Shown here one piece after another: positions 1 to 64,000 of a stretch of DNA of 64,000 nt (position 1 is its first letter; the number at the start of each line of letters is the position of its first letter). Under the pieces are notes generated by a model. It was not told the DNA's origin. It did not search any database and worked only from the letters and a program-made list of their open reading frames with translations. A program made the position numbers and the translations under genes. The stretch spans positions 1-64,000 of the forward strand of contig JAILGB010000009.1 in the NCBI GenBank assembly GCA_024697185.1, given 5' to 3'. The DNA comes from Opitutales bacterium (GTDB lineage Bacteria; Verrucomicrobiota; Verrucomicrobiia; Opitutales; UBA953).

Positions 1-3000
1 GACGGGCAATGGAATTTTGCAACGGGACAGACTCAAAAATACACTTTTACGGGAAGTCTTGAAAATTATTCCGGTAATTTTTCAATGTCGAATGCCGGGT
101 CGGGTAACGGTGGTTCGCGTTTGCAGTTTGGGAACGGTGGCACGCTCTCTTCGGGAACGAATGCGATTTCCGGCACGGGTTCGATAAGTGTCAACGCGAA
201 CACGAGCTTGATCTATAACTACGCATCGGGCGATTTGACGATCGGCAACAGCTCGATTACGGCAAACGGTGGCTTGACCTTCCAAGGCGGTGCGAATTAC
301 ACTTTGAACGCGGCGACGACAGCCAACAATTTGACGGTTTCGGCGGGCTCGTTGGCGGTCGGCAATACGACTTCCGTCACGGGAACGTTGACCAATTCCG
401 CGGCGCTGACGGTCAACAGTGGCACGCTCACTGCGGGAACGGTAAATTCCACGGGAACGCTGACGCTTGGCGGCGGCTCGCTTAGCGCGACAACATTGAC
501 TTCGTCGTCGATAACGGTTAACAGCGGCACGCTCACGGCGGGAACGCTGACCTCCACGGGAACGATCACCAATGCGGGAACGATCGATCTCAGCACGACA
601 TCGGTGACGCTTTCGAGCGCCATTACAAACACGGGAACGGTGACGGTCAACACGGGAACGATTTTTGAACTTTCAAATCTGACGGTTTCGGAAAATGCTT
701 ACACGGTGATTTCGGGCGGCACGGTCGCAAACTGGAGCGCTTTGACCAAGGCAAACTTCCTCCTCGACGGGATTGCTCTCGGCGGCCGCCAGACGATTGA
801 CGTCAGCACCGCCGGCGTGGTGACGATTATCGGCGATGCGCCTCAAAACATGGTCTGGTCGGGCGCGCAGTCCACCGTGTGGGATTATTCGACGGCAAAC
901 TGGACTTTGGGAGATGCCGCGGGTCTTTTCAACAGCCAAGACAATGCGATTTTCGGCAAGGCGGACGCTCGGGCGGTTTTGGCGGAATCCATTTTGGCGG
1001 GAACGATGACCGTGACGGCAAATACCACTGTGACGGCAAGCGACACGCATACATTGACGGCAAAATCCTTGTCGCTCAGCAATAATGCAAAATTGTCTCT
1101 TGACGGCACGGTAATTTTTGAGGCGGCGACGATTGAGTCGGGCGCAACGCTTGCCAGTAGTGGCACGACAACATTTAGCGGCACCAATACGATTAACGGC
1201 GCTTTGGATATCGTTGCGGGAACGACGACGCTCAATCTTGAAACCACTACGGGAACGATGACGGCGACGGTGGCGGAGGGCGCGACACTCGACCTCGGCA
1301 CCGCGACCACCAATGGCGCGACTCTCAACAGTGCGGTTTCCGGTGCGGGAACGCTGAAAATCGCTTATACGAACAGCAGCCATAATTTTATTTTCGGCAA
1401 CGGCTCCCTGAGCAATTTCACGGGAACGCTTGATTACACAGGCAACTTTGATTTGTCAAACGCTAGCGCGACAAAAATCAATGCCGGCGCCACTCTCAAA
1501 TTTTCCTCAAATGCCGGCTCGACCAACAGCATGTGGTCTTACAACGCCACAACAATTGCGCAAAATGTTTTGCTCGGGAACGCCTATGTCCTTTCCGCTT
1601 CAAACGGCGGACTTACTTTTGGCGGAGATGTGACAGCGCTTGCAGCGGTAACGGCGAGAACAAATATTACCTTTAACGGGAATACGCGGTTTGACAACAA
1701 GTTGACGCTTGAATCCGGGACGACGACGATTAACGGCGCGTCAAATGTTTTTGGCGGGATTTCCGTTACGGGCAGCTCGGTATTGGTCTTTAATGCGGAT
1801 ACGACGATTAACGGGGCTTTTTCTTCCACAGATAACTCAGGGGATTCCCGTTCGGTTACAATCAAGGAAGGTGTGACGGTAGAGACAAATTCCTTTAACA
1901 ATAATTATGGTCTCGGAACTCTGGCGATTTCGGGACAATTGAATGTTTCCGGGGCTATGTCATTATCTACCGGCTCTCGGACAAATGCGATCAAGGGTCC
2001 GGGAACACTCCAGGTCGGCGGAAGTATTACGGCGGCAAATTACGGGACGTATAATTTTACGGACGGTCTCACCATTAGCGCCGCGGCTTTGGAGAGCCAT
2101 GGTCCCGCGACGGTTAATGTCGGTGACGGAACAAATGCAACGTTGTTCACCGTCGGCAGACTTGAGTATGGCGATAACAACGGTCAGGCGACCAGTGCGC
2201 TCAATGTCAACGCTAATGCCGTTTTGAAGGTTACGAGTTCGGCGGATGATAGTAGCTACAAAAGCACGGCTTTTCTTTTGGGCGAATGGAATTGTGATTC
2301 TACTCTTACGGTAGCGGGAACAGTGCTTGCGGAAAATGCGAAGTTGCGTTTGGGCGATTCTGGCGCGACGGTGACGCTTAACGAGGGTGGCAAACTTGCG
2401 TTTAAGGGCGTTGGTTATGCTGCTAAAACCGGCACAAGAGGGACAAGTTCCTTTACGTTAAACTTGAATTCGGGTTCGACTTTGGTGCTCGGCGAGAGTG
2501 GTCTTGTTGCCGAAAAAACCACTACCACCGTCAATTTGAAGGGCGGCACGGTCGGTATGTCTGCGGACACGACGATTTCCGCTCCGCTGACGCTCGCGGC
2601 GGGAACAAATACAAGTTTCCAGACTCAAAAATATGCGTATTCGGATTTTGACATTGCTCTCAACGCCTCGGACACGACCGGCGGGGCAATGACGGTTTCC
2701 GGCGTTATTTCCGGTGACGGTGCATTGACCAAAATCGGTGTCGGCACTTTGACGCTCTCGGGAGCGAACACCTACACGGGTGGCACAACGATTTCCGGCG
2801 GAACTTTGGTCGCGGCAAATGCTTCGGCGTTTGGCACGGGAACGGTAAATGTTCAGGCGAATGCGTCTTTGTCGGGCAATGTGACAGTCGGGTCTTTGAC
2901 GACGGCGGCACACGCGATTTTGGATTTTGGCACGGCATCGACGGAGACGGCGATGATTACCGCGACGGGAACGATAACTCTGGACGCGGGAACGATTTTC

Positions 3001-6000
3001 GCCTTTGATCATTCGGTCGAGTCGGGCACTTATAAATTGTTGACGGCTGGCACATTTGCCGGTGCGGATGTGAGCACTTTGGGTATCGCCAATATTTCGT
3101 TGGCAGGCAGAGTTTCGTCCGCAACATTTACAGTCGTGGACGGCACGCTTTTGCTGAACTTGGCTAAAAACGCCTCCTATACCGACCTCGTGTGGGCGGG
3201 AGATCCGGAAGGAGCGAACTGGAACAAAACAGAAACCAACTGGACGAGCGCATCGGCGGGAACGGATCCGGTTGCGTTCTCCAACGGCGACTCGGTGACA
3301 TTTAATACGACGGAGTTTGCCACTGTAGTGATTGCGGAGGATGTCAATCCTTTGGCGGTCACGCTTAACGGTGAAAATGTTCTTTTTTACGGAACAGGCG
3401 CGGAGACGGTCGATACTACCGATTTGACGGTAAATAATGCGTTGATGACGATGAATGCAGCTCTTAGGGTTTCCGGAACGGCGACATTTTCGGGCGTTGG
3501 CGGCTCCACGATCATGGGCGATTTTTATTCGACGGGAACGGTCAATGTTTCTGCAGATGCAACGTTTACCGGCAATGTCATTAATATCGCAGACCTGAAT
3601 CTTACGGCGGGAACGCTGGAAATTGGCGGTCCCGAAAACAGTGCCGCGGCAGTTGTTACAAACTTGACGGTCAGCGGCGGTGCGTTTTCGACATCGACTT
3701 TCCGTTCGATTGAGGTGGAAACACTGACGGTCAGTGGCGGCACGGCGACGATTGCGGGACCGGCCAACGCTTTGGGCACAACGACGATCGCGAGCGGTGC
3801 GGAGCTGTCCGTTACCGCGGGCTCGACGAGCGCGGCGCTGACGCCGAATGTGTCTTTGGGAACGATTTCTGTCAGAGGCGGCAGACTTAATCTGACGCAG
3901 TTTGACGACACGGCTCTCTCTACGATAAATCTCGAAGGCGGCACGCTCGCCTATACGGGACCGGATGTCTCTACAGGGCATAAGACGCTTGCCACCAATG
4001 CCAATATCTATGTCAAAGCAAACACGACGGTAGAGGCGACGACCAACCGGATGTGTTTTATCGGTAGCGGCTATGACACGATCAACTGGGCGTTTACCGA
4101 GGGCGCGACTTTGACGAAGACGGGCGCGGGAACGCTGTATTTGATCCACGGCGTAACGAGCACGACGGGGCTCGGTGATATTGTTGTCAGCGAGGGCGGA
4201 TTCCAACTTCATCAAAACGATGCGGGATCTGCGTCTTCCTTCAATATCCACAATTTGACGTTCAACGGCTCCTTGTTCTGGCAGTCGCCGAATTCCTCGT
4301 TGACGCTCGCGGGCGATTTGACGATTTCTGCGGGAACCTCGACATTCAAGGGCACGACGACGGTTGCGGGAGCGACGACGGTTACGGGCGGCACCGCTAT
4401 TTTGGATGGCACGACGACGCTCAACGGCGCGGTCGATGTCCGTGGCGGCACGCTCAAATTGGCCCGCAATATTTCCGGCGCGTCGAGTGTCCGTCTCTCG
4501 GGCGGTCAGTTATCGGTCGGCAACGAGGCGGCGCTGGCATTGAACGCGCTGACGATTGATATTGCGCTTTCGGAAAGCTATCTGCATGACGGCGGCAAGA
4601 TTGCGATCTTGGGCTATGAAGGTTCGACATTTGCGTCGGGAACGACGATTAACATTTCTAAACTGGAAACCTATATTCCCGATGAGACGGCGGGCGCCCA
4701 GCTCGTCTTCTCGATCGCGGACGCCCATTTGCGTTCCTTGGTGACGACTTCGATGCTGACCTATGCTCCGGAATGGTCGTCGCTCTGGTCCGGCGTCTAT
4801 GATGCGGCGACGGGCAATCTCACTTTGAGTTTTGTCGGATCGCATCGTGTTTTGACCTGGAACGGCGGCGCGACGGGCACATGGGATACGGCAACGGCAA
4901 TCTGGACTCCGGAGGGCGCGAGCAGCGATGTGGCGTTCTTGGCGGGCGACTTGGCGGTCTTTAATACGGCGGACGCCGTTGTGACCTTGGGCGAGGCGAT
5001 TCGCGCGCAGCGGATAACGGTTTCGGAGTCGGTGGAAATCAAAAATTCCGGCACGAACACTTACGCTTTGACGGCGAATGCGGGCGTTTCCATTGCGGCA
5101 GACAAGGCTTTAAAGTTGACGGATGTCGTCTTGACGGGAACGGTCACGGGCGATGGTAAACTTATTATAAATAATGCCGCGGCGCAGACGATTGACACGG
5201 TCAATATGCTGACCGGCGCCGTCGCGCTTGAAAAACAGGGCGCGGGCGATCTCACGGTCTCCAAGGCTCAAAGTTATACGGGCGGCACGACGCTCTCGGC
5301 GGGAACGCTCAAATTGAGCAACGCCACGGGCTTGGGCACGGGAACGGTGACTTTTGCCGGCGGCAATTTGAGTTGGCAGGGCACGACGGGCACGGTGGCA
5401 AATCAGATTGCAGCCGCTGACGGAGTGACGGCGACGGTCGAAGTCGCCAAGATGACGGGAACGCTGACTTTGTCCGATATCGCCGCCGGTGTGGCGATGG
5501 AAAAGACGGGCTCGGGCGTGCTGACGGTCACGACGGCAAACGATTTGGGCGCTTTGACGCTCTCGGCGGGAACGGTGACGCGCAGTTATGACGCCGCCGG
5601 CACCGGTTTGGGCTGGACGACGGTCAATGCCGCGGCGGGAACGACTTTAAATGTCAGCTCTGCGGGCAACCGTTCGGGCATCGTTCTTGGAAGCGGCTTT
5701 GCGGGAACGCTCGCAGTCGCGGGAACGGGCACGGGAACGGTGGATTTCGCCTTGGCGGACTCCCAGTCTCTCTCCGCTGCGACAATCACGGTGGCGACAA
5801 ATACCCGTTTGGTCGGCGGCAGCAGCTTGGCGCTCGATAGCGTCACGGTCAGCGGTGCAGGCTCATTGGATCAGTCCGGATTGACATTGACGGGCAACAA
5901 CACGCTCGGTGTCGCAGTCACGGGAACGGGAGCTGTCGGCGTTTCTTCGGGAACGACACGCTTCGGCTCGACCTTGGGCGCCGGCAATATGACGGTGGCA

Positions 6001-9000
6001 GAGGGCGCAGCGGCGACGGTTGCGGGTGCGACGACGCTCACGGGACAGCTTTCCAACAGCGGCACGGCGACCTTCTCCGGCGCGCTTTCGGCGGACAGCA
6101 TTGTGACGGCAGCCGATTCGCAAACGACGGTTACGGGCGCGGCAACACTCACGGGACAGGTTGCCAACAGCGGCACGATCGCTTTCGGCAACACGCTCTC
6201 GGCGGACAGCATGGATCTGTCGGCAGGCTCGACAACTTCGGTTACGGGCGCGGCAACGATTGCGGGAACGGTTGACCTTAACGGCACGGCGACTTTCGAT
6301 GATACGCTCTCGGCAAATTATTTGAGTGTGAGCGGCGAGACCGCTTCGCTTACGGTTGCGGGCGCGGTGACGGTCACGGAAGATATCGCGACGGGCGCCG
6401 CCACGGTGCAGTTCGACGACGCGGTTTCTGCCCAAAATCTCGGTTTTGGTGTGGATGGCGCAGGCTCGGTGACGATCGCTTCGACGCTTGATTTGACAAA
6501 CTCTTTGTCTGTCAACGGCGAATTGTCCGTCAGCGGTGCGGCAACAATCGGCAATTTGTTAGATAGTCGTGGCACCAGCACTTTTGACAGCACGCTCAGC
6601 GCAGGACGCATTTCTGTCACGGGAACGTCCCTTGAGGTCGCAGGCGCGGTAACGGTCACGGGAACGCTCAGCAACAGCGCTGTGGCGACCTTCGGTGACA
6701 CGCTCTCTGTCGGCAGTTTGACGGCGGACACGACATCGACGACAACGGTCGCGGGTGCGGTGACGGTCGAAGAAACGCTTAGAAATGACGGCGCGATGAC
6801 GCTTTCCTCCACGCTTGACACGGTTAATTTGTCTCTCGAAGCACCAACGGGAACGCTGACTTTGGGCGGTGCAACGACGGTTTCGGGCAATCTTACCGGA
6901 GCGGGCTCGATTGTCGCGGGAACGACGGATTTGACGTTCGGTCTCGCCGGTGACGCGAGCGGGTTTGCGGGCAGTATCGGCGCAGCGGACGCGGCGTTCG
7001 GCACGGTCAATCTCTCGGGAACGGCAAAAGAATTTGCGGGAACGCTCTACACGGGCGCTCTCAGTGTCACGGCGGATACGACGGTCACGGGAACGGTCAG
7101 TGCGGGAACGCTTGCCGTCTCCGGCGCGACATTGACAATCAGCACCGGCACGCTCTCGGATGTGACGACGGTGACGCTTGACAACGGCGGAGTCGCCGGC
7201 GCAAGTTTCGCCAACGGCACGACGATCACGGCGGGCGCGGGAACGACGCTTGCGGATGTGACCTTGGAGGCGGGCTCGCTTTTGACGGTCGCGACAGGAG
7301 GCACACTTTCCTTGTCGGGCACAAACACGCTCGCGGGACGCATCGAATTGACGAACAATCCCGATCCGGCGGCGGCTGTGATGACGATCGCTTCGGGAAC
7401 GACGACGATTGACCGCACGACGTTTAATTTCAATTTGAGCGAACTCGAAGAGGCGACCTATCACCTCTTTGATGTTGCGGACGGAGCGACGCTCAGCGGT
7501 TGGGATTCCCTCAACAAGAGCAATTTCTATGTCTCCGGCGTGGCGGTGACGGACACACACATCAAACTCAACCTGACGACAGCCGGCGATGTCACGATGT
7601 ATGTCGATGAGCATGCCGACCTGCTTTATGCGGGTTCGGGCGACTGGGAAATCAAGAAGGAAGGCGATACCGCCTGGGTTGATGCCGAAAGCGGTTTCAG
7701 CGCGATGTTCTGGCAGCTCGACTATGTGACGTTCGCGACGACGGATGCGCGTCTCGGCGTTGTCGGCGACATCGTCGCGAGCACTGTCACGGTCAACGAA
7801 AACGTGACCTTGACGGGACTTGACGATGAGAGCAATTCGCTGACGGTCGTGGGCGCGGTGACGGTTGCCGCGGACAAGGAGCTGATCATTGCGCTTTCTT
7901 CGGGAACGACATCGGCGTTCTCGGGAACGGTCAACGGCGGAGGTTCCGGCATCTTTACGGTCAATTACTCGGGCGCGACGGCGATGAACTGGTCGGACGC
8001 TTTTGCGGGAACGACCCTGTCAAATGTCGTTTTCAAAAAACAGGGTACGGGCGCGCTGCAAGTCGGCACGAGCGAACTCGCGAATATTTCGAAACTTAAC
8101 ATCGCCAACGGCCAGTTGATCTTTACGGTCGATTCGGACGAGAGTTTCGCAAAGGCGATCAGTGGCAGCGGCACATTGGTGAAATCCGGGACGGGAACGC
8201 TGACGATCTCGCGCAACAATTCGACATTCAACGGCAATGTGGAGGTCAAAAACGGCACCTTGACACTGGCGAACGCTTTGGCGATCGGCTCGGCGGCTTT
8301 GGCGGTCGATAGCGGAGCGGAGGCGGAACTCGCGATCTCGGAAGGCACGTTCACGAACACGGTTTCCGGCGCAGGAAAACTCTCAGTAAACCCGGGCGCG
8401 GGCGACACTTTGACGCTCGACGGTGACGGCAGCGGCTTTACGGGAGCGCTCGCAATCGCGTCGGGAACGGTAAAGTTGGCTTCGGACACTTTGTCGGCTT
8501 CGACGATTTCGGTGGCGTCGGGAGCGATCTTGGAGATGGACCGCCCGACGGTGGCTTCAACTTTGACCGGCGCGGGAACGCTCAATCTGCTCGGCGACAC
8601 GCTCATCACCTTGACCGGCGATGTCGGCACCTTTGCGGGAACAATCAATGTCGGTAACGGCGTCAGGAGCGGCATTCTCTCTCTGGACCGCTCCATTGCG
8701 GCGGCGATCAATGTCCGGGAAAATTCTTCCTTGCTCCTGGATGTCGCCGACGGCCCTGTGCTCAATCTGACAAAGACGCTCACGGCAACGGCGAGCTCCG
8801 CGCTCACAAAAACCGGCGCGGGAACGGCTTATCTGTCGGCGCAGGACAATTCCCTCCAAGTCAATACGATTGAGGTCGGGCAGGGCACCTTGCGCGTTCG
8901 CGGCGCAAACGCGATCGGCAACGACGATGTGATTGTCGCTGTTGCGGCGGGCGCGACATTCGACTTTGTCTCAGGCTCGACAATCCCGTTGTCGGCGGCT

Positions 9001-10533
9001 CCGCTGGCGGCTCCGACGATCCCGACGGCGACAGACATCCTGCCGTATGACATCACGGGCGCGGGCGAACTGCTCGTTTCCGGCGGCGGCGTCACCGCTT
9101 TGACGGGCAGCAACGACAGCACCGGCGGCATTCGCGTTGTCGGAGGCTCGACTATTCTCACGACAACGATGGACAATGTCGGCACGGGAGCGGTCAGCCT
9201 CGTAAACGGCACCTGGTATGCACAGCATGATGTCGTCGTCGGCGAAGTCAACAATGTGACGGGCGTCAGCACGGTCACGATGGGAGCGACATCGCAACTG
9301 GTCGTCGGTGCGGCAAGTTTCACGGGAACGACTTTGAACGACGTCCAAATCAATGCCGCGGGAACGGAAATCAGTATCGACATTTCGTCCCTGAGCGATC
9401 TGAACACGGTTCACGCTACCGGCGGAACGATCAATTTTGCGGGAACGATCAATATCACAAGCAGTTCCGGCATCGATCTCAACGGACAGGTGATCACGCT
9501 CTTTAGCGACACGGTCACGATCGCGGGAACGCCGTCGATTGTTGTCAACGGCAATACGGGCTATTCCTTAGTCTCCAACGGCGCCAACCTCGTCCTTTCG
9601 ATGAGCGCGGTCGTCGAAAGCTTCAATTTCGGCTATTCCTCGATGGTCGCGATGAATCGTGACGCGTTCCGCCAAAACGAACGCGCGCTCCACAACCGCA
9701 TGGAAAACCGCCGTTTTGAGACCCGCGATCTCGGCAATACGGAGTTCTTCGTTCAAATGCAGGGCTCCAAGGTTGACAACGGCAACGACAGTTCCAAGAG
9801 CGGCCGCTTTGACTATTCGACTTACGGCGCCTTTGTCGGCGGCGATACGCGACTTTCCGCGAGAACGCTTGTCGGACTTGCGCTTGGCTACGATCACGGC
9901 AAGGCGGATATTCACGGCAATCAGGGCGATATCGAAATGGACAACTACAATATGACGGCGTTCCTGTCGCAGTTGCTCGGCGATTATTGCTACGTCGAAG
10001 GCGGATTGACGATGGGCATGGCCTCGTATGAGCTTGCGCGCCGTTCGACAAACACTTCCGAGACGATCAGCGGCTACAACGCCGGCGCCTTCGCGCGCGT
10101 CGGATCGCTGGTGCCGATGAGCGATTCGCTGTCGCTTCTGCCTTACTTGGGACTCGCCGCGTATTATACAAAGACGGAGGATTTCAAAGACGGCGTTTAT
10201 GATGTGGATTCGTCGGACGCTGTCAGCCTGCAGGGAAAAGTCGGTGCGTCGCTGCGCTATGATTTTTCAATGCTCAGCTCTTACAAGTCGAGCGTCACCC
10301 TGGACGTCGCCTATGTCCATGAGTTTGGCGATGACAAACTCAAGAGCGAGGGCACAATGGGCACGACAGGCTTCAGCCGCAAGGAAGTCATCGACAACGA
10401 CAACTATCTCAGCGTCGGCGTCGAACTCAGCACCGGATTCACCTCCGGAGCGTCGGCTTACATGGGCTATTCCGCCGACATCGGCGAAGACACCGTCCAT
10501 CACGCCAACGTCGGTTTGCGCTACAAATTCTAA
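1..10533 (+). CDS. Giant autotransporter, PATR-repeat passenger with C-terminal beta-barrel (5' partial)
   Basis: The reading frame is open to the first base, so the start and export signal lie upstream; 3510 residues are visible. The passenger is Gly/Thr/Ser/Ala-rich and built of short beta-strand repeats. Typical PATR units (GxLTKxGxGTLTLSGxNTYTGGTT type) are seen near 2716-2856, 5224-5360, 8170-8310 and 8800-8940. Four tryptophan-rich boundary segments (V/L-W-x-G...W...NW) near visible residues 284, 1063, 1617 and 2541 divide it into modules. From about 9606 the last 300 residues look like an autotransporter beta-domain: alternating strands, aromatic belts and a terminal Phe (RYKF). Expected role is a surface-exposed or released adhesin-like protein whose barrel sits in the outer membrane. 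GCGGGAACG and close variants occur here at very high density, mostly encoding A/S/T-G-T. The ligand is unknown. Confidence 0.93.
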   Translation, partial: DGQWNFATGQTQKYTFTGSLENYSGNFSMSNAGSGNGGSRLQFGNGGTLSSGTNAISGTGSISVNANTSLIYNYASGDLTIGNSSITANGGLTFQGGANYTLNAATTANNLTVSAGSLAVGNTTSVTGTLTNSAALTVNSGTLTAGTVNSTGTLTLGGGSLSATTLTSSSITVNSGTLTAGTLTSTGTITNAGTIDLSTTSVTLSSAITNTGTVTVNTGTIFELSNLTVSENAYTVISGGTVANWSALTKANFLLDGIALGGRQTIDVSTAGVVTIIGDAPQNMVWSGAQSTVWDYSTANWTLGDAAGLFNSQDNAIFGKADARAVLAESILAGTMTVTANTTVTASDTHTLTAKSLSLSNNAKLSLDGTVIFEAATIESGATLASSGTTTFSGTNTINGALDIVAGTTTLNLETTTGTMTATVAEGATLDLGTATTNGATLNSAVSGAGTLKIAYTNSSHNFIFGNGSLSNFTGTLDYTGNFDLSNASATKINAGATLKFSSNAGSTNSMWSYNATTIAQNVLLGNAYVLSASNGGLTFGGDVTALAAVTARTNITFNGNTRFDNKLTLESGTTTINGASNVFGGISVTGSSVLVFNADTTINGAFSSTDNSGDSRSVTIKEGVTVETNSFNNNYGLGTLAISGQLNVSGAMSLSTGSRTNAIKGPGTLQVGGSITAANYGTYNFTDGLTISAAALESHGPATVNVGDGTNATLFTVGRLEYGDNNGQATSALNVNANAVLKVTSSADDSSYKSTAFLLGEWNCDSTLTVAGTVLAENAKLRLGDSGATVTLNEGGKLAFKGVGYAAKTGTRGTSSFTLNLNSGSTLVLGESGLVAEKTTTTVNLKGGTVGMSADTTISAPLTLAAGTNTSFQTQKYAYSDFDIALNASDTTGGAMTVSGVISGDGALTKIGVGTLTLSGANTYTGGTTISGGTLVAANASAFGTGTVNVQANASLSGNVTVGSLTTAAHAILDFGTASTETAMITATGTITLDAGTIFAFDHSVESGTYKLLTAGTFAGADVSTLGIANISLAGRVSSATFTVVDGTLLLNLAKNASYTDLVWAGDPEGANWNKTETNWTSASAGTDPVAFSNGDSVTFNTTEFATVVIAEDVNPLAVTLNGENVLFYGTGAETVDTTDLTVNNALMTMNAALRVSGTATFSGVGGSTIMGDFYSTGTVNVSADATFTGNVINIADLNLTAGTLEIGGPENSAAAVVTNLTVSGGAFSTSTFRSIEVETLTVSGGTATIAGPANALGTTTIASGAELSVTAGSTSAALTPNVSLGTISVRGGRLNLTQFDDTALSTINLEGGTLAYTGPDVSTGHKTLATNANIYVKANTTVEATTNRMCFIGSGYDTINWAFTEGATLTKTGAGTLYLIHGVTSTTGLGDIVVSEGGFQLHQNDAGSASSFNIHNLTFNGSLFWQSPNSSLTLAGDLTISAGTSTFKGTTTVAGATTVTGGTAILDGTTTLNGAVDVRGGTLKLARNISGASSVRLSGGQLSVGNEAALALNALTIDIALSESYLHDGGKIAILGYEGSTFASGTTINISKLETYIPDETAGAQLVFSIADAHLRSLVTTSMLTYAPEWSSLWSGVYDAATGNLTLSFVGSHRVLTWNGGATGTWDTATAIWTPEGASSDVAFLAGDLAVFNTADAVVTLGEAIRAQRITVSESVEIKNSGTNTYALTANAGVSIAADKALKLTDVVLTGTVTGDGKLIINNAAAQTIDTVNMLTGAVALEKQGAGDLTVSKAQSYTGGTTLSAGTLKLSNATGLGTGTVTFAGGNLSWQGTTGTVANQIAAADGVTATVEVAKMTGTLTLSDIAAGVAMEKTGSGVLTVTTANDLGALTLSAGTVTRSYDAAGTGLGWTTVNAAAGTTLNVSSAGNRSGIVLGSGFAGTLAVAGTGTGTVDFALADSQSLSAATITVATNTRLVGGSSLALDSVTVSGAGSLDQSGLTLTGNNTLGVAVTGTGAVGVSSGTTRFGSTLGAGNMTVAEGAAATVAGATTLTGQLSNSGTATFSGALSADSIVTAADSQTTVTGAATLTGQVANSGTIAFGNTLSADSMDLSAGSTTSVTGAATIAGTVDLNGTATFDDTLSANYLSVSGETASLTVAGAVTVTEDIATGAATVQFDDAVSAQNLGFGVDGAGSVTIASTLDLTNSLSVNGELSVSGAATIGNLLDSRGTSTFDSTLSAGRISVTGTSLEVAGAVTVTGTLSNSAVATFGDTLSVGSLTADTTSTTTVAGAVTVEETLRNDGAMTLSSTLDTVNLSLEAPTGTLTLGGATTVSGNLTGAGSIVAGTTDLTFGLAGDASGFAGSIGAADAAFGTVNLSGTAKEFAGTLYTGALSVTADTTVTGTVSAGTLAVSGATLTISTGTLSDVTTVTLDNGGVAGASFANGTTITAGAGTTLADVTLEAGSLLTVATGGTLSLSGTNTLAGRIELTNNPDPAAAVMTIASGTTTIDRTTFNFNLSELEEATYHLFDVADGATLSGWDSLNKSNFYVSGVAVTDTHIKLNLTTAGDVTMYVDEHADLLYAGSGDWEIKKEGDTAWVDAESGFSAMFWQLDYVTFATTDARLGVVGDIVASTVTVNENVTLTGLDDESNSLTVVGAVTVAADKELIIALSSGTTSAFSGTVNGGGSGIFTVNYSGATAMNWSDAFAGTTLSNVVFKKQGTGALQVGTSELANISKLNIANGQLIFTVDSDESFAKAISGSGTLVKSGTGTLTISRNNSTFNGNVEVKNGTLTLANALAIGSAALAVDSGAEAELAISEGTFTNTVSGAGKLSVNPGAGDTLTLDGDGSGFTGALAIASGTVKLASDTLSASTISVASGAILEMDRPTVASTLTGAGTLNLLGDTLITLTGDVGTFAGTINVGNGVRSGILSLDRSIAAAINVRENSSLLLDVADGPVLNLTKTLTATASSALTKTGAGTAYLSAQDNSLQVNTIEVGQGTLRVRGANAIGNDDVIVAVAAGATFDFVSGSTIPLSAAPLAAPTIPTATDILPYDITGAGELLVSGGGVTALTGSNDSTGGIRVVGGSTILTTTMDNVGTGAVSLVNGTWYAQHDVVVGEVNNVTGVSTVTMGATSQLVVGAASFTGTTLNDVQINAAGTEISIDISSLSDLNTVHATGGTINFAGTINITSSSGIDLNGQVITLFSDTVTIAGTPSIVVNGNTGYSLVSNGANLVLSMSAVVESFNFGYSSMVAMNRDAFRQNERALHNRMENRRFETRDLGNTEFFVQMQGSKVDNGNDSSKSGRFDYSTYGAFVGGDTRLSARTLVGLALGYDHGKADIHGNQGDIEMDNYNMTAFLSQLLGDYCYVEGGLTMGMASYELARRSTNTSETISGYNAGAFARVGSLVPMSDSLSLLPYLGLAAYYTKTEDFKDGVYDVDSSDAVSLQGKVGASLRYDFSMLSSYKSSVTLDVAYVHEFGDDKLKSEGTMGTTGFSRKEVIDNDNYLSVGVELSTGFTSGASAYMGYSADIGEDTVHHANVGLRYKF

Positions 10534-10553
10534 GACCGGCGATAAAAAAAAGA

Positions 10554-10589
10554 CACGTTCCCGCGATTTTGCGGGAACGTGATTTTTTT
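10554..10589 (+). terminator. Intrinsic terminator made from an inverted GCGGGAACG pair
   Basis: A perfect 11-bp stem (10554-10564 with 10571-10581) and a 6-nt loop is followed by seven T residues. The arms are CACGTTCCCGC and GCGGGAACGTG. A run of A before the stem could let it work on both strands. It closes the autotransporter transcript 20 bp after the stop codon. Confidence 0.9.
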
Positions 10590-10597
10590 GCCATAAT
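10569..10597 (+). promoter_or_regulatory. Promoter of the ABC-F gene, overlapping the terminator
   Basis: TTGCGG (10569-10574), a 17-bp spacer and CATAAT (10592-10597) lie 9 bp before the GTG start at 10607. The -35 box is inside the 3' arm of the preceding terminator. The expected start of transcription is at or next to the GTG, giving a leaderless or near-leaderless mRNA. No Shine-Dalgarno sequence is visible. Confidence 0.6.
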
Positions 10598-10606
10598 CAA
10601 ATTTCA

Positions 10607-12538
10607 GTGTATAACTTTGAAAACATAAAACTCCGCTTCGGTCCGCGTGAACTGTTTAAGGATATCACGGGAACGATCGGCGCGCGGGAACGCATCGGGC
10701 TCGTCGGGCAAAACGGCGCGGGAAAATCGACCCTGCTCAAAATCATCGCGGGAACGCAAGATTATGACGCGGGAACGATCACTGCCGCCAAGGCCGCAAG
10801 CATCGCCTATTTGCCCCAGGACGGCATCGAGTGCGCGGGAACGACACTCTACGGAGAGGTTGAAAAAGCCTTTGACGACGTCCTCTCGCTCCAAGACAAG
10901 ATCGCCGCGGAGGAAAAATCCCTGCAGTCTCTGACCGCGGGAACGCCGGACTATCTCGACAAACTGGCGCTCATCAACGAATGGGAAGAACGGCTCGAAC
11001 ACGCGGAAGCCTCAAAAATGCGTTCCCGGATCGAGAGCGTTTTGCTGGGACTCGGTTTTAAAATCGAAGATATGACGCGCGACACGGGCGAGTTTTCTGG
11101 CGGTTGGCAGATGCGAATCGCCTTGGCGAAACTCTTGCTGCGGGAACCCTCCATCCTGCTGCTCGACGAACCGACCAACCACCTCGACGTCGAATCACAG
11201 GACTGGCTCGAAAACTGGCTCAAACGCTATGCGGGCAGCGTTGTCATCGTCTCGCACGACCGGGCTTTCCTGGATACGATTTGCACGCGGATTTTCGCCC
11301 TCGAAAACGGCAGACTCGACACTTACGAGGGAAACTATTCCTATTACGAAAAAACCTCGCGGGAACGCCGGGAGGCTCTGCGCCACGCGGCGGAAAACCA
11401 GGCGCGGGAAATCGCCAAGACGGAGGATTTTATCGAACGCTTCCGCTACAAGGCGAGCAAGGCGGCACAAGTGCAGTCACGCATCAAACAGCTCGACAAA
11501 GTCGAACGCATTTATTTTGAAGAGGAAAACAACGACGAAATCGAATTCTCGTTCCCGCCCGGCATCCAAAGCGGGCAAAAAGTCGTGACATTGGCGGGAG
11601 TGGCAAAATCTTACGGAACGCTCAAGGTTTTTAATAAAGTCGATTTGCAGATCGAACGTGGCGAACGCATCGCGGTCGTCGGAGTCAACGGCGCCGGCAA
11701 GTCCACATTGATCCGGATGCTCTCCGGAGAGGAAGTCCTCAGCGCGGGAACGCGGACGGTCGGCAACAATGTCGTCATCTCCTATTTCGCCCAACATCAG
11801 GCAAAAGAACTCGATCCGACAAAAACCGTTCTCGAAACCGTCAACGATGTCGCCGTCGGTTTGGGCAACACAAAATTGCGTTCCCTTCTCGGCGCGTTTT
11901 TGTTCCGCGGGGAAGACGTCTTCAAACCCGTAAATGTTTTGTCCGGCGGCGAAAAAAATCGGCTGGCGCTCGCCAAAATGCTTTTGCGACCTTTCAATTT
12001 CCTGATCCTCGACGAACCGACAAACCACCTCGATATGCGCTCAAAAGACGTGCTCTGCCGCGCACTCAAGGAATACGCGGGAACGGTAATCGTCGTCTCG
12101 CACGACCGCGCGTTTTTGGACCCGCTCGTCAACAAGGTGATCGAAGTGCGCAACGGCGGAATCCGCGTATTTAGCGGGAACGTCTCCTATTATCTCGAAA
12201 AAACAAAAGACGAGCGCGTCAGCGTTCCCGCCGTCGAAAAACGTCGCGAAGACAACGGAAAAACGGGAACGGCAGTTTCCGCAAAAGACAAACGCCGCGC
12301 CGTCGCCGAACGCAGCAAGGCCCTGGCGCCACTCAAAAAAGAACTCAAATCCGTCGAGGAAAAAATCGCAAGCCTCGAAGCCGAACAGGCGGAGATCGAA
12401 ACCGCGATGGCAAATCCGGATTTTTACAGCCGCGGCGAAGCGACAAAAAAAGAGATGTTGCGCTACGAAACGCTAAAAGCAGAAATCGCCGAACTCTATG
12501 AACGCTGGGAACAGATTTCCCTCTCGCTCGAAGCCTAA
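10607..12538 (+). CDS. ABC-F family ATPase
   Basis: 643 residues with two ABC ATPase domains and no membrane segment, as in the ABC-F translation-factor family (Uup/EttA/YdiF type). Domain 1 has Walker A GQNGAGKST at residues 34-42, signature FSGGWQMR and Walker B LLLDEPTNHLD. Domain 2 has GVNGAGKST, signature LSGGEKNRLALA and LILDEPTNHLD. A charged linker separates the domains, and the C-terminus is a Lys/Glu-rich coiled coil as in Uup-type members. Family members act on ribosomes in the cytoplasm; which subfamily is not certain. GTG start; the spacing to the -10 box supports it. Confidence 0.93.
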   Translation: MYNFENIKLRFGPRELFKDITGTIGARERIGLVGQNGAGKSTLLKIIAGTQDYDAGTITAAKAASIAYLPQDGIECAGTTLYGEVEKAFDDVLSLQDKIAAEEKSLQSLTAGTPDYLDKLALINEWEERLEHAEASKMRSRIESVLLGLGFKIEDMTRDTGEFSGGWQMRIALAKLLLREPSILLLDEPTNHLDVESQDWLENWLKRYAGSVVIVSHDRAFLDTICTRIFALENGRLDTYEGNYSYYEKTSRERREALRHAAENQAREIAKTEDFIERFRYKASKAAQVQSRIKQLDKVERIYFEEENNDEIEFSFPPGIQSGQKVVTLAGVAKSYGTLKVFNKVDLQIERGERIAVVGVNGAGKSTLIRMLSGEEVLSAGTRTVGNNVVISYFAQHQAKELDPTKTVLETVNDVAVGLGNTKLRSLLGAFLFRGEDVFKPVNVLSGGEKNRLALAKMLLRPFNFLILDEPTNHLDMRSKDVLCRALKEYAGTVIVVSHDRAFLDPLVNKVIEVRNGGIRVFSGNVSYYLEKTKDERVSVPAVEKRREDNGKTGTAVSAKDKRRAVAERSKALAPLKKELKSVEEKIASLEAEQAEIETAMANPDFYSRGEATKKEMLRYETLKAEIAELYERWEQISLSLEA

Positions 12539-12542
12539 TCCT

Positions 12543-12564
12543 CGTTCCCGCGGGAACGTTTTTT
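12543..12564 (+). terminator. Palindromic terminator CGTTCCCGCGGGAACG plus T run
   Basis: A perfect 16-bp palindrome (12543-12558), two motif copies sharing their central bases, is followed by six T residues, directly after the ABC-F stop codon. Three more partial or full motif copies follow to 12611. The hairpin would have a 6-bp stem and 4-nt loop, so it may be modest. Confidence 0.6.
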
Positions 12565-12619
12565 GCGGGAACGCGGAGACGGGAACGGGAATAGCGTGCC
12601 GCGGGAACGGGAAAAGTGC

Positions 12620-12648
12620 TTGACTTGGGGAGGGTTTTTGAGGATACT
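12620..12648 (+). promoter_or_regulatory. Sigma70-type promoter at the edge of the Rhs island
   Basis: TTGACT (12620-12625), 17-bp spacer, GATACT (12643-12648). It would transcribe the first Rhs remnant (ATG 12714, preceded by AGGTG) and the AT-rich genes behind it. Unlike most promoters here it has a 5' leader of about 60 nt. Confidence 0.55.
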
Positions 12649-12713
12649 GAATGAGGTTTCCGGCAACCCCGCCGGAATAGCGATTTGTTAAAAACAATAG
12701 AGACAGGTGATTT

Positions 12714-12815
12714 ATGTCTGATCCGGATTTTCATCCGAGGACTCCGTTCCCGGGGACATGGGTTCCGACGGGCAACGTTCCCGCAAATCCGCTCCAGTGG
12801 TCCTCCGAAATATAG
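12714..12815 (+). pseudogene. Rhs core C-terminal remnant
   Basis: A 33-codon frame ending in NVPANPLQWSSE and then a stop. From family knowledge, this resembles the segment of Rhs/YD-repeat proteins just before the conserved 'Y-D-x-E-L-G-L' block that precedes the variable toxin tip. The frame breaks exactly there. It keeps a plausible ribosome site (AGGTG) and a promoter upstream, but is far too short to be a working Rhs protein. A short unrelated peptide is the alternative. Confidence 0.5.
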
Positions 12816-12964
12816 AAACAACGGTGAATATTTATGGTAGATATTCAAATGAAGTTGTTAAAAAACATGAAGAATATCATTTAAATTTATGGTTAAACAC
12901 ATTTTATAATTTTGAATCAGTAGTTTTGGGGGTAGCTTTTAAGATTGTTTATGTAAAAATTAAA
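12816..12964 (+). other. AT-rich fragment encoding an HExxH-containing peptide (possible orphan toxin tip)
   Basis: An open frame that starts within the Rhs remnant (in a different frame) runs through here into the next gene without a stop. It encodes YSNEVVKKHEEYHLNLW, with an HEEYH (HExxH) motif, then an aromatic-rich tail ending VYVKIK. HExxH is typical of zinc metallopeptidases, but five residues are weak proof. Position (directly after an Rhs core end, before a secreted small protein) suggests the end of a displaced Rhs toxin tip. Confidence 0.35.
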
Positions 12965-13729
12965 ATGAAAAAGTTTATTTTAATTTTATTTTTGTTGATG
13001 ACAAATTTTTTATTTGCCATAGAATTTTCTATCGATAATCACAGTGTTTACGGATCTGATTTGTATCAAAAATTAAAGAATTTGTCACAAGATGGTTTTT
13101 TTTCAAAGGACGGGAGAAATGCTTTTGAAAGAAAACATTTTTCTGAGGAAAATCCGTATTTTTGGAATCCGTTAATTTTTAGTAATTTATTTACATTAAA
13201 TTTACAACGTCTTCCTGATCTTCAAGAAGATTGTTTTCAAATTTATTTTATCCCTTATCAAAAATCGCTGGCATTATCGTTCCCGGATTTAAAATTAAGG
13301 TATTTTGAATTTGAAAAATCAGGCAATTGGGGCTGGGGGACAGGATTGGGAGTTGGTAATAGAAAAATTATCGAAAAGAAAATAAATGTGACTGAAAAAT
13401 TAATTTGTCCCGGCGGTTTCAAATCTGATTTTCTATTGGCAGAAGAATTTGATTTTAATGTTGTTCGCGTTTTAACACGATATAATGAGTCGGTTCTAAC
13501 AATTTCGTTTGATTCCAAAGATGAGGCATTTTTTAGGTTTATAAAATCATTGTATGCGGGAAAAGAATTTAAATTTTTGAATTCTTTTGATTCTTTTCCG
13601 GATAATGATTCAATCATTATTGAACTCCAAAAAGATTTGTCCAAAACGGAACGATATATTTTACGTTTTTCAGTTTCAAAGAAAATGATTCCCGAGCAAA
13701 TACTTTTAAAATATCCGAATTTAAAGTAA
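12965..13729 (+). CDS. Secreted protein of unknown function in the Rhs island
   Basis: 254 residues. The ATG at 12965 was chosen because it starts a clear signal peptide (MKKFILILFLLMTNFLFA); the frame is open further upstream, but that part has a different character. The mature part is rich in Phe, Lys, Asp and Ser, with no motif I recognise. The gene is strongly AT-rich, unlike the flanking core genes, which suggests transfer. First of three tandem small exported or membrane proteins. An orphan immunity protein of an Rhs toxin is a reasonable guess from context only. Confidence 0.65.
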   Translation: MKKFILILFLLMTNFLFAIEFSIDNHSVYGSDLYQKLKNLSQDGFFSKDGRNAFERKHFSEENPYFWNPLIFSNLFTLNLQRLPDLQEDCFQIYFIPYQKSLALSFPDLKLRYFEFEKSGNWGWGTGLGVGNRKIIEKKINVTEKLICPGGFKSDFLLAEEFDFNVVRVLTRYNESVLTISFDSKDEAFFRFIKSLYAGKEFKFLNSFDSFPDNDSIIIELQKDLSKTERYILRFSVSKKMIPEQILLKYPNLK

Positions 13730-13762
13730 TCTCATACAAGGAAAGTGTGTATCAAAGTCAAA

Positions 13763-14158
13763 ATGAAGTTTAGATCTTTACTTATTATAATTTTATTTTT
13801 AACAAACGTTGTTAGTTTAGGAGCTGAAGAAACCATTTCGCTCTTTAACGCAATATTAAAGAACGATTCTTGTCAAATAGAAGCACTAAAAAATAAAAAG
13901 GAATTTTTTAAGGATATTTTCAATGGACGCGCACATTTTGTAGGAAGTGGTCGAGGAGATGTAACAATACAATCTCAAAAAAATTGTACGATTGTAGCAA
14001 ATTTTTTAATAACCAATACCACGAGTTTAAGGTCTTTATTCTATCATTTATATCCCAATAAATGGAATATAACACAACCAGGGTGGATGTTTTTAAATTG
14101 GACACAAAAATATAACAGGGAAGAAGAATATCATTGTAAGTATAATTCGAGGATATAA
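13763..14158 (+). CDS. Small secreted protein of unknown function in the Rhs island
   Basis: 131 residues from ATG 13763; a GTG six codons upstream is also possible. The N-terminus is a signal peptide (MKFRSLLIIILFLTNVVSLGA). The rest has two Cys and clustered Trp (KWNITQPGWMFLNW) and no family I can name. Base composition is AT-rich like its neighbours. The short stretch before the start (IKVK-MKF) resembles that before the previous gene (VKIK-MKK), hinting at a common origin of the two junctions. Possible immunity-type protein by context only. Confidence 0.6.
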   Translation: MKFRSLLIIILFLTNVVSLGAEETISLFNAILKNDSCQIEALKNKKEFFKDIFNGRAHFVGSGRGDVTIQSQKNCTIVANFLITNTTSLRSLFYHLYPNKWNITQPGWMFLNWTQKYNREEEYHCKYNSRI

Positions 14159-14167
14159 AAATATTAA

Positions 14168-14635
14168 ATGTCAGATAAAAATAATTTTAGGAATTTTTGT
14201 TCGTTCGTTAAAATATTTCTTATAGGATTTATTTTAATTTTGAATTTGAGCCCGCTTACGCTTCAACAAGATAAGGTTTATTTTAATAGGACAACATATC
14301 TTTTACAATTTGAATCGGGCGATTTTTATCTTTGTTCCAACATTAACGACAATATATTTGAAGGTATTATTACGGATATTTTTTATGAAAAAAAAGAAGC
14401 AAAAATATATTCAAATATAATTAAAAATTATCGTGCAGAAAAAGATGGGATATATTGTTACGATTTAAACACAGAAAAAACAAAATTTTTAAATGAGGAA
14501 AACCGGACAAAACTAATTCCTGTGGAACAATTTTTTGATTATGAATTAAAAAACCAAAATGAAACATTGTTTTTTGTTTTCAATGCATGGTTATTAATTT
14601 GTTTTGTTTCATTTAAACGTCGCTTCCTGTTATGA
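14168..14635 (+). CDS. Small membrane protein of unknown function in the Rhs island
   Basis: 155 residues, with hydrophobic segments near residues 13-30 and at the C-terminus (about 137-150) around a hydrophilic, Asn/Lys/Glu-rich domain that would lie in the periplasm. It begins 9 bp after the previous gene, so the three AT-rich genes probably form one transcript. No recognised domain. Membrane-anchored small proteins of this kind are common as immunity proteins, but nothing in the sequence proves that. Confidence 0.6.
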   Translation: MSDKNNFRNFCSFVKIFLIGFILILNLSPLTLQQDKVYFNRTTYLLQFESGDFYLCSNINDNIFEGIITDIFYEKKEAKIYSNIIKNYRAEKDGIYCYDLNTEKTKFLNEENRTKLIPVEQFFDYELKNQNETLFFVFNAWLLICFVSFKRRFLL

Positions 14636-14662
14636 TACAAAAAACACCAGCAATTAACCAAG

Positions 14663-14992
14663 ATGATAACTTACGAGTCTTCGCGTGACTTGCCGGTGGA
14701 AATCGCTTATAATGACAGCGTGAGCACCCTTCTCGCAAAACGTAATTATTCTTACGACTCGCTCGGGCGTGTTGTCTCGCGCACGCAGACGCGCGGCGCG
14801 GGATCGCCATGGGCAGATGCGTTCGGGCATAATTCCCGCTCGGAACTCACTTCCGCGACTCTCGGGAACGACAATTTTGTTTGGCGAATATATAATGAAG
14901 ATCTTATGGATGAAAAACAAGAGGAACTTGATATAGTCGAATCGAAGATTTTTAATGCAAAGAAGGAGTTAGACAAATGTATAAAAAAATAA
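14663..14992 (+). pseudogene. Rhs core remnant joined to a short AT-rich tip
   Basis: The 109-codon frame starts inside a YD-repeat region: it encodes RNYSYDSLGRVVSRTQTR and then FGHNSRSELTSATLG, both typical of Rhs core repeats. After NDNFVW the composition switches abruptly to AT-rich, and the frame ends with a charged helix (DEKQEELDIVESKIFNAKKE). The last 16 bases overlap the start of the next gene, the usual toxin-tip/immunity arrangement. It lacks the N-terminal shell and the end of the core, so it is a displaced or deleted fragment. Confidence 0.7.
14684..14796 (+). repeat. Rhs core direct repeat, copy 1
   Basis: A 113-bp stretch collinear with 15524-15636, with about 12 differences by eye (near 89% identity) and no gaps. 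Both copies encode the same Rhs segment around AKRNYSYDSLGRVVSRTQTR. The differences are mostly synonymous, so the copies diverged while coding. Such repeats can recombine to swap cassettes. Confidence 0.9.
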
Positions 14993-15495
14993 TCATACTT
15001 TTTTCTTTTTTAATTTTAGCGGTTTTCGGTTGCTTGTATTATTGTTTTTTTCATATGACTTATGTTGAAACAAGAGAGATGTTTCAATTTAGTTTTGATG
15101 AATACTCGGATGAGTATTACAAACAGTGCTATAAACCATATATCAAGGAAGTATATGCACGATTTATAAGTCAAGAATCAAAATATACGGAATCGATGGG
15201 TTACCCTGTGAAATTTAAACTTAAAGAGTCCAACCCTTTCTTCAGCACACACCATTCCGTTGAGGGATTCTGTATTTCGGTTGAATATCCGACGACTCTA
15301 TATAATTCCGTCTATGGTTCGTTTCACGAATATATTTTGACACTCGAAAGACTAAGCGATTTTTTTGAGGGGGAATTACGGCTTTTATGGTCGTTGGGCG
15401 TATATCCGTTTGTCGTTCCGATAGATCCTGCCGAGGAACCTTCACTTTATTTTTTGCCAACTCGTGAGGATTGGAATCTTGCGCCCAAGAGATAA
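14977..15495 (+). CDS. Membrane-anchored protein of unknown function, possible Rhs immunity protein
   Basis: 172 residues with an N-terminal membrane segment (residues 4-23, IIILFSFLILAVFGCLYYC) and a Tyr/Phe/Glu-rich outer domain. A good Shine-Dalgarno AAGGAG (14963-14968) lies 8 bp before the ATG, unlike most core genes here. The start overlaps the end of the Rhs remnant, and a second Rhs copy follows, so the gene sits between two 113-bp direct repeats. That placement, not homology, suggests an immunity gene kept after loss of its toxin. Confidence 0.65.
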   Translation: MYKKIIILFSFLILAVFGCLYYCFFHMTYVETREMFQFSFDEYSDEYYKQCYKPYIKEVYARFISQESKYTESMGYPVKFKLKESNPFFSTHHSVEGFCISVEYPTTLYNSVYGSFHEYILTLERLSDFFEGELRLLWSLGVYPFVVPIDPAEEPSLYFLPTREDWNLAPKR

Positions 15496-15523
15496 TCTTG
15501 TCAAAACGTCAACAAACACACAT

Positions 15524-15636
15524 CGTGACTTGCCGACAGAAATCGCTTATAATGGCAGCGTGAGCAAGCTCCTCGCAAAACGGAATTATTCTTACGATTC
15601 GCTTGGGCGTGTCGTCTCGCGCACGCAGACACGCGG
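15524..15636 (+). repeat. Rhs core direct repeat, copy 2
   Basis: Collinear with 14684-14796 over 113 bp at about 89% identity. It lies just downstream of the 172-residue gene and ends where a CGCGGGAACG motif copy begins. Confidence 0.9.
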
Positions 15637-15650
15637 GAACGCTGCGTCTT
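15524..15650 (+). pseudogene. Third Rhs core remnant
   Basis: Encodes RDLPTEIAYNGSVSKLL and RNYSYDSLGRVVSRTQTR, the same YD-repeat segment as at 14663, then degenerates into unrelated sequence at a motif copy. There is no credible start and no downstream core or tip. The open frame (15464-15685) starts inside the end of the previous gene in another frame, so it is not a gene of its own. Confidence 0.7.
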
Positions 15651-15695
15651 GCTTTTCAATTGCTAAAAATGGCGGGAACGCATAAAATTGAAAAC

Positions 15696-16244
15696 ATGGA
15701 AGAAACCGCCGTCCCAGAAACACCGCAAAACGAGCAGGGGAATTCCGTTCCTGCGGAATCCGTCGATGTGATTGAGTATAAAATTACGCCCAATCGTCTG
15801 ACGACATATGTTCATTATCGGCAGTTTTGGCCGGTTTTGATTGTGATGTTTGTGGTGCTGACGACGATTTTTTGCGTTTGTGACAAATGGCTCTGGCCGT
15901 TAGTTTTGCTTTCGCTTGCCGTTTTTTTCGGGCTTTATAGCATTTCCACCCGCATCGCTGCTCAACGGATTGCTTCGACAAAATACACGCGCAACGGCAA
16001 CACGATTTCCGCCTCCAATACTTATTTCGGTTTTTATTCCAAAAAGGCTATTGAGTTGGAGCAGGTTTCGCGTATTTCGCTGATTCAGACGCCGCTGATG
16101 AAATTTTGTGATGTTTGGGCGATCGAGTTTATGACGACCGCCAATACGCGTGTGCAGATCTATGGCATCAAAGGTGCTGCGGATGTGCATCGCCAACTGG
16201 TGGAGGCGCGCGCCGTCGCTCTTGCGGCGATTCATCACAAGTAA
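15696..16244 (+). CDS. PH-like domain membrane protein
   Basis: 182 residues from ATG 15696 (MEETAVPETP); an in-frame ATG at 15669 would add nine residues, and neither has a Shine-Dalgarno site. An acidic, VPAES-containing N-terminal tail is followed by two membrane segments (about residues 49-64 and 69-86). The cytosolic part (YTRNGNTISASN...ISLIQTP...WAIEFMTT...IYGIKGAADVHRQL) has the layout of bacterial PH-like domains (bPH2/YdbT type), judged by pattern only. It ends two bases before the ABC ATPase gene, so the two are probably co-expressed. Confidence 0.6.
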   Translation: MEETAVPETPQNEQGNSVPAESVDVIEYKITPNRLTTYVHYRQFWPVLIVMFVVLTTIFCVCDKWLWPLVLLSLAVFFGLYSISTRIAAQRIASTKYTRNGNTISASNTYFGFYSKKAIELEQVSRISLIQTPLMKFCDVWAIEFMTTANTRVQIYGIKGAADVHRQLVEARAVALAAIHHK

Positions 16245-16245
16245 A

Positions 16246-17031
16246 ATGAATATTTTGGAATTTGACGATCTTTCCGTTTCTCGGGGCGGAAAGATTATTT
16301 TTGATGAAATATCTCTGTCTGTCGGGCAGGGGGAAAACACGGTGATTCTCGGTCCCAACGGTGCCGGCAAATCCACCTTGCTCAAGTTGCTGACGCGGGA
16401 ACTTTATCCTTTGTATGTTCCCGGCAAAACGCCGATCAGGATTTTTGGCGAAAGCGTTTGGGATGTTCGCGAATTGCGTTCCCGCCTCGGGATTGTTTCC
16501 AATGATTTTCAAAATCGTTTTCCTGCGGAGCTCAGTGGCGCGGACTTGGTGGCGTCCGGACTGTTTAACACGATCGGGCTTGGCGCGGATTCGCGTTTGA
16601 GTGCGCGTCATCGTGCGATTGTCGCCGATTGTATGGAAGGGCTCGGTGTCGGGCATTTGGCAAAACGTTCTTTCGGTTCGTGTTCGACGGGTGAACAGCG
16701 CCGTTTGATTTTGGCGCGCACTTTAGTCAACAGGCCGGAGGCGCTCGTGCTCGATGAACCGACAAGCGGGCTCGATCTGCGCGCGTCGATTGTCTATGTC
16801 AAAATTTTGCGGGAGCTTATGCGGGCGGGAACGACGGTTATTCTGGTCACGCACAATCTTAATGAAATTACGCCGGAAATCTCCCGCGCCGTTTTGTTGA
16901 AATCCGGAAAAATCCTGGCGACGGGAACGCCGGCGAAAACGCTTTCTTCGCAGTCCTTGTCGCGCCTTTTCGATTTGCCGCTCCGGCTGAGCCGTTCCCG
17001 CGGATTTTACAATGTCGTTCCCGCGGAATAA
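16246..17031 (+). CDS. ABC transporter ATP-binding protein
   Basis: 261 residues, one ABC ATPase domain. Walker A GPNGAGKST (residues 34-42), a degenerate signature CSTGEQRRLILAR in place of LSGGQ, Walker B ALVLDEPTSGLD and switch His in VTHN. The YlmA/ModF-like subgroup of lone ATPases is the closest match I know. No permease gene is adjacent; the preceding membrane protein could be a partner, which is a guess. It starts 1 bp after the upstream stop and ends 14 bp before recQ. Confidence 0.85.
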   Translation: MNILEFDDLSVSRGGKIIFDEISLSVGQGENTVILGPNGAGKSTLLKLLTRELYPLYVPGKTPIRIFGESVWDVRELRSRLGIVSNDFQNRFPAELSGADLVASGLFNTIGLGADSRLSARHRAIVADCMEGLGVGHLAKRSFGSCSTGEQRRLILARTLVNRPEALVLDEPTSGLDLRASIVYVKILRELMRAGTTVILVTHNLNEITPEISRAVLLKSGKILATGTPAKTLSSQSLSRLFDLPLRLSRSRGFYNVVPAE

Positions 17032-17045
17032 AACAGTTTTTTACA

Positions 17046-19259
17046 ATGGCACTGACGGCGGAGGCTGCATTAAAACAATATTTCGGCTTTGCGAAATTTC
17101 GCAATCCGCAGGATCGCATTATCGCTTCGATTTTGTCGGGGCGCGACACGATGGCGATCATGCCGACGGGTGGCGGCAAATCGCTTTGCTATCAGTTGCC
17201 GGCGATGATTTTGCCGCATTTGACGATTGTCGTTTCGCCGTTGATCGCGCTGATGAAGGACCAGGTGGATTCGCTTCGCGCGAAGGGCGTTCCCGCGGCG
17301 AGTCTCAACGGTCTGCAGTCGCTTGCGGAGCAGGATGACGTTTTTAACGGATTGCGCAGCGGACGTTATAAAATCGTCTATATCGCGCCGGAGCGTTTTC
17401 GCGCCGAACGTTTTGTGCGCTTGGTCTCGGAGCTCGAAGTCTCGCTGTTCGCCATTGATGAAGCGCACTGTCTCTCGCAGTGGGGGCACGATTTTCGTCC
17501 CGACTATCTGCGTTTGGGCGAAGTCCTCCGGCATTTTCGTTCCCGCCCGGTCGTCGCGGCTTTTACGGCGACGGCAACGCCGGAAGTGCGCGAGGATATT
17601 TTAAAAACCTTGCGTTTGCACGATGAAAAAATTTTTATCTCCGGCTTCGCCCGCGAGAATCTGTCTTTTAACATCATGAAGTTTTCGGCGCGCGCCAGCG
17701 CCAAGGTGACGGAGCAAAAGTTGCAGCGGCTGATCGACATCATCGACACCTACAAGACGGGCATCGTCTATTGTGCGACGCGCAAGAGTGTTGAAAAAGT
17801 CTATGAAAATCTGCAGGCCAACGATGTCAGCGCCATTATGTATCATGCGGGGATGAGCGATGCGGAGCGCACGGCGGCGCAGGAAGAGTTTATGGAAGGC
17901 CGCGGCGATGTCGTCGTGGCGACAAATGCGTTCGGGATGGGCATCGACCGCAGCGATATTCGTTTTGTGGTGCATTATGAAATGCCCGGCAGTATCGAGG
18001 CTTATTATCAGGAGGCGGGGCGTGCGGGGCGCGACGGCAAGCCCGCCGTCTGCGAACTTTTTTACAACTATGCCGACAGCGGCACTCAGGGATTTTTTAT
18101 CGAAGGCGCCAATCCGAGCAAGGGTTTGATTCAGTTGACCTATCGCATTTTGCAGGATCTTTGCGGGAACGGCAATTCGGTTTCCTGTTCGCTCGACAGC
18201 ATCGCCGACGCCGTCAATGCCGACCGTCACCGCTATTCGTTTTTGGAGGCGGTCACGCCGTCGCGTTTTTCGCGTTCCCGCGGGAACGGCGACAACAAAG
18301 TCAATCCGATGGCGGTTTCGACGGCGGTGGGAATTTTGAACCGCTACGGCTATATCGATCGCATCACCATTCCCGGACAGCGCGTGCGGGAGACAAGAAT
18401 CTGCAATCCCGATGTCGGCGCGCGCGATTTGAAGATTTCGTGGGAACAACTCAAGGAGAAGCGGGAACGCGATTTGAACAAGTTGCAAAAACTGATCGAT
18501 CTGCTTTCTGACGACGGTCTTTGCCGGCAAGAGGCGATTTTGCGCTATTTTGGCGATCCCGAGGCTGTCCCTTGCGGCAAATGCGATGTTTGCCGGCGTT
18601 TGGGGATCAGCGCTCAAAAAAGTGTTCCCGAGCTTTTGGATGTTCCGCGGGAACTCGATCCCGAGGAGTTGCTGATGGTGCAAAAGATTTTGAGCTGCGT
18701 CGCGCGCCTGTCAGTTCGCGGGAACGACCGCGATGAGTGGAAACCGCGTTTTGGCGAAAAACGCGTTGTTGAAGTCCTGACGGGCTCGAAAGCGAAAGCT
18801 GTGCTCGACAATCATCTCGATCAGGTTTCGACCTACGGGATCCTCCGCAAGGAAGGCCGTTCCCATATCGAAGCCGTCATGAAGGCGTTGATGGATGCGG
18901 GCGCACTTGATTATGAGACCGTTGAAAAAAAAGCGACCGGGGAAATTTTTAAACTCTGCCGTCTGACACCGCGCGGTTCGCGCATTATGCGCGGCGAGGA
19001 AAGCGTCAAACTTGTCTGGCCCGGCATCTTGAAAAAAACGGAAGCGGAGCAAAATCCCGGCGCTGTCGCCGTTGTCAGCCAACGGCAAGTCGTTATCGCG
19101 GGAACGAAGAAAAAACCGACTTATTCCAAGGCGGAAAAAGAATTGCTGGGCGGGATCGCCAAAAGCAAAAAGAAAAAAAGCGGCAGGAAATTTTCAGAAA
19201 TGCCGGAATGGCTGCGAAAGAAAATCCGTTCCCAATATGTTTGGCGGAAAAAGAAATAG
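17046..19259 (+). CDS. recQ: ATP-dependent DNA helicase RecQ
   Basis: 737 residues. 3'-5' DNA helicase of recombination and repair. Motif I TGGGKS (about residues 41-46), motif II DEAH near 138, then the motif VI region YYQEAGRAGRDG. The zinc-binding RQC region shows CRQEAILRYF...CGKCDVC, and a winged-helix segment follows (LSVRGN...GSKAKAV). The Lys-rich C-terminus replaces a clear HRDC domain. Ten 7-mer motif copies (GGGAACG or CGTTCCC) lie in its 2.2 kb, one of them the palindrome at 18273-18288. It is convergent with the sulfatase maturase gene. Confidence 0.95.
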   Translation: MALTAEAALKQYFGFAKFRNPQDRIIASILSGRDTMAIMPTGGGKSLCYQLPAMILPHLTIVVSPLIALMKDQVDSLRAKGVPAASLNGLQSLAEQDDVFNGLRSGRYKIVYIAPERFRAERFVRLVSELEVSLFAIDEAHCLSQWGHDFRPDYLRLGEVLRHFRSRPVVAAFTATATPEVREDILKTLRLHDEKIFISGFARENLSFNIMKFSARASAKVTEQKLQRLIDIIDTYKTGIVYCATRKSVEKVYENLQANDVSAIMYHAGMSDAERTAAQEEFMEGRGDVVVATNAFGMGIDRSDIRFVVHYEMPGSIEAYYQEAGRAGRDGKPAVCELFYNYADSGTQGFFIEGANPSKGLIQLTYRILQDLCGNGNSVSCSLDSIADAVNADRHRYSFLEAVTPSRFSRSRGNGDNKVNPMAVSTAVGILNRYGYIDRITIPGQRVRETRICNPDVGARDLKISWEQLKEKRERDLNKLQKLIDLLSDDGLCRQEAILRYFGDPEAVPCGKCDVCRRLGISAQKSVPELLDVPRELDPEELLMVQKILSCVARLSVRGNDRDEWKPRFGEKRVVEVLTGSKAKAVLDNHLDQVSTYGILRKEGRSHIEAVMKALMDAGALDYETVEKKATGEIFKLCRLTPRGSRIMRGEESVKLVWPGILKKTEAEQNPGAVAVVSQRQVVIAGTKKKPTYSKAEKELLGGIAKSKKKKSGRKFSEMPEWLRKKIRSQYVWRKKK

Positions 19260-19274
19260 CCGTTCCCGCGCTTT

Positions 19275-20489
19275 TTATTGTTTCATAATTTCCGCGGGCG
19301 CGCGTCCTTCGGCGATGAGGTTTTTCATTTTTTTCATCGTCGGTGCGACGTGGTTAAAAAACATTTTGTAGGCGCTGCAAAGATAGTTGAGTCCCGGTTC
19401 GCCGTCGGGTGAAAACATGAAGCGGTGTTTGGGGCATTCGCCGTGGCATGCGAAGCGGACGTTGCATTTGCGGCAGACGCGTGGCAGGGCGTTTTTTTTG
19501 ATTTCGCCGAAGGCTTTCATTTTTTGCGTTCCCGCGAGATCGCCGAGATGGTCGCCGTTGAGGAGGTTGCCGAGTTTGTATTTCGGGTAAACGAAGTGGT
19601 CGCAGGCGTAGATGTCGCCGTTGTGTTCGAGGGCGAGCGCCTGTCCGCAGGTTTCGTTAAAGACGCAGAGACCGGGCGGGAGTCCGCACCAGGCGCAGAG
19701 GGCGACATCAAAAATCTGAACGAAGGTTTCTCCGACATCGCGTTTGATCCATGTGTCGTAGATGTCGCAGAGAAATTTTCCGTAGTCCTCCGGCATCACG
19801 GACCAGGGTGTGACGATCTGTCCGCCGAGTTTGCCGCCGGCGAGATCGGGAGACTGAGCAAAGCGCATCGGGGCGTCTTCGGGGGCGGCGGGTCGTTCGA
19901 CGAGCGGCAAAAACTGTATGAAGCGGCTGCCAATCCCGCGGAGAAATTCGTAAACCTCGAGCGGTTTGCGGACATTGTGCGCGCCGACGACGGAGAGGGT
20001 GTTAAAATTGACGTTGTGGCGTTGGAGGGCTTCGATGCCCGCCATTACTTTTTGCCAGCTGGGTTCGCCGTTGCGGGAACGGCGGTTCGCGTCGTGACAG
20101 TCCTGGGGGCCGTCGATGCTGATGCCGACCAGGAAATCGTTTTTTGCCAAAAAATCGCACCAGCGGTCGTCGAGGAGTGTTCCGTTTGTCTGCAGGGCGT
20201 TTTCGACTTTTTTTTGCGTTCCCGCGATGTATTTTTCCTGCAGCCGGAGGATTTTTTCAAAAAACTCGAGTCCCAGCAAAGTCGGTTCGCCGCCTTGCCA
20301 GCAAAATTGGACAATGGGGGCGTCCTGTTCTTGAATGTATTGCCGGATAAAGAGTTCGAGGACTTCGTCGCTCATGCGGGAAAGGGGCGTTCCCGCGTAG
20401 AGAGCCTGTTTTTCGAGATAATAGCAATAGCGGCAGTTGAGATTGCAAGTCGCGCCGATCGGCTTGCACATGACATTGAAGGCTTTCAT
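19275..20489 (-). CDS. Anaerobic sulfatase-maturating radical SAM enzyme
   Basis: 404 residues. The radical SAM cluster motif CNLNCRYC lies at residues 15-22 (Cys15, Cys19, Cys22), followed by CWQGGEPTLLG. C-terminal Cys-rich SPASM-type motifs (CGQALALEHNGDIYACDHF, CRKCNVRFACHGECPK) would bind auxiliary [4Fe-4S] clusters. Enzymes of this type convert an active-site Cys or Ser of sulfatases into formylglycine without oxygen. The start of a sulfatase gene lies at 63851, so a substrate is probably encoded on the same chromosome. Its start overlaps the stop of the upstream gene by 4 bp. Confidence 0.92.
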   Translation of the reverse strand: MKAFNVMCKPIGATCNLNCRYCYYLEKQALYAGTPLSRMSDEVLELFIRQYIQEQDAPIVQFCWQGGEPTLLGLEFFEKILRLQEKYIAGTQKKVENALQTNGTLLDDRWCDFLAKNDFLVGISIDGPQDCHDANRRSRNGEPSWQKVMAGIEALQRHNVNFNTLSVVGAHNVRKPLEVYEFLRGIGSRFIQFLPLVERPAAPEDAPMRFAQSPDLAGGKLGGQIVTPWSVMPEDYGKFLCDIYDTWIKRDVGETFVQIFDVALCAWCGLPPGLCVFNETCGQALALEHNGDIYACDHFVYPKYKLGNLLNGDHLGDLAGTQKMKAFGEIKKNALPRVCRKCNVRFACHGECPKHRFMFSPDGEPGLNYLCSAYKMFFNHVAPTMKKMKNLIAEGRAPAEIMKQ

Positions 20490-21094
20490 CGTTTGGCGGC
20501 GTTTTTCTGTTCGACGACCGTTTCGCAGCGTTTGAGGATGTCTTCGGAGCCGGAATATTTGTAGTCATCGACCAAGACAAAGCGGTGCGGGGCGTCTGGG
20601 GATGTTTTGTAGATGATTTTTGCGATGCCTTTTTTGTCCCATCGCGCTTTGTCAAATCCGATGACGTCCTTGTATTTGACGGTGGTCAGTGTGGCAAAGG
20701 GCGCGAGGCGGTCTGTGATGCCGGTAAAAGATTCCTCATCGTTTTTGATCTTGCGCAGCGAATCCCGCAGGACAAAGAGCAGGAAAAGAACGGCGGCGCA
20801 CAAAACGCCACAGCCCCATTTAAACTGTCCTTCGATGTTTTTCAGATGGTCGGGAAGATCGTTTTTTTCGAGCGGATATTTGTTTTCATCTGCGATTTTT
20901 ATCCACGCGCTCTCGAGGGCGACGGGATCGTCCGGATAAGTTTTTTCAAGATTTTCGCGGGCGATAAAAATGGCGTTGTCGCGCGGATAAGTGACAAGTC
21001 CATCGTAAAAAAACCATGCCGAGGAACCCAGCAGGAAGAAGAAAATGAGGCCCATCCGGTTGAGCCATTCGCGAGAAATTTTGTAGGTTTGCAT
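20486..21094 (-). CDS. Two-TM membrane protein of unknown function
   Basis: 202 residues. Hydrophobic segments lie at about residues 12-30 and 92-110, with a charged domain between them (probably periplasmic) and a C-terminal cytoplasmic domain (TTVKYKDVIGFDKARWDKKGIAKIIYKT) that resembles the small beta-rich tail of other Verrucomicrobial membrane proteins. No family recognised. Coupled by overlap to the sulfatase maturase and preceded within 7 bp by the 671-residue protein, so an operon with both is likely. Confidence 0.7.
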   Translation of the reverse strand: MQTYKISREWLNRMGLIFFFLLGSSAWFFYDGLVTYPRDNAIFIARENLEKTYPDDPVALESAWIKIADENKYPLEKNDLPDHLKNIEGQFKWGCGVLCAAVLFLLFVLRDSLRKIKNDEESFTGITDRLAPFATLTTVKYKDVIGFDKARWDKKGIAKIIYKTSPDAPHRFVLVDDYKYSGSEDILKRCETVVEQKNAAKR

Positions 21095-21101
21095 AGGGGG
21101 A

Positions 21102-23117
21102 TTAGAAATCGAAATCGTTTTCGTCGGCGTTCCCGTCGCTTTGTTTTGGCGTTCCCGTCTTTGCTTCGAGGAGGGCGGCGGCGTTGCGCTGAATGCCCTG
21201 GCTGCAAATTTCGGATGCGGGATTCAGTTTTTGCGCATCGAGATAGTGTTTGAGGGCGAGGGCAAAATTTTTCTGCTCTTCCTCTTGGGCGGCCTTTGTG
21301 AGCATGCGGGAATAGTCGGCGACCAGCGGCACGAGTCGCGCTTTTGCCATGACGACTTCGCTGTCTTCGGGATTGATGGCTTCGGCTTTTGCGAGCAAAT
21401 CCCAGGCGAGGTATTCGTTGCGTGCGGCGATTTGCGCCTGGACTTGGTTAAGGACCATTCCGACGGCGGCGACTTCGCTGATGATTTTTTCGAGTTTTTC
21501 GCGCCGTTCGGCATCGCCCATGAGCGCGGCTGTAAATTCGATGCGTCTGTCGAAGATTTCGCGTTTTTTGTCTTCTTCGACCATGCGGTCAAACTCCGGT
21601 GCGAGTTTGGAGAGGATGTTGCCTTGTTTTAGGATGTCGTCGAGCAGTTCTTTGATTTCGGGATTTTGCGGCCAGTATTTGCTGGCGAGCAGGATTGTCT
21701 CCTGGACGCTGTTGATGGCTTCGTTCATCGCCTCATCGCTTCCTTGTTTCGCCGCCATCATGAAGGCGGCCTTGGCTCGCATGATTTCCAGCGAACTCGC
21801 CTGTTTGGCGGCGCGGAGTTTGCCGCGGACTTCGGCTTCGGGGAAGTCGGGCGCGATCTGTTTGATTTTTCCCAAAGAAATTTCAATGGCGTCGAGTTCC
21901 CGCGTTTCGCTTTCTTTCGCCAATTCCTGGCAGAGGAGCCAGAGTTCGAGAAATTCCTGTTTTTGTTCGGTGGGGTAAAAGATGACGGGATCCAGGTGTT
22001 CGCCGATAACGAAGGCGTTGAGGACTTGGCGGAATGCGTGGTATTTTTTGCCGCTGTTATAAAAAGCTTCGGCGCTCCGGATATATTTGTTCGTTTCGCC
22101 TTTGGCTTCGTTCAGCATACTTTCGACGGTCTCGATCGAGGCTGCAAAATTGGAGATGGGGAGGTATTCTTTGATCTCTTTTTTGCCGATTTCCTGACCG
22201 CGCGCGTTGGCGCTGAAGATGGCGTTGTAAAAACGCTGTGCGAGAACGGCGTGGCGGTAGCGGAGTTCCGCTGTGTATTGGGCGATGGAGCTTTGGAATT
22301 CAAGTTCCGATTTTTTTTCGAGGGCGAAGCGTTCCGCCTTTGTCGCTTTCATCGCAGCCTCGGTTGCGACGAGGTCTTGCAACATATAGGTTTGTTGCAA
22401 AGTCGGGGCGACGGTGCCGGGGGAAGGATTTTTGATCTTGGCACTTTTGCTGCCGTTGCTCCCTTCGCGAAAATTGGCTTTGCCCATATCTACTTTCTCC
22501 TTATAGCGGCGGGAATTTTCTTTGGCGTCGAGCTTGTTGCGGAGTTCCTCTTTTGAGTTTTGCAGTGCGCCGTAGTGGAGTTTCAGTTCGTTGGCGGAAA
22601 TGCTGTTGAGGTAGGCTTTGTAGGCGACGTTGGCGATGTTGATGGATTGTCCGCCGTCGATGTCGTTAAAATCCGCGAGTTCCCGGACTTTGTCGATGGC
22701 TTCGAGGATACGTTTGTTCCGGTCCCGTGTTTTGACGCCGCGCATATCGAGCATTCGGGAAACCTCGTTGTAGATTTTTTCGTATTCTGCGGCATCGTCA
22801 GTCGGGGCTGGCGTGGAGAGATAGTGTTCAAAGCGTTCTCTGAAAACGACATTGTCTTCGATTCTGAAAATCTTGCCTTTCCAGCGCAATGTTCCGTCGG
22901 AGGGGTTGAGCATATCGTTTTCGAGATCGAAGATTTGTTCGATGCCGCCGTCGAAGGAAATGTTTTTGGGGTCTTGGCTGTTTCCTTTGACGGAGACATT
23001 GCCCGTCTTGTTGTTTTGCGTCTGCGGCTGCTGCTGTTGCTGAGGATTGTTGTCGTCGGCAAAAACGAAGGGGCTTAGCGCCAGGAGGAAAAAGACTGCG
23101 GGGATGGAGGCTTTCAT
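21102..23117 (-). CDS. Large exported helical protein of unknown function
   Basis: 671 residues. Signal peptide (MKASIPAVFFLLALSPFVFA) cut before DDNN, then a Gln/Asn-rich linker (QQQQQPQTQNN). The rest is almost wholly alpha-helical and charged, with TPR-like helical pairs toward the C-terminus (EEEQKNFALALKHYLDAQKLNPASEICSQG). It is probably periplasmic or attached to the envelope. No catalytic motif seen. It lies 3 bp from the small anchored protein upstream and 7 bp from the two-TM protein downstream; these three look like one envelope unit. Confidence 0.75.
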   Translation of the reverse strand: MKASIPAVFFLLALSPFVFADDNNPQQQQQPQTQNNKTGNVSVKGNSQDPKNISFDGGIEQIFDLENDMLNPSDGTLRWKGKIFRIEDNVVFRERFEHYLSTPAPTDDAAEYEKIYNEVSRMLDMRGVKTRDRNKRILEAIDKVRELADFNDIDGGQSINIANVAYKAYLNSISANELKLHYGALQNSKEELRNKLDAKENSRRYKEKVDMGKANFREGSNGSKSAKIKNPSPGTVAPTLQQTYMLQDLVATEAAMKATKAERFALEKKSELEFQSSIAQYTAELRYRHAVLAQRFYNAIFSANARGQEIGKKEIKEYLPISNFAASIETVESMLNEAKGETNKYIRSAEAFYNSGKKYHAFRQVLNAFVIGEHLDPVIFYPTEQKQEFLELWLLCQELAKESETRELDAIEISLGKIKQIAPDFPEAEVRGKLRAAKQASSLEIMRAKAAFMMAAKQGSDEAMNEAINSVQETILLASKYWPQNPEIKELLDDILKQGNILSKLAPEFDRMVEEDKKREIFDRRIEFTAALMGDAERREKLEKIISEVAAVGMVLNQVQAQIAARNEYLAWDLLAKAEAINPEDSEVVMAKARLVPLVADYSRMLTKAAQEEEQKNFALALKHYLDAQKLNPASEICSQGIQRNAAALLEAKTGTPKQSDGNADENDFDF

Positions 23118-23120
23118 GGC

Positions 23121-23498
23121 TTAAAATTTTTGAATGGATTGGACGGTGATCGTCGAGGTTTCATCGACGGAAACGGTCATTGCCATGCGTTGTCCGACTT
23201 CGATGTTGGACGCTTTGCCGGCGGGAACGAAGACGGGCAGCAACGCTTCGTCTTTGGAGAGAACGACGACGGAGAGGACTCTGCCGTTTGCGTTTTGCGC
23301 CAGTTGTTTTTCGACGGCGGCGTTAAGCGAATAGGTGTTCCCGCGGAGCGCCAGCGGATTTTTTGAATATTTTTCCGCCGGGAACGCCGGAAGGTTTTCG
23401 TTGTTGGAACTGCGTGAAATCAAAAGAAAACTTGCGCCGATGATAATGATGAGGGGCAGGGCGAATGCGGCGATTGTGGGAGCGAGATTTTTTTTCAT
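23121..23498 (-). CDS. Small membrane-anchored protein of unknown function
   Basis: 125 residues: an N-terminal membrane anchor (residues 8-27, IAAFALPLIIIIGASFLLIS) and a small beta-rich periplasmic domain (VLSVVVLSKDEALLPVFVPAG...VGQRMAMTVSV). No named family. First gene of the unit with the 671-residue exported protein, the two-TM protein and the sulfatase maturase, all with gaps or overlaps under 10 bp. Confidence 0.7.
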   Translation of the reverse strand: MKKNLAPTIAAFALPLIIIIGASFLLISRSSNNENLPAFPAEKYSKNPLALRGNTYSLNAAVEKQLAQNANGRVLSVVVLSKDEALLPVFVPAGKASNIEVGQRMAMTVSVDETSTITVQSIQKF

Positions 23499-23546
23499 AA
23501 GTCAAAATAAAGGATTTTGGCGGTGGCTCCGCGGGAACGTTTTTTC

Positions 23547-24290
23547 TTACTTGGCGAAAAACTTTCGGGCGTTTTCGAGATCTTCGATTGTGTCGATGGA
23601 GACCGGGTGATAGTCTGTTTCGACGGTTTGGAAGCTCATGCCGCGATCGATAAAACGGAGTTGTTCGAGGGATTCGAGGGTTTCGAGCTCGGTGACGGGC
23701 ATCGTCGGATGTTTTTCGAGTGTCGCGCGGGCGTAGCCGTAAACGCCGATGTGGGACCACCATGTTTTGCCGCTTTCAAGCCATTTTTCTACGGGAACGC
23801 CACGGAGATGCGGCACTGCGGAGCGCGAAAAATAAATGGCGCGCCCGTCGCTCCCGCGAACGACTTTGACGACATTGGGGTTTGTCAGTTTTGCGGGATC
23901 GGTGATTTTGGCGACGGCGGTGACGAGTTCGCATTGGGTTTCCGCCCAGCGATCGACGAGCGCGTCGAGCAGATTGACATCGATAAAGGGTTCGTCGCCT
24001 TGAACGTTCAGGAAAAATTCGCCGGGCAGATTTGCCATGACGGAGGCGAGGCGTTCCGTTCCCGAGCGGCATTCGGGCGAAGTCATGATGACCTCGGCGC
24101 CGAAAGCTGTCGCGACATCGCGGACTTGTTCGGTGTCGGCGAGCAGGACGATTTTGCCGGCGTTTTTCATATTTTGGACTTTTCCCCAAACATGTTGGAC
24201 GACAGGTTTGCCGCCGAGGTCGAGGAGGACTTTGCCGGGAAGACGCGTTGAGCCTAAGCGGGCGGGAATTGCGATAGTTGCTTTTGCCAT
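23547..24290 (-). CDS. kdsB: 3-deoxy-manno-octulosonate cytidylyltransferase
   Basis: 247 residues. Activates Kdo with CTP for lipid A-core assembly in the cytoplasm. The N-terminal nucleotide-binding loop (IPARLGSTRLPGKVLLD), the QGDEPF motif and the HIGVYGYAR segment are diagnostic. The start at MAKATIAIPARLGS is taken; the frame is open upstream, but the extra residues do not match the family. It shows that the organism makes Kdo-containing LPS. Confidence 0.95.
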   Translation of the reverse strand: MAKATIAIPARLGSTRLPGKVLLDLGGKPVVQHVWGKVQNMKNAGKIVLLADTEQVRDVATAFGAEVIMTSPECRSGTERLASVMANLPGEFFLNVQGDEPFIDVNLLDALVDRWAETQCELVTAVAKITDPAKLTNPNVVKVVRGSDGRAIYFSRSAVPHLRGVPVEKWLESGKTWWSHIGVYGYARATLEKHPTMPVTELETLESLEQLRFIDRGMSFQTVETDYHPVSIDTIEDLENARKFFAK

Positions 24291-24318
24291 AGTCAGGAGG
24301 GGGTAGGGGATAAAATTT

Positions 24319-24912
24319 TTAGATTTTGAGTTTTTGTGAAAGTTCGTTGGCTTGTTCGAGATTGTCGAGCAGATCCGCGATCGGATCCCAGTGTCCCGAC
24401 AAAAGAACGGTTTTTGTCGAAGCGGGCAAGTGGGCGGGAACGCAGATTTCGCCGCAACGGACGCATTCGTTTTGGACATCGGCCTCAATCGTTTCGCCGG
24501 GATGGGCGGCGATCCATTGTGAGAGCGTCGCCAGATCTTCCGCGCTTGCCGTCAGACAGGCGATGCCGATGGCTGTGGCGTTGCCGAAAAAGATTTCCGC
24601 AAACGATCCCGCGACGATTGCGCGGATACCGTGGTGCTTGAGGGCCTGCGGAGCGTGTTCGCGGGAACTCCCGCATCCGAAATTCATCCCGGAGATCAAA
24701 ATGCCTGCGCCTTTGGCGGCGGGCGCGTCAAAAGGATGCCCTTTGAGACTGCCGTCTTCATTGAAGCGTTCGTCATGAAAAGCGTGGGCTCCGAGAGAGG
24801 CGAAGGTTAGACTTTTTAAAAATCTTGCCGGGATAATGCGGTCGGTGTCGATATCATCGCCGGGAACGACGACGGGAACGGCTTTTACGGAGTAAATTTT
24901 TTCTAATGCCAT
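24319..24912 (-). CDS. leuD: 3-isopropylmalate dehydratase small subunit
   Basis: 197 residues, the usual size. Swivel-domain subunit of the isomerase that converts 2- to 3-isopropylmalate in leucine synthesis; it needs LeuC, which is not in this window. Motifs: DDIDTDRIIPARFL near the start and GMNFGCGSSREHAPQAL, the aconitase-family small-domain signature. The start ATG lies 8 bp behind a -10 box, so the mRNA is probably leaderless. It is separated from kdsB by 28 bp. Confidence 0.95.
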   Translation of the reverse strand: MALEKIYSVKAVPVVVPGDDIDTDRIIPARFLKSLTFASLGAHAFHDERFNEDGSLKGHPFDAPAAKGAGILISGMNFGCGSSREHAPQALKHHGIRAIVAGSFAEIFFGNATAIGIACLTASAEDLATLSQWIAAHPGETIEADVQNECVRCGEICVPAHLPASTKTVLLSGHWDPIADLLDNLEQANELSQKLKI

Positions 24913-24920
24913 ATATTGCT

Positions 24921-24949
24921 ATTCTAAAAGTTGCGCGCGTGACTCGCAA
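24921..24949 (-). promoter_or_regulatory. leuD promoter, leaderless type
   Basis: Read on the minus strand: TTGCGA (24949-24944), a 17-bp spacer, TAGAAT (24926-24921), then 8 bp to the ATG at 24912. One of the clearest cases of a full promoter set directly on a start codon. Confidence 0.65.
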
Positions 24950-24997
24950 CGCAAATGAAGTCGCGGGAACGCCGTTTTTGCAAAATCCCCGTTCCCG

Positions 24998-25040
24998 AAA
25001 AAAAATCGTTCCCGTGAGACTTTCTCGCGGGAACGATTTT
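24998..25040 (-). terminator. guaB terminator, inverted motif pair
   Basis: A 13-bp perfect stem (25002-25014 with 25028-25040) with arms built on ATCGTTCCCG/CGGGAACGAT. On the minus strand eight T follow it. It lies 20 bp behind the guaB stop codon. Two further motif copies at 24963-24971 and 24990-24996 fill the rest of the gap to leuD. Confidence 0.85.
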
Positions 25041-25060
25041 GTATTGCCGGTTTGAAGCGA

Positions 25061-26614
25061 CTATTTTTGCTTGATCTCAACAATGTCGTGAGGAGCGGAT
25101 TCGCGCTGTCCCGCCGAGGTGACGCGGATAAAGCGGGCGTTTTTGCGCAACGCCGGCAAATCGGCGGCGCCGAGATAGCCGAGACCGCTTTGAACTCCGC
25201 CGGCAAGGGTGGTGAGCACCTGGTCAACACTGCCGGAAACTTCCTTGAGGGCTTCGACGCCTTCGGGAGCGACCTTGGTGACCTTGCTGTTGCGCAGGTC
25301 GTGGCCGTAGCGGGCTGCGGAACCGTGACGCATCGCTTCCATGGAGCCCATGCCGCGATATTCTTTGTAGAGTTTGCCGTTGATTTCCATAATTTTGCCG
25401 GGGGCTTCTTTGCAGCCCGCCAGCATGCCGCCGAGCATCACGCAATCTGCCTGGGTGAGGGCCTTGACGATGTCGCCCGATTTGGTGATACCGCCATCGG
25501 CGATGATGCGCACGCCCTTGGCTTTGCCGGCTTGGGCGGAAACATAGAGGGCAGTCAATTGGGGGATGCCGACACCGGCGACGATGCGGGTCGAACAGAT
25601 GGAGCCGGGACCTTGACCGATTTTGACGGAGTCGGCTCCCGCGTCGGCGAGAAACTCGACGCCCTCGGCGCTGGTGACGTTGCCGGCGATGATGGTGAGT
25701 TCTTTGAAATGCTGGCGAACGAAACGGACGCATTCGCCGACGCCGGCGGAGTGTCCGTGCGCCGTGGAGATGATGACGGCGTCAACGCCGGCTGCGACGA
25801 GGTTCGAGACATGTTCGTTGAGGGCGTCATAGTTGACCTTGCCGTCCGGGTAACGGGGCACGGCGACGGATGCGCCGCAGCGGAGACGAAAACTTTCGTC
25901 GCGGCTCGGACGGATGGCGTCCGTTGTGATTTCGTCGCGGATGTGTTCGACGTCCGAGAGACAAAAAAGTCCTTTCAGATAATTGTTGTCATCCACGACG
26001 AGAAGCTTGTTGGTGCCGATGTGGTCGAGGAAAATGCGGTCTGCCGTCGCGATCGGATCGTTGCCGAGTTCTTTTTCATTGATGGTCAAGACCTGGTCGC
26101 GCGGGATCATGACGTCGGCGACTTTGCGGTCGGCGTGACGGTTTTTGACAACGCCGCCGCGGACGAGACCGAGGAGCCTGCCTTCTTTGTCGATGACGGG
26201 GAAGGATGAAAAACCGTAGCCGTTGCGGTCGATGATCTCGATGACGTCACCGATCGTGAGGTCGGCGGTGATGGTCGCCGGATGGCGATTCATGCCGTGA
26301 ATGTAGGTTTTGACTTTGCAGACTTCGGTGATCTGGTCGGCAAACGACATATTGTAGTGGATCATGCCGATCCCGCCGTGTAATGCCATCGCGATCGCCA
26401 TTGAAGATTCGGTGACGGTGTCCATGTCCGCGGACATGATCGGAATGGAGAGATTGATCTTGTCCGAAATGCTGGTCGCGAGACTCGTCATCCGGGGCAG
26501 GACGTCCGAAAAGCATGTGGCGAGGGACACATCGTCATAAGTGAGACCGACGCCGGCGTTGGCGGCGAAAAAGTCATCGGAGTTTTTGTAAAAATCGCTG
26601 TCTATGGTTTTCAT
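25061..26614 (-). CDS. guaB: Inosine-5'-monophosphate dehydrogenase
   Basis: 517 residues. Oxidises IMP to XMP, the committed step of GMP synthesis. The barrel starts at about residue 20 (GLTYDDVSL), and two CBS domains are inserted ([10 protein letters not shown]... and ...[20 protein letters not shown]). The catalytic loop is [11 protein letters not shown], followed by [14 protein letters not shown] and the GMLAG loop. Start at ATG 26614 ([10 protein letters not shown]): the frame is open far upstream, but that part is low in sense and overlaps the promoter. Confidence 0.95.
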
Positions 26615-26641
26615 GGTTGCAACAGTTAAATTTACTCTACT

Positions 26642-26670
26642 ATGATAGTGCCCTCCCGATTTTTTTTCAA
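26642..26670 (-). promoter_or_regulatory. guaB promoter
   Basis: Minus strand: TTGAAA (26670-26665), 17-bp spacer, TATCAT (26647-26642), then 27 bp to the ATG. It supports the start at 26614 and gives a short 5' leader. Confidence 0.65.
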
Positions 26671-26752
26671 TGATTTTTTTGTGAGGACTTTGGATTTTTT
26701 CTTTATTTAAAAAACTTGAGCCGTTATAATGGTTTGCGCAACGACTGGACAA

Positions 26753-28003
26753 ATGGAAGCGGCGAACGAAACGAAAACACCCCCGCAAGCGGCGATCCCG
26801 CCGATCTCGGGACAGGAACTTGACAATGCTGTGGCGTCTTGGTTGCGTTTTCCCCTGATCGCCCTGGTGGTGATGATGCATATCAGCTTTTTCTACCATT
26901 TTTCGGGCGAGTATTCGCCGTGGTTTAAGAGCCTTGACATCTGGAGTTCGCGAATCGACGCCTACCCGATCGCCTTGACGGTCATCCGGCTTTTGCAAAA
27001 TGTGGTGACCTGCGTGGCGATCCCGTTGTTTTTGTTTATCTCGGGTTATTTTTATTTTAGCAACATCGGTCGTCTGACGCCGTCGGTTTGGCTGGCAAAG
27101 ACCAATCGCCGTCTCGCCTCGCTTGTGCTTCCGTATTTTGTCTGGAACATTTTGGCGTTCGCCCAGATTTATGTTTTTTGGCACGTTTTGGGGCATGAGG
27201 ACACATTTATGGATTGGGCGGTCTCGTTTAACGGCGGGAATGCGTCGGATTATGTCGGCCGCGGTTCGGTTTTGGGCAGTTTTGCCTTTATCGTCGCCGG
27301 CGGAACGATTTCTCCAGGCGATGTTTTGCCGCGTCCGCTCTTTGAGCAGTTTTGGTTTATACGGGATCTGTTTGTCTTTTGTCTTTTTTCGCCCGTGTTC
27401 TGGTTTTTGTTAAAGCGCAAATGGGTGGGAACGCTTGTGGTTGCGGTCTCGCTGCTTGCGATTTCGTTTTTGGATCGCGGCGGCAGTCTTTTCACTTTGA
27501 AGAATCTTTTTTTTGAGTCTGTCTTTTTCGGGATAGGTGCGTTTTTGGCGATTCATAAAATTTCATTTTCGGACATCAGTCTTCCCGTGCGCTGGTGGGT
27601 TTTGGGGATTTATGCCGGTCTTGTTTTTATAGATTTCAATTGGGATGTCTGGCAGTTTCCGCCGTCGTGGGGCTTGGCTCACAACGCCGTCCATGTTTCC
27701 GGGATTGTTTTCGGCTCGCTGACGATTCTCGCCTGGATCGCCCAAGGGCTCAAGGTCGGGGAGCTGTTGCCGCATAAATTTTTGGCGGGAGCGACATTTT
27801 TTGTTTTTTGTTCGCAGACGGTGGGCAGCCGGATTTTTGAAGTGACGATTTGGAGACTTTTGCCGGAGCAGAGCGAGTTTGAGATTTTTGTCGGTTTTAT
27901 CTTTTTTACCGCCTTCGTTTTGGCGTTCAGCGTGACGCTTTTTTGGATTTTGAGACGTTTTGCGCCGATAGGCTTGCTCCCGCTCAGCGGCGGCAGAAAA
28001 TAG
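26753..28003 (+). CDS. Membrane acyltransferase, acyltransferase-3 family
   Basis: 416 residues with about ten membrane segments. The N-terminal pattern ([22 protein letters not shown]) with the family's conserved His in the first segment fits acyltransferase-3 (OatA/WecH-type) enzymes that O-acylate surface sugars or peptidoglycan. Start at ATG 26753 (MEAANET): the in-frame ATG at 26729 lies inside a TATAAT box (26725-26730) and would precede the transcript. Acceptor unknown. A motif-built terminator follows. Confidence 0.8.
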
Positions 28004-28030
28004 CGGGAACGGCGTTCCCGATTATTTTTT
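28004..28030 (+). terminator. Terminator after the acyltransferase gene
   Basis: CGGGAAC (28004-28010), 3-nt loop, GTTCCCG (28014-28020), then ATTATTTTTT. Two motif copies face each other almost without a loop. The T run merges into the -35 box of mazG. Confidence 0.6.
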
Positions 28031-28057
28031 GCTTGCGCGCCCGATTTTTTTTATAAT
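28029..28057 (+). promoter_or_regulatory. mazG promoter
   Basis: TTGCTT (28029-28034), 17-bp spacer, TATAAT (28052-28057), 14 bp to the ATG. The leader would be only a few bases. Confidence 0.6.
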
Positions 28058-28071
28058 GCTTTTTAGCAGTT

Positions 28072-28737
28072 ATGAAAAATCTTGAAGCTTTGATCAAAAC
28101 GGTGGAAAGGCTTCGCGCTCCCGGCGGTTGTCCGTGGGACCGCGAACAGACGCACGCCTCCATTTGCAAATGTCTCGTCGAGGAGACGGCGGAATTTATT
28201 GAAACGGTCGATCTCAACGAGGACGCCCACATGTGTGAAGAGCTCGGGGATTTGCTTTTGCAAGTTTTGATGCACGCCCAAATCGCCAAAGAACGCGGGG
28301 CTTTTACGCTTGAAGATGTCGCCGCATACATCAACGACAAGATGATTCGTCGCCATCCGCATGTTTTCGGGAACGTCAAAGCGGAAACTTCGGACGCCGT
28401 CCTTGTCAATTGGGATAAGATTAAGGCCAAGGAAAAAAATCTGTCGTCCAAAAAACCGTCCAGTGAAATTTTCAAGGATCTCCCCAAGACGCTCAACAAT
28501 ATTTTGAAGGCGGACGCCGTGTGGAAGACCGTTGTCAAAAAAGAGCTCGATCCCGCGCCCGTTGTCGACAAGGCAGCAATCTCCCAAGCCGCGGGAACGA
28601 TTTCCGGCGAGGAAGCCGGTAAAAAACTTTTTGAAATTATCGCCGCCTGCCGTCAGGCAAAAATCGATCCCGACGAAGCCCTGCGGCAGTATTCGCGCAA
28701 AGTTTGCGACGCCTGTGAAAAAAATCACGGGAAATAG
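28072..28737 (+). CDS. mazG: MazG family nucleoside triphosphate pyrophosphohydrolase
   Basis: 221 residues; hydrolyses (d)NTPs to NMP and pyrophosphate, a house-cleaning role. Typical opening LRAPGGCPWDREQTHASI, then the metal-binding helices EETAEFIETVD and EELGDLLLQVLMHAQIA, and RRHPHVFG. It is shorter than the 263-residue E. coli protein, and the C-terminal half is only weakly MazG-like. purD follows 75 bp downstream with its own promoter. Confidence 0.92.
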   Translation: MKNLEALIKTVERLRAPGGCPWDREQTHASICKCLVEETAEFIETVDLNEDAHMCEELGDLLLQVLMHAQIAKERGAFTLEDVAAYINDKMIRRHPHVFGNVKAETSDAVLVNWDKIKAKEKNLSSKKPSSEIFKDLPKTLNNILKADAVWKTVVKKELDPAPVVDKAAISQAAGTISGEEAGKKLFEIIAACRQAKIDPDEALRQYSRKVCDACEKNHGK

Positions 28738-28768
28738 TCTCGCGGGAACGCGCTTTTCGTCTTTTGAT

Positions 28769-28797
28769 TTGCCCGCGGGAACGCGATTGATTAGAAT
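28769..28797 (+). promoter_or_regulatory. purD promoter
   Basis: TTGCCC (28769-28774), 17-bp spacer, TAGAAT (28792-28797). GAGGA lies just before the ATG at 28813, so this gene has both a short leader and a ribosome site. Confidence 0.5.
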
Positions 28798-28812
28798 AAT
28801 GCTTGAGGAATT

Positions 28813-30111
28813 ATGAGTAAAGAATTACGTGTTCTTCTTTTAGGAAATGGCGGGCGCGAGCATGCGATTTTGAAGGCGTGCAAAGCCAGTCCGCTCGTCA
28901 AGTCGGTGACGGTCGCTCCCGGCAACGGCGGGATGGAGCAGGAGGCGATTTGTTTTTCAGAAGTCCGCGCGGACGATGTCCAAGAAGTCGTGCATCTGGC
29001 GCAACGTTTGGAAGCGAATCTGGTGATCGTCGGCCCTGAAGCTCCCTTGGCGGCGGGCGTCGTCGATGCGCTTCGCGCCGTCGGGATTCCGGTTTACGGC
29101 CCCGACAAGCAGGCGGCGCGCCTTGAGGCCAGCAAGACTTTTACAAAGGATTTTCTGATGCGCCACAATATTCCGACGGCGCGCGGCTATCGCTTTGACA
29201 ATGCCAAGGCGGCGGTGGCGTTTTTGGAAGAGCGGGAACAGTTCCCGGTCGTCTTGAAGGCGGACGGTTTGGCGGCGGGCAAGGGCGTCATCATCGCCCA
29301 AGACTGCGACGAAGCCTGCGACACGGCAAAGGAAATGCTCGGCGGCAAGTTTGGCAGAGCCTCGTCGGAAATCCTGATTGAAGATTTTATGTCGGGCGAA
29401 GAAGCCTCGATCATGCTGATGGTGGACGGCGAGCGTTTTGTGATGCTGTCGCCCTCTCAGGACCACAAGCGCATCAACGACAACGACGAAGGTCCCAATA
29501 CCGGAGGCATGGGCGCCTACGCTCCCGCGGCGGTGGTCACTCCCGAGCTCAAGCAGACCATTATCGACACGTTGGTGAAACCGACTTTGGCGGGGCTCGT
29601 CGCGGACGGCATCCATTATTCGGGAACGCTGTATATCGGCATCATGATCACGGCGGAAGGCCCCAAAGTCGTCGAGTTTAATGTGAGATTCGGCGATCCC
29701 GAGTGCCAGGTGCTCCTGCCGCAACTCAAAACCGATCCCGTGGAATTGATGTATGCTTGCGCGACGGGAACGCTCGATCCGACAAAGGTGGAATTTAATG
29801 ACGGCTATTCCGCAATCGTCGTCCTGACGGCGGCGGGTTATCCGGGAACACCTCGCAAGGGCGACAAAGTCACGATTCCTGAAAATCTTCCTAAGGGCGT
29901 CGATGTCATTCACAGCGGCACACAAAGTGACGATTCCGGCGATATTTTAAGTTCCGGAGGTCGCGTACTTGGCGTCCGCGCTCACGCGGGAACGCTTGAA
30001 GAAGCGCTTCAAAAGGCTTACGAGGTCGCGGAGAAAATCCATTTTGAAGGCAAACATTTTCGTCGGGACATCGGCGCGCGCCAATTGGCGCGTGATGTTC
30101 CTGCAAAATAA
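28813..30111 (+). CDS. purD: Phosphoribosylamine-glycine ligase (GARS)
   Basis: 432 residues, the usual length. ATP-grasp enzyme joining phosphoribosylamine and glycine, step 2 of purine synthesis. N-terminal LLLGNGGREHAI, ATP-grasp loop LKADGLAAGKGVIIA, the strongly conserved SPSQDHKR and NTGGMGAYAPA, and NVRFGDPECQ near the metal site are all present. With guaB at 25061 it is one of two purine genes in the window, in divergent units. Confidence 0.97.
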   Translation: MSKELRVLLLGNGGREHAILKACKASPLVKSVTVAPGNGGMEQEAICFSEVRADDVQEVVHLAQRLEANLVIVGPEAPLAAGVVDALRAVGIPVYGPDKQAARLEASKTFTKDFLMRHNIPTARGYRFDNAKAAVAFLEEREQFPVVLKADGLAAGKGVIIAQDCDEACDTAKEMLGGKFGRASSEILIEDFMSGEEASIMLMVDGERFVMLSPSQDHKRINDNDEGPNTGGMGAYAPAAVVTPELKQTIIDTLVKPTLAGLVADGIHYSGTLYIGIMITAEGPKVVEFNVRFGDPECQVLLPQLKTDPVELMYACATGTLDPTKVEFNDGYSAIVVLTAAGYPGTPRKGDKVTIPENLPKGVDVIHSGTQSDDSGDILSSGGRVLGVRAHAGTLEEALQKAYEVAEKIHFEGKHFRRDIGARQLARDVPAK

Positions 30112-30126
30112 AAGGGACGGGGGACA

Positions 30127-31089
30127 ATGGCTCTGGCGATTAGAAATCCAAATTGGCCGGAGGCGGAATGGGATGTCTCGGGCGCATTTTCGTGCGACCG
30201 GGAACTCCTTTTGTTTCACGACTTTTTTTCGCAAGTCTATGGCGAGCGGCTTTTGAGCACCGTCCACGGCGCGCCGCTTTGTTTGTGGAACTCCGGAAGA
30301 GTTTTGCCGAAACTGATTTGCAGTCCCGAGCAGATGCGCGATGCCGGGTTGGCATACGCCAAGCGCGGGATCCCGATCGATTTGACTTTTTCCAACCATC
30401 TGATCAAGGGCGATGCGCTCAAAGACATCACCTGCAACGCGCTTTTGAAATTTGTCGAGCGCAACAATCCCAGCGAAAAAAACGCCGTGATTACAGCCTC
30501 GGATGAACTTTACGAGCATATCCGCAAAAATTATCCCCGGCTTAAAAACGTTTCCTCCATCGTCAAGGTCAGCGTTGAGAACGGTCGCGGCAAATTGGAT
30601 TATTACCGTCGCCTGGCGGAGCGTTATGACAAGGTGATGATTCATCCGGATGACGCGTGGAACTATGATTTGCTCGAACAGTTGGAAGACAAATCGCGCT
30701 ATGAAATCCTCATCAACGAATATTGTGTTCGCGGCTGCAAAATCCGTCCGCTGCATTATCAGACGCTCTCAAACCTTTCGATAAACTATTTCGGTTACGC
30801 CAATTCTAAGTTTGAAGAGCTTTTTGCCAATAACGGCTGTTCCAATTTGAACCATCTGATGACGAGCGAGGATCGCGGGACGGCGGCATGTTCGATAGAG
30901 GAGGTCAAAAAGCTCTATGAGATGGGCTTTAGGAAATTTAAATTGCAGGGGCGCGGCTCGATGAATGCGGGCGTGACGATTTTCGATCTCCTGCGCATCG
31001 TTTTGCGGGACGACCCGCCTGATGAAAATGTGATGCAACGGATCAAGTTGCAGTTTATTGAAGCCTTGTCAACTTTGGAGCCGGTATAA
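30127..31089 (+). CDS. U32-like protein of unknown function, paralogue A
   Basis: 320 residues. INEYCVRGCKIRPLHYQTLSNL resembles the Cys-bearing 'VNE-C-x-x-x-C-x-x-R-x-x-H' segment of the peptidase U32/UbiU-UbiV family, and the barrel-like pattern KVMIHPDDAWNYDLLEQL...EVKKLYEMGFRKFKLQGR is also in keeping. Judged by pattern only, so the family is tentative. A clear paralogue follows at once. It starts 15 bp after purD and is probably co-transcribed with it. Confidence 0.55.
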   Translation: MALAIRNPNWPEAEWDVSGAFSCDRELLLFHDFFSQVYGERLLSTVHGAPLCLWNSGRVLPKLICSPEQMRDAGLAYAKRGIPIDLTFSNHLIKGDALKDITCNALLKFVERNNPSEKNAVITASDELYEHIRKNYPRLKNVSSIVKVSVENGRGKLDYYRRLAERYDKVMIHPDDAWNYDLLEQLEDKSRYEILINEYCVRGCKIRPLHYQTLSNLSINYFGYANSKFEELFANNGCSNLNHLMTSEDRGTAACSIEEVKKLYEMGFRKFKLQGRGSMNAGVTIFDLLRIVLRDDPPDENVMQRIKLQFIEALSTLEPV

Positions 31090-31090
31090 A

Positions 31091-32224
31091 ATGGGAGAAT
31101 CTTTTGTCGTATCGAGCGCGAGTTCGATTTTGAAAAACACCGCGGTCCCGCAGCCGGGCGCCGGCGGGAACGCCGCGTCCGCCGCATCGGAATCGGTGCC
31201 GTCGATTGATTTTATCGGCAAGTCAACATTTGCCCCCGAAGCCGAGTGGACGGTCGGCGGCGCGTTTATTTACGATGGCGCGATCAAGCAGTTTTGCCGT
31301 TATGCCAACAATTTTGTGCCGTCGATGCATTTGAAATGTATTTCGGGCGCTCCCGCGTGCTTGTGGACGCTCGACTGGTTTGCTGCGCGTCCGATGGTTT
31401 CGCCGCAAGCGATTGTTTCGACGATTCGCGAACATTTGCAAAACCGCTGCAGTTTCCAACTGGATTTTGACAATCCTCATCTCGTTCCCGCAGATTGTGA
31501 GGACGCGATCGGCAATATGCTTTTGCAGGCTTGCACGACTTTGCCGGGCGGAGAGGTTTATATCTGCGTCGCGAGCGAATGCTTGGCAAGCCATGTCCGT
31601 TCCCGTTATCCGTCTTTCAAACTGATTGCCGGTGAAAATTACGTCGTTGATAAAAATGCGCGCGGGAACGTCGATTTTTATTTGTCGTCGCTCAAAATTT
31701 TTGATCGTGTCGTCGTCCATCCGGAAGATGCGATCGATTTGGATTTTATGAAAAAATTGCTTGCGGCTGGCGTTCCCGCGGAGCGTTTGGAGGTCGTGGT
31801 CAACGATACTTGCCTGCGTGCCTGTCCTTGTCGCCGGGAACATTTGAAGGCTTTGTCGGACTTGCGCCGTTCTCCTTATGATGCTTTGCCGCGCCAAGCC
31901 CGCCAGACGGCGCTCGCGCAGGCAAAATGCGAAGATGTGACTCCGACGGGACCGCAAACGCCGGGCGAACATGCCGCGATTTTGACGCGAACGGAGATTC
32001 GGGCGCTCTATGCTTTGGGAATCCGCCATTTTCGTCTGCAGGCGACAAAACTGCGCAACGAATTGACTTTGAGCTGGCAGATGGGCGAATGGTTTTGCAG
32101 CGACGATCCCGCGTTGTGGAACAAGAAGGCGGCGTTTGTCAACGGTGCCGTCGTCAATGTGCTTTTGCCGCAAGCGCCGGTGAAAACGGGATTGGAGCCT
32201 TTTGTAAAGCGCAAATATGATTGA
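31091..32224 (+). CDS. U32-like protein of unknown function, paralogue B
   Basis: 377 residues from ATG 31091, right after the stop of paralogue A. Shared segments: VVNDTCLRACPCRREHLKALSDL (A: INEYCVRGCKIRPLHYQTLSNL), RVVVHPEDAIDLDFMKKL (A: KVMIHPDDAWNYDLLEQL) and LYALGIRHFRLQ (A: LYEMGFRKFKLQ). It has an extra Cys (C-x3-C-x-C) and a low-complexity, Ala/Gly-rich N-terminus with a PAGGNAA run caused by a motif copy. Two adjacent, diverged U32-like genes recall UbiU/UbiV, which work as a pair; that parallel is inference. It overlaps tatD by 8 bp. Confidence 0.55.
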   Translation: MGESFVVSSASSILKNTAVPQPGAGGNAASAASESVPSIDFIGKSTFAPEAEWTVGGAFIYDGAIKQFCRYANNFVPSMHLKCISGAPACLWTLDWFAARPMVSPQAIVSTIREHLQNRCSFQLDFDNPHLVPADCEDAIGNMLLQACTTLPGGEVYICVASECLASHVRSRYPSFKLIAGENYVVDKNARGNVDFYLSSLKIFDRVVVHPEDAIDLDFMKKLLAAGVPAERLEVVVNDTCLRACPCRREHLKALSDLRRSPYDALPRQARQTALAQAKCEDVTPTGPQTPGEHAAILTRTEIRALYALGIRHFRLQATKLRNELTLSWQMGEWFCSDDPALWNKKAAFVNGAVVNVLLPQAPVKTGLEPFVKRKYD

Positions 32225-32999
32225 TACGCATTGCCATCTGGACAGTTTTGTCGCGGCAGGCATTGCGGATGAAGTCGTGGCTCGCGCCCGGGCTGCGGGT
32301 GTCGAAAAACTCCTGCTTGCGGGAACGCGCGCGGAGGATTGGCCGCTTTACCGGCAGCTCGCCGGGCGTTTTGCGGGAACGTGTTTTTATGCGGTCGGAC
32401 TTCATCCGGAATATTGCGAGCGCGATGATTGGCGGGAACAAATCTCACAGTTGCCGGACTTTGTCGCGGGAGCGACGGCGATCGGGGAAATCGGTCTGGA
32501 TGAACATTATATGCCGAAGTCCGCGGAGCAGGCGGCTGTTTTGCGTTCCCGCCAAGAACAGATGTTCCGGGAGCAGTTGGCGATTGCAAAGACGGCGCGC
32601 CTGCCGGTCATCATTCACGCGAGAGAGGCGTTTGACCGCGCTGTCGCGATGATTGACGAGAGCGGTGTCGATTGGCGAAAAGTCGTTTTCCACTGTTTTT
32701 CGGAAACGCCCGAGCAGGTCAAAATTTTAAACGCGCGCGGCGGCAGGGCGTCGTTTACGGGAACGATCACTTACAAAAATGCGCAAAATGTCAGGGATTC
32801 TGCCTTAGCGCAAGGTTTGGAGCGTTTGATGCTTGAGACGGACGCGCCCTATCTCGCTCCCGGCAAAATGCGCGGCAAAACTTGCGAGCCGGCGTTTGTC
32901 GTGCAGACGGCGGCGTTTGTCGCCGAGCTTTTTGGCGTTCCCGTGGAGGAGATTGACGCGCGGACGACTGCGAACGCCTGCGAATTTTTCGGCTTTTAA
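32217..32999 (+). CDS. tatD: TatD family metal-dependent hydrolase
   Basis: 260 residues. Opening MIDTHCHLDSF carries the HxH metal ligands; EIGLDEHY, PVIIHAREA, VFHCFSE and LETDAPYLAP are the other family motifs. TatD-type enzymes act as DNases or deacylases in the cytoplasm. Start overlaps the upstream gene by 8 bp, so translation is coupled. Confidence 0.93.
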   Translation: MIDTHCHLDSFVAAGIADEVVARARAAGVEKLLLAGTRAEDWPLYRQLAGRFAGTCFYAVGLHPEYCERDDWREQISQLPDFVAGATAIGEIGLDEHYMPKSAEQAAVLRSRQEQMFREQLAIAKTARLPVIIHAREAFDRAVAMIDESGVDWRKVVFHCFSETPEQVKILNARGGRASFTGTITYKNAQNVRDSALAQGLERLMLETDAPYLAPGKMRGKTCEPAFVVQTAAFVAELFGVPVEEIDARTTANACEFFGF

Positions 33000-33025
33000 T
33001 GCTCGCGGGAAATCGTTCCCGAGTC

Positions 33026-33031
33026 TATAAT
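33026..33031 (+). promoter_or_regulatory. -10 box 6 bp before a GTG start
   Basis: TATAAT at 33026-33031, 6 bp before the GTG at 33038, so the mRNA is expected to be leaderless. No good -35 box; an inverted repeat CGGGAA/TTCCCG (33006-33021) sits where it should be and could be an operator or the end of the tatD transcript. Confidence 0.5.
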
Positions 33032-33037
33032 TGAAGC

Positions 33038-34201
33038 GTGAAAATTTTGCAGCGGTATATGTTTTTCCAATTGGCGGCGGCTGTTGGCGGTTCGTTACTG
33101 CTTTTTATTTTCGTTTTGGTGACGGGCAATGTTTTCAAGTCTGTCTTGGGCGAGTTGAGCAACGGGCGGATTTCCCTGTCGATGTTGGGAGAAATCTGTT
33201 TTTTGATCTCGATGAGCGTTGTGCCTTATGCGATGCCGCTGGGCATGCTGACGGGCGTTTTGCTGGTTTTGGGCAAGATGTCGTCGAGCAACGAGATTTT
33301 GGCGATGAAGGCGGCGGGGCAAAATCTCTGGCGCATTGTTTCTCCGATATTTTTGGTGGCGTTGATCGGTGTCGTGTTTAGCGGGTATATCAACTGTTTT
33401 TGGGCTCCGCAGGCGACAAGCAAGTATAAGACGATGGTCAAAAGCACCTTTCGCGACAATCCGACCAATCTGATTGTGCCGCGCGAAGTTTTTACGCGTT
33501 TTCCAGGATTTAAGATTTATGCCGAATCCCGCGAGGGGGACAGGCTTAAGAATTTTTGGATTTGGGAAATCAAGGACGGCGTTCCCGTGAGATTCACCCA
33601 TGCGGCGGAGGCTGTGATCCGCTATGTGGAGGCGACGGCGGAGGACGAGGAGGATGCGCTTTCGATTGTTTTGAAAAACGCTGTCGTTGAGGAGCGTGAC
33701 GGCAAAAACCCGGCGGATGTTTCGGGAACGCAGTTCCGTTATTCGAGTGTCGCGGAGGCTCCGATCAAGATTTCATTGGGCAAGATTTTTTCCCATGACA
33801 TCGTCTCGGGACCGCGTCGCAAATTGCGCTGGTACACCTTGCCGGAGCTGATGGATTTGCGCCGCACGGGTTGGAAGCTCGACTATAAAACGGCTCCGGC
33901 GGACGAGGTTCGCAAGGAGCAGGTCGCAATCCAGTTGCAGATACAAAACTATTTGACGAGTGCGGTCGCCTGTTTTTCGCTGACTCTGTTGGCGATCCCG
34001 CTCGGGATCCGGATTTCGCGCTCGGAGACTTTTGTGAATATCGGCATCGCTTTGGCGTTGGCGCTGACATTTTATTTGTTGACGACATTTGTTTCATGGA
34101 TCGAGGATCCGGATTTGCGTCCGGATATTCTCGTGTGGACGCCCAATTTCATTTTCCAAATCGCGGGCTTCATCCTTTTGAGACGTGCGGCAAAAAATTA
34201 A
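33038..34201 (+). CDS. LptF/LptG (YjgP/YjgQ) family LPS export permease
   Basis: 387 residues with a GTG start. Membrane segments near residues 10-32, 52-74 and 100-120, a large periplasmic beta-domain (about 130-290), then three segments (about 306-385). The opening LQRYMFFQLAAAVGGSLLLFIFVLVTGN and the phrase LGKMSSSNEILAMKAAGQNLWRI are typical. It forms the inner-membrane part of the LPS transporter with LptB2; the second permease subunit is not in this window. Confidence 0.92.
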   Translation: MKILQRYMFFQLAAAVGGSLLLFIFVLVTGNVFKSVLGELSNGRISLSMLGEICFLISMSVVPYAMPLGMLTGVLLVLGKMSSSNEILAMKAAGQNLWRIVSPIFLVALIGVVFSGYINCFWAPQATSKYKTMVKSTFRDNPTNLIVPREVFTRFPGFKIYAESREGDRLKNFWIWEIKDGVPVRFTHAAEAVIRYVEATAEDEEDALSIVLKNAVVEERDGKNPADVSGTQFRYSSVAEAPIKISLGKIFSHDIVSGPRRKLRWYTLPELMDLRRTGWKLDYKTAPADEVRKEQVAIQLQIQNYLTSAVACFSLTLLAIPLGIRISRSETFVNIGIALALALTFYLLTTFVSWIEDPDLRPDILVWTPNFIFQIAGFILLRRAAKN

Positions 34202-34217
34202 AGAAAATCAGATTAGA

Positions 34218-34223
34218 TAGAAT
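34218..34223 (+). promoter_or_regulatory. -10 box 6 bp before an ATG start
   Basis: TAGAAT at 34218-34223 and 6 bp to the ATG at 34230. It fits the leaderless pattern; the -35 region is poor. Confidence 0.4.
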
Positions 34224-34229
34224 AAAATT

Positions 34230-34694
34230 ATGTTTAAGATAGGACGTTTGACGGTGACAAATTCTTCCGAGCCTCATTTGACGCTGGATGATCAGGATAT
34301 TGAAAATGTTTTGCGGGAGCTTTTGGGCGATTCGCTCAGTTTTGTCTCTCGAAAAGTTTGCCATGACCGCAACCGTATTGCCGACACCATTCGTTCGCTC
34401 GTGGACGACGAGCAGTGTTCGCTTGTTTTTACCGCCGGAGGTGTCGGTCCTTTGCGTCGTGACGTTACCGCGGAGGCGACACGGCTGGTGATTGAAAAAG
34501 AATTGCCGGGTTTCGGGGAGATTTTGAGGATGAAATATTACGAGACGACGAAAACGGCGTTGCTCCTGCGCACAACGGCGGGAATTCGTTCCCACTCCCT
34601 GATTGTCAATCTTCCGGGAACGCCCGAGGGTATCCGTTCGGCGATCGACATTCTCGCTCCCGCCATTTACGAGTGCGTTATCCATATCCGCTAA
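34230..34694 (+). CDS. MogA/MoaB family molybdopterin-binding protein
   Basis: 154 residues. The domain follows the MoaB/MogA fold: FKIGRLTVTNSSEP, then TAGGVGPLRRDVTAEATRLV, the family's GGTG-x3-RD-x-T-x-E signature, and NLPGTPEGIRSAIDILAPAI near the end. Family members adenylylate molybdopterin before Mo insertion. No other Mo-cofactor gene is nearby, and the third Gly-region residue is Val rather than Thr. Confidence 0.85.
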   Translation: MFKIGRLTVTNSSEPHLTLDDQDIENVLRELLGDSLSFVSRKVCHDRNRIADTIRSLVDDEQCSLVFTAGGVGPLRRDVTAEATRLVIEKELPGFGEILRMKYYETTKTALLLRTTAGIRSHSLIVNLPGTPEGIRSAIDILAPAIYECVIHIR

Positions 34695-34704
34695 AACGTT
34701 TTTT

Positions 34705-35586
34705 ATGCGCATCGTCCTCCAAACTCTCGGCTCCCCGGAGGGGAAGAGCGTTTGGGCGGTCGCCAAATTTTTACATCGTTTTTTGGGCAGTCCTCAAGTT
34801 TTGAGAATGCCGGCTTTCTGGCGTTTTTTGCTGCTCGATTTTTTTATTTTGCCTTTTTACAGTTGGGGCGCGGCGCGACGTTATCGCAAGGTCTGGTGCC
34901 CGCGGGAACGCTGTTCGCTGCAAATGGCGAAAACGCGCGCGCTGGCGCAACGGCTGCAGGAGGCACTTCCGCAGGCGCAAGTGCTCGTCGAGTCTTTTAC
35001 GGGAACGCCGGTCGGCGATGCTGATCTTTTTATCCCGCTTTATCCGCACTATGCGGATTCAAGTTTCGGACTCCTCGCGGGAACGCGAAAAAATGTCGTT
35101 CCCCCCTACGGCGACAATCCCGATTTTGTCAATGCTTTGGCAAAATTGTTTGAAAAACACGCGGGAACGATAAAGGCGGAGCAGGTGATTCTCTCGTTTC
35201 ACGGCGTTCCCGCCGACAGCCCCGATGCCGAACGCTATCGTGCGGAATGTTTGAAAACCGCAGAGTTTTTTTCCGTCGCGGCAAAAATCGATCCCGCAAA
35301 AATCCGAGTCGGCTTTCAGTCAAAATTTGGTCCTAAAAAGTGGTTGTCGCCCTCGACAAAATCGCTCGTGCGGAATGCTCCCGTTCCCGCGGTGCTTCTG
35401 CCTGCAGGATTTGTTTGCGACTGCATCGAAACCGTTCATGAACTCGGCGAACTTACGGCGGGAACGAGCGTAAAACTGCTGCCGTGTCTCAATGAAGATG
35501 CCGCAGAAATCTTCAAAAATATGACAATAAGACTGACAGACTGTCAAAGAAAAGCATTTGACAACGCTGTCAAATCAAGCGTTTAA
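34705..35586 (+). CDS. hemH: Ferrochelatase
   Basis: 293 residues from ATG 34705; an open frame upstream belongs to the shadow of the previous gene. Inserts Fe2+ into porphyrin in haem synthesis. Motif SFHGVPADS holds the catalytic His, and PAGFVCDCIETVHELG the metal-facing Glu. Short N-terminal part compared with the usual 310-350 residues, but both catalytic motifs are intact. It may act on coproporphyrin or protoporphyrin; the sequence does not tell me which. Confidence 0.85.
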   Translation: MRIVLQTLGSPEGKSVWAVAKFLHRFLGSPQVLRMPAFWRFLLLDFFILPFYSWGAARRYRKVWCPRERCSLQMAKTRALAQRLQEALPQAQVLVESFTGTPVGDADLFIPLYPHYADSSFGLLAGTRKNVVPPYGDNPDFVNALAKLFEKHAGTIKAEQVILSFHGVPADSPDAERYRAECLKTAEFFSVAAKIDPAKIRVGFQSKFGPKKWLSPSTKSLVRNAPVPAVLLPAGFVCDCIETVHELGELTAGTSVKLLPCLNEDAAEIFKNMTIRLTDCQRKAFDNAVKSSV

Positions 35587-35612
35587 TGAACATTAATAAT
35601 TCTTAAAAAATT

Positions 35613-36851
35613 ATGAAAACAAAAATTATTGGCATTCTCACATTGACCTCGGCGGCGGCTTTGACGGCATTTGCCCAAGAAGTTCCCGCCCAAACAGACG
35701 TTCCCGCGCCGGAGCCTGCAGCGACTCCTGAGGAAATCGCCTCTGAGAAGATTCGCTTCGAGCTTCACCAGGATCCGACCAAGGTGATTCCGCTTTTTGT
35801 CCAGGCAGCGCAGCAGATGAAATCGACTATCGACAGCGAAGCCGCCATTATCGAGCAACTTCACATCGATGACGATATCGAGAGTATGCCGCCCGAAGAA
35901 CAATTCAAAGTGATCGCCCAGGCGCTCAATACGGTTCCGCGTTCCCTCGAGGAAAAGGCGGAGGCGACCAAACAGATTTTTGGTGAAACGAATGCGCCGA
36001 TCGTCGATTATATTTTGGCGGAACAGTCAAAAATCGATTATGTCGCCGACCAGTTGCGCACCGCGCATATTCTTTTTAACGAATACGAGCGTCCCTATGA
36101 TGTCAGCAACTGGGGATGGGGCAAGGCTTGGGATCTGACGCTCACCCCGAGCGCCGGCACCCTCGGTATCGCCATCGATGTCGGTTATGAGATCAACAAG
36201 CACTGGAAGATCCGCGGTCACTACGGCACGGGGTCTCTTTCCGGAAATATGAATCTCAAAGACGCCCGCATCAACGTCGGTTGGGAAAACAATCACAATG
36301 CCGGTGTCTTCCTGGACTGGCACCCGAAAGGATCGCAGTTTCACGCAACCGTCGGTTTGATGTATTCCGATCCGCGCATCTCCATGAAGGGACATTACGA
36401 TGCGACGGCAAGCTCAATCCAAACGCCGGTAGTTCCGGGCGGATCGATGCCGGTCCCGACACAATATCGCGTCGTCTCCAATTATCACATGACGGGATCT
36501 TGGGACAACAAGGTGCAGCCCTATGCGGGTATCGGCTGGTCGAGTGACGGCGGCGAAGACCGCACGCTCTTTTTCAGCTTTGACATGGGCTTGCTCTATG
36601 TCGGCGATTCGTCCTACGGCGAAGACGGCACTTATAGTTTTTATCGTGACGGAACCTTGATCGCGACAGGCAACGGAAAGCAGGGCGCGACACCGACAGC
36701 CGCTTTTAATCCTGCGACAGACGGTCCTGCTGCGGCTTCTTTGCAGCGCATGGACGGCAATATCCGCAATGCGATTGAAAAAGTCGCGGGATTTTTGGAT
36801 GACATGTATGTTTATCCGGTGATCCAGATGGGTGTCGGCATCCGTTTTTAG
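35613..36851 (+). CDS. Outer-membrane beta-barrel protein of unknown function
   Basis: 412 residues. Signal peptide (MKTKIIGILTLTSAAALTAFA), then a VPA/PAP-rich stretch made by motif copies. A helical segment (residues 45-140, PEEIASEKIRFELH...) precedes beta-strands rich in Tyr/Trp and Gly (GWGKAWDLTLTPSAGTLGIAIDVGYEI...). The chain ends in QMGVGIRF; the terminal Phe fits assembly by the BAM complex. Function unknown. A strong terminator follows. Confidence 0.75.
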   Translation: MKTKIIGILTLTSAAALTAFAQEVPAQTDVPAPEPAATPEEIASEKIRFELHQDPTKVIPLFVQAAQQMKSTIDSEAAIIEQLHIDDDIESMPPEEQFKVIAQALNTVPRSLEEKAEATKQIFGETNAPIVDYILAEQSKIDYVADQLRTAHILFNEYERPYDVSNWGWGKAWDLTLTPSAGTLGIAIDVGYEINKHWKIRGHYGTGSLSGNMNLKDARINVGWENNHNAGVFLDWHPKGSQFHATVGLMYSDPRISMKGHYDATASSIQTPVVPGGSMPVPTQYRVVSNYHMTGSWDNKVQPYAGIGWSSDGGEDRTLFFSFDMGLLYVGDSSYGEDGTYSFYRDGTLIATGNGKQGATPTAAFNPATDGPAAASLQRMDGNIRNAIEKVAGFLDDMYVYPVIQMGVGIRF

Positions 36852-36875
36852 GCTGATCCCATTGGGGACTTTGGT

Positions 36876-36916
36876 CCGCGGGAACGACTTTTGTGTTCCC
36901 GCGGGCTTTGTTTTTG
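36876..36916 (+). terminator. Terminator after the outer-membrane protein gene
   Basis: CCGCGGGAAC (36876-36885) and GTTCCCGCGG (36895-36904) form a 10-bp stem with a 9-nt loop; GCTTTGTTTTT follows. Again the arms are the motif in inverted order. Confidence 0.85.
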
Positions 36917-36918
36917 AT

Positions 36919-36924
36919 TAAAAT
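36919..36924 (+). promoter_or_regulatory. fabZ -10 box, leaderless type
   Basis: TAAAAT at 36919-36924 lies 6 bp before the fabZ ATG at 36931. No convincing -35 box; the region is occupied by the preceding terminator. Confidence 0.4.
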
Positions 36925-36930
36925 GGTCTT

Positions 36931-37386
36931 ATGGCAGATCAAGAAATTTTGGACAGTATTCCTCATCGTCCTCCGTTTTTGTTTGTGGATCGGGTGGTCG
37001 AGCAAAAAGAGCGCGGTATCGTCTGCGCGCGAAAATTTGACGGGAACGAGGATTTTTACAAGGGCCACTACCCCAATGCTCCGCTGACGCCGGGGGTTTT
37101 GCTCTGCGAGAGCGTTTTTCAGACGGCGGCGGTTTATCTGGTCAAAAAAGCGCGCGCGGCGGGAACGGCGGATTTTGAGAATCGCACGCCGGTTTTGTGC
37201 CGGGTGGAAAATGCAAAATTCAAGTCGATGGTTTTCCCGGGAGACGAGATTTTTATCGAGGTTTCTGAGATCGACGAGCTTTCCGGTTTTTATCATATGT
37301 CGGGAACGGTAAAAACGGCTCGCGGTGTCGCCCTGCAAATCAAGTTTGCGATCACGATGCTCGACAAGGAGCCCGCCCGGCAATAG
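36931..37386 (+). CDS. fabZ: 3-hydroxyacyl-ACP dehydratase
   Basis: 151 residues, a single hot-dog domain. Motifs: IPHRPPFLFVDRV at the start and GHYPNAPLTPGVLLCES, where the catalytic His and the Glu-bearing helix of FabZ are expected. It dehydrates 3-hydroxyacyl-ACP in fatty-acid elongation. The other fatty-acid genes are not next to it; an Skp-like gene follows, as near fabZ/lpx clusters in other Gram-negatives. Confidence 0.9.
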   Translation: MADQEILDSIPHRPPFLFVDRVVEQKERGIVCARKFDGNEDFYKGHYPNAPLTPGVLLCESVFQTAAVYLVKKARAAGTADFENRTPVLCRVENAKFKSMVFPGDEIFIEVSEIDELSGFYHMSGTVKTARGVALQIKFAITMLDKEPARQ

Positions 37387-37388
37387 GT

Positions 37389-37417
37389 TTGACCCGCGGG
37401 GACGGATTGTTTATCAT
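37389..37417 (+). promoter_or_regulatory. Promoter of the Skp/OmpH gene, leaderless type
   Basis: TTGACC (37389-37394), 17-bp spacer, TATCAT (37412-37417), 8 bp to the ATG at 37426. It starts within 3 bp of the fabZ stop codon. This is the best-formed leaderless promoter in the window. Confidence 0.7.
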
Positions 37418-37425
37418 TAGTTTCT

Positions 37426-37998
37426 ATGAAAAAATTATTTGCTTTTATGGCGGCATTTGCATTGGCTGCGACGGCGGCTTTTGCTGGAAATGGCATCCGC
37501 ATTATTAACATGGATACGGTTATCAAGAATTTTTCCAAAACCGAACCGGCGATGGCTTCCCTTCGCGTGGATATCGAGTTGCTCGAAGCGCAGGGCAAGG
37601 ACGCCGATGCGGAGTTGGCAAAGGATCAGGAAAAGCTTCGCGAGATGGCAAAGCAGTTGGAAGATCCGACAAAGTCGGAAAAAGCCAAGGCGGATTTGCG
37701 TCGCAGTCTTGAAGAGAAGTCGCGCGCATTGCTCGCCAAGCGCGATGAGTTTTTGAAGTCTCTCCAGGAAGTTCGCAACTCTATCGAACAGAAACGTCAG
37801 CAGATGCTCAACGAGATTTTGAAGGAAATCGCTCCCGTTATCGAAAAATACGCCAAGGAAAATGATTTGGACGCAGTGATTGACATCACTTCCCGCACAG
37901 TCGTTTACTACAAGGACGAACTCGACATCACCGCCAAAATTTCGGAAGAACTCGAAAAACTCTATCCGCACGAATCCCAAAAGGCACCGGCGTTTTAA
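37426..37998 (+). CDS. Skp/OmpH family periplasmic chaperone
   Basis: 190 residues. Signal peptide (MKKLFAFMAAFALAATAAFA), then GIRIINMDTVIKNFSKTEPAM, the OmpH-family opening, and two long charged helices (about residues 50-140) forming the coiled-coil tentacles. It ends EYAKENDLDAVIDIT..., typical for the family. Skp trimers hold unfolded outer-membrane proteins in the periplasm; the barrels at 1-10533 and 35613 are likely clients. Confidence 0.88.
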   Translation: MKKLFAFMAAFALAATAAFAGNGIRIINMDTVIKNFSKTEPAMASLRVDIELLEAQGKDADAELAKDQEKLREMAKQLEDPTKSEKAKADLRRSLEEKSRALLAKRDEFLKSLQEVRNSIEQKRQQMLNEILKEIAPVIEKYAKENDLDAVIDITSRTVVYYKDELDITAKISEELEKLYPHESQKAPAF

Positions 37999-38030
37999 TA
38001 GGATCGGATTGTCAATTTTTTGGACAAAAG

Positions 38031-38058
38031 CACCGCTTTGAGGAGCGGTGTTTTTTTT
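38031..38058 (+). terminator. Terminator after the Skp/OmpH gene
   Basis: CACCGCT (38031-38037), 6-nt loop, AGCGGTG (38044-38050), then eight T. Not built from the GCGGGAACG motif, so ordinary terminators also occur here. Confidence 0.9.
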
Positions 38059-38068
38059 GAGAATTTCC

Positions 38069-38118
38069 CGTTCCCGCGGATGGTGAAACGCCGTTCCCGC
38101 GCCGTTTCCCGTTCCCGC
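38069..38118 (+). repeat. Three direct CGTTCCCGC copies between genes
   Basis: Copies at 38069-38077, 38092-38100 and 38110-38118, all in the same direction, in the gap between a terminator and the def promoter. They cannot form a hairpin with one another and encode nothing. Confidence 0.85.
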
Positions 38119-38154
38119 GAAAAAATGCTTCTCGCGCGCGCGATAGAAAGTCAT

Positions 38155-38160
38155 TATAAT
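38155..38160 (+). promoter_or_regulatory. def -10 box, leaderless type
   Basis: TATAAT (38155-38160) ends 7 bp before the def ATG at 38168. The -35 region is GC-rich and poor. Confidence 0.5.
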
Positions 38161-38167
38161 GGGACCT

Positions 38168-38755
38168 ATGAAAGTTCCGATTGTGCCGTATGGTGCGCAG
38201 ATTTTGCGAAAAAAGGGGGAAGCGGTTGTTGATTTTGACGACAAGCTGCAAAAGCTTGCCGATGATATGATTGAGACGATGCATGATGCGGACGGGATCG
38301 GTCTGGCGGCACAGCAAATCGGTCTGGCTTTGCAGTTTTTCGTGGTGGATGTTCAGCCGGGCGAGAATGAGTCTCAAGATTTCAAACTGGAACTCGACGG
38401 TCGCCCCGTTCCCGCCAAGCTGGTGATGCCGATGGTGGTCGCCAATGCCAAGATCGAGCTTTTGGACGATGAGGAATGGCTTTGTCGCGAGGGCTGTCTG
38501 TCGTTCCCGGGGATTCGCGGGGAGGTGGTCCGTTGCGAAAATATCCGAATGCATTTTCAAGATGTCGCGGGAACGCCGCATGTCTTGGAGGCGACGGGAA
38601 TGCTGGCGCGTTGTTGCCAGCACGAAAACGACCATTGCCAGGGCATCGTCTTCGTCGATCGGATGGAGGCGCGGGACCGTCTCAAAAACGCGGTAAAATT
38701 AAAGATTTTGAAACGCGACACCTTGAAAAAAGAAAAATTAAAACGGAAAGGATAA
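38168..38755 (+). CDS. def: Peptide deformylase
   Basis: 195 residues. Removes the formyl group from nascent proteins. Three metal-site motifs: GIGLAAQQIG, EGCLSFPG and QHENDHCQG (in the usual HExDH form). The start at MKVPIVPYGAQILRKKGE was chosen over an upstream frame extension because the -10 box lies there. The C-terminus is extended and Lys-rich. The SDR gene starts 7 bp after the stop. Confidence 0.95.
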   Translation: MKVPIVPYGAQILRKKGEAVVDFDDKLQKLADDMIETMHDADGIGLAAQQIGLALQFFVVDVQPGENESQDFKLELDGRPVPAKLVMPMVVANAKIELLDDEEWLCREGCLSFPGIRGEVVRCENIRMHFQDVAGTPHVLEATGMLARCCQHENDHCQGIVFVDRMEARDRLKNAVKLKILKRDTLKKEKLKRKG

Positions 38756-38762
38756 GTTTTTT

Positions 38763-39785
38763 ATGATAAAAAAAGTAGTTATTACGGGCGGCAGCGGTTT
38801 CTTGGGACGCACTTTGGCGTTTGCCGCCATCAAGCGCGGCTGGCAGGTGGTCGCCATTGCGCGGCACTCGGATCCGGCATTGATTGCCGAGGGTGTAAAA
38901 TTTGTTTTGGTGGATATCGCCAATCCGGATTCGGCACCGTTGCTCGCAGCGGCTTTTTCGGGCGCGGACATCATTTTTCATACCGCGGCAAAATCTGATT
39001 ATTGGGGACACTGGAAGGAATATCGGGCGACAAATATTTACGGCACTGAAAATGTGATTGCTGCGGCGCAGGCGGCAGGCGTGCCGCATTTGGTTTATAC
39101 TTCTTCGCCCAGCGTCGTCTATACCGGCGAGGATATCATCAACGGCAACGAATCGTTGCCTTACAGCAAAGTTTGGAAGGAGAGCTATTACGCTTTTACA
39201 AAAGCCAAGGCGGAACAGGCTGTGCTCGCCGCCAACGGCAAGGACTTGAAGACGGTCGCTTTGCGCCCTCATTTGATTTGGGGACCGGGTGATACGCATC
39301 TTTTGCCGACAATCGTCAAACGCACATCGGAAGGACGTTTGCGTATGGTCGGCGAAGGCCACAACATTGTTTCGCTGACGCACGTCGCCAATGTCGTTCA
39401 CGCACATATGCAGGTGGCGGACGCGCTCGATAGCGGGAACGGGAAAATTTGCGGTAAGGCCTATTTTATCACCGACCAGGAAGGCGTCAATCTCTGGCAG
39501 TGGATCAATCGTATTTTGAAAGGGCTCGGCATCCCCGAACTCAAACGCGAAAACGCACAATCTTTGCGCGGCGCCTGCTGTGCGGCGCGTTTAGTCGAAA
39601 TCTTTTGGCATATTTTCAGCATCGACTGCCCGCCGCCGATCACGCGTTTTGTCGCAAAGCATTTGGCGAGAACGCATACGTTTTCGACAGTCGCGGCGGA
39701 ACGCGATTTCGGCTATTATTCCATCATCGACAGCGAGGCGGAGCTGGCGGCTTTGATCGAATCTCTAAAAAAAGGCGAGATGTAG
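38763..39785 (+). CDS. NAD(P)-dependent epimerase / 3-beta-HSD-like oxidoreductase
   Basis: 340 residues. Extended SDR fold: ITGGSGFLGR nucleotide loop (residues 8-17), TSSPSVVY, the YxxxK pair in YYAFTKAKAE, and LRPHLIWGPGD. The C-terminal part follows 3-beta-hydroxysteroid dehydrogenase/OleD-type members, which reduce or oxidise a hydroxyl next to a bulky acyl or sterol chain. Substrate not deducible. It probably shares a transcript with def, 7 bp upstream. Confidence 0.85.
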   Translation: MIKKVVITGGSGFLGRTLAFAAIKRGWQVVAIARHSDPALIAEGVKFVLVDIANPDSAPLLAAAFSGADIIFHTAAKSDYWGHWKEYRATNIYGTENVIAAAQAAGVPHLVYTSSPSVVYTGEDIINGNESLPYSKVWKESYYAFTKAKAEQAVLAANGKDLKTVALRPHLIWGPGDTHLLPTIVKRTSEGRLRMVGEGHNIVSLTHVANVVHAHMQVADALDSGNGKICGKAYFITDQEGVNLWQWINRILKGLGIPELKRENAQSLRGACCAARLVEIFWHIFSIDCPPPITRFVAKHLARTHTFSTVAAERDFGYYSIIDSEAELAALIESLKKGEM

Positions 39786-39799
39786 TCGCTTGACGGTAA

Positions 39800-40270
39800 A
39801 TGGAAAAAACAAATGTCATGCGTTTGTTGACGGCGACAAAAATTGATTTTTTGGCGCACGAATACAATCCTGATTTGACAGACGGGAACGCCGTGGCGGC
39901 AGCATTGTCGCAAAACCCCGACCATGTTTTTAAAACTCTGGTGACGCAGGGCGCGACACCGCGGACACACTATGTCTTTTGCGTTCCCGTCAATCGGACG
40001 CTTCATCTCAAGAAGGCTGCCCGGGCGGTGGGAGAAAAAAGCGTCGAAATGCTCAAGCAGCGCGATTTGCTCGGGTTGACGGGTTATGTTCACGGTGGCT
40101 GTTCTCCGATCGGGATGAAAAAAAAGTTTGTGACGGTCATTGACGCGTCCGCACTTCGTTTCGAGACGATCGTAATAAGCGCCGGACGGCGCGGTTTTCA
40201 AGTAGAACTGGCTCCGGGAACGCTCGGAGAATATGTTCAGGCAAATTTTGAAGATATTATCGAAAATTAA
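39800..40270 (+). CDS. ybaK: YbaK/EbsC-type Cys-tRNA(Pro) deacylase
   Basis: 156 residues, a single YbaK/ProX domain. Motifs: FKTLVTQG, the lysine-bearing first motif; CVPVNRTLHLKKAARAVGEKSVEML; and LTGYVHGGCSPIGMKKKF, the conserved GxxSPxG loop. Such enzymes free tRNA-Pro mischarged with Cys. 14 bp after the SDR gene, 9 bp before the M24 gene: one unit. Confidence 0.93.
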   Translation: MEKTNVMRLLTATKIDFLAHEYNPDLTDGNAVAAALSQNPDHVFKTLVTQGATPRTHYVFCVPVNRTLHLKKAARAVGEKSVEMLKQRDLLGLTGYVHGGCSPIGMKKKFVTVIDASALRFETIVISAGRRGFQVELAPGTLGEYVQANFEDIIEN

Positions 40271-40279
40271 AATACGGCT

Positions 40280-41431
40280 ATGAAGAAAGATACAAAAAAA
40301 CGCGACGTCCTGCTTTACGCGGCGCCTTATTTTAACGCGGATATGCGCTGGTTCACCCATTTCGCTTGCGGTGATCCGCTGCTCGCTTTTACTGTCGGCA
40401 AAAAACGTATCGCAGCCATTACAGTGCTCGAGATGGTGAGGTTCAAAAAAGAATCGCGCTTTGACGTCGTGCTCGATATGAACGCCGAGATGGCGGCTTT
40501 GCGCGAAAGCGTTCCCGATGCGGGACCGGCGGATCTCGCGGCTGCATTGATCAAGCGTTATGGAGGAAAAGCCTTTATGGTCCCGCCGGATTTTCCCGCG
40601 GCGGTTTATGACAAACTGTTGAAACTTGGAATCGATGTTGTCGTCGGCGGTTCGCCGTTTTTCCCCAATCGCGTGATCAAAACGGCGGAGGAGATCCAGT
40701 GGTTGCGTGAAGGCAATCGTGCGTCTTGCGCCGGATTTCGTGCGGTCGAGCGTGTTTTAAAAGAATCGACGATCAATCGTGCCGGCTATGTCGTTTATCA
40801 AGGGCGCGTGCTGACATCGGAGCGTTTGCGTTTGGAGATTGAAAAAGCCTGTCTGGATTTTGGCGGGATTAATCTCGAAGGCGTCATTGCCGCGGCAGGC
40901 GTGCAGGGAACCGATTGTCACTGCGCCGGATTCGGTCCGATCAAAGCCAATGAACTGATCGTCTGTGATATTTTCCCGCGCATCACGGGAACGGGTTATT
41001 GGGGCGATATGACGCGGACTTATCTCAAAGGCAAAGCGTCGCCGGCGCAAAAGAAATTGGTCGCGGACGTCAAAAAGGCGCACGATCGTGCAATGGCAAA
41101 TGTCAAACCGGGAGCAATTTGCTACGATATTCATATGGATGTCGTTAATTATTTCAAGGAGCTCGGCTACAAGACGGAGATTGTCAACGGCGTTCCCACG
41201 GGATTTTTTCATGGTTTGGGACACGGGGTCGGGCTCGATGTCCACGAGGCGCCCAATCTCGGAGGGCGCGCGGTGCAAAAAACGCCGTTAAAGGAAAATA
41301 TGGTCGTTACGATCGAACCTGGACTTTACTATCCGGAAATCGGCGGTTGCCGTATCGAGGACAGCTGTCTGGTGACGGCGGACGGTTGCGAGCCGCTCGC
41401 AAAACATCCTTACAAGTGGGAAATCGCCTGA
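40280..41431 (+). CDS. M24 family metallopeptidase (Xaa-Pro aminopeptidase-like)
   Basis: 383 residues. N-terminal creatinase-type domain (about 1-150), then the pita-bread catalytic domain with the expected ligands: CDIFPRITGTGYWGDMTRT (two Asp), GLGHGVGLDVHEAP (His) and IEPGLYYPEIGGCRIEDS (two Glu). It cleaves the N-terminal residue before Pro, or may be a dedicated peptidase of unknown substrate. Ends 3 bp before a small DUF2103-like gene. Confidence 0.9.
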   Translation: MKKDTKKRDVLLYAAPYFNADMRWFTHFACGDPLLAFTVGKKRIAAITVLEMVRFKKESRFDVVLDMNAEMAALRESVPDAGPADLAAALIKRYGGKAFMVPPDFPAAVYDKLLKLGIDVVVGGSPFFPNRVIKTAEEIQWLREGNRASCAGFRAVERVLKESTINRAGYVVYQGRVLTSERLRLEIEKACLDFGGINLEGVIAAAGVQGTDCHCAGFGPIKANELIVCDIFPRITGTGYWGDMTRTYLKGKASPAQKKLVADVKKAHDRAMANVKPGAICYDIHMDVVNYFKELGYKTEIVNGVPTGFFHGLGHGVGLDVHEAPNLGGRAVQKTPLKENMVVTIEPGLYYPEIGGCRIEDSCLVTADGCEPLAKHPYKWEIA

Positions 41432-41434
41432 TTT

Positions 41435-41713
41435 ATGCGGGGAACGCACACAACAATCATTGAGGCGGCGGAGGAACTGGTCAAACGGCTGAGTACCGTT
41501 GCCGAGGTTTCGCCCGGGCTCATTGATCCTCGTGCGAAATCGCGTTCCCGCAGCCTAAAGATTTCGAGAGAACGTGGCGGCTGGCGTCTCGAAGTCGTCG
41601 CCAACAGCTCCAAGCAGCAATTTCGTCTTTACAAAGTCTCTTTGGACCGTTTGAAGGAGATTGTTTCAGAAAGCGCCTTTAAATCATTTCGTAAAACTTT
41701 CCCGGAAGAATAA
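41435..41713 (+). CDS. Small DUF2103-like protein
   Basis: 92 residues. The opening GTHTTIIEAAEELVKRLS...VSPGLID, then KSRSRSLKISRERGGWRLEVVANSSKQQ and the C-terminal helix, matches the pattern I know for DUF2103 (a small protein annotated as metal-binding). The match is from memory. The RSRSLKISRER segment includes motif-derived residues. Translated from the 3-bp gap after the M24 gene, so it is part of that operon. Confidence 0.5.
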   Translation: MRGTHTTIIEAAEELVKRLSTVAEVSPGLIDPRAKSRSRSLKISRERGGWRLEVVANSSKQQFRLYKVSLDRLKEIVSESAFKSFRKTFPEE

Positions 41714-41722
41714 AAAAAAACT

Positions 41723-43408
41723 ATGACTCCATCCAAAATATTGATCAGCGGTCACCGCAATCCGGACATTGACAGCCTGGCGAGCGCCTATGCGTTGGCG
41801 GCTCTGCGCCAGGCACAGGCGGATGCTGCGGGCGAATATCTTGAATACGAGCCGATTTGCCCCGGCATTTTGTCGGATCGCGGGCAATATCTTTTCAAGC
41901 GTTTTGGCGTTACTCCGCCACGGGAATGCCACGATGTCTTTGTGCGGATGCAGGATTTGATGCAGCCCGCGCCGTCAATCCATCGCGGTTCGACCGTTTA
42001 TGGCGCGCTGAAGGCTTTGCGTTCCCGAAATCTGCTGGAGTTGCCGATTGTCAACGGTTATGGAAAATTTGTCGGGATGTTCAACTCCCTTTCTCTTTTG
42101 AAAACTTTGTTGAATTTGACAGGGGAAGACGAGCTCGCTTTTTCAAGCCGCATCATTTATTCCTCGTTGGAACTGATTTGCAAAGTGCTTAAGGCAAAGC
42201 CGTATCTGCTTTACAATACGGGCGCGCGCCAGACCTTTGAGGTTTATGTCGCTTCGATGCGCGCATCGAGCCTGGCAAAACACTTGCCGGACGATCGGGA
42301 CAATCTGATTGTCATCACCGGTGACAATCCGGACAATCAGCGGGCGGCGCTCGAATGCCGCACGCGTCTGCTCGTCATCACCGGCAACGTGCCGCCGGAG
42401 GCCGATATTCTGGAGCGGGCGGAAGAGCGGGGGATTTCAGTTGTCGCCACAGCGTTGGACTCGGCGTCGGTGATCCGCCAACTCAAATTTTCGATGCCGG
42501 TCGAATATGCAGATTTGGAAACGGCAAAAGGGATGATTTTTTCACCGACAGACCGTGTGAAGGATTATCAGAAACAGATTATGCGTTCCTCGGAGGAACT
42601 TTGGCCTGTCGTTTCTCCGACGGGGATTTTGGAAGGAGTCGTCTATAAGGAGCAGCTGATGGAGGAGCCGCCATTCAAAATGATTCTTGTGGACCACAAC
42701 GAGCCGGGACAATTTTTGGCGGGCGTCGAGGAACTGCCCATCATCGAAGTGATCGACCATCACCGGATTTCAATGTTCAGCACCGAGACGCCCTTGCGTT
42801 TTACGGGTGATATTGTCGGCTCGACTTGCACAATTGTCGCCCGTATGTATCGCGAATCTTCAATTGACTTGTCGCCAAAAATCGCTGGAATTCTCCTCTG
42901 CGGTCTCGTCTCGGACACTTTAAATCTGCGCTCGCCGACAACATCGGATACGGACCGGGAGATTTGTCGTTGGCTTGAGCAAAAATCCGGCGTTCGCGCG
43001 GCAGACCTCATGTCGGAGATCATGGCTGTCGGATCGGCGTTGGCGAAAAAGACGGCGGAGGAAGTCATTTCCGGAGACCGGAAAGATTATGTCAGCGGCG
43101 AACACAGATTTGCGCTGGCGCAGGTCGAAGAAGCGCATTTGGAGCTCTTGCACAACCGGCGCGAGGAAATCCTCAAACAGATGCAAATCCACGTGGATTT
43201 GGAAAAACTTGCTTTCTTCGGGCTGTTGGTGACGGACGCGGAGCACGAGATGTCACAGCTCTTGATTTGCGGTAGGGCGGATTTTATCCGGACACTGCCT
43301 TACGAAAAAGTGGAGGAAAGCATTTATGCTCTGCCGGGAGTTTTGTCGCGCAAAAAACAATTGCTCCCGCAGATCCTTTCACGGATCACCTATTGGCAAA
43401 ACATGTAA
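41723..43408 (+). CDS. Putative manganese-dependent inorganic pyrophosphatase with CBS domains
   Basis: 561 residues. DHH-family opening ISGHRNPDIDSLASAYALA; later VDHNEPGQ and EVIDHHRIS carry the DHH metal ligands. Between about residues 75 and 300 a regulatory insert is present: a CBS domain (STVYGALKALRSRNLLELPIVN), a DRTGG-like part and a second CBS domain. Family II pyrophosphatases with this insert are controlled by adenine nucleotides. The C-terminal DHHA2 domain ends SRKKQLLPQI. It hydrolyses PPi from biosynthesis. Confidence 0.92.
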   Translation: MTPSKILISGHRNPDIDSLASAYALAALRQAQADAAGEYLEYEPICPGILSDRGQYLFKRFGVTPPRECHDVFVRMQDLMQPAPSIHRGSTVYGALKALRSRNLLELPIVNGYGKFVGMFNSLSLLKTLLNLTGEDELAFSSRIIYSSLELICKVLKAKPYLLYNTGARQTFEVYVASMRASSLAKHLPDDRDNLIVITGDNPDNQRAALECRTRLLVITGNVPPEADILERAEERGISVVATALDSASVIRQLKFSMPVEYADLETAKGMIFSPTDRVKDYQKQIMRSSEELWPVVSPTGILEGVVYKEQLMEEPPFKMILVDHNEPGQFLAGVEELPIIEVIDHHRISMFSTETPLRFTGDIVGSTCTIVARMYRESSIDLSPKIAGILLCGLVSDTLNLRSPTTSDTDREICRWLEQKSGVRAADLMSEIMAVGSALAKKTAEEVISGDRKDYVSGEHRFALAQVEEAHLELLHNRREEILKQMQIHVDLEKLAFFGLLVTDAEHEMSQLLICGRADFIRTLPYEKVEESIYALPGVLSRKKQLLPQILSRITYWQNM

Positions 43409-43451
43409 AGCGCGGGAACGTAAAAAACTTTAAATCTTTATCTGTTGAACT

Positions 43452-43457
43452 TATAAT
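43452..43457 (+). promoter_or_regulatory. Possible plsC -10 box
   Basis: TATAAT (43452-43457) lies 24 bp upstream of the plsC ATG at 43482. The -35 region is AT-rich without a clear box. Confidence 0.4.
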
Positions 43458-43481
43458 CATCGCATAGCCCCCGACCTTAAA

Positions 43482-44141
43482 ATGAGAGACAATTATAATC
43501 CTAAAATCGCATACTCGCTGGTTTATTATTTTGCGCGGGCGTTCATGGAGACCTATGGTCGTTTGAGCGTCACGGGAACGGAAAACATCCCGACGAACGG
43601 CGGTTGCCTTTTTGCCGCCAACCACCAAAGTTTTTTGGATCCGCCGCTGATCGGGAGCTGCATTTGCCAGGATATGTATTTTTTGGCGCGCGGCACCTTG
43701 TCCGACAATCCGATTCTAAAATTGATTTTGCCCTATTGTAATGTGATTCCCGTCAACAAAAGCGGGAACGATATTGCCGCGTTTAAAAAAATGTTTAAGG
43801 TCTTGAAGGAAAACGCCTCGATTTTGCTGTTCCCCGAGGGAACGCGTTCTCCCGACGGCAAACTTTTGCCGGCAAAGGGCGGTGCGGGTTTGATCGCGTG
43901 CAAAACGCGTGTTCCCGTGGTTCCCGTTCGCGTTTTTGGAGCTCACGAAATTCTGCCCAAAGGCCAGCATGTGCTCGATCGTGGCGATTTGCAGGTTGTT
44001 TTTGAAAAACCGATTTTTGCAGAGGAATACGATCCGCCCGAAAACAAAACGATGGATCCCAAAGAACGTTTTCTTTTTGCTTCGCGTTACATAATGAGTC
44101 GTATTGCGGCGATAGAGAGACCTTCGATTTTGGGACTTTGA
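43482..44141 (+). CDS. plsC: 1-acyl-sn-glycerol-3-phosphate acyltransferase
   Basis: 219 residues. Acylates lysophosphatidate to phosphatidate at the inner membrane. Motif I NHQSFLDPP (HX4D as H-Q-S-F-L-D), motif III FPEGTRSPDGKL and motif IV VPVVPVRVFG are intact. No gene for the first acylation is nearby. A motif-built hairpin follows. Confidence 0.93.
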   Translation: MRDNYNPKIAYSLVYYFARAFMETYGRLSVTGTENIPTNGGCLFAANHQSFLDPPLIGSCICQDMYFLARGTLSDNPILKLILPYCNVIPVNKSGNDIAAFKKMFKVLKENASILLFPEGTRSPDGKLLPAKGGAGLIACKTRVPVVPVRVFGAHEILPKGQHVLDRGDLQVVFEKPIFAEEYDPPENKTMDPKERFLFASRYIMSRIAAIERPSILGL

Positions 44142-44157
44142 CAAGAATCCGGAAAGG

Positions 44158-44190
44158 GCGTTCCCGTTTGATTTTTCGCGGGAACGCTTT
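44158..44190 (+). terminator. Probable terminator after plsC
   Basis: GCGTTCCCG (44158-44166) and CGGGAACGC (44179-44187) form a 9-bp stem with a 12-nt loop, followed by only three T residues. Confidence 0.5.
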
Positions 44191-44270
44191 AAATTGAATT
44201 ATTGCGAATCCGCGCCAAAAAGATTAAAGTTAGTTTATAGACTCAGTCTCAAGTATAACGAATTTTTGAT

Positions 44271-45950
44271 ATGTCAGACGTATCGACAAAACCCGAATTG
44301 GTTTCCATTAATATTGACGGCAAAGTTTACCAGGTTGCCGCTAAGCAGAATGTGGTTGAGGCCGCCAAAAGTGTCGGCATAGAGATTCCGCACTATTGCT
44401 ATCATCCCAAACTCTCGCTTGCGGGATCGTGCCGTATGTGCCTTGTCGAGATCGGCATGCCGATGCGCGATCGTGCGACGGGCGCGCCGATTTTGAACGA
44501 AGACGGCTCGCCGAAGATCGGGTGGATGCCCAAGCCGGCGATTGCCTGCGGGACCACTGTTTCTCCCAATTTGCATATCAAGACAAAATCCCCGATGGTC
44601 AAGGCGAGTCGCGAGGGAGTGACGGAATTTTTGTTGGCGAACCATCCGCTCGACTGCCCGATTTGCGACCAGGCGGGCGAATGCACCTTGCAGGAGTTTT
44701 CGTCGGAATACGGTCGCGGCGTTTCGCGCTATCGTGATGTTAAGAATGTCAAGCCGCGCGCCAAGAGCATCGGTCCTCGCGTTTCACTCAACAATGAGCG
44801 ATGCGTTCTTTGCCGCCGTTGCGTTCGTTTTTGCCGGGAAGTGTTGAAAAAGCCTGTTTTGGGCGCAGTCCAACGCGGTTCGCTGACTCAGATCGATTGT
44901 TTCCCGGGGATGACGCTCGACGGGAACTATTCGATGAATGTCGTTGACGTTTGTCCGGTCGGCGCAATGACCAGCAAGGATTTCCGTTTCAAAATGCGCG
45001 TCTGGTTTTTAAAACAAACCAAAAGCATCTGCACGGAGTCGAGTGTCGGCGTCAATACGACGGTTTGGTCGCGCGAAGGAAAGATTTATCGGATCACGCC
45101 GCGTCGCAACGATGCCGTCAACGACACTTGGATGAGCGATAGCGGGCGTATGGTTTACAAGATTGTCGATTCGGACAATCGTTTGCACGACAATTATCGC
45201 GCCAAGAGCACCGTTGTTTTTGAAGAGGCGGTCGATGCCGCCGTCGCATTGATTTCAGAGGGGGCGGTCGCGATTGTCGCCTCGGGCAAACAATCCGTCG
45301 AAGAGCAATTCGCGCTCAAAAAACTGGCGGAGGCGACGCAGGCAAAAGTTTATTTGACGGCAAACTTGGACGACAATGACGGCTTGCTGATTTCCGAAGA
45401 TCGCAGCCCCAATCGTCGTGGCGCGCTGTTGACGGGACTGGTCAAAGATTTTGACTCCGCCCGCATAGAAGATCTCGGCAAGGCAATTGACGCGGGAACG
45501 GTGAAAACGGTGATTTGTTTTGATGACGATCTCTGTGCCGCCGGATTGACGGAAGCACAGCAGAAAGTCGCGAGAATCATTTATGTCGGAACACACATGG
45601 TGCCGACGAGCGAAGCCGCAAAAGTTGTTTTCGCGACAAGAACGGTTTTCGAAAAGGCCGGCTCTTTCATTAATCAAAATTTCCGCTTGCAGCGTTTTGA
45701 TGCGGCGATACCGGGAACGGCGGGAACGATGGACGACCTCGAAGTTATCGCAACGCTCGCCAATCGTTTCGGAGCCAAACTCGATGTGACATTGCGAACG
45801 CTGAGAAATGCAATTGGCGCCGAGTGCCCGCTTTTCGGGAATGCCGATTTGAACAAGATCCCTGACGAGGGCGTCGAATTGACGGAAGCCGTCGCAGCAT
45901 TCGCGGGAACGGCGTTCCCGGAGACGGGCTCGCTGCATTACAAAAAATAA
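44271..45950 (+). CDS. nuoG: NADH-quinone oxidoreductase subunit G
   Basis: 559 residues. The N-terminal [2Fe-2S] domain shows PHYCYHPKLSLAGSCRMCLVE and IACGT; the [4Fe-4S] His/Cys motif HPLDCPICDQAGEC comes next, followed by RCVLCRRCVRFCREV and DVCPVGAMTSKDF. Then a shortened molybdopterin-like domain (to residue 559), against about 900 in E. coli. Carries electrons from NADH toward quinone in complex I. A TATAAC box 11 bp before the ATG is the likely promoter. First of three nuo genes only. Confidence 0.93.
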   Translation: MSDVSTKPELVSINIDGKVYQVAAKQNVVEAAKSVGIEIPHYCYHPKLSLAGSCRMCLVEIGMPMRDRATGAPILNEDGSPKIGWMPKPAIACGTTVSPNLHIKTKSPMVKASREGVTEFLLANHPLDCPICDQAGECTLQEFSSEYGRGVSRYRDVKNVKPRAKSIGPRVSLNNERCVLCRRCVRFCREVLKKPVLGAVQRGSLTQIDCFPGMTLDGNYSMNVVDVCPVGAMTSKDFRFKMRVWFLKQTKSICTESSVGVNTTVWSREGKIYRITPRRNDAVNDTWMSDSGRMVYKIVDSDNRLHDNYRAKSTVVFEEAVDAAVALISEGAVAIVASGKQSVEEQFALKKLAEATQAKVYLTANLDDNDGLLISEDRSPNRRGALLTGLVKDFDSARIEDLGKAIDAGTVKTVICFDDDLCAAGLTEAQQKVARIIYVGTHMVPTSEAAKVVFATRTVFEKAGSFINQNFRLQRFDAAIPGTAGTMDDLEVIATLANRFGAKLDVTLRTLRNAIGAECPLFGNADLNKIPDEGVELTEAVAAFAGTAFPETGSLHYKK

Positions 45951-45973
45951 ACGCATAATTTTCATTTTTTCCT

Positions 45974-47143
45974 ATGAACGAATTCAGTTTGGCTTTAATC
46001 GAATGCTATAACGGCTGGGGTTGGGGGCAGTTGCCGACAGATCCCGAATCCGTTGCGGTGACTTCGGCGATTTTGAAGGCAATCATTGCCGTCGGTATTG
46101 TTTTGGCTACAATGGGCGGCTGCCTGTATGCCGTTTTGCTCGAACGCAAGGTCGCCGCTTGGTGCCAAGGCCGTGTCGGTCCCTGTCGCACAACGTTCCC
46201 GATGCTTATGTGGTTCCCCGTTGTGGGACGTATTTTGACCTACTGCGGTTTCATCCAGCCTTTGGCGGACGGCGGAAAACTTTTTTTGCGCGAAGAACCG
46301 ATTCCCGGACACGTGACGAAATGGCTCTATCATTTGGCGCCCTGTTTGGCGCTGGCACCCGCATTGGTGACATTGGTGATGATGCCGTTTACGTCCTATA
46401 TCGATCCCGAAACCGGCAAAGAGACGGCGATGATGCTCTGCAATATGAATCCGGGCTTTGTCTTTGTTGTCGCGGTCAGTTCGCTCGGCGCATACGGAAC
46501 GATTTTGGCAGGCTGGTCGTCCAATTCAAAATATCCGTTCCTCGCTTCAATGCGTATCGGGGCGCAGGTGATTTCGTATGAACTTTGCATCGTCACGTCG
46601 ATTTTGCCAATTGTTCTTTTGACGGCCGCCAACACGGATGCAAATCCGCTTTCGTTTTTCTCGATCGTCTCACAGCAAAGCGATTGGTGGAACATTATGT
46701 TGGTGCCGGTGTCCGCGATCATTTATTTTTCGGCGATGCTCGCCGAGATGGGGCGTCTGCCCTTTGACGTTCCCGAGTCAGAGACAGATACCGTCGGCGG
46801 ATTTCACACGGAATACGGCACTTTCAAGTTCGGACTTTTCTTTGTGGGCGAGTATCTTCATATTATTTTGGGCTCGATTATTTTCACCCTTTTCTTCCTT
46901 GGCGGATGGCATATTCTGCCGTTCTTGCCGCAAATTGACGGTGTTTGGGGCTCTGTCCTTGGACTTTGCTGCTTGCTTTTCAAGGCCTTCTGTCTGATGT
47001 TCCTCATCGTTTGGATTCGCTGGACGCTCCCGCGCTTCCGTTTCGATCAGGTTATGCATCTTTGTTGGAAAGCTCTTTTGCCGATCGCCATCGTCAATCT
47101 CCTCGCTTATTTTGTCATCGTCACATTTATCGACTTGGCATAA
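45974..47143 (+). CDS. nuoH: NADH-quinone oxidoreductase subunit H
   Basis: 389 residues with about eight membrane segments. Diagnostic loops: LLERKVAAWCQGRVGP near residue 55 and AEMGRLPFDVPESETDTVGGFHTEYG near 260, which lines the quinone site. The first helix carries an extra stretch not seen in E. coli. Sits in the inner membrane between the peripheral arm and the proton pumps. 23 bp after nuoG. Confidence 0.95.
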   Translation: MNEFSLALIECYNGWGWGQLPTDPESVAVTSAILKAIIAVGIVLATMGGCLYAVLLERKVAAWCQGRVGPCRTTFPMLMWFPVVGRILTYCGFIQPLADGGKLFLREEPIPGHVTKWLYHLAPCLALAPALVTLVMMPFTSYIDPETGKETAMMLCNMNPGFVFVVAVSSLGAYGTILAGWSSNSKYPFLASMRIGAQVISYELCIVTSILPIVLLTAANTDANPLSFFSIVSQQSDWWNIMLVPVSAIIYFSAMLAEMGRLPFDVPESETDTVGGFHTEYGTFKFGLFFVGEYLHIILGSIIFTLFFLGGWHILPFLPQIDGVWGSVLGLCCLLFKAFCLMFLIVWIRWTLPRFRFDQVMHLCWKALLPIAIVNLLAYFVIVTFIDLA

Positions 47144-47177
47144 TCCAATCACGAACTAACCTTATTTTTGTTTCACA

Positions 47178-47723
47178 ATGTCTTTTCAGCAATATAAAGT
47201 TCTCAAACGCAAGCCTTTGCGCTGGTGGGAAAAACTTTACCTGCCGCAAATTTTAATGGGGCTTAAAACGACTTTTGGGATTATGATCCGCAAGCCGGTG
47301 ACCTTGAAATATCCGGAAGAGCGTCCGGTGATTCCCAAAGGTTACCGCGGAGTCCCGACACTCGTCAAAGATCAGGAAGGACGTGAAAAATGCGTTTCTT
47401 GCCAGCTTTGTGAATTTGTTTGTCCGGCAAAAGCGATTCGCGTGACACCGGGTGAGGTCGATCCCGATTCGCCGCACGCGAGAGTGCAGGAAAAAGCGCC
47501 GGCGGAGTTTCAAATCAACATGCTCCGCTGCATCTATTGCGGCATGTGTCAGGAAGTTTGCCCCGAATCCGCAATTCATCTGCAGGACATATATTCTTTA
47601 AACGGTTATTCGAGAGAGAGTTTGGTCCTCAACAAGGAACAACTTTATAAAATCGGCGGAACCTTGCCCGACAAGGAATTGAAATGGGCAAAAAAAGACA
47701 ACGCCGTTGCGGAAAAACATTAA
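47178..47723 (+). CDS. nuoI: NADH-quinone oxidoreductase subunit I
   Basis: 181 residues. Two [4Fe-4S] ferredoxin motifs: CVSCQLCEFVCPAKAI and CIYCGMCQEVCPESAI, plus the family's LRWWEKLYLPQILMGLKTT opening. It links the NuoG clusters to the quinone site. The nuo run ends here with a terminator; nuoA-F and nuoJ-N are not in the window. Confidence 0.95.
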   Translation: MSFQQYKVLKRKPLRWWEKLYLPQILMGLKTTFGIMIRKPVTLKYPEERPVIPKGYRGVPTLVKDQEGREKCVSCQLCEFVCPAKAIRVTPGEVDPDSPHARVQEKAPAEFQINMLRCIYCGMCQEVCPESAIHLQDIYSLNGYSRESLVLNKEQLYKIGGTLPDKELKWAKKDNAVAEKH

Positions 47724-47749
47724 TCTCTCAGGATAAAAAGACAGACAGA

Positions 47750-47787
47750 AGCCTGCGGCGGAGCCTCGTCGCAGGCTGTTTATTTTT
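47750..47787 (+). terminator. Terminator between nuoI and the SET gene
   Basis: AGCCTGCG (47750-47757) and CGCAGGCT (47770-47777) with a 12-nt loop, followed by GTTTATTTTTT. It overlaps the 3' end of the convergent SET-domain gene and may serve both. Confidence 0.85.
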
Positions 47788-48280
47788 TGTCCGGCGAGAT
47801 TTGCAATGAACGCTTGGCGCGATTGTGTTTCGCGAGTTTTTTAAAAAGACTGCCGCGCAAGGGTTTTGCAACAATATAGCCGCAACAGTTTTTGCTGCCG
47901 CAACGGCAAGGATGCTTAAAAAAATCAATGAGTTCGAAACCGTAATCGAAAGAGAGTTCTTCTCCGGGGGTGATATTCCGTTTTGCAATGATTTTAAGGC
48001 GTTTTTCCGCCGGATCCCAAACCGCATCACAATTTTCGTCACAAGAGTGGTTGATAAAACGCGCCGGATTGTTTTCGACAAGCCGTGTGGCGTCGATAAA
48101 ATATTTTTCATCGATTGCCATAATATAGATGTCGTTCCCGTCAGCAGATTTTTGACGGTGTTCGACTTCCTCAAGATCAATGATTTCGCCCAAGTAATCG
48201 CAAATCCGCGTTCCCGCAGGAATGGCGCTCGTTGCAAAAACACCGTTCCCGTGAATCGGAGAATGTCTGACGACAATCAT
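47780..48280 (-). CDS. SET-domain protein (putative protein lysine methyltransferase)
   Basis: 166 residues. HSPIHGNGVFATSAIPAGTRI opens the SET domain; RFINHSCDENC is the cofactor and substrate knot motif, and EELSFDYGF the catalytic Tyr-bearing segment. A post-SET Cys cluster (CRCGSKNCCG) would bind zinc. The domain is complete, with a short Lys/Arg-rich tail. SET proteins occur in Chlamydia and other PVC bacteria; target unknown. It starts directly at the stop of the GlcNAc-kinase-like gene (no gap). Confidence 0.9.
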   Translation of the reverse strand: MIVVRHSPIHGNGVFATSAIPAGTRICDYLGEIIDLEEVEHRQKSADGNDIYIMAIDEKYFIDATRLVENNPARFINHSCDENCDAVWDPAEKRLKIIAKRNITPGEELSFDYGFELIDFFKHPCRCGSKNCCGYIVAKPLRGSLFKKLAKHNRAKRSLQISPDKK

Positions 48281-49219
48281 TTACAGTGCCCGCGCGCGAA
48301 TGGTCGCGCCAACGACGGGCTCTTCCTCCGGTTTGAAAATTTCGCAGCCGGGAAAATCTTTTTCGAGCGCTTTTTTGAAAAGCGAAGCGCAGGGTTCATG
48401 GGTTATAACGCCACCGGTAATTCCGACTCTCAATGTCTTGATTTTATCCATTTCGGTTTTTTGGGCGACGGTTTTCACCATCAAAACGAGATCGTGCATT
48501 GCGTTATCCAAGATTTCTCTGGCGACAGCATCTCCGGCGACAGCGGCTTTGTCCACCAAAATCGCCAAAGCTGCGATTTCGTCCTTAGTCATCGCAAATC
48601 CCGGTTTTTTTAAGGAGTTTTGATGCAGGCGCTGGGAGATTTGTCCCACTTCCTCTATTTGCAGTTCTTTAAAAATTATTTCCCTTAAAATCGTATCGGG
48701 ACCGCGTCCGTCGGCCGCTCGCACCGCTGCGCGAATTCCGGAGCGCGCCAAATCAAAAGCCGAGCCTTCGTCGCTGACATGAAAATCGTAGCCGCCGGTT
48801 TCCCACTCTTTGCCGTCTGTCGTGCGCCCGTAACATTTGGAGCCCGTTCCCGCGATGATGACGATACCGGACTCGAGCCCGAATGCCGCCGCACAGAGGG
48901 AACGCGTATCGTTTTCGATGCGCAATTTTTCAAATTGAATCCTGCCGTCTTGCAGAATCTTGTTTTCAAATTCTCTCGCCGTTCGATGGTCGTTGACGCC
49001 GGAGATCCCGCAAAAAGCGGTGACGGGTTCCGTGACGTTGGCGGCTGCGAGGGCGTCTTGCATTGCCGTTATCAAATTTTCCTTGGCGGCGGCTTTCCCG
49101 ACGGAGTTTGGATTTGAAGCTCCTTTGAGCGAGGAGCCGAGAACATTTCCATTCGCGTCAACTACGAGCGCTCGTGTTTTTGTGCCGCCACCATCGACGC
49201 CTATAAAAAATTTAGCCAT
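48281..49219 (-). CDS. BadF/BadG/NAG-kinase family ATPase
   Basis: 312 residues of ASKHA fold. FIGVDGGGTKTRALVVD is the phosphate-1 loop, IIAGTGSKCYGR the phosphate-2 loop, and GITGGVITHEPCA the adenosine motif. The closest named members phosphorylate N-acetylglucosamine; the order of motifs and the size fit that kinase better than the BadF activator. Sits between a small exported protein (1-bp gap) and the SET gene (0 bp), all probably from one promoter at 49633-49661. Confidence 0.85.
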   Translation of the reverse strand: MAKFFIGVDGGGTKTRALVVDANGNVLGSSLKGASNPNSVGKAAAKENLITAMQDALAAANVTEPVTAFCGISGVNDHRTAREFENKILQDGRIQFEKLRIENDTRSLCAAAFGLESGIVIIAGTGSKCYGRTTDGKEWETGGYDFHVSDEGSAFDLARSGIRAAVRAADGRGPDTILREIIFKELQIEEVGQISQRLHQNSLKKPGFAMTKDEIAALAILVDKAAVAGDAVAREILDNAMHDLVLMVKTVAQKTEMDKIKTLRVGITGGVITHEPCASLFKKALEKDFPGCEIFKPEEEPVVGATIRARAL

Positions 49220-49220
49220 A

Positions 49221-49625
49221 TTATTGGGATTCGGAGTTTAAAAATTTTTGTTCGACCGCCTCTAAAAAAGGCGCAGAAGGTTTGACGACTTTTAATCCGC
49301 GGACAGGGGCGCCGGCAAGCACCTTGAGCGTCGCCGTTTCTTTATTTAATACGACGAGTTTAAAGAGCGCGACCGCTTCGAGGTCCTTGTCGCGAGCCAC
49401 CAAACGGTCATTGTCAAAAAAAATTGAAGAGAGACCGGGCGCTAATTTGAGCACTGCCGATTTTTTGTCGGGACTGATGAAAATCAATTTGCCGACATAA
49501 AGATTTTCGGGAAGGCTCGCCGTCAATACGCTGTCGTTGGAAATCTTTTCTTGTGGCGCTTGCACGCAGGCGGTGCAAATTCCAAAAGCTATCAAAAGCG
49601 GCAGGGCGCAAGACTTAAAACTCAT
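49221..49625 (-). CDS. Small exported (lipo)protein of unknown function
   Basis: 134 residues. Start at ATG 49625 (MSFKSCALPLLIAFGICTACVQA) because a -10 box lies 7 bp before it; an open frame extends 12 codons upstream through the promoter. The ICTAC sequence is a poor lipobox. The mature part has beta-like hydrophobic strands (VGKLIFISPDKKSAVLKLAPG, VALFKLVVLNKETATLKVLAG) and resembles the FlgO/PEGA-like small periplasmic folds only loosely. First gene of the kinase-SET unit. Confidence 0.7.
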   Translation of the reverse strand: MSFKSCALPLLIAFGICTACVQAPQEKISNDSVLTASLPENLYVGKLIFISPDKKSAVLKLAPGLSSIFFDNDRLVARDKDLEAVALFKLVVLNKETATLKVLAGAPVRGLKVVKPSAPFLEAVEQKFLNSESQ

Positions 49626-49632
49626 AGGATTA

Positions 49633-49661
49633 ATTATAAAATTTTTATTCGTGATAAACAA
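49633..49661 (-). promoter_or_regulatory. Promoter of the exported protein-kinase-SET unit
   Basis: Minus strand: TTGTTT (49661-49656), a 17-bp spacer, TATAAT (49638-49633), then 7 bp to the ATG at 49625. Leaderless type. Confidence 0.65.
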
Positions 49662-49697
49662 ATTTTATCAAATCCGTTGCCGCGCGATTATTGTCGC

Positions 49698-49772
49698 TGG
49701 CGTTCCCACCGGGAATCGAACCCAGATCAGAAGCTTAGAAGGCTACTGTTCTAACCATTGAACTATGGGAAC
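49698..49772 (-). tRNA. tRNA-Arg (anticodon TCT), CCA encoded
   Basis: The acceptor stem is GTTCCCA with TGGGAAC; the D arm is GTTC/GAAC; the T arm has GGTTCGATTCC; the anticodon loop reads CTTCTAA, giving TCT (reads AGA). One T-T mismatch lies in the anticodon stem. CCA is encoded. It begins 1 bp after the folE2 stop codon on the same strand, so it is probably cut from the folE2 transcript. Confidence 0.93.
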
Positions 49773-49773
49773 T

Positions 49774-50718
49774 TTAACAAATTAGCGAACGAAAATCAGA
49801 AAAACCGGATTGGAAGCCGCCGGGAACGCCCTTGTTGAGGACAGCGACGGCATCGTGAGAGTGAAGGGATTCGAGGTGCGCGCAGACGATTTGAAAGTCG
49901 CAGACGCGCTCGTCTTTGTCAAATTCCGTATAAAGCAGGCGCGCCGCATCTTCGACAAATTTGTAATAGGCACCGTTCATCTCCGCAAAAGCTTGTTCGT
50001 CTTCGCGTCGCACCATAACTTGTGTTTCCGTATGCAAAGCGTTGAGGCAGTGTTCTTGAAGGTCTTCGATGCGCAATGTTTCCGCCGCCGCGGGAACGAT
50101 TTTTGCCTTGATGCGGGCTTTGGAGCGTTGTGAATGGGGAATCCCCAAAATCTTGCGCGTCTGACGCGCATGCTCCGCCAATTCCGCAGAACAAGGGCAG
50201 GCGGAAGAATAGACAAAATCAAAAGTGACGAATAAGGTCAGTTCGCCGTTTTCCAAAATGCCCTCGTAGGCGCAGGCATAATATTGGTAGCCGCACAAAT
50301 CGCTTCGTAGGGAGCGTTGCAAAAGCGGATAGTTGAAATCAAGGCGCAATTGCGCGCGACGGGAACCCAGTTCCGCGACATACTGCTTTAATATTTTTGC
50401 AAGCGTGTCGAGCGTAAAAGATTCGTCCTTAAATTCGTAAAAAATGCGCATGATGCGCGACATGTTGATGCCCTTATGCTCGGCGTCCAATGAAATCGTT
50501 CCCGTGACGGCTGTCTCCAGAACAGAGTTTTCACCTTCCCGGCGGACATAACGCAGGGGGAGGCGAAAGTTGCTCATGCCGACCTGTAAAATCGGAATCG
50601 CCGTCCCGTTTTCGGGTGTCGCCTGGTTTTGCATATCCGGTAAAGTCGCCCGATATTCAGGCGTTACCTTAAAGCCTGAATCGTAATATTTTTTGAGCAT
50701 TGTTTTGTCGGAGGACAT
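49774..50718 (-). CDS. folE2: GTP cyclohydrolase type IB
   Basis: 314 residues. Makes dihydroneopterin triphosphate from GTP, the first step of folate synthesis. Motifs: LPDMQNQ near residue 27, [10 protein letters not shown], and [10 protein letters not shown] with the metal-binding Cys. FolE2 uses several metals and replaces zinc-dependent FolE in many bacteria. The next thing downstream is a tRNA-Arg gene, separated by one base. Confidence 0.9.
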
Positions 50719-50840
50719 ACAAAATAAATTTATTTAATTATCTCATAAACTTTAAATTTGTGCGAGAATATTTGTTCCGCGCCCGTTCCCGTTAAAATGA
50801 TTTGGCATTCCCGCCAATGAATGTTGCGTTACAAAATAAA

Positions 50841-50880
50841 AAAATCCGTTCCCGCGAATGTTCGGGAACGGATTTTTGTC
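50841..50880 (-). terminator. tpiA terminator, inverted motif pair
   Basis: A 14-bp stem (50841-50854 with 50863-50876), arms based on ATCCGTTCCCG/CGGGAACGGAT, loop of 8 nt. On the minus strand it is followed by TTTTATTTT. Lies 16 bp behind the tpiA stop codon. Confidence 0.9.
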
Positions 50881-50892
50881 GGGTGAAGCTGC

Positions 50893-51663
50893 TTAGGCTT
50901 GGGCTTTGACACCACTGTTGACGAGGGCGAGAAAATCCGCCGACTTGAGGGCTGCGCCTCCGATCAATCCGCCGTCAATGTCGGGCTTCGCGAGCAATTC
51001 GTCCGCATTTGCCGGTTTCATTGATCCGCCATAGAGGATGCGAATCTTGTCCGCGGCGTCTGCACCAAGGATTTGCGCGATTGTCTTGCGGATAAACGCG
51101 TGAACTTCCTGAGCCTGGTCGGGTGTTGCGGTTTTCCCGGTTCCGATTGCCCAAACGGGTTCGTAGGCGACGACGATGGCTGCCGCTTTGTCTGCGGGAA
51201 CGCCGGCGAGTCCGCCTTTGAGTTGAGTGTCGATGACGGATTCAACCTTGCCGGCTTCGCGCTCTTCGAGTGTTTCGCCGACGCAAATAATCGGAACAAT
51301 TCCTTTTTCGAGAGCGACGAGCAATTTCGCATTGATAAAGGCATCATCTTCGCCGTAGTAGCTGCGGCGCTCGGAGTGTCCGAGGATGACGTGCTTGACA
51401 CCGAGGTCGAGGAGCATGTCGGCGGAAACTTCGCCGGTGTAAGCTCCGCTGGCCTTGTCGCTCATGTTTTGGGCGCCGACAGCGACGGCGGAACCTTTGG
51501 CTGCTTCTGCAGCCGCCGCGATCGCCGTAAAGGGCGGACACATAAGAATGTCGATCGCGCTCGAAGTGCCGACAGCGTCTGCGATTTCTTTGGCAAGGAC
51601 GGCGGCTTCCGTCGCCGTCTTGTTCATTTTCCAGTTACCTGCAATAAGGATTTTGCGTGCCAT
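50893..51663 (-). CDS. tpiA: Triose-phosphate isomerase
   Basis: 256 residues, the usual size. Interconverts DHAP and glyceraldehyde-3-P. Motifs: GNWKMNKT (catalytic Lys), GHSERRSYYGE (His) and AYEPVWAIGTGKTATPDQAQEVH (Glu and loop 6); LYGGSMKPANADELL and DGGLIGGAALK hold the phosphate. Encoded 29 bp after pgk, so the two glycolytic enzymes are made together. A GVPADKA segment is motif-derived. Confidence 0.97.
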   Translation of the reverse strand: MARKILIAGNWKMNKTATEAAVLAKEIADAVGTSSAIDILMCPPFTAIAAAAEAAKGSAVAVGAQNMSDKASGAYTGEVSADMLLDLGVKHVILGHSERRSYYGEDDAFINAKLLVALEKGIVPIICVGETLEEREAGKVESVIDTQLKGGLAGVPADKAAAIVVAYEPVWAIGTGKTATPDQAQEVHAFIRKTIAQILGADAADKIRILYGGSMKPANADELLAKPDIDGGLIGGAALKSADFLALVNSGVKAQA

Positions 51664-51692
51664 AATTTTTTTGTAATGTTGAGATTAGAGGT

Positions 51693-52934
51693 TTATTTGT
51701 CCAATGCCGCAACGCCAGGAAGGACTTTGCCTTCGAGGAGTTCGAGCGAAGCGCCGCCGCCCGTCGAGCAGTGGGTGACTTCTTTGGCGGCTCCAAATTT
51801 TTTGGCAGCCGTTGCGGTGTCTCCTCCGCCGACGACGGAAATGGCTCCGTTACGGGTTGCGGTGATGATGGCGTCTGCCATGGCTTTTGTTCCCGCCGAG
51901 AACGCGTCAAATTCGAAGACGCCCGCGGGACCGTTCCAAACGATTGTCTTAGACGCCAAGATGGACGCGGTGAAAATCTTGTTGGTTTCAGGTCCGACAT
52001 CGAGTCCCATCCAGCCTTCGGGGATTCCCGACTCGTCGGTTGCGGATTTGATGGCTGCGTCGGGAGCAAACTTGTCGCCGCAGATATAGTCAACGGGGAG
52101 GGTGATTTTGACACCCTTCGCTTTGGCTTTTTCCATCAGCGCGGGAACGAGCTCTGCGCCGGCCTCGTCAAAGAGGGACGAACCGATCGCCATGTTTTGC
52201 AAAACTTTTTTGAAGGTGAATGCCATGCCGCCGCCGATGATGATTTCGTTGGCCTTGTCGATCAGGTTTTCGATCAGCGGGATTTTGTCGGCAATCTTGG
52301 CGCCGCCGAGAATTGCGAGTAAGGGACGTGCAGGATTGTCGAGCACTTTGTCAAAGGCGTTCAATTCTTTTTCCATCAAAAATCCTGCGACTTTGGCGGA
52401 GAGATCGACGCCGACCATCGAGGAGTGGGCGCGGTGAGCGGTGCCAAAAGCGTCGTTGACATAGACATCGACATTTTTGGAGAGCGAAGCGCGGAAGGCA
52501 GCGACCTTGTCGGGATCGGCTTTAATCTTGTTGCCGTCAGCGTCTTTCGCCTTGCCTTCCTCTTCAATGTGGAAGCGAAGATTTTCGAGCAGGAGGATTT
52601 CTCCCGGCTTGAGAGCCGCTTTTGCCGCTTCGGCTTCGGGACCGACGCAGTCTTCGACAAACTTTACCGGCTTGCCGATTTGTTTTGAAAGTTCTTCCGC
52701 TACGGGCTTGAGGGTGAATTTGGGCGTCACTTGACCGTTGGGACGTCCGAGGTGCGAAGCCAAAACGACGGCGGCACCGTGATCGAGCGCATAGTTGATG
52801 GTCGGGAGTGCCGCAACGATGCGTTGCGGATTGGTAATCGCACCCGTCACCTTGTCCTGCGGGACATTAAAATCGACGCGAATAAAAACGCGTTTGCCGT
52901 TTACATCGATATCGCGAATAGTTTTTGTAGCCAT
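51693..52934 (-). CDS. pgk: Phosphoglycerate kinase
   Basis: 413 residues. Makes ATP from 1,3-bisphosphoglycerate. Signature RVDFNVP near residue 18 ([12 protein letters not shown]), [30 protein letters not shown] and [12 protein letters not shown] are present. The 171-residue gene of unknown function lies 30 bp upstream on the same strand. Confidence 0.97.
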
Positions 52935-52964
52935 GATATTGAATTATTTGTTGTTTTTATGAAA

Positions 52965-53480
52965 TTATTGGATGGATTTGAGGGCATCCGTCTTTTGAAC
53001 ACCTTGAATATTGCTGCCCGGAGCCGTTTTGATCGAAAGATTGATGCCGTGTTTGGTGAAATTGAGATCGTAGGCGCGAATGAGCAAGTTGACACCGCCG
53101 TTGACGGCATCGTAGCGTTCCCGCATGGATTTGATCAGTTCGTCAATGCCTTCGGCTGTCGCATCGGGCAGGGCGAGCAGGCGTTCCCGTGCGGTAGCGA
53201 CGGCCTTGTCGCCTTCGACAAAGGCGTTCCAGAGCAGTTGCGCGACATTGAATGCGCCCTGCAAAGCCGTGTGGTTGCCTTTCGCCTGCGAAGTGACAGG
53301 TTGCGAAAAAGATAAGAAAATGTTGGCGAGATTGGGACGCGACGGATTTTCCGTTCCCGTGGCTGCGCCTTGCGCCTGGAGTTCCTCGCTCATCAAAACC
53401 TCATATTGGTAACCGATGGGGCGGATGCGCGTCGAGCCGAAGGCTCCGTTCGTTTTTCTGCGTGAAAATGGTGTGGACAT
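52965..53480 (-). CDS. Hypothetical protein upstream of pgk
   Basis: 171 residues, no signal peptide and no membrane segment. Arg-rich beginning (FSRRKTNGAFGSTRIRPIGYQYEV), then helices rich in Ala, Leu and charged residues (ALQGAFNVAQLLWNAFVEGDKAVATARERLL). The end has a beta-like stretch (LLIRAYDLNFTKHGINLSIKTAPG). No family recognised. First gene of the pgk-tpiA unit and divergent from the DsbD-like gene. Confidence 0.7.
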   Translation of the reverse strand: MSTPFSRRKTNGAFGSTRIRPIGYQYEVLMSEELQAQGAATGTENPSRPNLANIFLSFSQPVTSQAKGNHTALQGAFNVAQLLWNAFVEGDKAVATARERLLALPDATAEGIDELIKSMRERYDAVNGGVNLLIRAYDLNFTKHGINLSIKTAPGSNIQGVQKTDALKSIQ

Positions 53481-53559
53481 AAAAAAATCAGTTCACTTCC
53501 ATAATATAACGCCCCCTCGTCGCTTTCAATATTTTTTCGCAAAGATTCGGGGCTTTTGT

Positions 53560-53565
53560 TATAAT
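53560..53565 (+). promoter_or_regulatory. -10 box of the DsbD-like gene, leaderless type
   Basis: TATAAT (53560-53565), 6 bp before the ATG at 53572; the nearest -35 candidate is TTCGCA with an 18-bp spacer. Confidence 0.55.
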
Positions 53566-53571
53566 CGCCCT

Positions 53572-55674
53572 ATGATTAAAAAACTTTTCCCATTCTCGTT
53601 TTTCGGCATTTTTCTTTTCTCGCTTTTTGCGAACGCCCAAGATTTTTCGTCTCTGACTGTTGACAGTCTCATTTCGTCCGCTCCAGCCGCCCAGAATGTC
53701 GGCTCGAAAGTCTCCGCGCAGCTGACGCGCGACGCTTCGGGCGAATATAAAATCATTGTTCGTCTCGATCAAAAACCGGACTGGCATGTCTATTGGAAAA
53801 ATCCGGGCGAGCTCGGCTATCCGTTAAGTATCGATTGGAAAGGCGTTTCCGCAGGAGTGCGTTTTGGCGAATGGCGCTGGTCCGTTCCCGAATACGAACT
53901 TGCCAACGGCATCACCAGTTTTATCTATGGCGCGCGCGGCTATATTGAAATTCCTGTCGTCTTTGAACAGGATTGCACCGTTCGCGGGAACGCTTCCTGG
54001 CTCGCCTGCGACAGCGGCGGTTGCAAGCCTTGCGACAGCGAGATTGCCGTAGAGCTCAAAAAAGACGTTCCCGCGACGGAATCCATCGTTCCCGCGGATG
54101 CGTTTCCGCAAAAAAATCACACGGTTAAGGCAGAGTCGTTCCGCAACAACGAGCAATTGCTTCTCGTGGCTTTTTCGGGACTTGCCCGCGGCGAGCACGC
54201 CCGGACATTTTTCCCGTTTGGCGAAGGCGTGGGCACACAAGTGACTTTTACGGTCGCGGACACGGAGGCGGGAACGGTTTCCTATTTGGTCGGAGCCGAA
54301 GCTCATGTTTTGGAAATTTCTGGCGTTTTGGTGACAGATCGCGGCGCGTATGAAATTGTCACTGTCGCCAAAGACGTTCCCGCGACAGTCGGCACGCCGG
54401 CAGTTGACGTTCCCGTCAAGCAAGTCCCGGCAAATGCGGCGGCATTGACTTGGCGGCATTGGACTCCGGAAGCGCAAGAGGAGGCGCTTGACGACGGCAA
54501 GATCGTCTATATTGATTTTACGGCGACCTGGTGTGCGACATGTCAGGTCAACAAACGCGTTTATTCGGATAAGGATTTGGAAAAGCTTCTTTCGGCGGAC
54601 GACATCGTGCTTTTTAAAGCCGATTGGACGCGCCACGATCCCGCTATTGCAGCGGAGCTTGCGCTTTACAACCGCTCGGCTGTTCCTTTCAATGTTTTTA
54701 AGAAAGCGGATGCGCCGGACGTCGTGCTCCCGTCGCTTTTTTCGGGACCGCAAGTGGTTGCCGACGGTTTGGCGGCTGTTCGCGCGGGAACGGTTTTGGA
54801 AATTGAGGAGGAAGAGGGCGATTTCGGCTTGATGGCGTTGGCGTTGGCTTTTGTCGGCGGCTTGATTTTAAATCTGATGCCCTGTGTTTTTCCTGTTTTG
54901 GGACTTAAGATTATGCATTTTGCCAACAACGCGGGGCAGAACCGCCGTCAGGTTATGGCGCACGGCTTGGTTTTTGCGTCGGGCGTTTTGCTTTCGTTTT
55001 GGGCTTTGGCGGGCTTGCTGATCGCATTGCGCGCCGGCGGCGAACAGCTTGGATGGGGCTTTCAAATGCAGTCGCCGGTCTTTGTGCTCTGCATGGTCGT
55101 TTTGCTTTTTGTCTTCGGACTTTCTTTGAGCGGAGTTTTCGAATTCGGCACGAGCGCGACAGGCGTCGGCGGCAACCTGATGCACAAGAGCGGTTTCGCG
55201 GGAACGTTTTTCTCGGGAGTCTTGGCGGTTATCGTCGCCACACCGTGTTCGGCTCCGTTTTTGGCGCAAGCGTTGGGGACGGCTCTGACATTGCCTCCAG
55301 TGGAGTCCTTGGCGCTCTTTACCTCAATCGCCTTGGGCTTGGCGTTCCCGTATTTGTTCCTTTCGGCGTTCCCGCAATGGCTCAAATTTTTGCCGAAGCC
55401 GGGCGCCTGGATGGAGACCTTCAAGCAAGTGATGGCGTTTTTGCTCTACGCGCCGGCCCTTTATTTCGTATGGGTTTTGATTTCCCAAATCGAAAAGCCT
55501 TTGGCGGAACTCTGTGTTCTGATTTCGTTTAGCGTCATCGCTTTCGCGTGCTGGCTTTACGGTCGTTATGTGACGCCGATCAATAGCCCCAAGACGCGCT
55601 GGATCGCGGGCATCTTCGCATTTGTGATTTTTGCGGGAACGCTGATCGCGGATATTTGCTGGGTGCTCGAATAA
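53572..55674 (+). CDS. DsbD-like thiol:disulfide interchange protein with permuted domains
   Basis: 700 residues from ATG 53572, which starts a signal peptide (MIKKLFPFSFFGIFLFSLFANA); an open frame upstream is not used. Order: periplasmic DsbD-alpha-like domain (about 30-210, with CDSGGCKPCDSE), VPA-rich linker, thioredoxin-like domain with WCATC at 320-324, then a membrane domain (about 415-700) with LNLMPCVFPVLGL and VATPCSAPFLAQALG, the two DsbD/CcdA helices with redox Cys. In E. coli DsbD the thioredoxin domain is C-terminal; here it precedes the membrane domain. It would pass electrons from the cytoplasm to periplasmic thiols. Confidence 0.88.
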   Translation: MIKKLFPFSFFGIFLFSLFANAQDFSSLTVDSLISSAPAAQNVGSKVSAQLTRDASGEYKIIVRLDQKPDWHVYWKNPGELGYPLSIDWKGVSAGVRFGEWRWSVPEYELANGITSFIYGARGYIEIPVVFEQDCTVRGNASWLACDSGGCKPCDSEIAVELKKDVPATESIVPADAFPQKNHTVKAESFRNNEQLLLVAFSGLARGEHARTFFPFGEGVGTQVTFTVADTEAGTVSYLVGAEAHVLEISGVLVTDRGAYEIVTVAKDVPATVGTPAVDVPVKQVPANAAALTWRHWTPEAQEEALDDGKIVYIDFTATWCATCQVNKRVYSDKDLEKLLSADDIVLFKADWTRHDPAIAAELALYNRSAVPFNVFKKADAPDVVLPSLFSGPQVVADGLAAVRAGTVLEIEEEEGDFGLMALALAFVGGLILNLMPCVFPVLGLKIMHFANNAGQNRRQVMAHGLVFASGVLLSFWALAGLLIALRAGGEQLGWGFQMQSPVFVLCMVVLLFVFGLSLSGVFEFGTSATGVGGNLMHKSGFAGTFFSGVLAVIVATPCSAPFLAQALGTALTLPPVESLALFTSIALGLAFPYLFLSAFPQWLKFLPKPGAWMETFKQVMAFLLYAPALYFVWVLISQIEKPLAELCVLISFSVIAFACWLYGRYVTPINSPKTRWIAGIFAFVIFAGTLIADICWVLE

Positions 55675-56070
55675 TCAAAGGCGGATAAAGCGTTCGAAGT
55701 GTCGCTTGTTTTTGAGTTTTTCAGAAACAGGCGACGCATAGCAAAGCACTTCAAATTTTCGCCCGCCGAGCGCTTCCAAAACGCGCGATTCGTATTCGCC
55801 CGCCAATTTTTTTAAATGCCGCCGCAACTTTGCAAGCAGGTAAAAAAACAAGCCGCCGCTTTCAATCCCGATAAATTCCGTTCCCGCAAAAGCGGCTTCG
55901 TCAGGAAGATTTTTCGCTAAAATTTTTACCATGGGAATGGGACCGATGACGCAAAAACGGCAATCGGGATTTTCTAAAATCGTTCGGTGGGCCTTCAAAA
56001 GCAACGCGTCTTCCTTTTCCGTTTTTAAAATTCCGGGTTCCGGCAAAAGAAGGCAAATGCGTGTTTTCAT
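55675..56070 (-). CDS. Hypothetical protein
   Basis: 131 residues from ATG 56070 (MKTRICLLLPEPG); an in-frame ATG at 56079 is also possible. The start, RICLLLPEPGIL, with CRFCVIGPIPMVKIL further on, suggests a small alpha/beta (Rossmann-like) domain; an AFAGTEF segment is motif-derived. No family recognised. Convergent with the DsbD-like gene, the two stops being next to each other. Confidence 0.5.
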   Translation of the reverse strand: MKTRICLLLPEPGILKTEKEDALLLKAHRTILENPDCRFCVIGPIPMVKILAKNLPDEAAFAGTEFIGIESGGLFFYLLAKLRRHLKKLAGEYESRVLEALGGRKFEVLCYASPVSEKLKNKRHFERFIRL

Positions 56071-56237
56071 GAAAAGCATTTTAAGCGAAAAATTATTTTT
56101 TAAGCAAGAACTAATCGCATAAAGAAATTTATTAACGCTCCGAACTCGCGCTTAAATGGCAAAAAACGACCATGTTTTTGCGTTCCCGCATTTTTGTTTT
56201 TATTCTTTTTTAATCTCGTTCCCGCAAAATTTTCAGA

Positions 56238-56268
56238 TAAAAAAAGCCGCAAGTCTTTTAACTTGCGG
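56238..56268 (-). terminator. Terminator of tRNA-Lys
   Basis: CCGCAAGT (56247-56254) and ACTTGCGG (56261-56268) form an 8-bp stem with 6-nt loop; on the minus strand a run of T follows (plus-strand A run at 56238-56245). Confidence 0.85.
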
Positions 56269-56271
56269 TTT

Positions 56272-56346
56272 TGGTAGGACGCTGGAGACTCGAACTCCAA
56301 ACCAATTGCTTAAAAGGCAACTGCTCTACCATTGAGCTAGCGTCCC
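56272..56346 (-). tRNA. tRNA-Lys (anticodon TTT), CCA encoded
   Basis: The acceptor stem is GGGACGC with GCGTCCT (first pair G-T), D arm GCTC/GAGC, anticodon loop CTTTTAA (TTT), T arm GAGTTCGAGTCTC; discriminator A and encoded CCA. The anticodon stem is TTGC/GCAA. Confidence 0.95.
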
Positions 56347-56435
56347 ATCGGCTTTCGTTTTGTGAAAGTATTTCTATTTTACAGAAATCTTTTTTTTAAA
56401 GCAAGAACAATTTTTTTTGTGCTGCATTTTTGTCG

Positions 56436-56476
56436 AAAAAAAACGCCTGCAGGAGCAAGTTTTCCCGCAGGCGTTT
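56436..56476 (-). terminator. dnaK terminator
   Basis: A 10-bp stem (AAACGCCTGC 56441-56450 with GCAGGCGTTT 56467-56476); on the minus strand the stem runs into seven or eight T. Lies 21 bp behind the dnaK stop codon. Confidence 0.88.
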
Positions 56477-56497
56477 GATAATCGTTTTCAGTCTCGA

Positions 56498-58417
56498 TTA
56501 TTTTTTGTCGTCATCGACGACTTCGAAGTCGGCATCGACGGATCCGTCTTTTTTGCTTTCGCCGGCTGGCGGAGGCGTTCCCGCGTCCTGAGCCTGGCTT
56601 TGCTGCGCCTGCTGTGCCGCCTGTTGGGCTGCTTGCATGATCGCGTCAAACTTTTTGACCTGATCGTTGATTTTGTCGAGCGACGCTTCTTTATCGTTGA
56701 GGATTTCCTTGGATTCTGCGATCAGTTTGTTCGCTTCTTCCTTGGCGTTTGCCGGCAAATTGTCTCCAGCTTCCTTGATTTGCTTTTCGAGCTGGAACGT
56801 ATAGGCGTCCAACTTGTTGCGCGCCTCGGCTGTTTCGCGGAGGACTTTGTCTTCTGCGGCATGAAGTTCGGCTTCCTTGCGGAGTTTTTCGACTTCGTCC
56901 TTGCTCAAGCCGGAAGATCCCGTAATTGAGATTTCCTGTTTTTTGCCGGTGCCCTTGTCGATGGCGGAGACATGCAAAATGCCGTTCGCGTCAATGTCGA
57001 AGGTCACTTCGATTTGCGGCGTGCCACGCGGAGCGGGATTGATGCCGTCGAGACGGAACAGTCCCAATTGCTTGTTGTCCTTTGCCATCGGGCGCTCGCC
57101 TTGGAGGACACGGATGTCCACAGCGGTCTGATTGTCCGCGTAAGTGGAGAAAATCTGCGATTTTTTGGACGGGATCGTCGTGTTGCGTTCGATCATCGGA
57201 GTTGAAACGCCGCCGGCAGTTTCAATCGAGAGGGTCAAGGGTGTCACGTCGAGCAGGAGCACGTCGCGGACATCGCCTTTCAAAACGCCGCCCTGAATCG
57301 AAGCGCCGATTGCGACTACCTCGTCCGGATTGACGCCTTTGTTGGCGGGTTTGCCGGCGAGTCCGTTGGCGATTTCAACAACCTTGGGCATACGTGTCAT
57401 GCCGCCGACGAGGACCAGTTCGTTGATCTCCTTCATTGAGAGTTCCGCGTCCGTCAAACATTTTTGGAACGGAGTTTTGGTGCGTTCGAGCAAGTCGTCG
57501 CAAAGCTGCTCGAGTTTCGCGCGGGTCAGTTGGACATTCAAGTGCTTGGGGCCCGTCGCGTCCGCCGTGATAAAGGGCAGGTTGATGTCGCAGGTGTTGG
57601 TCGAGGAGAGGGAAATCTTGGCTTTTTCCGCTTCTTCCTTCAAACGTTGCAAAGCGATCGGATCCTTGCGGAGATCGATGCCGTTTTCCGCTTTAAATCC
57701 ATCGACAAGCCAGGCGATAATGCGTTCGTCAAAGTTGTCGCCGCCGAGGTGCGTGTCGCCGTTGGTCGCCTTGACTTCAAAAACACCGTCGCCGATTTCG
57801 AGAATCGAGACGTCGAATGTGCCGCCGCCCAAATCGTAAACCGCGATTTTTTCGTCACTTTTTTTATCCAGACCGTAAGCCAAAGATGCTGCGGTCGGTT
57901 CGTTGATGATGCGGAGGACTTCCAATCCGGCAATCGCGCCGGCGTCTTTTGTCGCCTGACGTTGGGCGTCGTTAAAATAAGCGGGAACGGTGATAACCGC
58001 CTGGGTGATTTTTTCACCGAGGAAGGCTTCCGCATCCGCCTTCATTTTGGCGAGGACCATAGCGGAAATCTGTTCGGGAGCGAATGTTTCCGTCTTGCCG
58101 TTGACCGTCGCCTGAATGGCGGCGTCGCCGTTTTTGCCTTCTACGACAGTGAAGGGGAAGGACTTGATTTCCTCTTGGACTTCGCTGAACTTGCGCCCGA
58201 TAAGACGCTTTGCCGAGAAGATTGTGTTTTGCGGGTTGGTGACAGCCTGACGTTTTGCCGCCTGTCCGACGAGACGCTCGCCGTTTTTGGCAAAAGCGAC
58301 AACAGAAGGAGTTGTGCGCGCGCCTTCACTGTTGGGGATGACGACAGGCTCACCGCCCTCCATCACCGCCATGCAGGAATTGGTTGTTCCGAGATCGATA
58401 CCTAATATTTTGCTCAT
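56498..58417 (-). CDS. dnaK: Molecular chaperone DnaK (Hsp70)
   Basis: 639 residues. ATPase domain: [17 protein letters not shown] at the start, [28 protein letters not shown] and LVGGMTRMP. Substrate domain from about residue 385 ([21 protein letters not shown]), helical lid, and a C-terminal disordered tail with a Gln/Ala run ([16 protein letters not shown]) ending in [10 protein letters not shown]. No grpE or dnaJ adjacent. Its upstream region has a sigma54-like site and no CIRCE element. Confidence 0.97.
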
Positions 58418-58483
58418 AATCGTATTGTTTTTTATTGTTAAATGTTAAAGTTTAAAAAGCTTAAAAGCGCTTCAATTCGTTTG

Positions 58484-58500
58484 TAGCATTTTCCGTGCCA
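58484..58500 (-). promoter_or_regulatory. Sigma54-like promoter element upstream of dnaK
   Basis: On the minus strand TTGGCACG-GAAA-ATGCTA (about 58501-58484) matches the -24/-12 consensus TGGCACG-N4-TTGCA at all key positions (GG and GC 12 bp apart) except one T. It lies about 65 bp before the dnaK ATG. No enhancer-binding protein gene is in the window, so its use is unproven. Confidence 0.4.
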
Positions 58501-58688
58501 ATTCTCATCCGGTCCTGCAAACAACGGCGTTCCCGTTCCCGCAAACCCAAGAACAACCCTTAAATCCTAAAATCTATGGATTCTAAAAACTTCGTTCCCG
58601 CCCTCTGCGTCTTTGTGTCTCTGTCTTAAAATTTCCGTTCCCGTTCCCGCTGTTTGAAAATCCTTTTGTGCGTGGGCGGCTTTCTTGT
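58501..58688. repeat. Intergenic stretch with five same-direction motif copies
   Basis: Between dnaK and the MBL gene. The doubled form CGTTCCCGTTCCCGC occurs at 58528-58542 and again at 58636-58650, with a single CGTTCCCGC at 58593-58601. The rest is AT-rich or pyrimidine-rich. No gene, hairpin terminator or RNA gene is apparent. Confidence 0.75.
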
Positions 58689-58717
58689 TTGTCAAATTTC
58701 CCGTCTTCTTTTATAAT
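58689..58717 (+). promoter_or_regulatory. Promoter of the MBL/beta-CASP gene, leaderless type
   Basis: TTGTCA (58689-58694), 17-bp spacer, TATAAT (58712-58717), 8 bp to the ATG at 58726. Confidence 0.7.
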
Positions 58718-58725
58718 TTTGCTGT

Positions 58726-60135
58726 ATGAGAATTACCCCATTCGGAGCTGCGGGCGGCGTTACCGGCTCGTGCTATTATTTGACGACGAAAAAGGCCAAG
58801 ATTCTTGTGGATTGCGGTATTTTTCAGGGGACATCGATTACGGAGGCTCAAAATCGGGTTTCGCCGAGCATCGATGTTGTCGGGCTTCATTCCATTATTT
58901 TGACGCACGCGCATCTTGACCATTGCGGGCGTCTGCCGCTTTTTGTGAAGGCTGGCTTTTGCGGACCGATTTTTGCGACTCCTTCGACGATTGAGGTCGC
59001 CAAACTTATTTTGCTGGATGCGGCGCATATTCAGGAGACGGACACTTTGCGCGCCAACCGACGTCGCGCCCGGGCTTTGCGCAAGATGCGGGACCCGCTT
59101 TTTACGACGGAGGATGTCCAGAGGGTTTTTCCGCTTTTCCAGCCTGTCGCTTATGAAGAACTGACGGTCGCGGGAACGGGGATCAAGTTTAAGTTTGTCG
59201 ATGCCGGCCATTTGTTGGGCTCGGCGAGTGTCGAGATTTTTGTCAATGATGCGGGTGTCAGGAAATCCGTTCTTTTTAGCGGGGATCTCGGCAATTATGA
59301 TTCTCCGATTATGCGCGATCCCGCCAAGATTTCGGATTGTGATTTTGACATGGTTTTTGTCGAGTCCACTTATGGTGACCGCGATCATCGCACGCTTGAG
59401 GCGACGGTGCACGAATTTTTGGAGCTTATCCGCAACGCCATCAAGCGTTCCGGCAAGGTGATGATTCCGACTTTTTCTGTCGGCAGGGCGCAGCAGATTC
59501 TTTTTCATCTCGGGGAATTTTTTGCGGCAAAAAAAATCCCGCGCGTTCCCGTCTATCTTGACAGCCCGATGGCGATCAAGGCTTCACGGCTTTATAAAAA
59601 ATATTTTACGACGATCGACGAGCGTTTTTGTGATCCCAAGGTTCAGAAGATGCTGAAGCTCGGTTTGCGTTCCCTCAAAATCTGTGAGACGGGCGAAGAG
59701 TCCCGGGCGCTCAACGACAAGCCGGGACCGTTTATCGTGCTTGCGGGCGCGGGAATGTGCAACGGCGGGCGCATTCTTCATCATTTCCGTCACGGTCTCT
59801 GCAAGCCGGAAAACACGGTGATTATTTGCGGTTATCAGGCGGAGGGTTCGCTCGGGCGGATGTTGGTCGAGGGCAAAAAGCGCGTCCGGATCTACGGCGA
59901 GGATGTCGGTGTCGCGGCGACGGTTTGCAACCTCGGGGGATTTTCCGCGCATGGCGGGCAGTCGGAACTGTTGCGTTGGCTGCAGCCGATTTGTCAGCGG
60001 AGCAGGGGGCATCGTCCGCGCGTGGTTGTGATCCACGGTGAAAACAAGCAGCGGGAGGCGCTCGCCGAGCAGATTCATGTGCGTTTCGGGATCCGTCCCG
60101 TCCTGCCGTTTTTGGGGGAAGCAATTTTACTTTGA
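58726..60135 (+). CDS. MBL-fold/beta-CASP hydrolase, RNA-processing type
   Basis: 469 residues. Metallo-beta-lactamase motifs VDCGIFQG, THAHLDHCGRLP and DAGHLLGSASVE, then the beta-CASP insert with PTFSVGRAQQIL, VYLDSPMAIKAS, GAGMCNGGRILHH and a final FSAHGGQSELLRW. That set fits the bacterial family of putative RNA endo/exonucleases related to CPSF73. It acts in the cytoplasm; specific substrate unknown. The DUF192 gene follows 6 bp later. Confidence 0.92.
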   Translation: MRITPFGAAGGVTGSCYYLTTKKAKILVDCGIFQGTSITEAQNRVSPSIDVVGLHSIILTHAHLDHCGRLPLFVKAGFCGPIFATPSTIEVAKLILLDAAHIQETDTLRANRRRARALRKMRDPLFTTEDVQRVFPLFQPVAYEELTVAGTGIKFKFVDAGHLLGSASVEIFVNDAGVRKSVLFSGDLGNYDSPIMRDPAKISDCDFDMVFVESTYGDRDHRTLEATVHEFLELIRNAIKRSGKVMIPTFSVGRAQQILFHLGEFFAAKKIPRVPVYLDSPMAIKASRLYKKYFTTIDERFCDPKVQKMLKLGLRSLKICETGEESRALNDKPGPFIVLAGAGMCNGGRILHHFRHGLCKPENTVIICGYQAEGSLGRMLVEGKKRVRIYGEDVGVAATVCNLGGFSAHGGQSELLRWLQPICQRSRGHRPRVVVIHGENKQREALAEQIHVRFGIRPVLPFLGEAILL

Positions 60136-60141
60136 CAGACA

Positions 60142-60585
60142 ATGAGATTTTTTTTGTTTTTGATGATTTTTTGGACGGGAACGTTTTTTGTCGCGTGTTC
60201 CAAGCCGGTTCCCATGGCGTCGGGAACGCCGTTGACCTTGAGCAACGGCATTCAGATTTTTGTCGAGATCGCCGCCGACGACGCGTCGCGCCTGCACGGA
60301 CTTCAGGGCCGTCAAAGTTTGGAGGACAATCACGGCATGCTTTTTATTTATCCTGCGGGCTCGCGCCGGGCGTTCTGGATGAAGGACACTTTGATCGATC
60401 TCTCGATCGGCTTTTTCGATTCTGCGGGAACGCTTGTCGAGGTTTATGAAATGAAGGCGGGCGACGAGCATTCGACGGTTTCGCGTTCCCGCGATATTAA
60501 ATATGTTCTTGAAATGCCTGCGGGCTGGTATGAAAAAAACAAAATCGTTCCGGGGACGGTCGCTTTGCAAATGCCGAAAAAATAA
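60142..60585 (+). CDS. DUF192 lipoprotein
   Basis: 147 residues. Probable lipoprotein signal (MRFFLFLMIFWTGTFFVAC, Cys at 19). The DUF192 domain shows RLHGLQGRQSLEDNHGMLFIYP, FWMKDTLIDLSIGFFDSAGTLVEVYEM and LEMPAGWYEKNKIVPG, all highly typical. Function of the family is unknown. Its stop codon overlaps the next ATG by one base. Confidence 0.9.
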   Translation: MRFFLFLMIFWTGTFFVACSKPVPMASGTPLTLSNGIQIFVEIAADDASRLHGLQGRQSLEDNHGMLFIYPAGSRRAFWMKDTLIDLSIGFFDSAGTLVEVYEMKAGDEHSTVSRSRDIKYVLEMPAGWYEKNKIVPGTVALQMPKK

Positions 60586-61916
60586 TGGACAGACGTGACT
60601 TTTTGAAAATGACCGCATTGGCGGGAACGGCGGCGGCTTTAGCGCCGTCGGTTTTGGCGGGAACGCCGTTTCGCCCCGTTCCCGCGAGCGAACATCTTTG
60701 TGTCGCGCTGGTCGGTTGCGGCGCCCAAGGCAATGTTTTGCTGGACGCGATGATGCGCGCGACAAAATCCTGCGGGATCCAGATTGTCGCCGTTTGTGAC
60801 ATTTGGGACTGGAAACTGCAAACGACAGCCCGCCGTCTCAGAGCCAACGGGCGTGCGGTGCGGACTTATCGCGACTATCGCGAAATGCTCGCAAAGGAAC
60901 CGTCGCTCGATGCGATTTTTGTCGCCACGCCGGACTGCTGGCACGCGCCGGTCACGATCGCCGCCCTCGAAGCCGGCAAGCATGTCTATTGTGAAAAAAT
61001 GATGGCGCATACGCTCGAAGCCGCGCAAGAAATGCTCCGCGCCGCCGCCAAGACGCCCCTTTTGGTGCAAATCGGCCATCAGCGGCATTCCAATCCCTAT
61101 TACCGTTGGGCGCAAGACAAGATTTTGGCTGGCGGCGTTCTCGGCGGGATCACGGGAGCGTCGGGAGTTTGGAATCGCGCCGCGCAAAAGCCCGTCGTCG
61201 CGCCCAAAAAGTTTCAGCCCGATTTGCAAATCCTTCGGGAATTCGGTTACGAAAACATTCACCAATTTTTAAACTGGCGGGGATTCCGACGTTATTCCGG
61301 CGGTCCGATTTGCGATCTCGGCAGTCATCAGATTGAGGTTTTCAATTGGTTTTTGGGTGATCCCGTGAGTGTTGTGGCGACGGGGGGGCGCGACTTTACC
61401 GCGCCGGAAAACAGCGAATGGCAGGACAACATTCATTGCGTTTTCGAATATAAAACCGCCCGCGGGAACGTCCGCGCCGTCTATTCCGTCCGCCTGCATA
61501 CGGGCTACGGGATCGGCTACCATGAAGTTTTTATGGGAGATTTCGGTTCCTTGCGCCTGGCGGAAAATCCCAATCTGATCGCCCTTAACAAAGAGGCGAA
61601 CACGACGATGGACTGGAGTGATTTTGTGCGGCGGGGAATAATGAAAAGCTCCGCCACGGGAACGGCAAAAAGCGGCGAAGCCCTCGATGCGCGAGCTGTC
61701 GCCAGCGAGCCGGTCGAATTTTTTGCGGCGCCGGATTCGGTGACCTTGGGCAACAAGACCATTCATCAGCCGCATGTGGAAAACTTTTTGCAGGCGATTC
61801 GCGGGAACGCCGAACTGGCTTGCCCGATCGCGGAAGCGTTTAAAAACGAAGCGCCGATTTTCGCCGTCACGCGCGCGCTTGAGACGGGACAAAAAATATT
61901 TTTTAACAAAACTTGA
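60585..61916 (+). CDS. Gfo/Idh/MocA family oxidoreductase, Tat-exported
   Basis: 443 residues. N-terminal Tat signal (RRDFLKMTALAGTAAALAP), then the Rossmann domain VALVGCGAQGN...VAVCDIWDW, ATPDCWHAPV and KHVYCEKMMAHTLEAA, the family's cofactor and substrate loops. Second domain GGPICDLGSHQIEVFNWFLG. Exported family members of Verrucomicrobia and Planctomycetes act on sugars taken from glycans; substrate not deducible. It overlaps the DUF192 gene by one base. Confidence 0.92.
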   Translation: MDRRDFLKMTALAGTAAALAPSVLAGTPFRPVPASEHLCVALVGCGAQGNVLLDAMMRATKSCGIQIVAVCDIWDWKLQTTARRLRANGRAVRTYRDYREMLAKEPSLDAIFVATPDCWHAPVTIAALEAGKHVYCEKMMAHTLEAAQEMLRAAAKTPLLVQIGHQRHSNPYYRWAQDKILAGGVLGGITGASGVWNRAAQKPVVAPKKFQPDLQILREFGYENIHQFLNWRGFRRYSGGPICDLGSHQIEVFNWFLGDPVSVVATGGRDFTAPENSEWQDNIHCVFEYKTARGNVRAVYSVRLHTGYGIGYHEVFMGDFGSLRLAENPNLIALNKEANTTMDWSDFVRRGIMKSSATGTAKSGEALDARAVASEPVEFFAAPDSVTLGNKTIHQPHVENFLQAIRGNAELACPIAEAFKNEAPIFAVTRALETGQKIFFNKT

Positions 61917-61927
61917 AGGTTTGAAAA

Positions 61928-63082
61928 ATGAAATATACGGAACTTGAAAAACTGTGCAAAAAACAATTGCTGTCGGAGGAGCAGCGCGATGCGATCGCCA
62001 AAGAGCTTCAAATCGGACCCTTTGCGCGGGAACGCTCTTATTTTTTGATCTGTCTGGCTTCGCTCGGCGGGATCCTGTTTTTGGCGGGCGTCTCCATGCT
62101 GATTTCCGCCAACTGGGAGATTATTCCCGATTTCACCAAACAGGTCGGCGCCAATTTGCTGACGGTTTTGTTTTGGGCGGTCGGAATCTTCTTGCTTTTT
62201 CGCGGCAAGTGGGCGAGCCGTATCGGCGGAGTTTTTTGCGGGCTGGGCGCGGTGATGTTTTTGCTCAACATCATACTTTACGGTTATATCTACCAGCTTT
62301 CGTCGGAGCCTTGGAAACCGCTTCTTTTGTGGTTCGTCGGGATTGCGGCGTTCCCGTGGATTTTAAAATTGCGCGGCGTCTTTGTCCTTTCCGTCCTTGC
62401 GGGTTTTTGTGCTCTCGGCGCTTGGAGTGACGACTATTTGTCGGGCAGGGAGGCTGTGTGGCTTTTTTATGCCTGTTTCGCCTTGCTGGCGGCGGGCGGT
62501 TTCGTTTTGTCGGCTTTGAACGGGGAGAAGGCGAAAGCCTACGCACCGCTCGCGCTCTCGGCGGGCTACGGGTTTCTCTTTTTCTTCGCCTATAGTCAAA
62601 GTCGTGCTGAATTTTATTACGACTCGGCAGTTTATCTTTCCTTTGCCGCGTTCGCGTGTTTGGGAACATTGCTTTTGTTTGTCTCCCGCCTTTTTTATCT
62701 GCGCCGGCGCGCGCCCGAGCATCGCAAACTCGGCTATTGCTTCGCGGGAACGGAGTTTTTGATGTTCTCGCTTCCGGTGCTTTTTTATGTCTTCAGCTTC
62801 GACGGGCATGTTTTCCAGATTGCCTCAATCTTTGCCGTTGGCGTGATGACGATGATTTGGGGCACGGTGACGATAAAAAAATTTTATGTCAATCTGGGAA
62901 CGGCTTTTGTGCTCTTCGCGGGAATTGCGGTGATGGGGCGCCTGATCGTCTCGGTGTCGGTCAGCGGCGTCATTCTGATTTTCATAGGACTGCTTTTCCT
63001 GATTTTCGCCTTTGCCCTTTCGCGCATCCGCAAATTTTTGACGCGCCGCATCAATGCCCAAAACACAGATTCAAACCTCTAA
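61928..63082 (+). CDS. DUF2157-like multi-pass membrane protein
   Basis: 384 residues. N-terminal helical cap (YTELEKLCKKQLLSEEQRDAIAKEL) typical of DUF2157, then about ten membrane segments starting at residue 38 (SYFLICLASLGGILFLAGVSMLIS). Function unknown. It starts 11 bp after the oxidoreductase and 12 bp before the next gene. DUF2157 proteins are often encoded beside GDYXXLXY-type proteins, which fits the downstream neighbour. Confidence 0.8.
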   Translation: MKYTELEKLCKKQLLSEEQRDAIAKELQIGPFARERSYFLICLASLGGILFLAGVSMLISANWEIIPDFTKQVGANLLTVLFWAVGIFLLFRGKWASRIGGVFCGLGAVMFLLNIILYGYIYQLSSEPWKPLLLWFVGIAAFPWILKLRGVFVLSVLAGFCALGAWSDDYLSGREAVWLFYACFALLAAGGFVLSALNGEKAKAYAPLALSAGYGFLFFFAYSQSRAEFYYDSAVYLSFAAFACLGTLLLFVSRLFYLRRRAPEHRKLGYCFAGTEFLMFSLPVLFYVFSFDGHVFQIASIFAVGVMTMIWGTVTIKKFYVNLGTAFVLFAGIAVMGRLIVSVSVSGVILIFIGLLFLIFAFALSRIRKFLTRRINAQNTDSNL

Positions 63083-63094
63083 AATTTTAGGAAT

Positions 63095-63781
63095 ATGAAA
63101 TACAAAATTGCTCTTATCGCTTTGATCATCTTGGCGCAAATCGCGCTCATCCTCGGGCTTTCGCTGTGGCGGGAACACGAACGCGACACGGCGGAAACCT
63201 TTTTGCTGCGCTGCCGGAGTACGTCTTGGGTCGGCAAAAATTATTATCCCGTCACGCTGGAAATCGCGGACGAGGAGATTCCTCTGTCGGATTTGCCCGC
63301 AGATTTGTTCGAGCCCGAAGTGTGGGAAAGTATGAAAAAAGAGGTTGCCGACAGAATCAAAAATGCCCCCAAATACTCTTGGGATTTCTATTATCATTTT
63401 AGCAAAAAAACTTATATTTATCTGACCCTGAAACTTGACGGGAACGGCGGCGCAAGTATTGTCGGCTTTAGTCGCGAACAGCCGTCGCGGGAATGCGCCG
63501 AAGGGGAAGTGGTTTTGCCTGTCGAACTGCGCTCCGTTAGATGGGAGGACGAACTTTTTGACGATCCCGAAAAAGATCAGAAATTCAAAGAGAACTTTGA
63601 CGCGGGAACGCTTAGCTTCAAAATGGTCGGCGATTTGCGTTTTTACATGTCGGAAAAACGCGCGCGGGAAATCGAAGCTCTCGAAAAAAGCCCGTCGGTC
63701 GTGGCGGAGCTTTTCCTGCATTCGGACGGCTCGCTCGGGATCAAAAATCTCATTGTCAATGGCTTTCCCGAGAAAAAATGA
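63095..63781 (+). CDS. Membrane-anchored protein, GDYXXLXY-like by context
   Basis: 228 residues. One N-terminal membrane segment (about 4-24), then a beta-rich extracytoplasmic domain (YYPVTLEIADEEIPLSDLPADLF...). IPLSDLPADLF occupies the place of the G-D-Y-x-x-L-x-Y motif of the protein family that accompanies DUF2157, but the motif itself is not intact. Function unknown. Last gene before the sulfatase. Confidence 0.55.
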   Translation: MKYKIALIALIILAQIALILGLSLWREHERDTAETFLLRCRSTSWVGKNYYPVTLEIADEEIPLSDLPADLFEPEVWESMKKEVADRIKNAPKYSWDFYYHFSKKTYIYLTLKLDGNGGASIVGFSREQPSRECAEGEVVLPVELRSVRWEDELFDDPEKDQKFKENFDAGTLSFKMVGDLRFYMSEKRAREIEALEKSPSVVAELFLHSDGSLGIKNLIVNGFPEKK

Positions 63782-63814
63782 CAGCGGCAGCGGCGGGAAC
63801 GGGAATTTCAGGTT

Positions 63815-63844
63815 TTGAAAAATTAACACTTTAAGGAGTATTAT
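63815..63844 (+). promoter_or_regulatory. Sulfatase promoter, leaderless type
   Basis: TTGAAA (63815-63820), 18-bp spacer, TATTAT (63839-63844), 6 bp to the ATG at 63851. AAGGAG (63833-63838) overlaps the -10 region and would not be in a leaderless mRNA. Confidence 0.5.
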
Positions 63845-63850
63845 CGTTTT

Positions 63851-64000
63851 ATGAAAAAATCTTATTTTGCCGTTGTCGGACTTTCGGCGTTGGTCGGCGT
63901 TCCGCTCGTGGCGCAACCGTCGCAGCCAAACATCATCTTGTTTCTCGTCGATGACATGGGCTGGCAGGACACGAGCGTGCCGTTTTTCGGGAACGAAAAA
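63851..64000 (+). CDS. Sulfatase, exported (3' partial)
   Basis: The first 50 residues only. Signal peptide (MKKSYFAVVGLSALVGVPLVA) followed by QPNIILFLVDDMGWQDTSVP, the metal-binding start of formylglycine-dependent sulfatases (DD pair plus GWxD). The catalytic C/S-x-P-x-R site lies past the window end. The maturase at 19275 is the likely activating enzyme. Confidence 0.88.
   Translation, partial: MKKSYFAVVGLSALVGVPLVAQPSQPNIILFLVDDMGWQDTSVPFFGNEK

Follow-up and report, generated by a model that had tools for sequence, protein, structure and literature searches.

A tandem pair of U32-like barrel proteins with a conserved Cys/His site in one member and a decayed site in the other

The gene pair and its surroundings

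The window, a stretch of 64,000 nucleotides from the genome of a gut bacterium of the order Opitutales (contig JAILGB010000009.1), contains two adjoining genes arranged head to tail on the forward strand, with purD upstream and tatD downstream. Gene A (positions 30127-31089) encodes a protein of 320 amino acids with a predicted U32-like barrel, which we propose, from its sequence and model, to be a catalytic subunit. Gene B (31091-32224) encodes a paralogue of A with 377 amino acids, which may be a degenerate partner, judging by its residues. The preferred start of B is the ATG at 31091, one nucleotide past the stop codon of A; a version of 388 amino acids from a TTG start, given in the list of open reading frames, is less likely. 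The gap between purD and A is 15 nucleotides, and B overlaps tatD (32217-32999) by 8 nucleotides. Compared with A, B has an additional N-terminal extension of about 50 residues, modelled with low confidence, and a C-terminal tail.

The two proteins share a common descent. They align over 294 amino acids with 80 identical residues (27% identity, E 2e-34). An earlier note on this DNA had described them as tandem paralogues with a common Cys motif and His, alike in three collinear segments; the paralogy and the motif are borne out, but as the alignment covers most of the length and is far beyond chance, the three segments were an understatement. The same note had pointed to the purD and tatD flanks and to the lack of a nearby ubiquinone gene. 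This agrees with a Pfam scan of six neighbours (MazG, PurD, TatD, LptF/LptG, a MoCF domain protein, and ferrochelatase), among which there is no ubiquinone gene. Likewise, no aromatic-pathway gene adjoins A or B in the window.

Pairing, descent, and fold of the two proteins

With A as the query, matches were found in eight of 57 related genomes. These are all eight genomes of the window's genus, with two matches each; no match came from the 29 genomes of the family's other genera or from the 20 in the rest of the order. A profile of the pair (alignment A3, 16 sequences of both proteins) gave matches in 16 of 286 genomes sampled from the class and 31 of 387 sampled from the phylum, and revealed pairs in one additional genus (g50) of the same class. 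Outside the two genera, each matching genome of the phylum sample had a single match. Those in G568 (E 2e-56) and in G451 and G498 (E 2e-20) are clear, and all the others are weak. We examined the matches of G568, G451, G498, G547, and G295, of which the one in G295 (locus L040) looks like an unrelated TrpF-like barrel.

Within g50, 57 of 76 genomes match, at 130 places. These include 64 pairs of neighbouring genes on the same strand, spread over 56 genomes; eight of the genomes contain two pairs each. In every one of the 64 pairs the first gene is A, which scores better than B. No solitary full-length A or B was found in this genus, as the two places outside the pairs are short and match only in part. 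The stop codon of A and the ATG of B overlap as ATGA in 12 of the 15 g50 loci examined, which come from 12 genomes; in the remaining three loci, about 10 to 27 nucleotides separate the two genes. The co-occurrence of the two genes, which the earlier note had proposed as a check, thus holds in 8/8 genomes of the window's genus and in 56 of the 57 matching g50 genomes. The neighbouring genes of the pair vary between species. For example, seven of the 15 g50 loci (L056, L058, L062-L065, and L069) have metK within 300 nucleotides after B, in the same orientation; it overlaps B by 4 nucleotides in L062 and L064, and is not so placed in the window.

An unrooted tree of 59 proteins (23 A, 23 B, and 13 others) places A and B on opposite sides with 100/100 support, and each group has its own fork (98/99 for the 23 A proteins and 100/100 for the 23 B proteins). 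When the 23 pairs are compared with one another, the identities among A proteins correlate with those among B proteins (0.95), and A is more conserved than B in 252 of the 253 non-independent comparisons. The mean identity between A and B within a pair is 24%. By these sequence comparisons, the pair behaves as one old unit, in which B is evolving faster.

AlphaFold2 models, built from 12 sequences for A and 11 for B, predict an eight-stranded barrel for A (pLDDT 80.8, pTM 0.83) and a similar barrel for B (pLDDT 74.9, pTM 0.75). The top structure match of both is 5d88, the U32 peptidase Mk0906, with Z 16.9, rmsd 3.8, and 227 aligned residues for A (next match 12.3), and Z 17.2, rmsd 7.6, and 237 aligned residues for B (next match 12.5). 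The A model also matches 5d88 by Foldseek (E 1.3e-5). As 5d88 leads the next match, and so other barrels, by over 4 Z units in each case, both predicted models have the U32-type fold that the earlier note had supposed.

Profile comparisons also connect the family with canonical U32 proteins. When alignment A10, which comprises 23 sequences of A proteins and single-gene relatives, was compared by hhalign with 23 canonical U32 domains, including E. coli UbiU, UbiV, TrhP, and RlhA, the probability was 95.6 (E 1.2e-8, score 69.0), or 96.8 under other settings, against scores of at most 18.0 for 30 column shuffles, 12.2 for the reversed alignment, and 11.4 for metK. The earlier note's suggestion of a profile search thus led to a link between the wider family and the canonical hydroxylases, which depends on the depth of the alignments: the eight A proteins of the genus alone gave a probability of 6.5, the wider family against only four canonical proteins 21.0, and B against the same four 0.6.

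A scores 15.3 bits (E 0.012) against the U32 family PF01136, below its cut-off of 22.4 bits, and B has no match; only two of the 16 proteins of alignment A3 match this family at any score. NCBIfam, searched with six proteins, returned two weak matches far under the cut-off, and PHROGs returned weak matches to families without assigned function, of which phrog_1458 matches seven of the 16 members (best E 1.1e-3); a relative from Lachnospira eligens (L082) also has a weak match there (E 2.3e-3). PADLOC gave zero matches for A or B, and a sequence search of the PDB gave four unrelated matches with E 0.069 or worse. Since neither protein has a curated Pfam or NCBIfam name, such genes pass as hypothetical.

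The Cys/His site and its loss in B

The motif of A, N197-E-Y-C200-x3-C204-x2-R207-x2-H210 (30715-30756, forward strand), lies directly after barrel strand 7, which comprises residues 192-195 of the model. The corresponding stretch of B, identified from the alignments, is N238-D-T-C241-x3-C245-x2-R248-x2-H251 (31802-31843, forward strand), and both thus have a C-x3-C followed by a His six residues past the second Cys. A third Cys, absent from the earlier note's list, is common to both proteins. In A it is C238 (codon 30838-30840, forward strand), 33 residues on from the C-x3-C, in a low-confidence loop with pLDDT below 50 on either side; in B it is C280 (codon 31928-31930, forward strand), which is replaced by Ser in one of the eight B proteins of the window's genus.

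All four residues, C200, C204, H210, and C238, are present in each of the 23 A proteins from the window's genus and g50. In alignment A10, which is gapped around C238, exactly three Cys are invariant, and they are C200, C204, and C238. At position 210, 20 rows have His and three have Cys, as counted by eye, a replacement that would be expected of a metal ligand. Another residue, C65, is Cys in 8/8 A proteins of the window's genus and Arg in 15/15 of those from g50, and is therefore not a general ligand. The residues conserved in all 23 A proteins lie mostly after barrel strands in the model, namely P50, W54, G57, and R58 after strand 2, N90 after strand 3, S144 after strand 5, H173 after strand 6, N197, E198, C200, R202, and C204 after strand 7, and Q274, G275, and R276 after strand 8. 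Barrel enzymes carry their active sites at the ends that follow the strands.

The site of B has fared differently. The B proteins of the window's genus keep the equivalents of C200 and C204 in 8/8 cases and those of H210 and C238 in 7/8 each. In g50, only four of 15 B proteins, two of them near-identical, have all four residues; part or all of the site is gone in the other 11, and the equivalent of C204 is missing in 11 of the 15. Arg58, Ser144, and Arg276 are missing in all 23 B proteins, and W54, N197, D198, and G267 are retained in all 23. This pattern indicates that B has been preserved as a protein, not as a copy of the active site of A. Conservation of the Cys residues among orthologues, on which the earlier note had staked its proposal, therefore stands for A (23/23) and fails for B (4/15 in g50).

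Relation to known U32 systems and possible function

The U32 family represents a recently found O2-free route of hydroxylation, in which the role of the clusters is described as unresolved (PMC11574389). According to published work (PMC6747719, PMC6599085, PMC11574389, PMC10470549), UbiUV takes part in O2-independent hydroxylation of ubiquinone precursors, and TrhP and RlhA take part in O2-independent RNA hydroxylation for which prephenate is required. The published motifs are CX6CX16CX38C for UbiU and CXnCX12CX3C for UbiV (PMC6747719), and CX6CX15CX3/4C for the U32 oxidases (PMC6747719, PMC11574389).

Like UbiU and UbiV of E. coli, A and B are two adjoining paralogous U32-barrel proteins, and a C-x3-C also ends the UbiV motif. 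In contrast to UbiU and UbiV, however, their Cys spacing matches neither motif, no ubi gene is found among the six neighbours, the site is incomplete in 11/15 B proteins of g50, and both proteins lie under the Pfam U32 cut-off. TrhP and RlhA differ in being single genes with CX6CX15CX3C, and A does not contain the U32 oxidase motif. Nonetheless, in the profile alignment C200 of A falls opposite the first cluster Cys of TrhP and RlhA, C238 opposite the fourth, and K272-x-x-G-R opposite their K-x-E-G-R. The second canonical Cys is matched by C204 in one profile alignment, but not in another. E193 of A lies opposite E162 of TrhP, an essential residue (PMC6599085); it is Glu in only 14/23 A proteins, which counts against the enzyme proposed below. 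The motif is also distinct from that of radical SAM proteins. Whereas the latter is CX3CX2C, A has C-x3-C-x2-R, with Arg where the last Cys of that motif would stand, and neither A nor B has a Pfam radical SAM match.

On this basis, A is most likely a metal-dependent, probably Fe-S, oxidase with B as its degenerate partner. The fuller proposal, that the two form an obligate two-subunit U32-barrel enzyme in which the metal site of A is catalytic and B supports an O2-independent oxidation, draws on sequences, models, and analogy, and we give it somewhat less than an even chance. We favour such an asymmetric arrangement because the site has decayed in B and is conserved in A, and because U32 proteins are linked to hydroxylation. 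The barrel of A would bind a metal, in all likelihood as an Fe-S cluster, with C200, C204, and C238 as ligands; H210, replaced by Cys in some relatives, might be the fourth. B, an old duplicate that would be produced together with A, no longer has such a site or is in the course of losing it, and may bind the substrate or stabilize the complex. The analogy with UbiUV, RlhA, and TrhP would point to an oxidation or hydroxylation that needs no O2, in which prephenate might be the oxygen donor. Points against the proposal are the Pfam scores under the cut-off, the dependence of the profile link on alignment depth, the poorly modelled loop around C238, the C-x3-C that B retains in the window's genus, and the lack of an adjoining aromatic-pathway gene.

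The reading of the earlier note, a symmetric heterodimer like UbiU/UbiV with an Fe-S cluster in both subunits and both needed, is unlikely, as the site is intact in 23/23 A proteins versus 4/15 B proteins of g50. It is consistent with the near-complete B site in the window's genus, and UbiU and UbiV each bind one [4Fe-4S] cluster (PMC6747719). The near-identity of two of the four complete g50 sites, the loss of further barrel-face residues from every B protein, and the unlike Cys spacing speak against it, and a four-Cys cluster in each subunit is not supported. We find it similarly hard to favour a C-x3-C-x5-H...C site that binds zinc or another single metal, in which case the pair would be a hydrolase, a lyase, or structural. 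Three Cys and one His are also a usual set of zinc ligands, and the canonical four-Cys motif is missing, but the nearest relatives by fold and profile are U32 proteins, and Fe-S clusters have been demonstrated in UbiU and UbiV.

Even less probable is that A and B work apart, each in its own oligomers, and are merely co-transcribed. Their strong divergence would suit this arrangement; on the other hand, the invariant order of the 64 g50 pairs, the lack of lone full-length genes, and the frequent ATGA overlaps all oppose it. A true peptidase, as the name of the U32 family implies, is very improbable. The family name is its sole argument, together with the label 'Peptidase' on the top viral structure match, and the U32 members whose function is reported in the papers cited here act in hydroxylation.

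Returning to the asymmetric enzyme, the host genome of A and B contains two further, separate canonical U32 genes and encodes chorismate mutase. The pair is therefore additional to the canonical U32 proteins, and a source of prephenate exists, which allows prephenate-dependent hydroxylation by A and B. A more specific version would have a site-differentiated Fe-S cluster in A alone, bound by three Cys and one His or Cys, with B as a dead substrate-binding barrel; the prephenate-dependent hydroxylation would act on a substrate other than ubiquinone or the known RNA sites, and the pair would belong to a wide, unnamed U32-like branch that extends across gut bacteria and contigs labelled viral. 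As a whole, this version is doubtful. A branch of this kind, with other ligands and with an active barrel naturally paired to an inactive one, would help to show which residues are catalytic and what the second barrel is for. We found no description of the pair in the open-access literature, where searches on U32 proteins and prephenate yielded only studies of known members and reviews.

Single-gene relatives occur in Lachnospira eligens, Treponema saccharophilum, three faecal 'phage' records, and IMG/VR contigs. They are similar to A in having the C-x3-C-x5-[H/C] ... C signature, W-x-x-G-R, and K-x-x-G-R, but differ from the pair in that no partner of the B clade was seen, although the contig of L089 carries a tandem pair of its own kind with a third copy nearby. 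A common unnamed cluster is present in two IMG/VR contigs (L089:95-6308, 113,740 bases; L079:365-7318, 144,568 bases). It contains two radical SAM-like genes, one of which passes the Pfam cut-off while the others fall below it, along with at least one U32-like gene and a protein that bears a DHHHD motif. The same gene run includes DAHP synthase in L089 and chorismate mutase in L079 (the contig of L078-L080), and these two cases hint at prephenate. A search for these two enzymes in the window and loci L018-L123 (minus L025-L054) gave no further neighbour case; its match in L096 is the genome's own chorismate mutase locus.

A quinone substrate is conceivable. All eight genomes of the window's genus have a UbiA-family gene, and none of them has a match to the futalosine family PF02621. 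As for oxygen, 13 of the 76 g50 genomes give no cytochrome bd match, and each of these carries the pair; cytochrome bd is present in all 19 genomes that lack the pair (Fisher p 0.03, ignoring phylogeny). We give this link little weight, since it is uncorrected for phylogeny and the pair and cytochrome bd occur together in 8/8 genomes of the window's genus.

Several minor observations were made along the way. The Lachnospira eligens relative (L082:7881-8798), annotated as hypothetical, lies on a megaplasmid 24 nucleotides past cobyric acid synthase, at the end of a run of cobalamin genes. Another relative, on a 173-kb IMG/VR contig (L087:3992-4858), reads as two successive frames. A further U32-like protein of the phylum (L075:23-1042) has its own C-x3-C-P...H motif and matches PF01136 under the cut-off (E 0.01). 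Elsewhere in the window, positions 12001-16000 have a G+C content of 0.38, compared with 0.50-0.60 in the other 4-kb blocks, and are possibly a foreign stretch; the low-G+C open reading frames at 12758-13729, 14168-14635, and 14977-15495 have no Pfam or PADLOC match. At positions 85-10533 there is an open frame of 3482 amino acids with passenger-associated transport repeats (PF12951) of the kind found in autotransporters.
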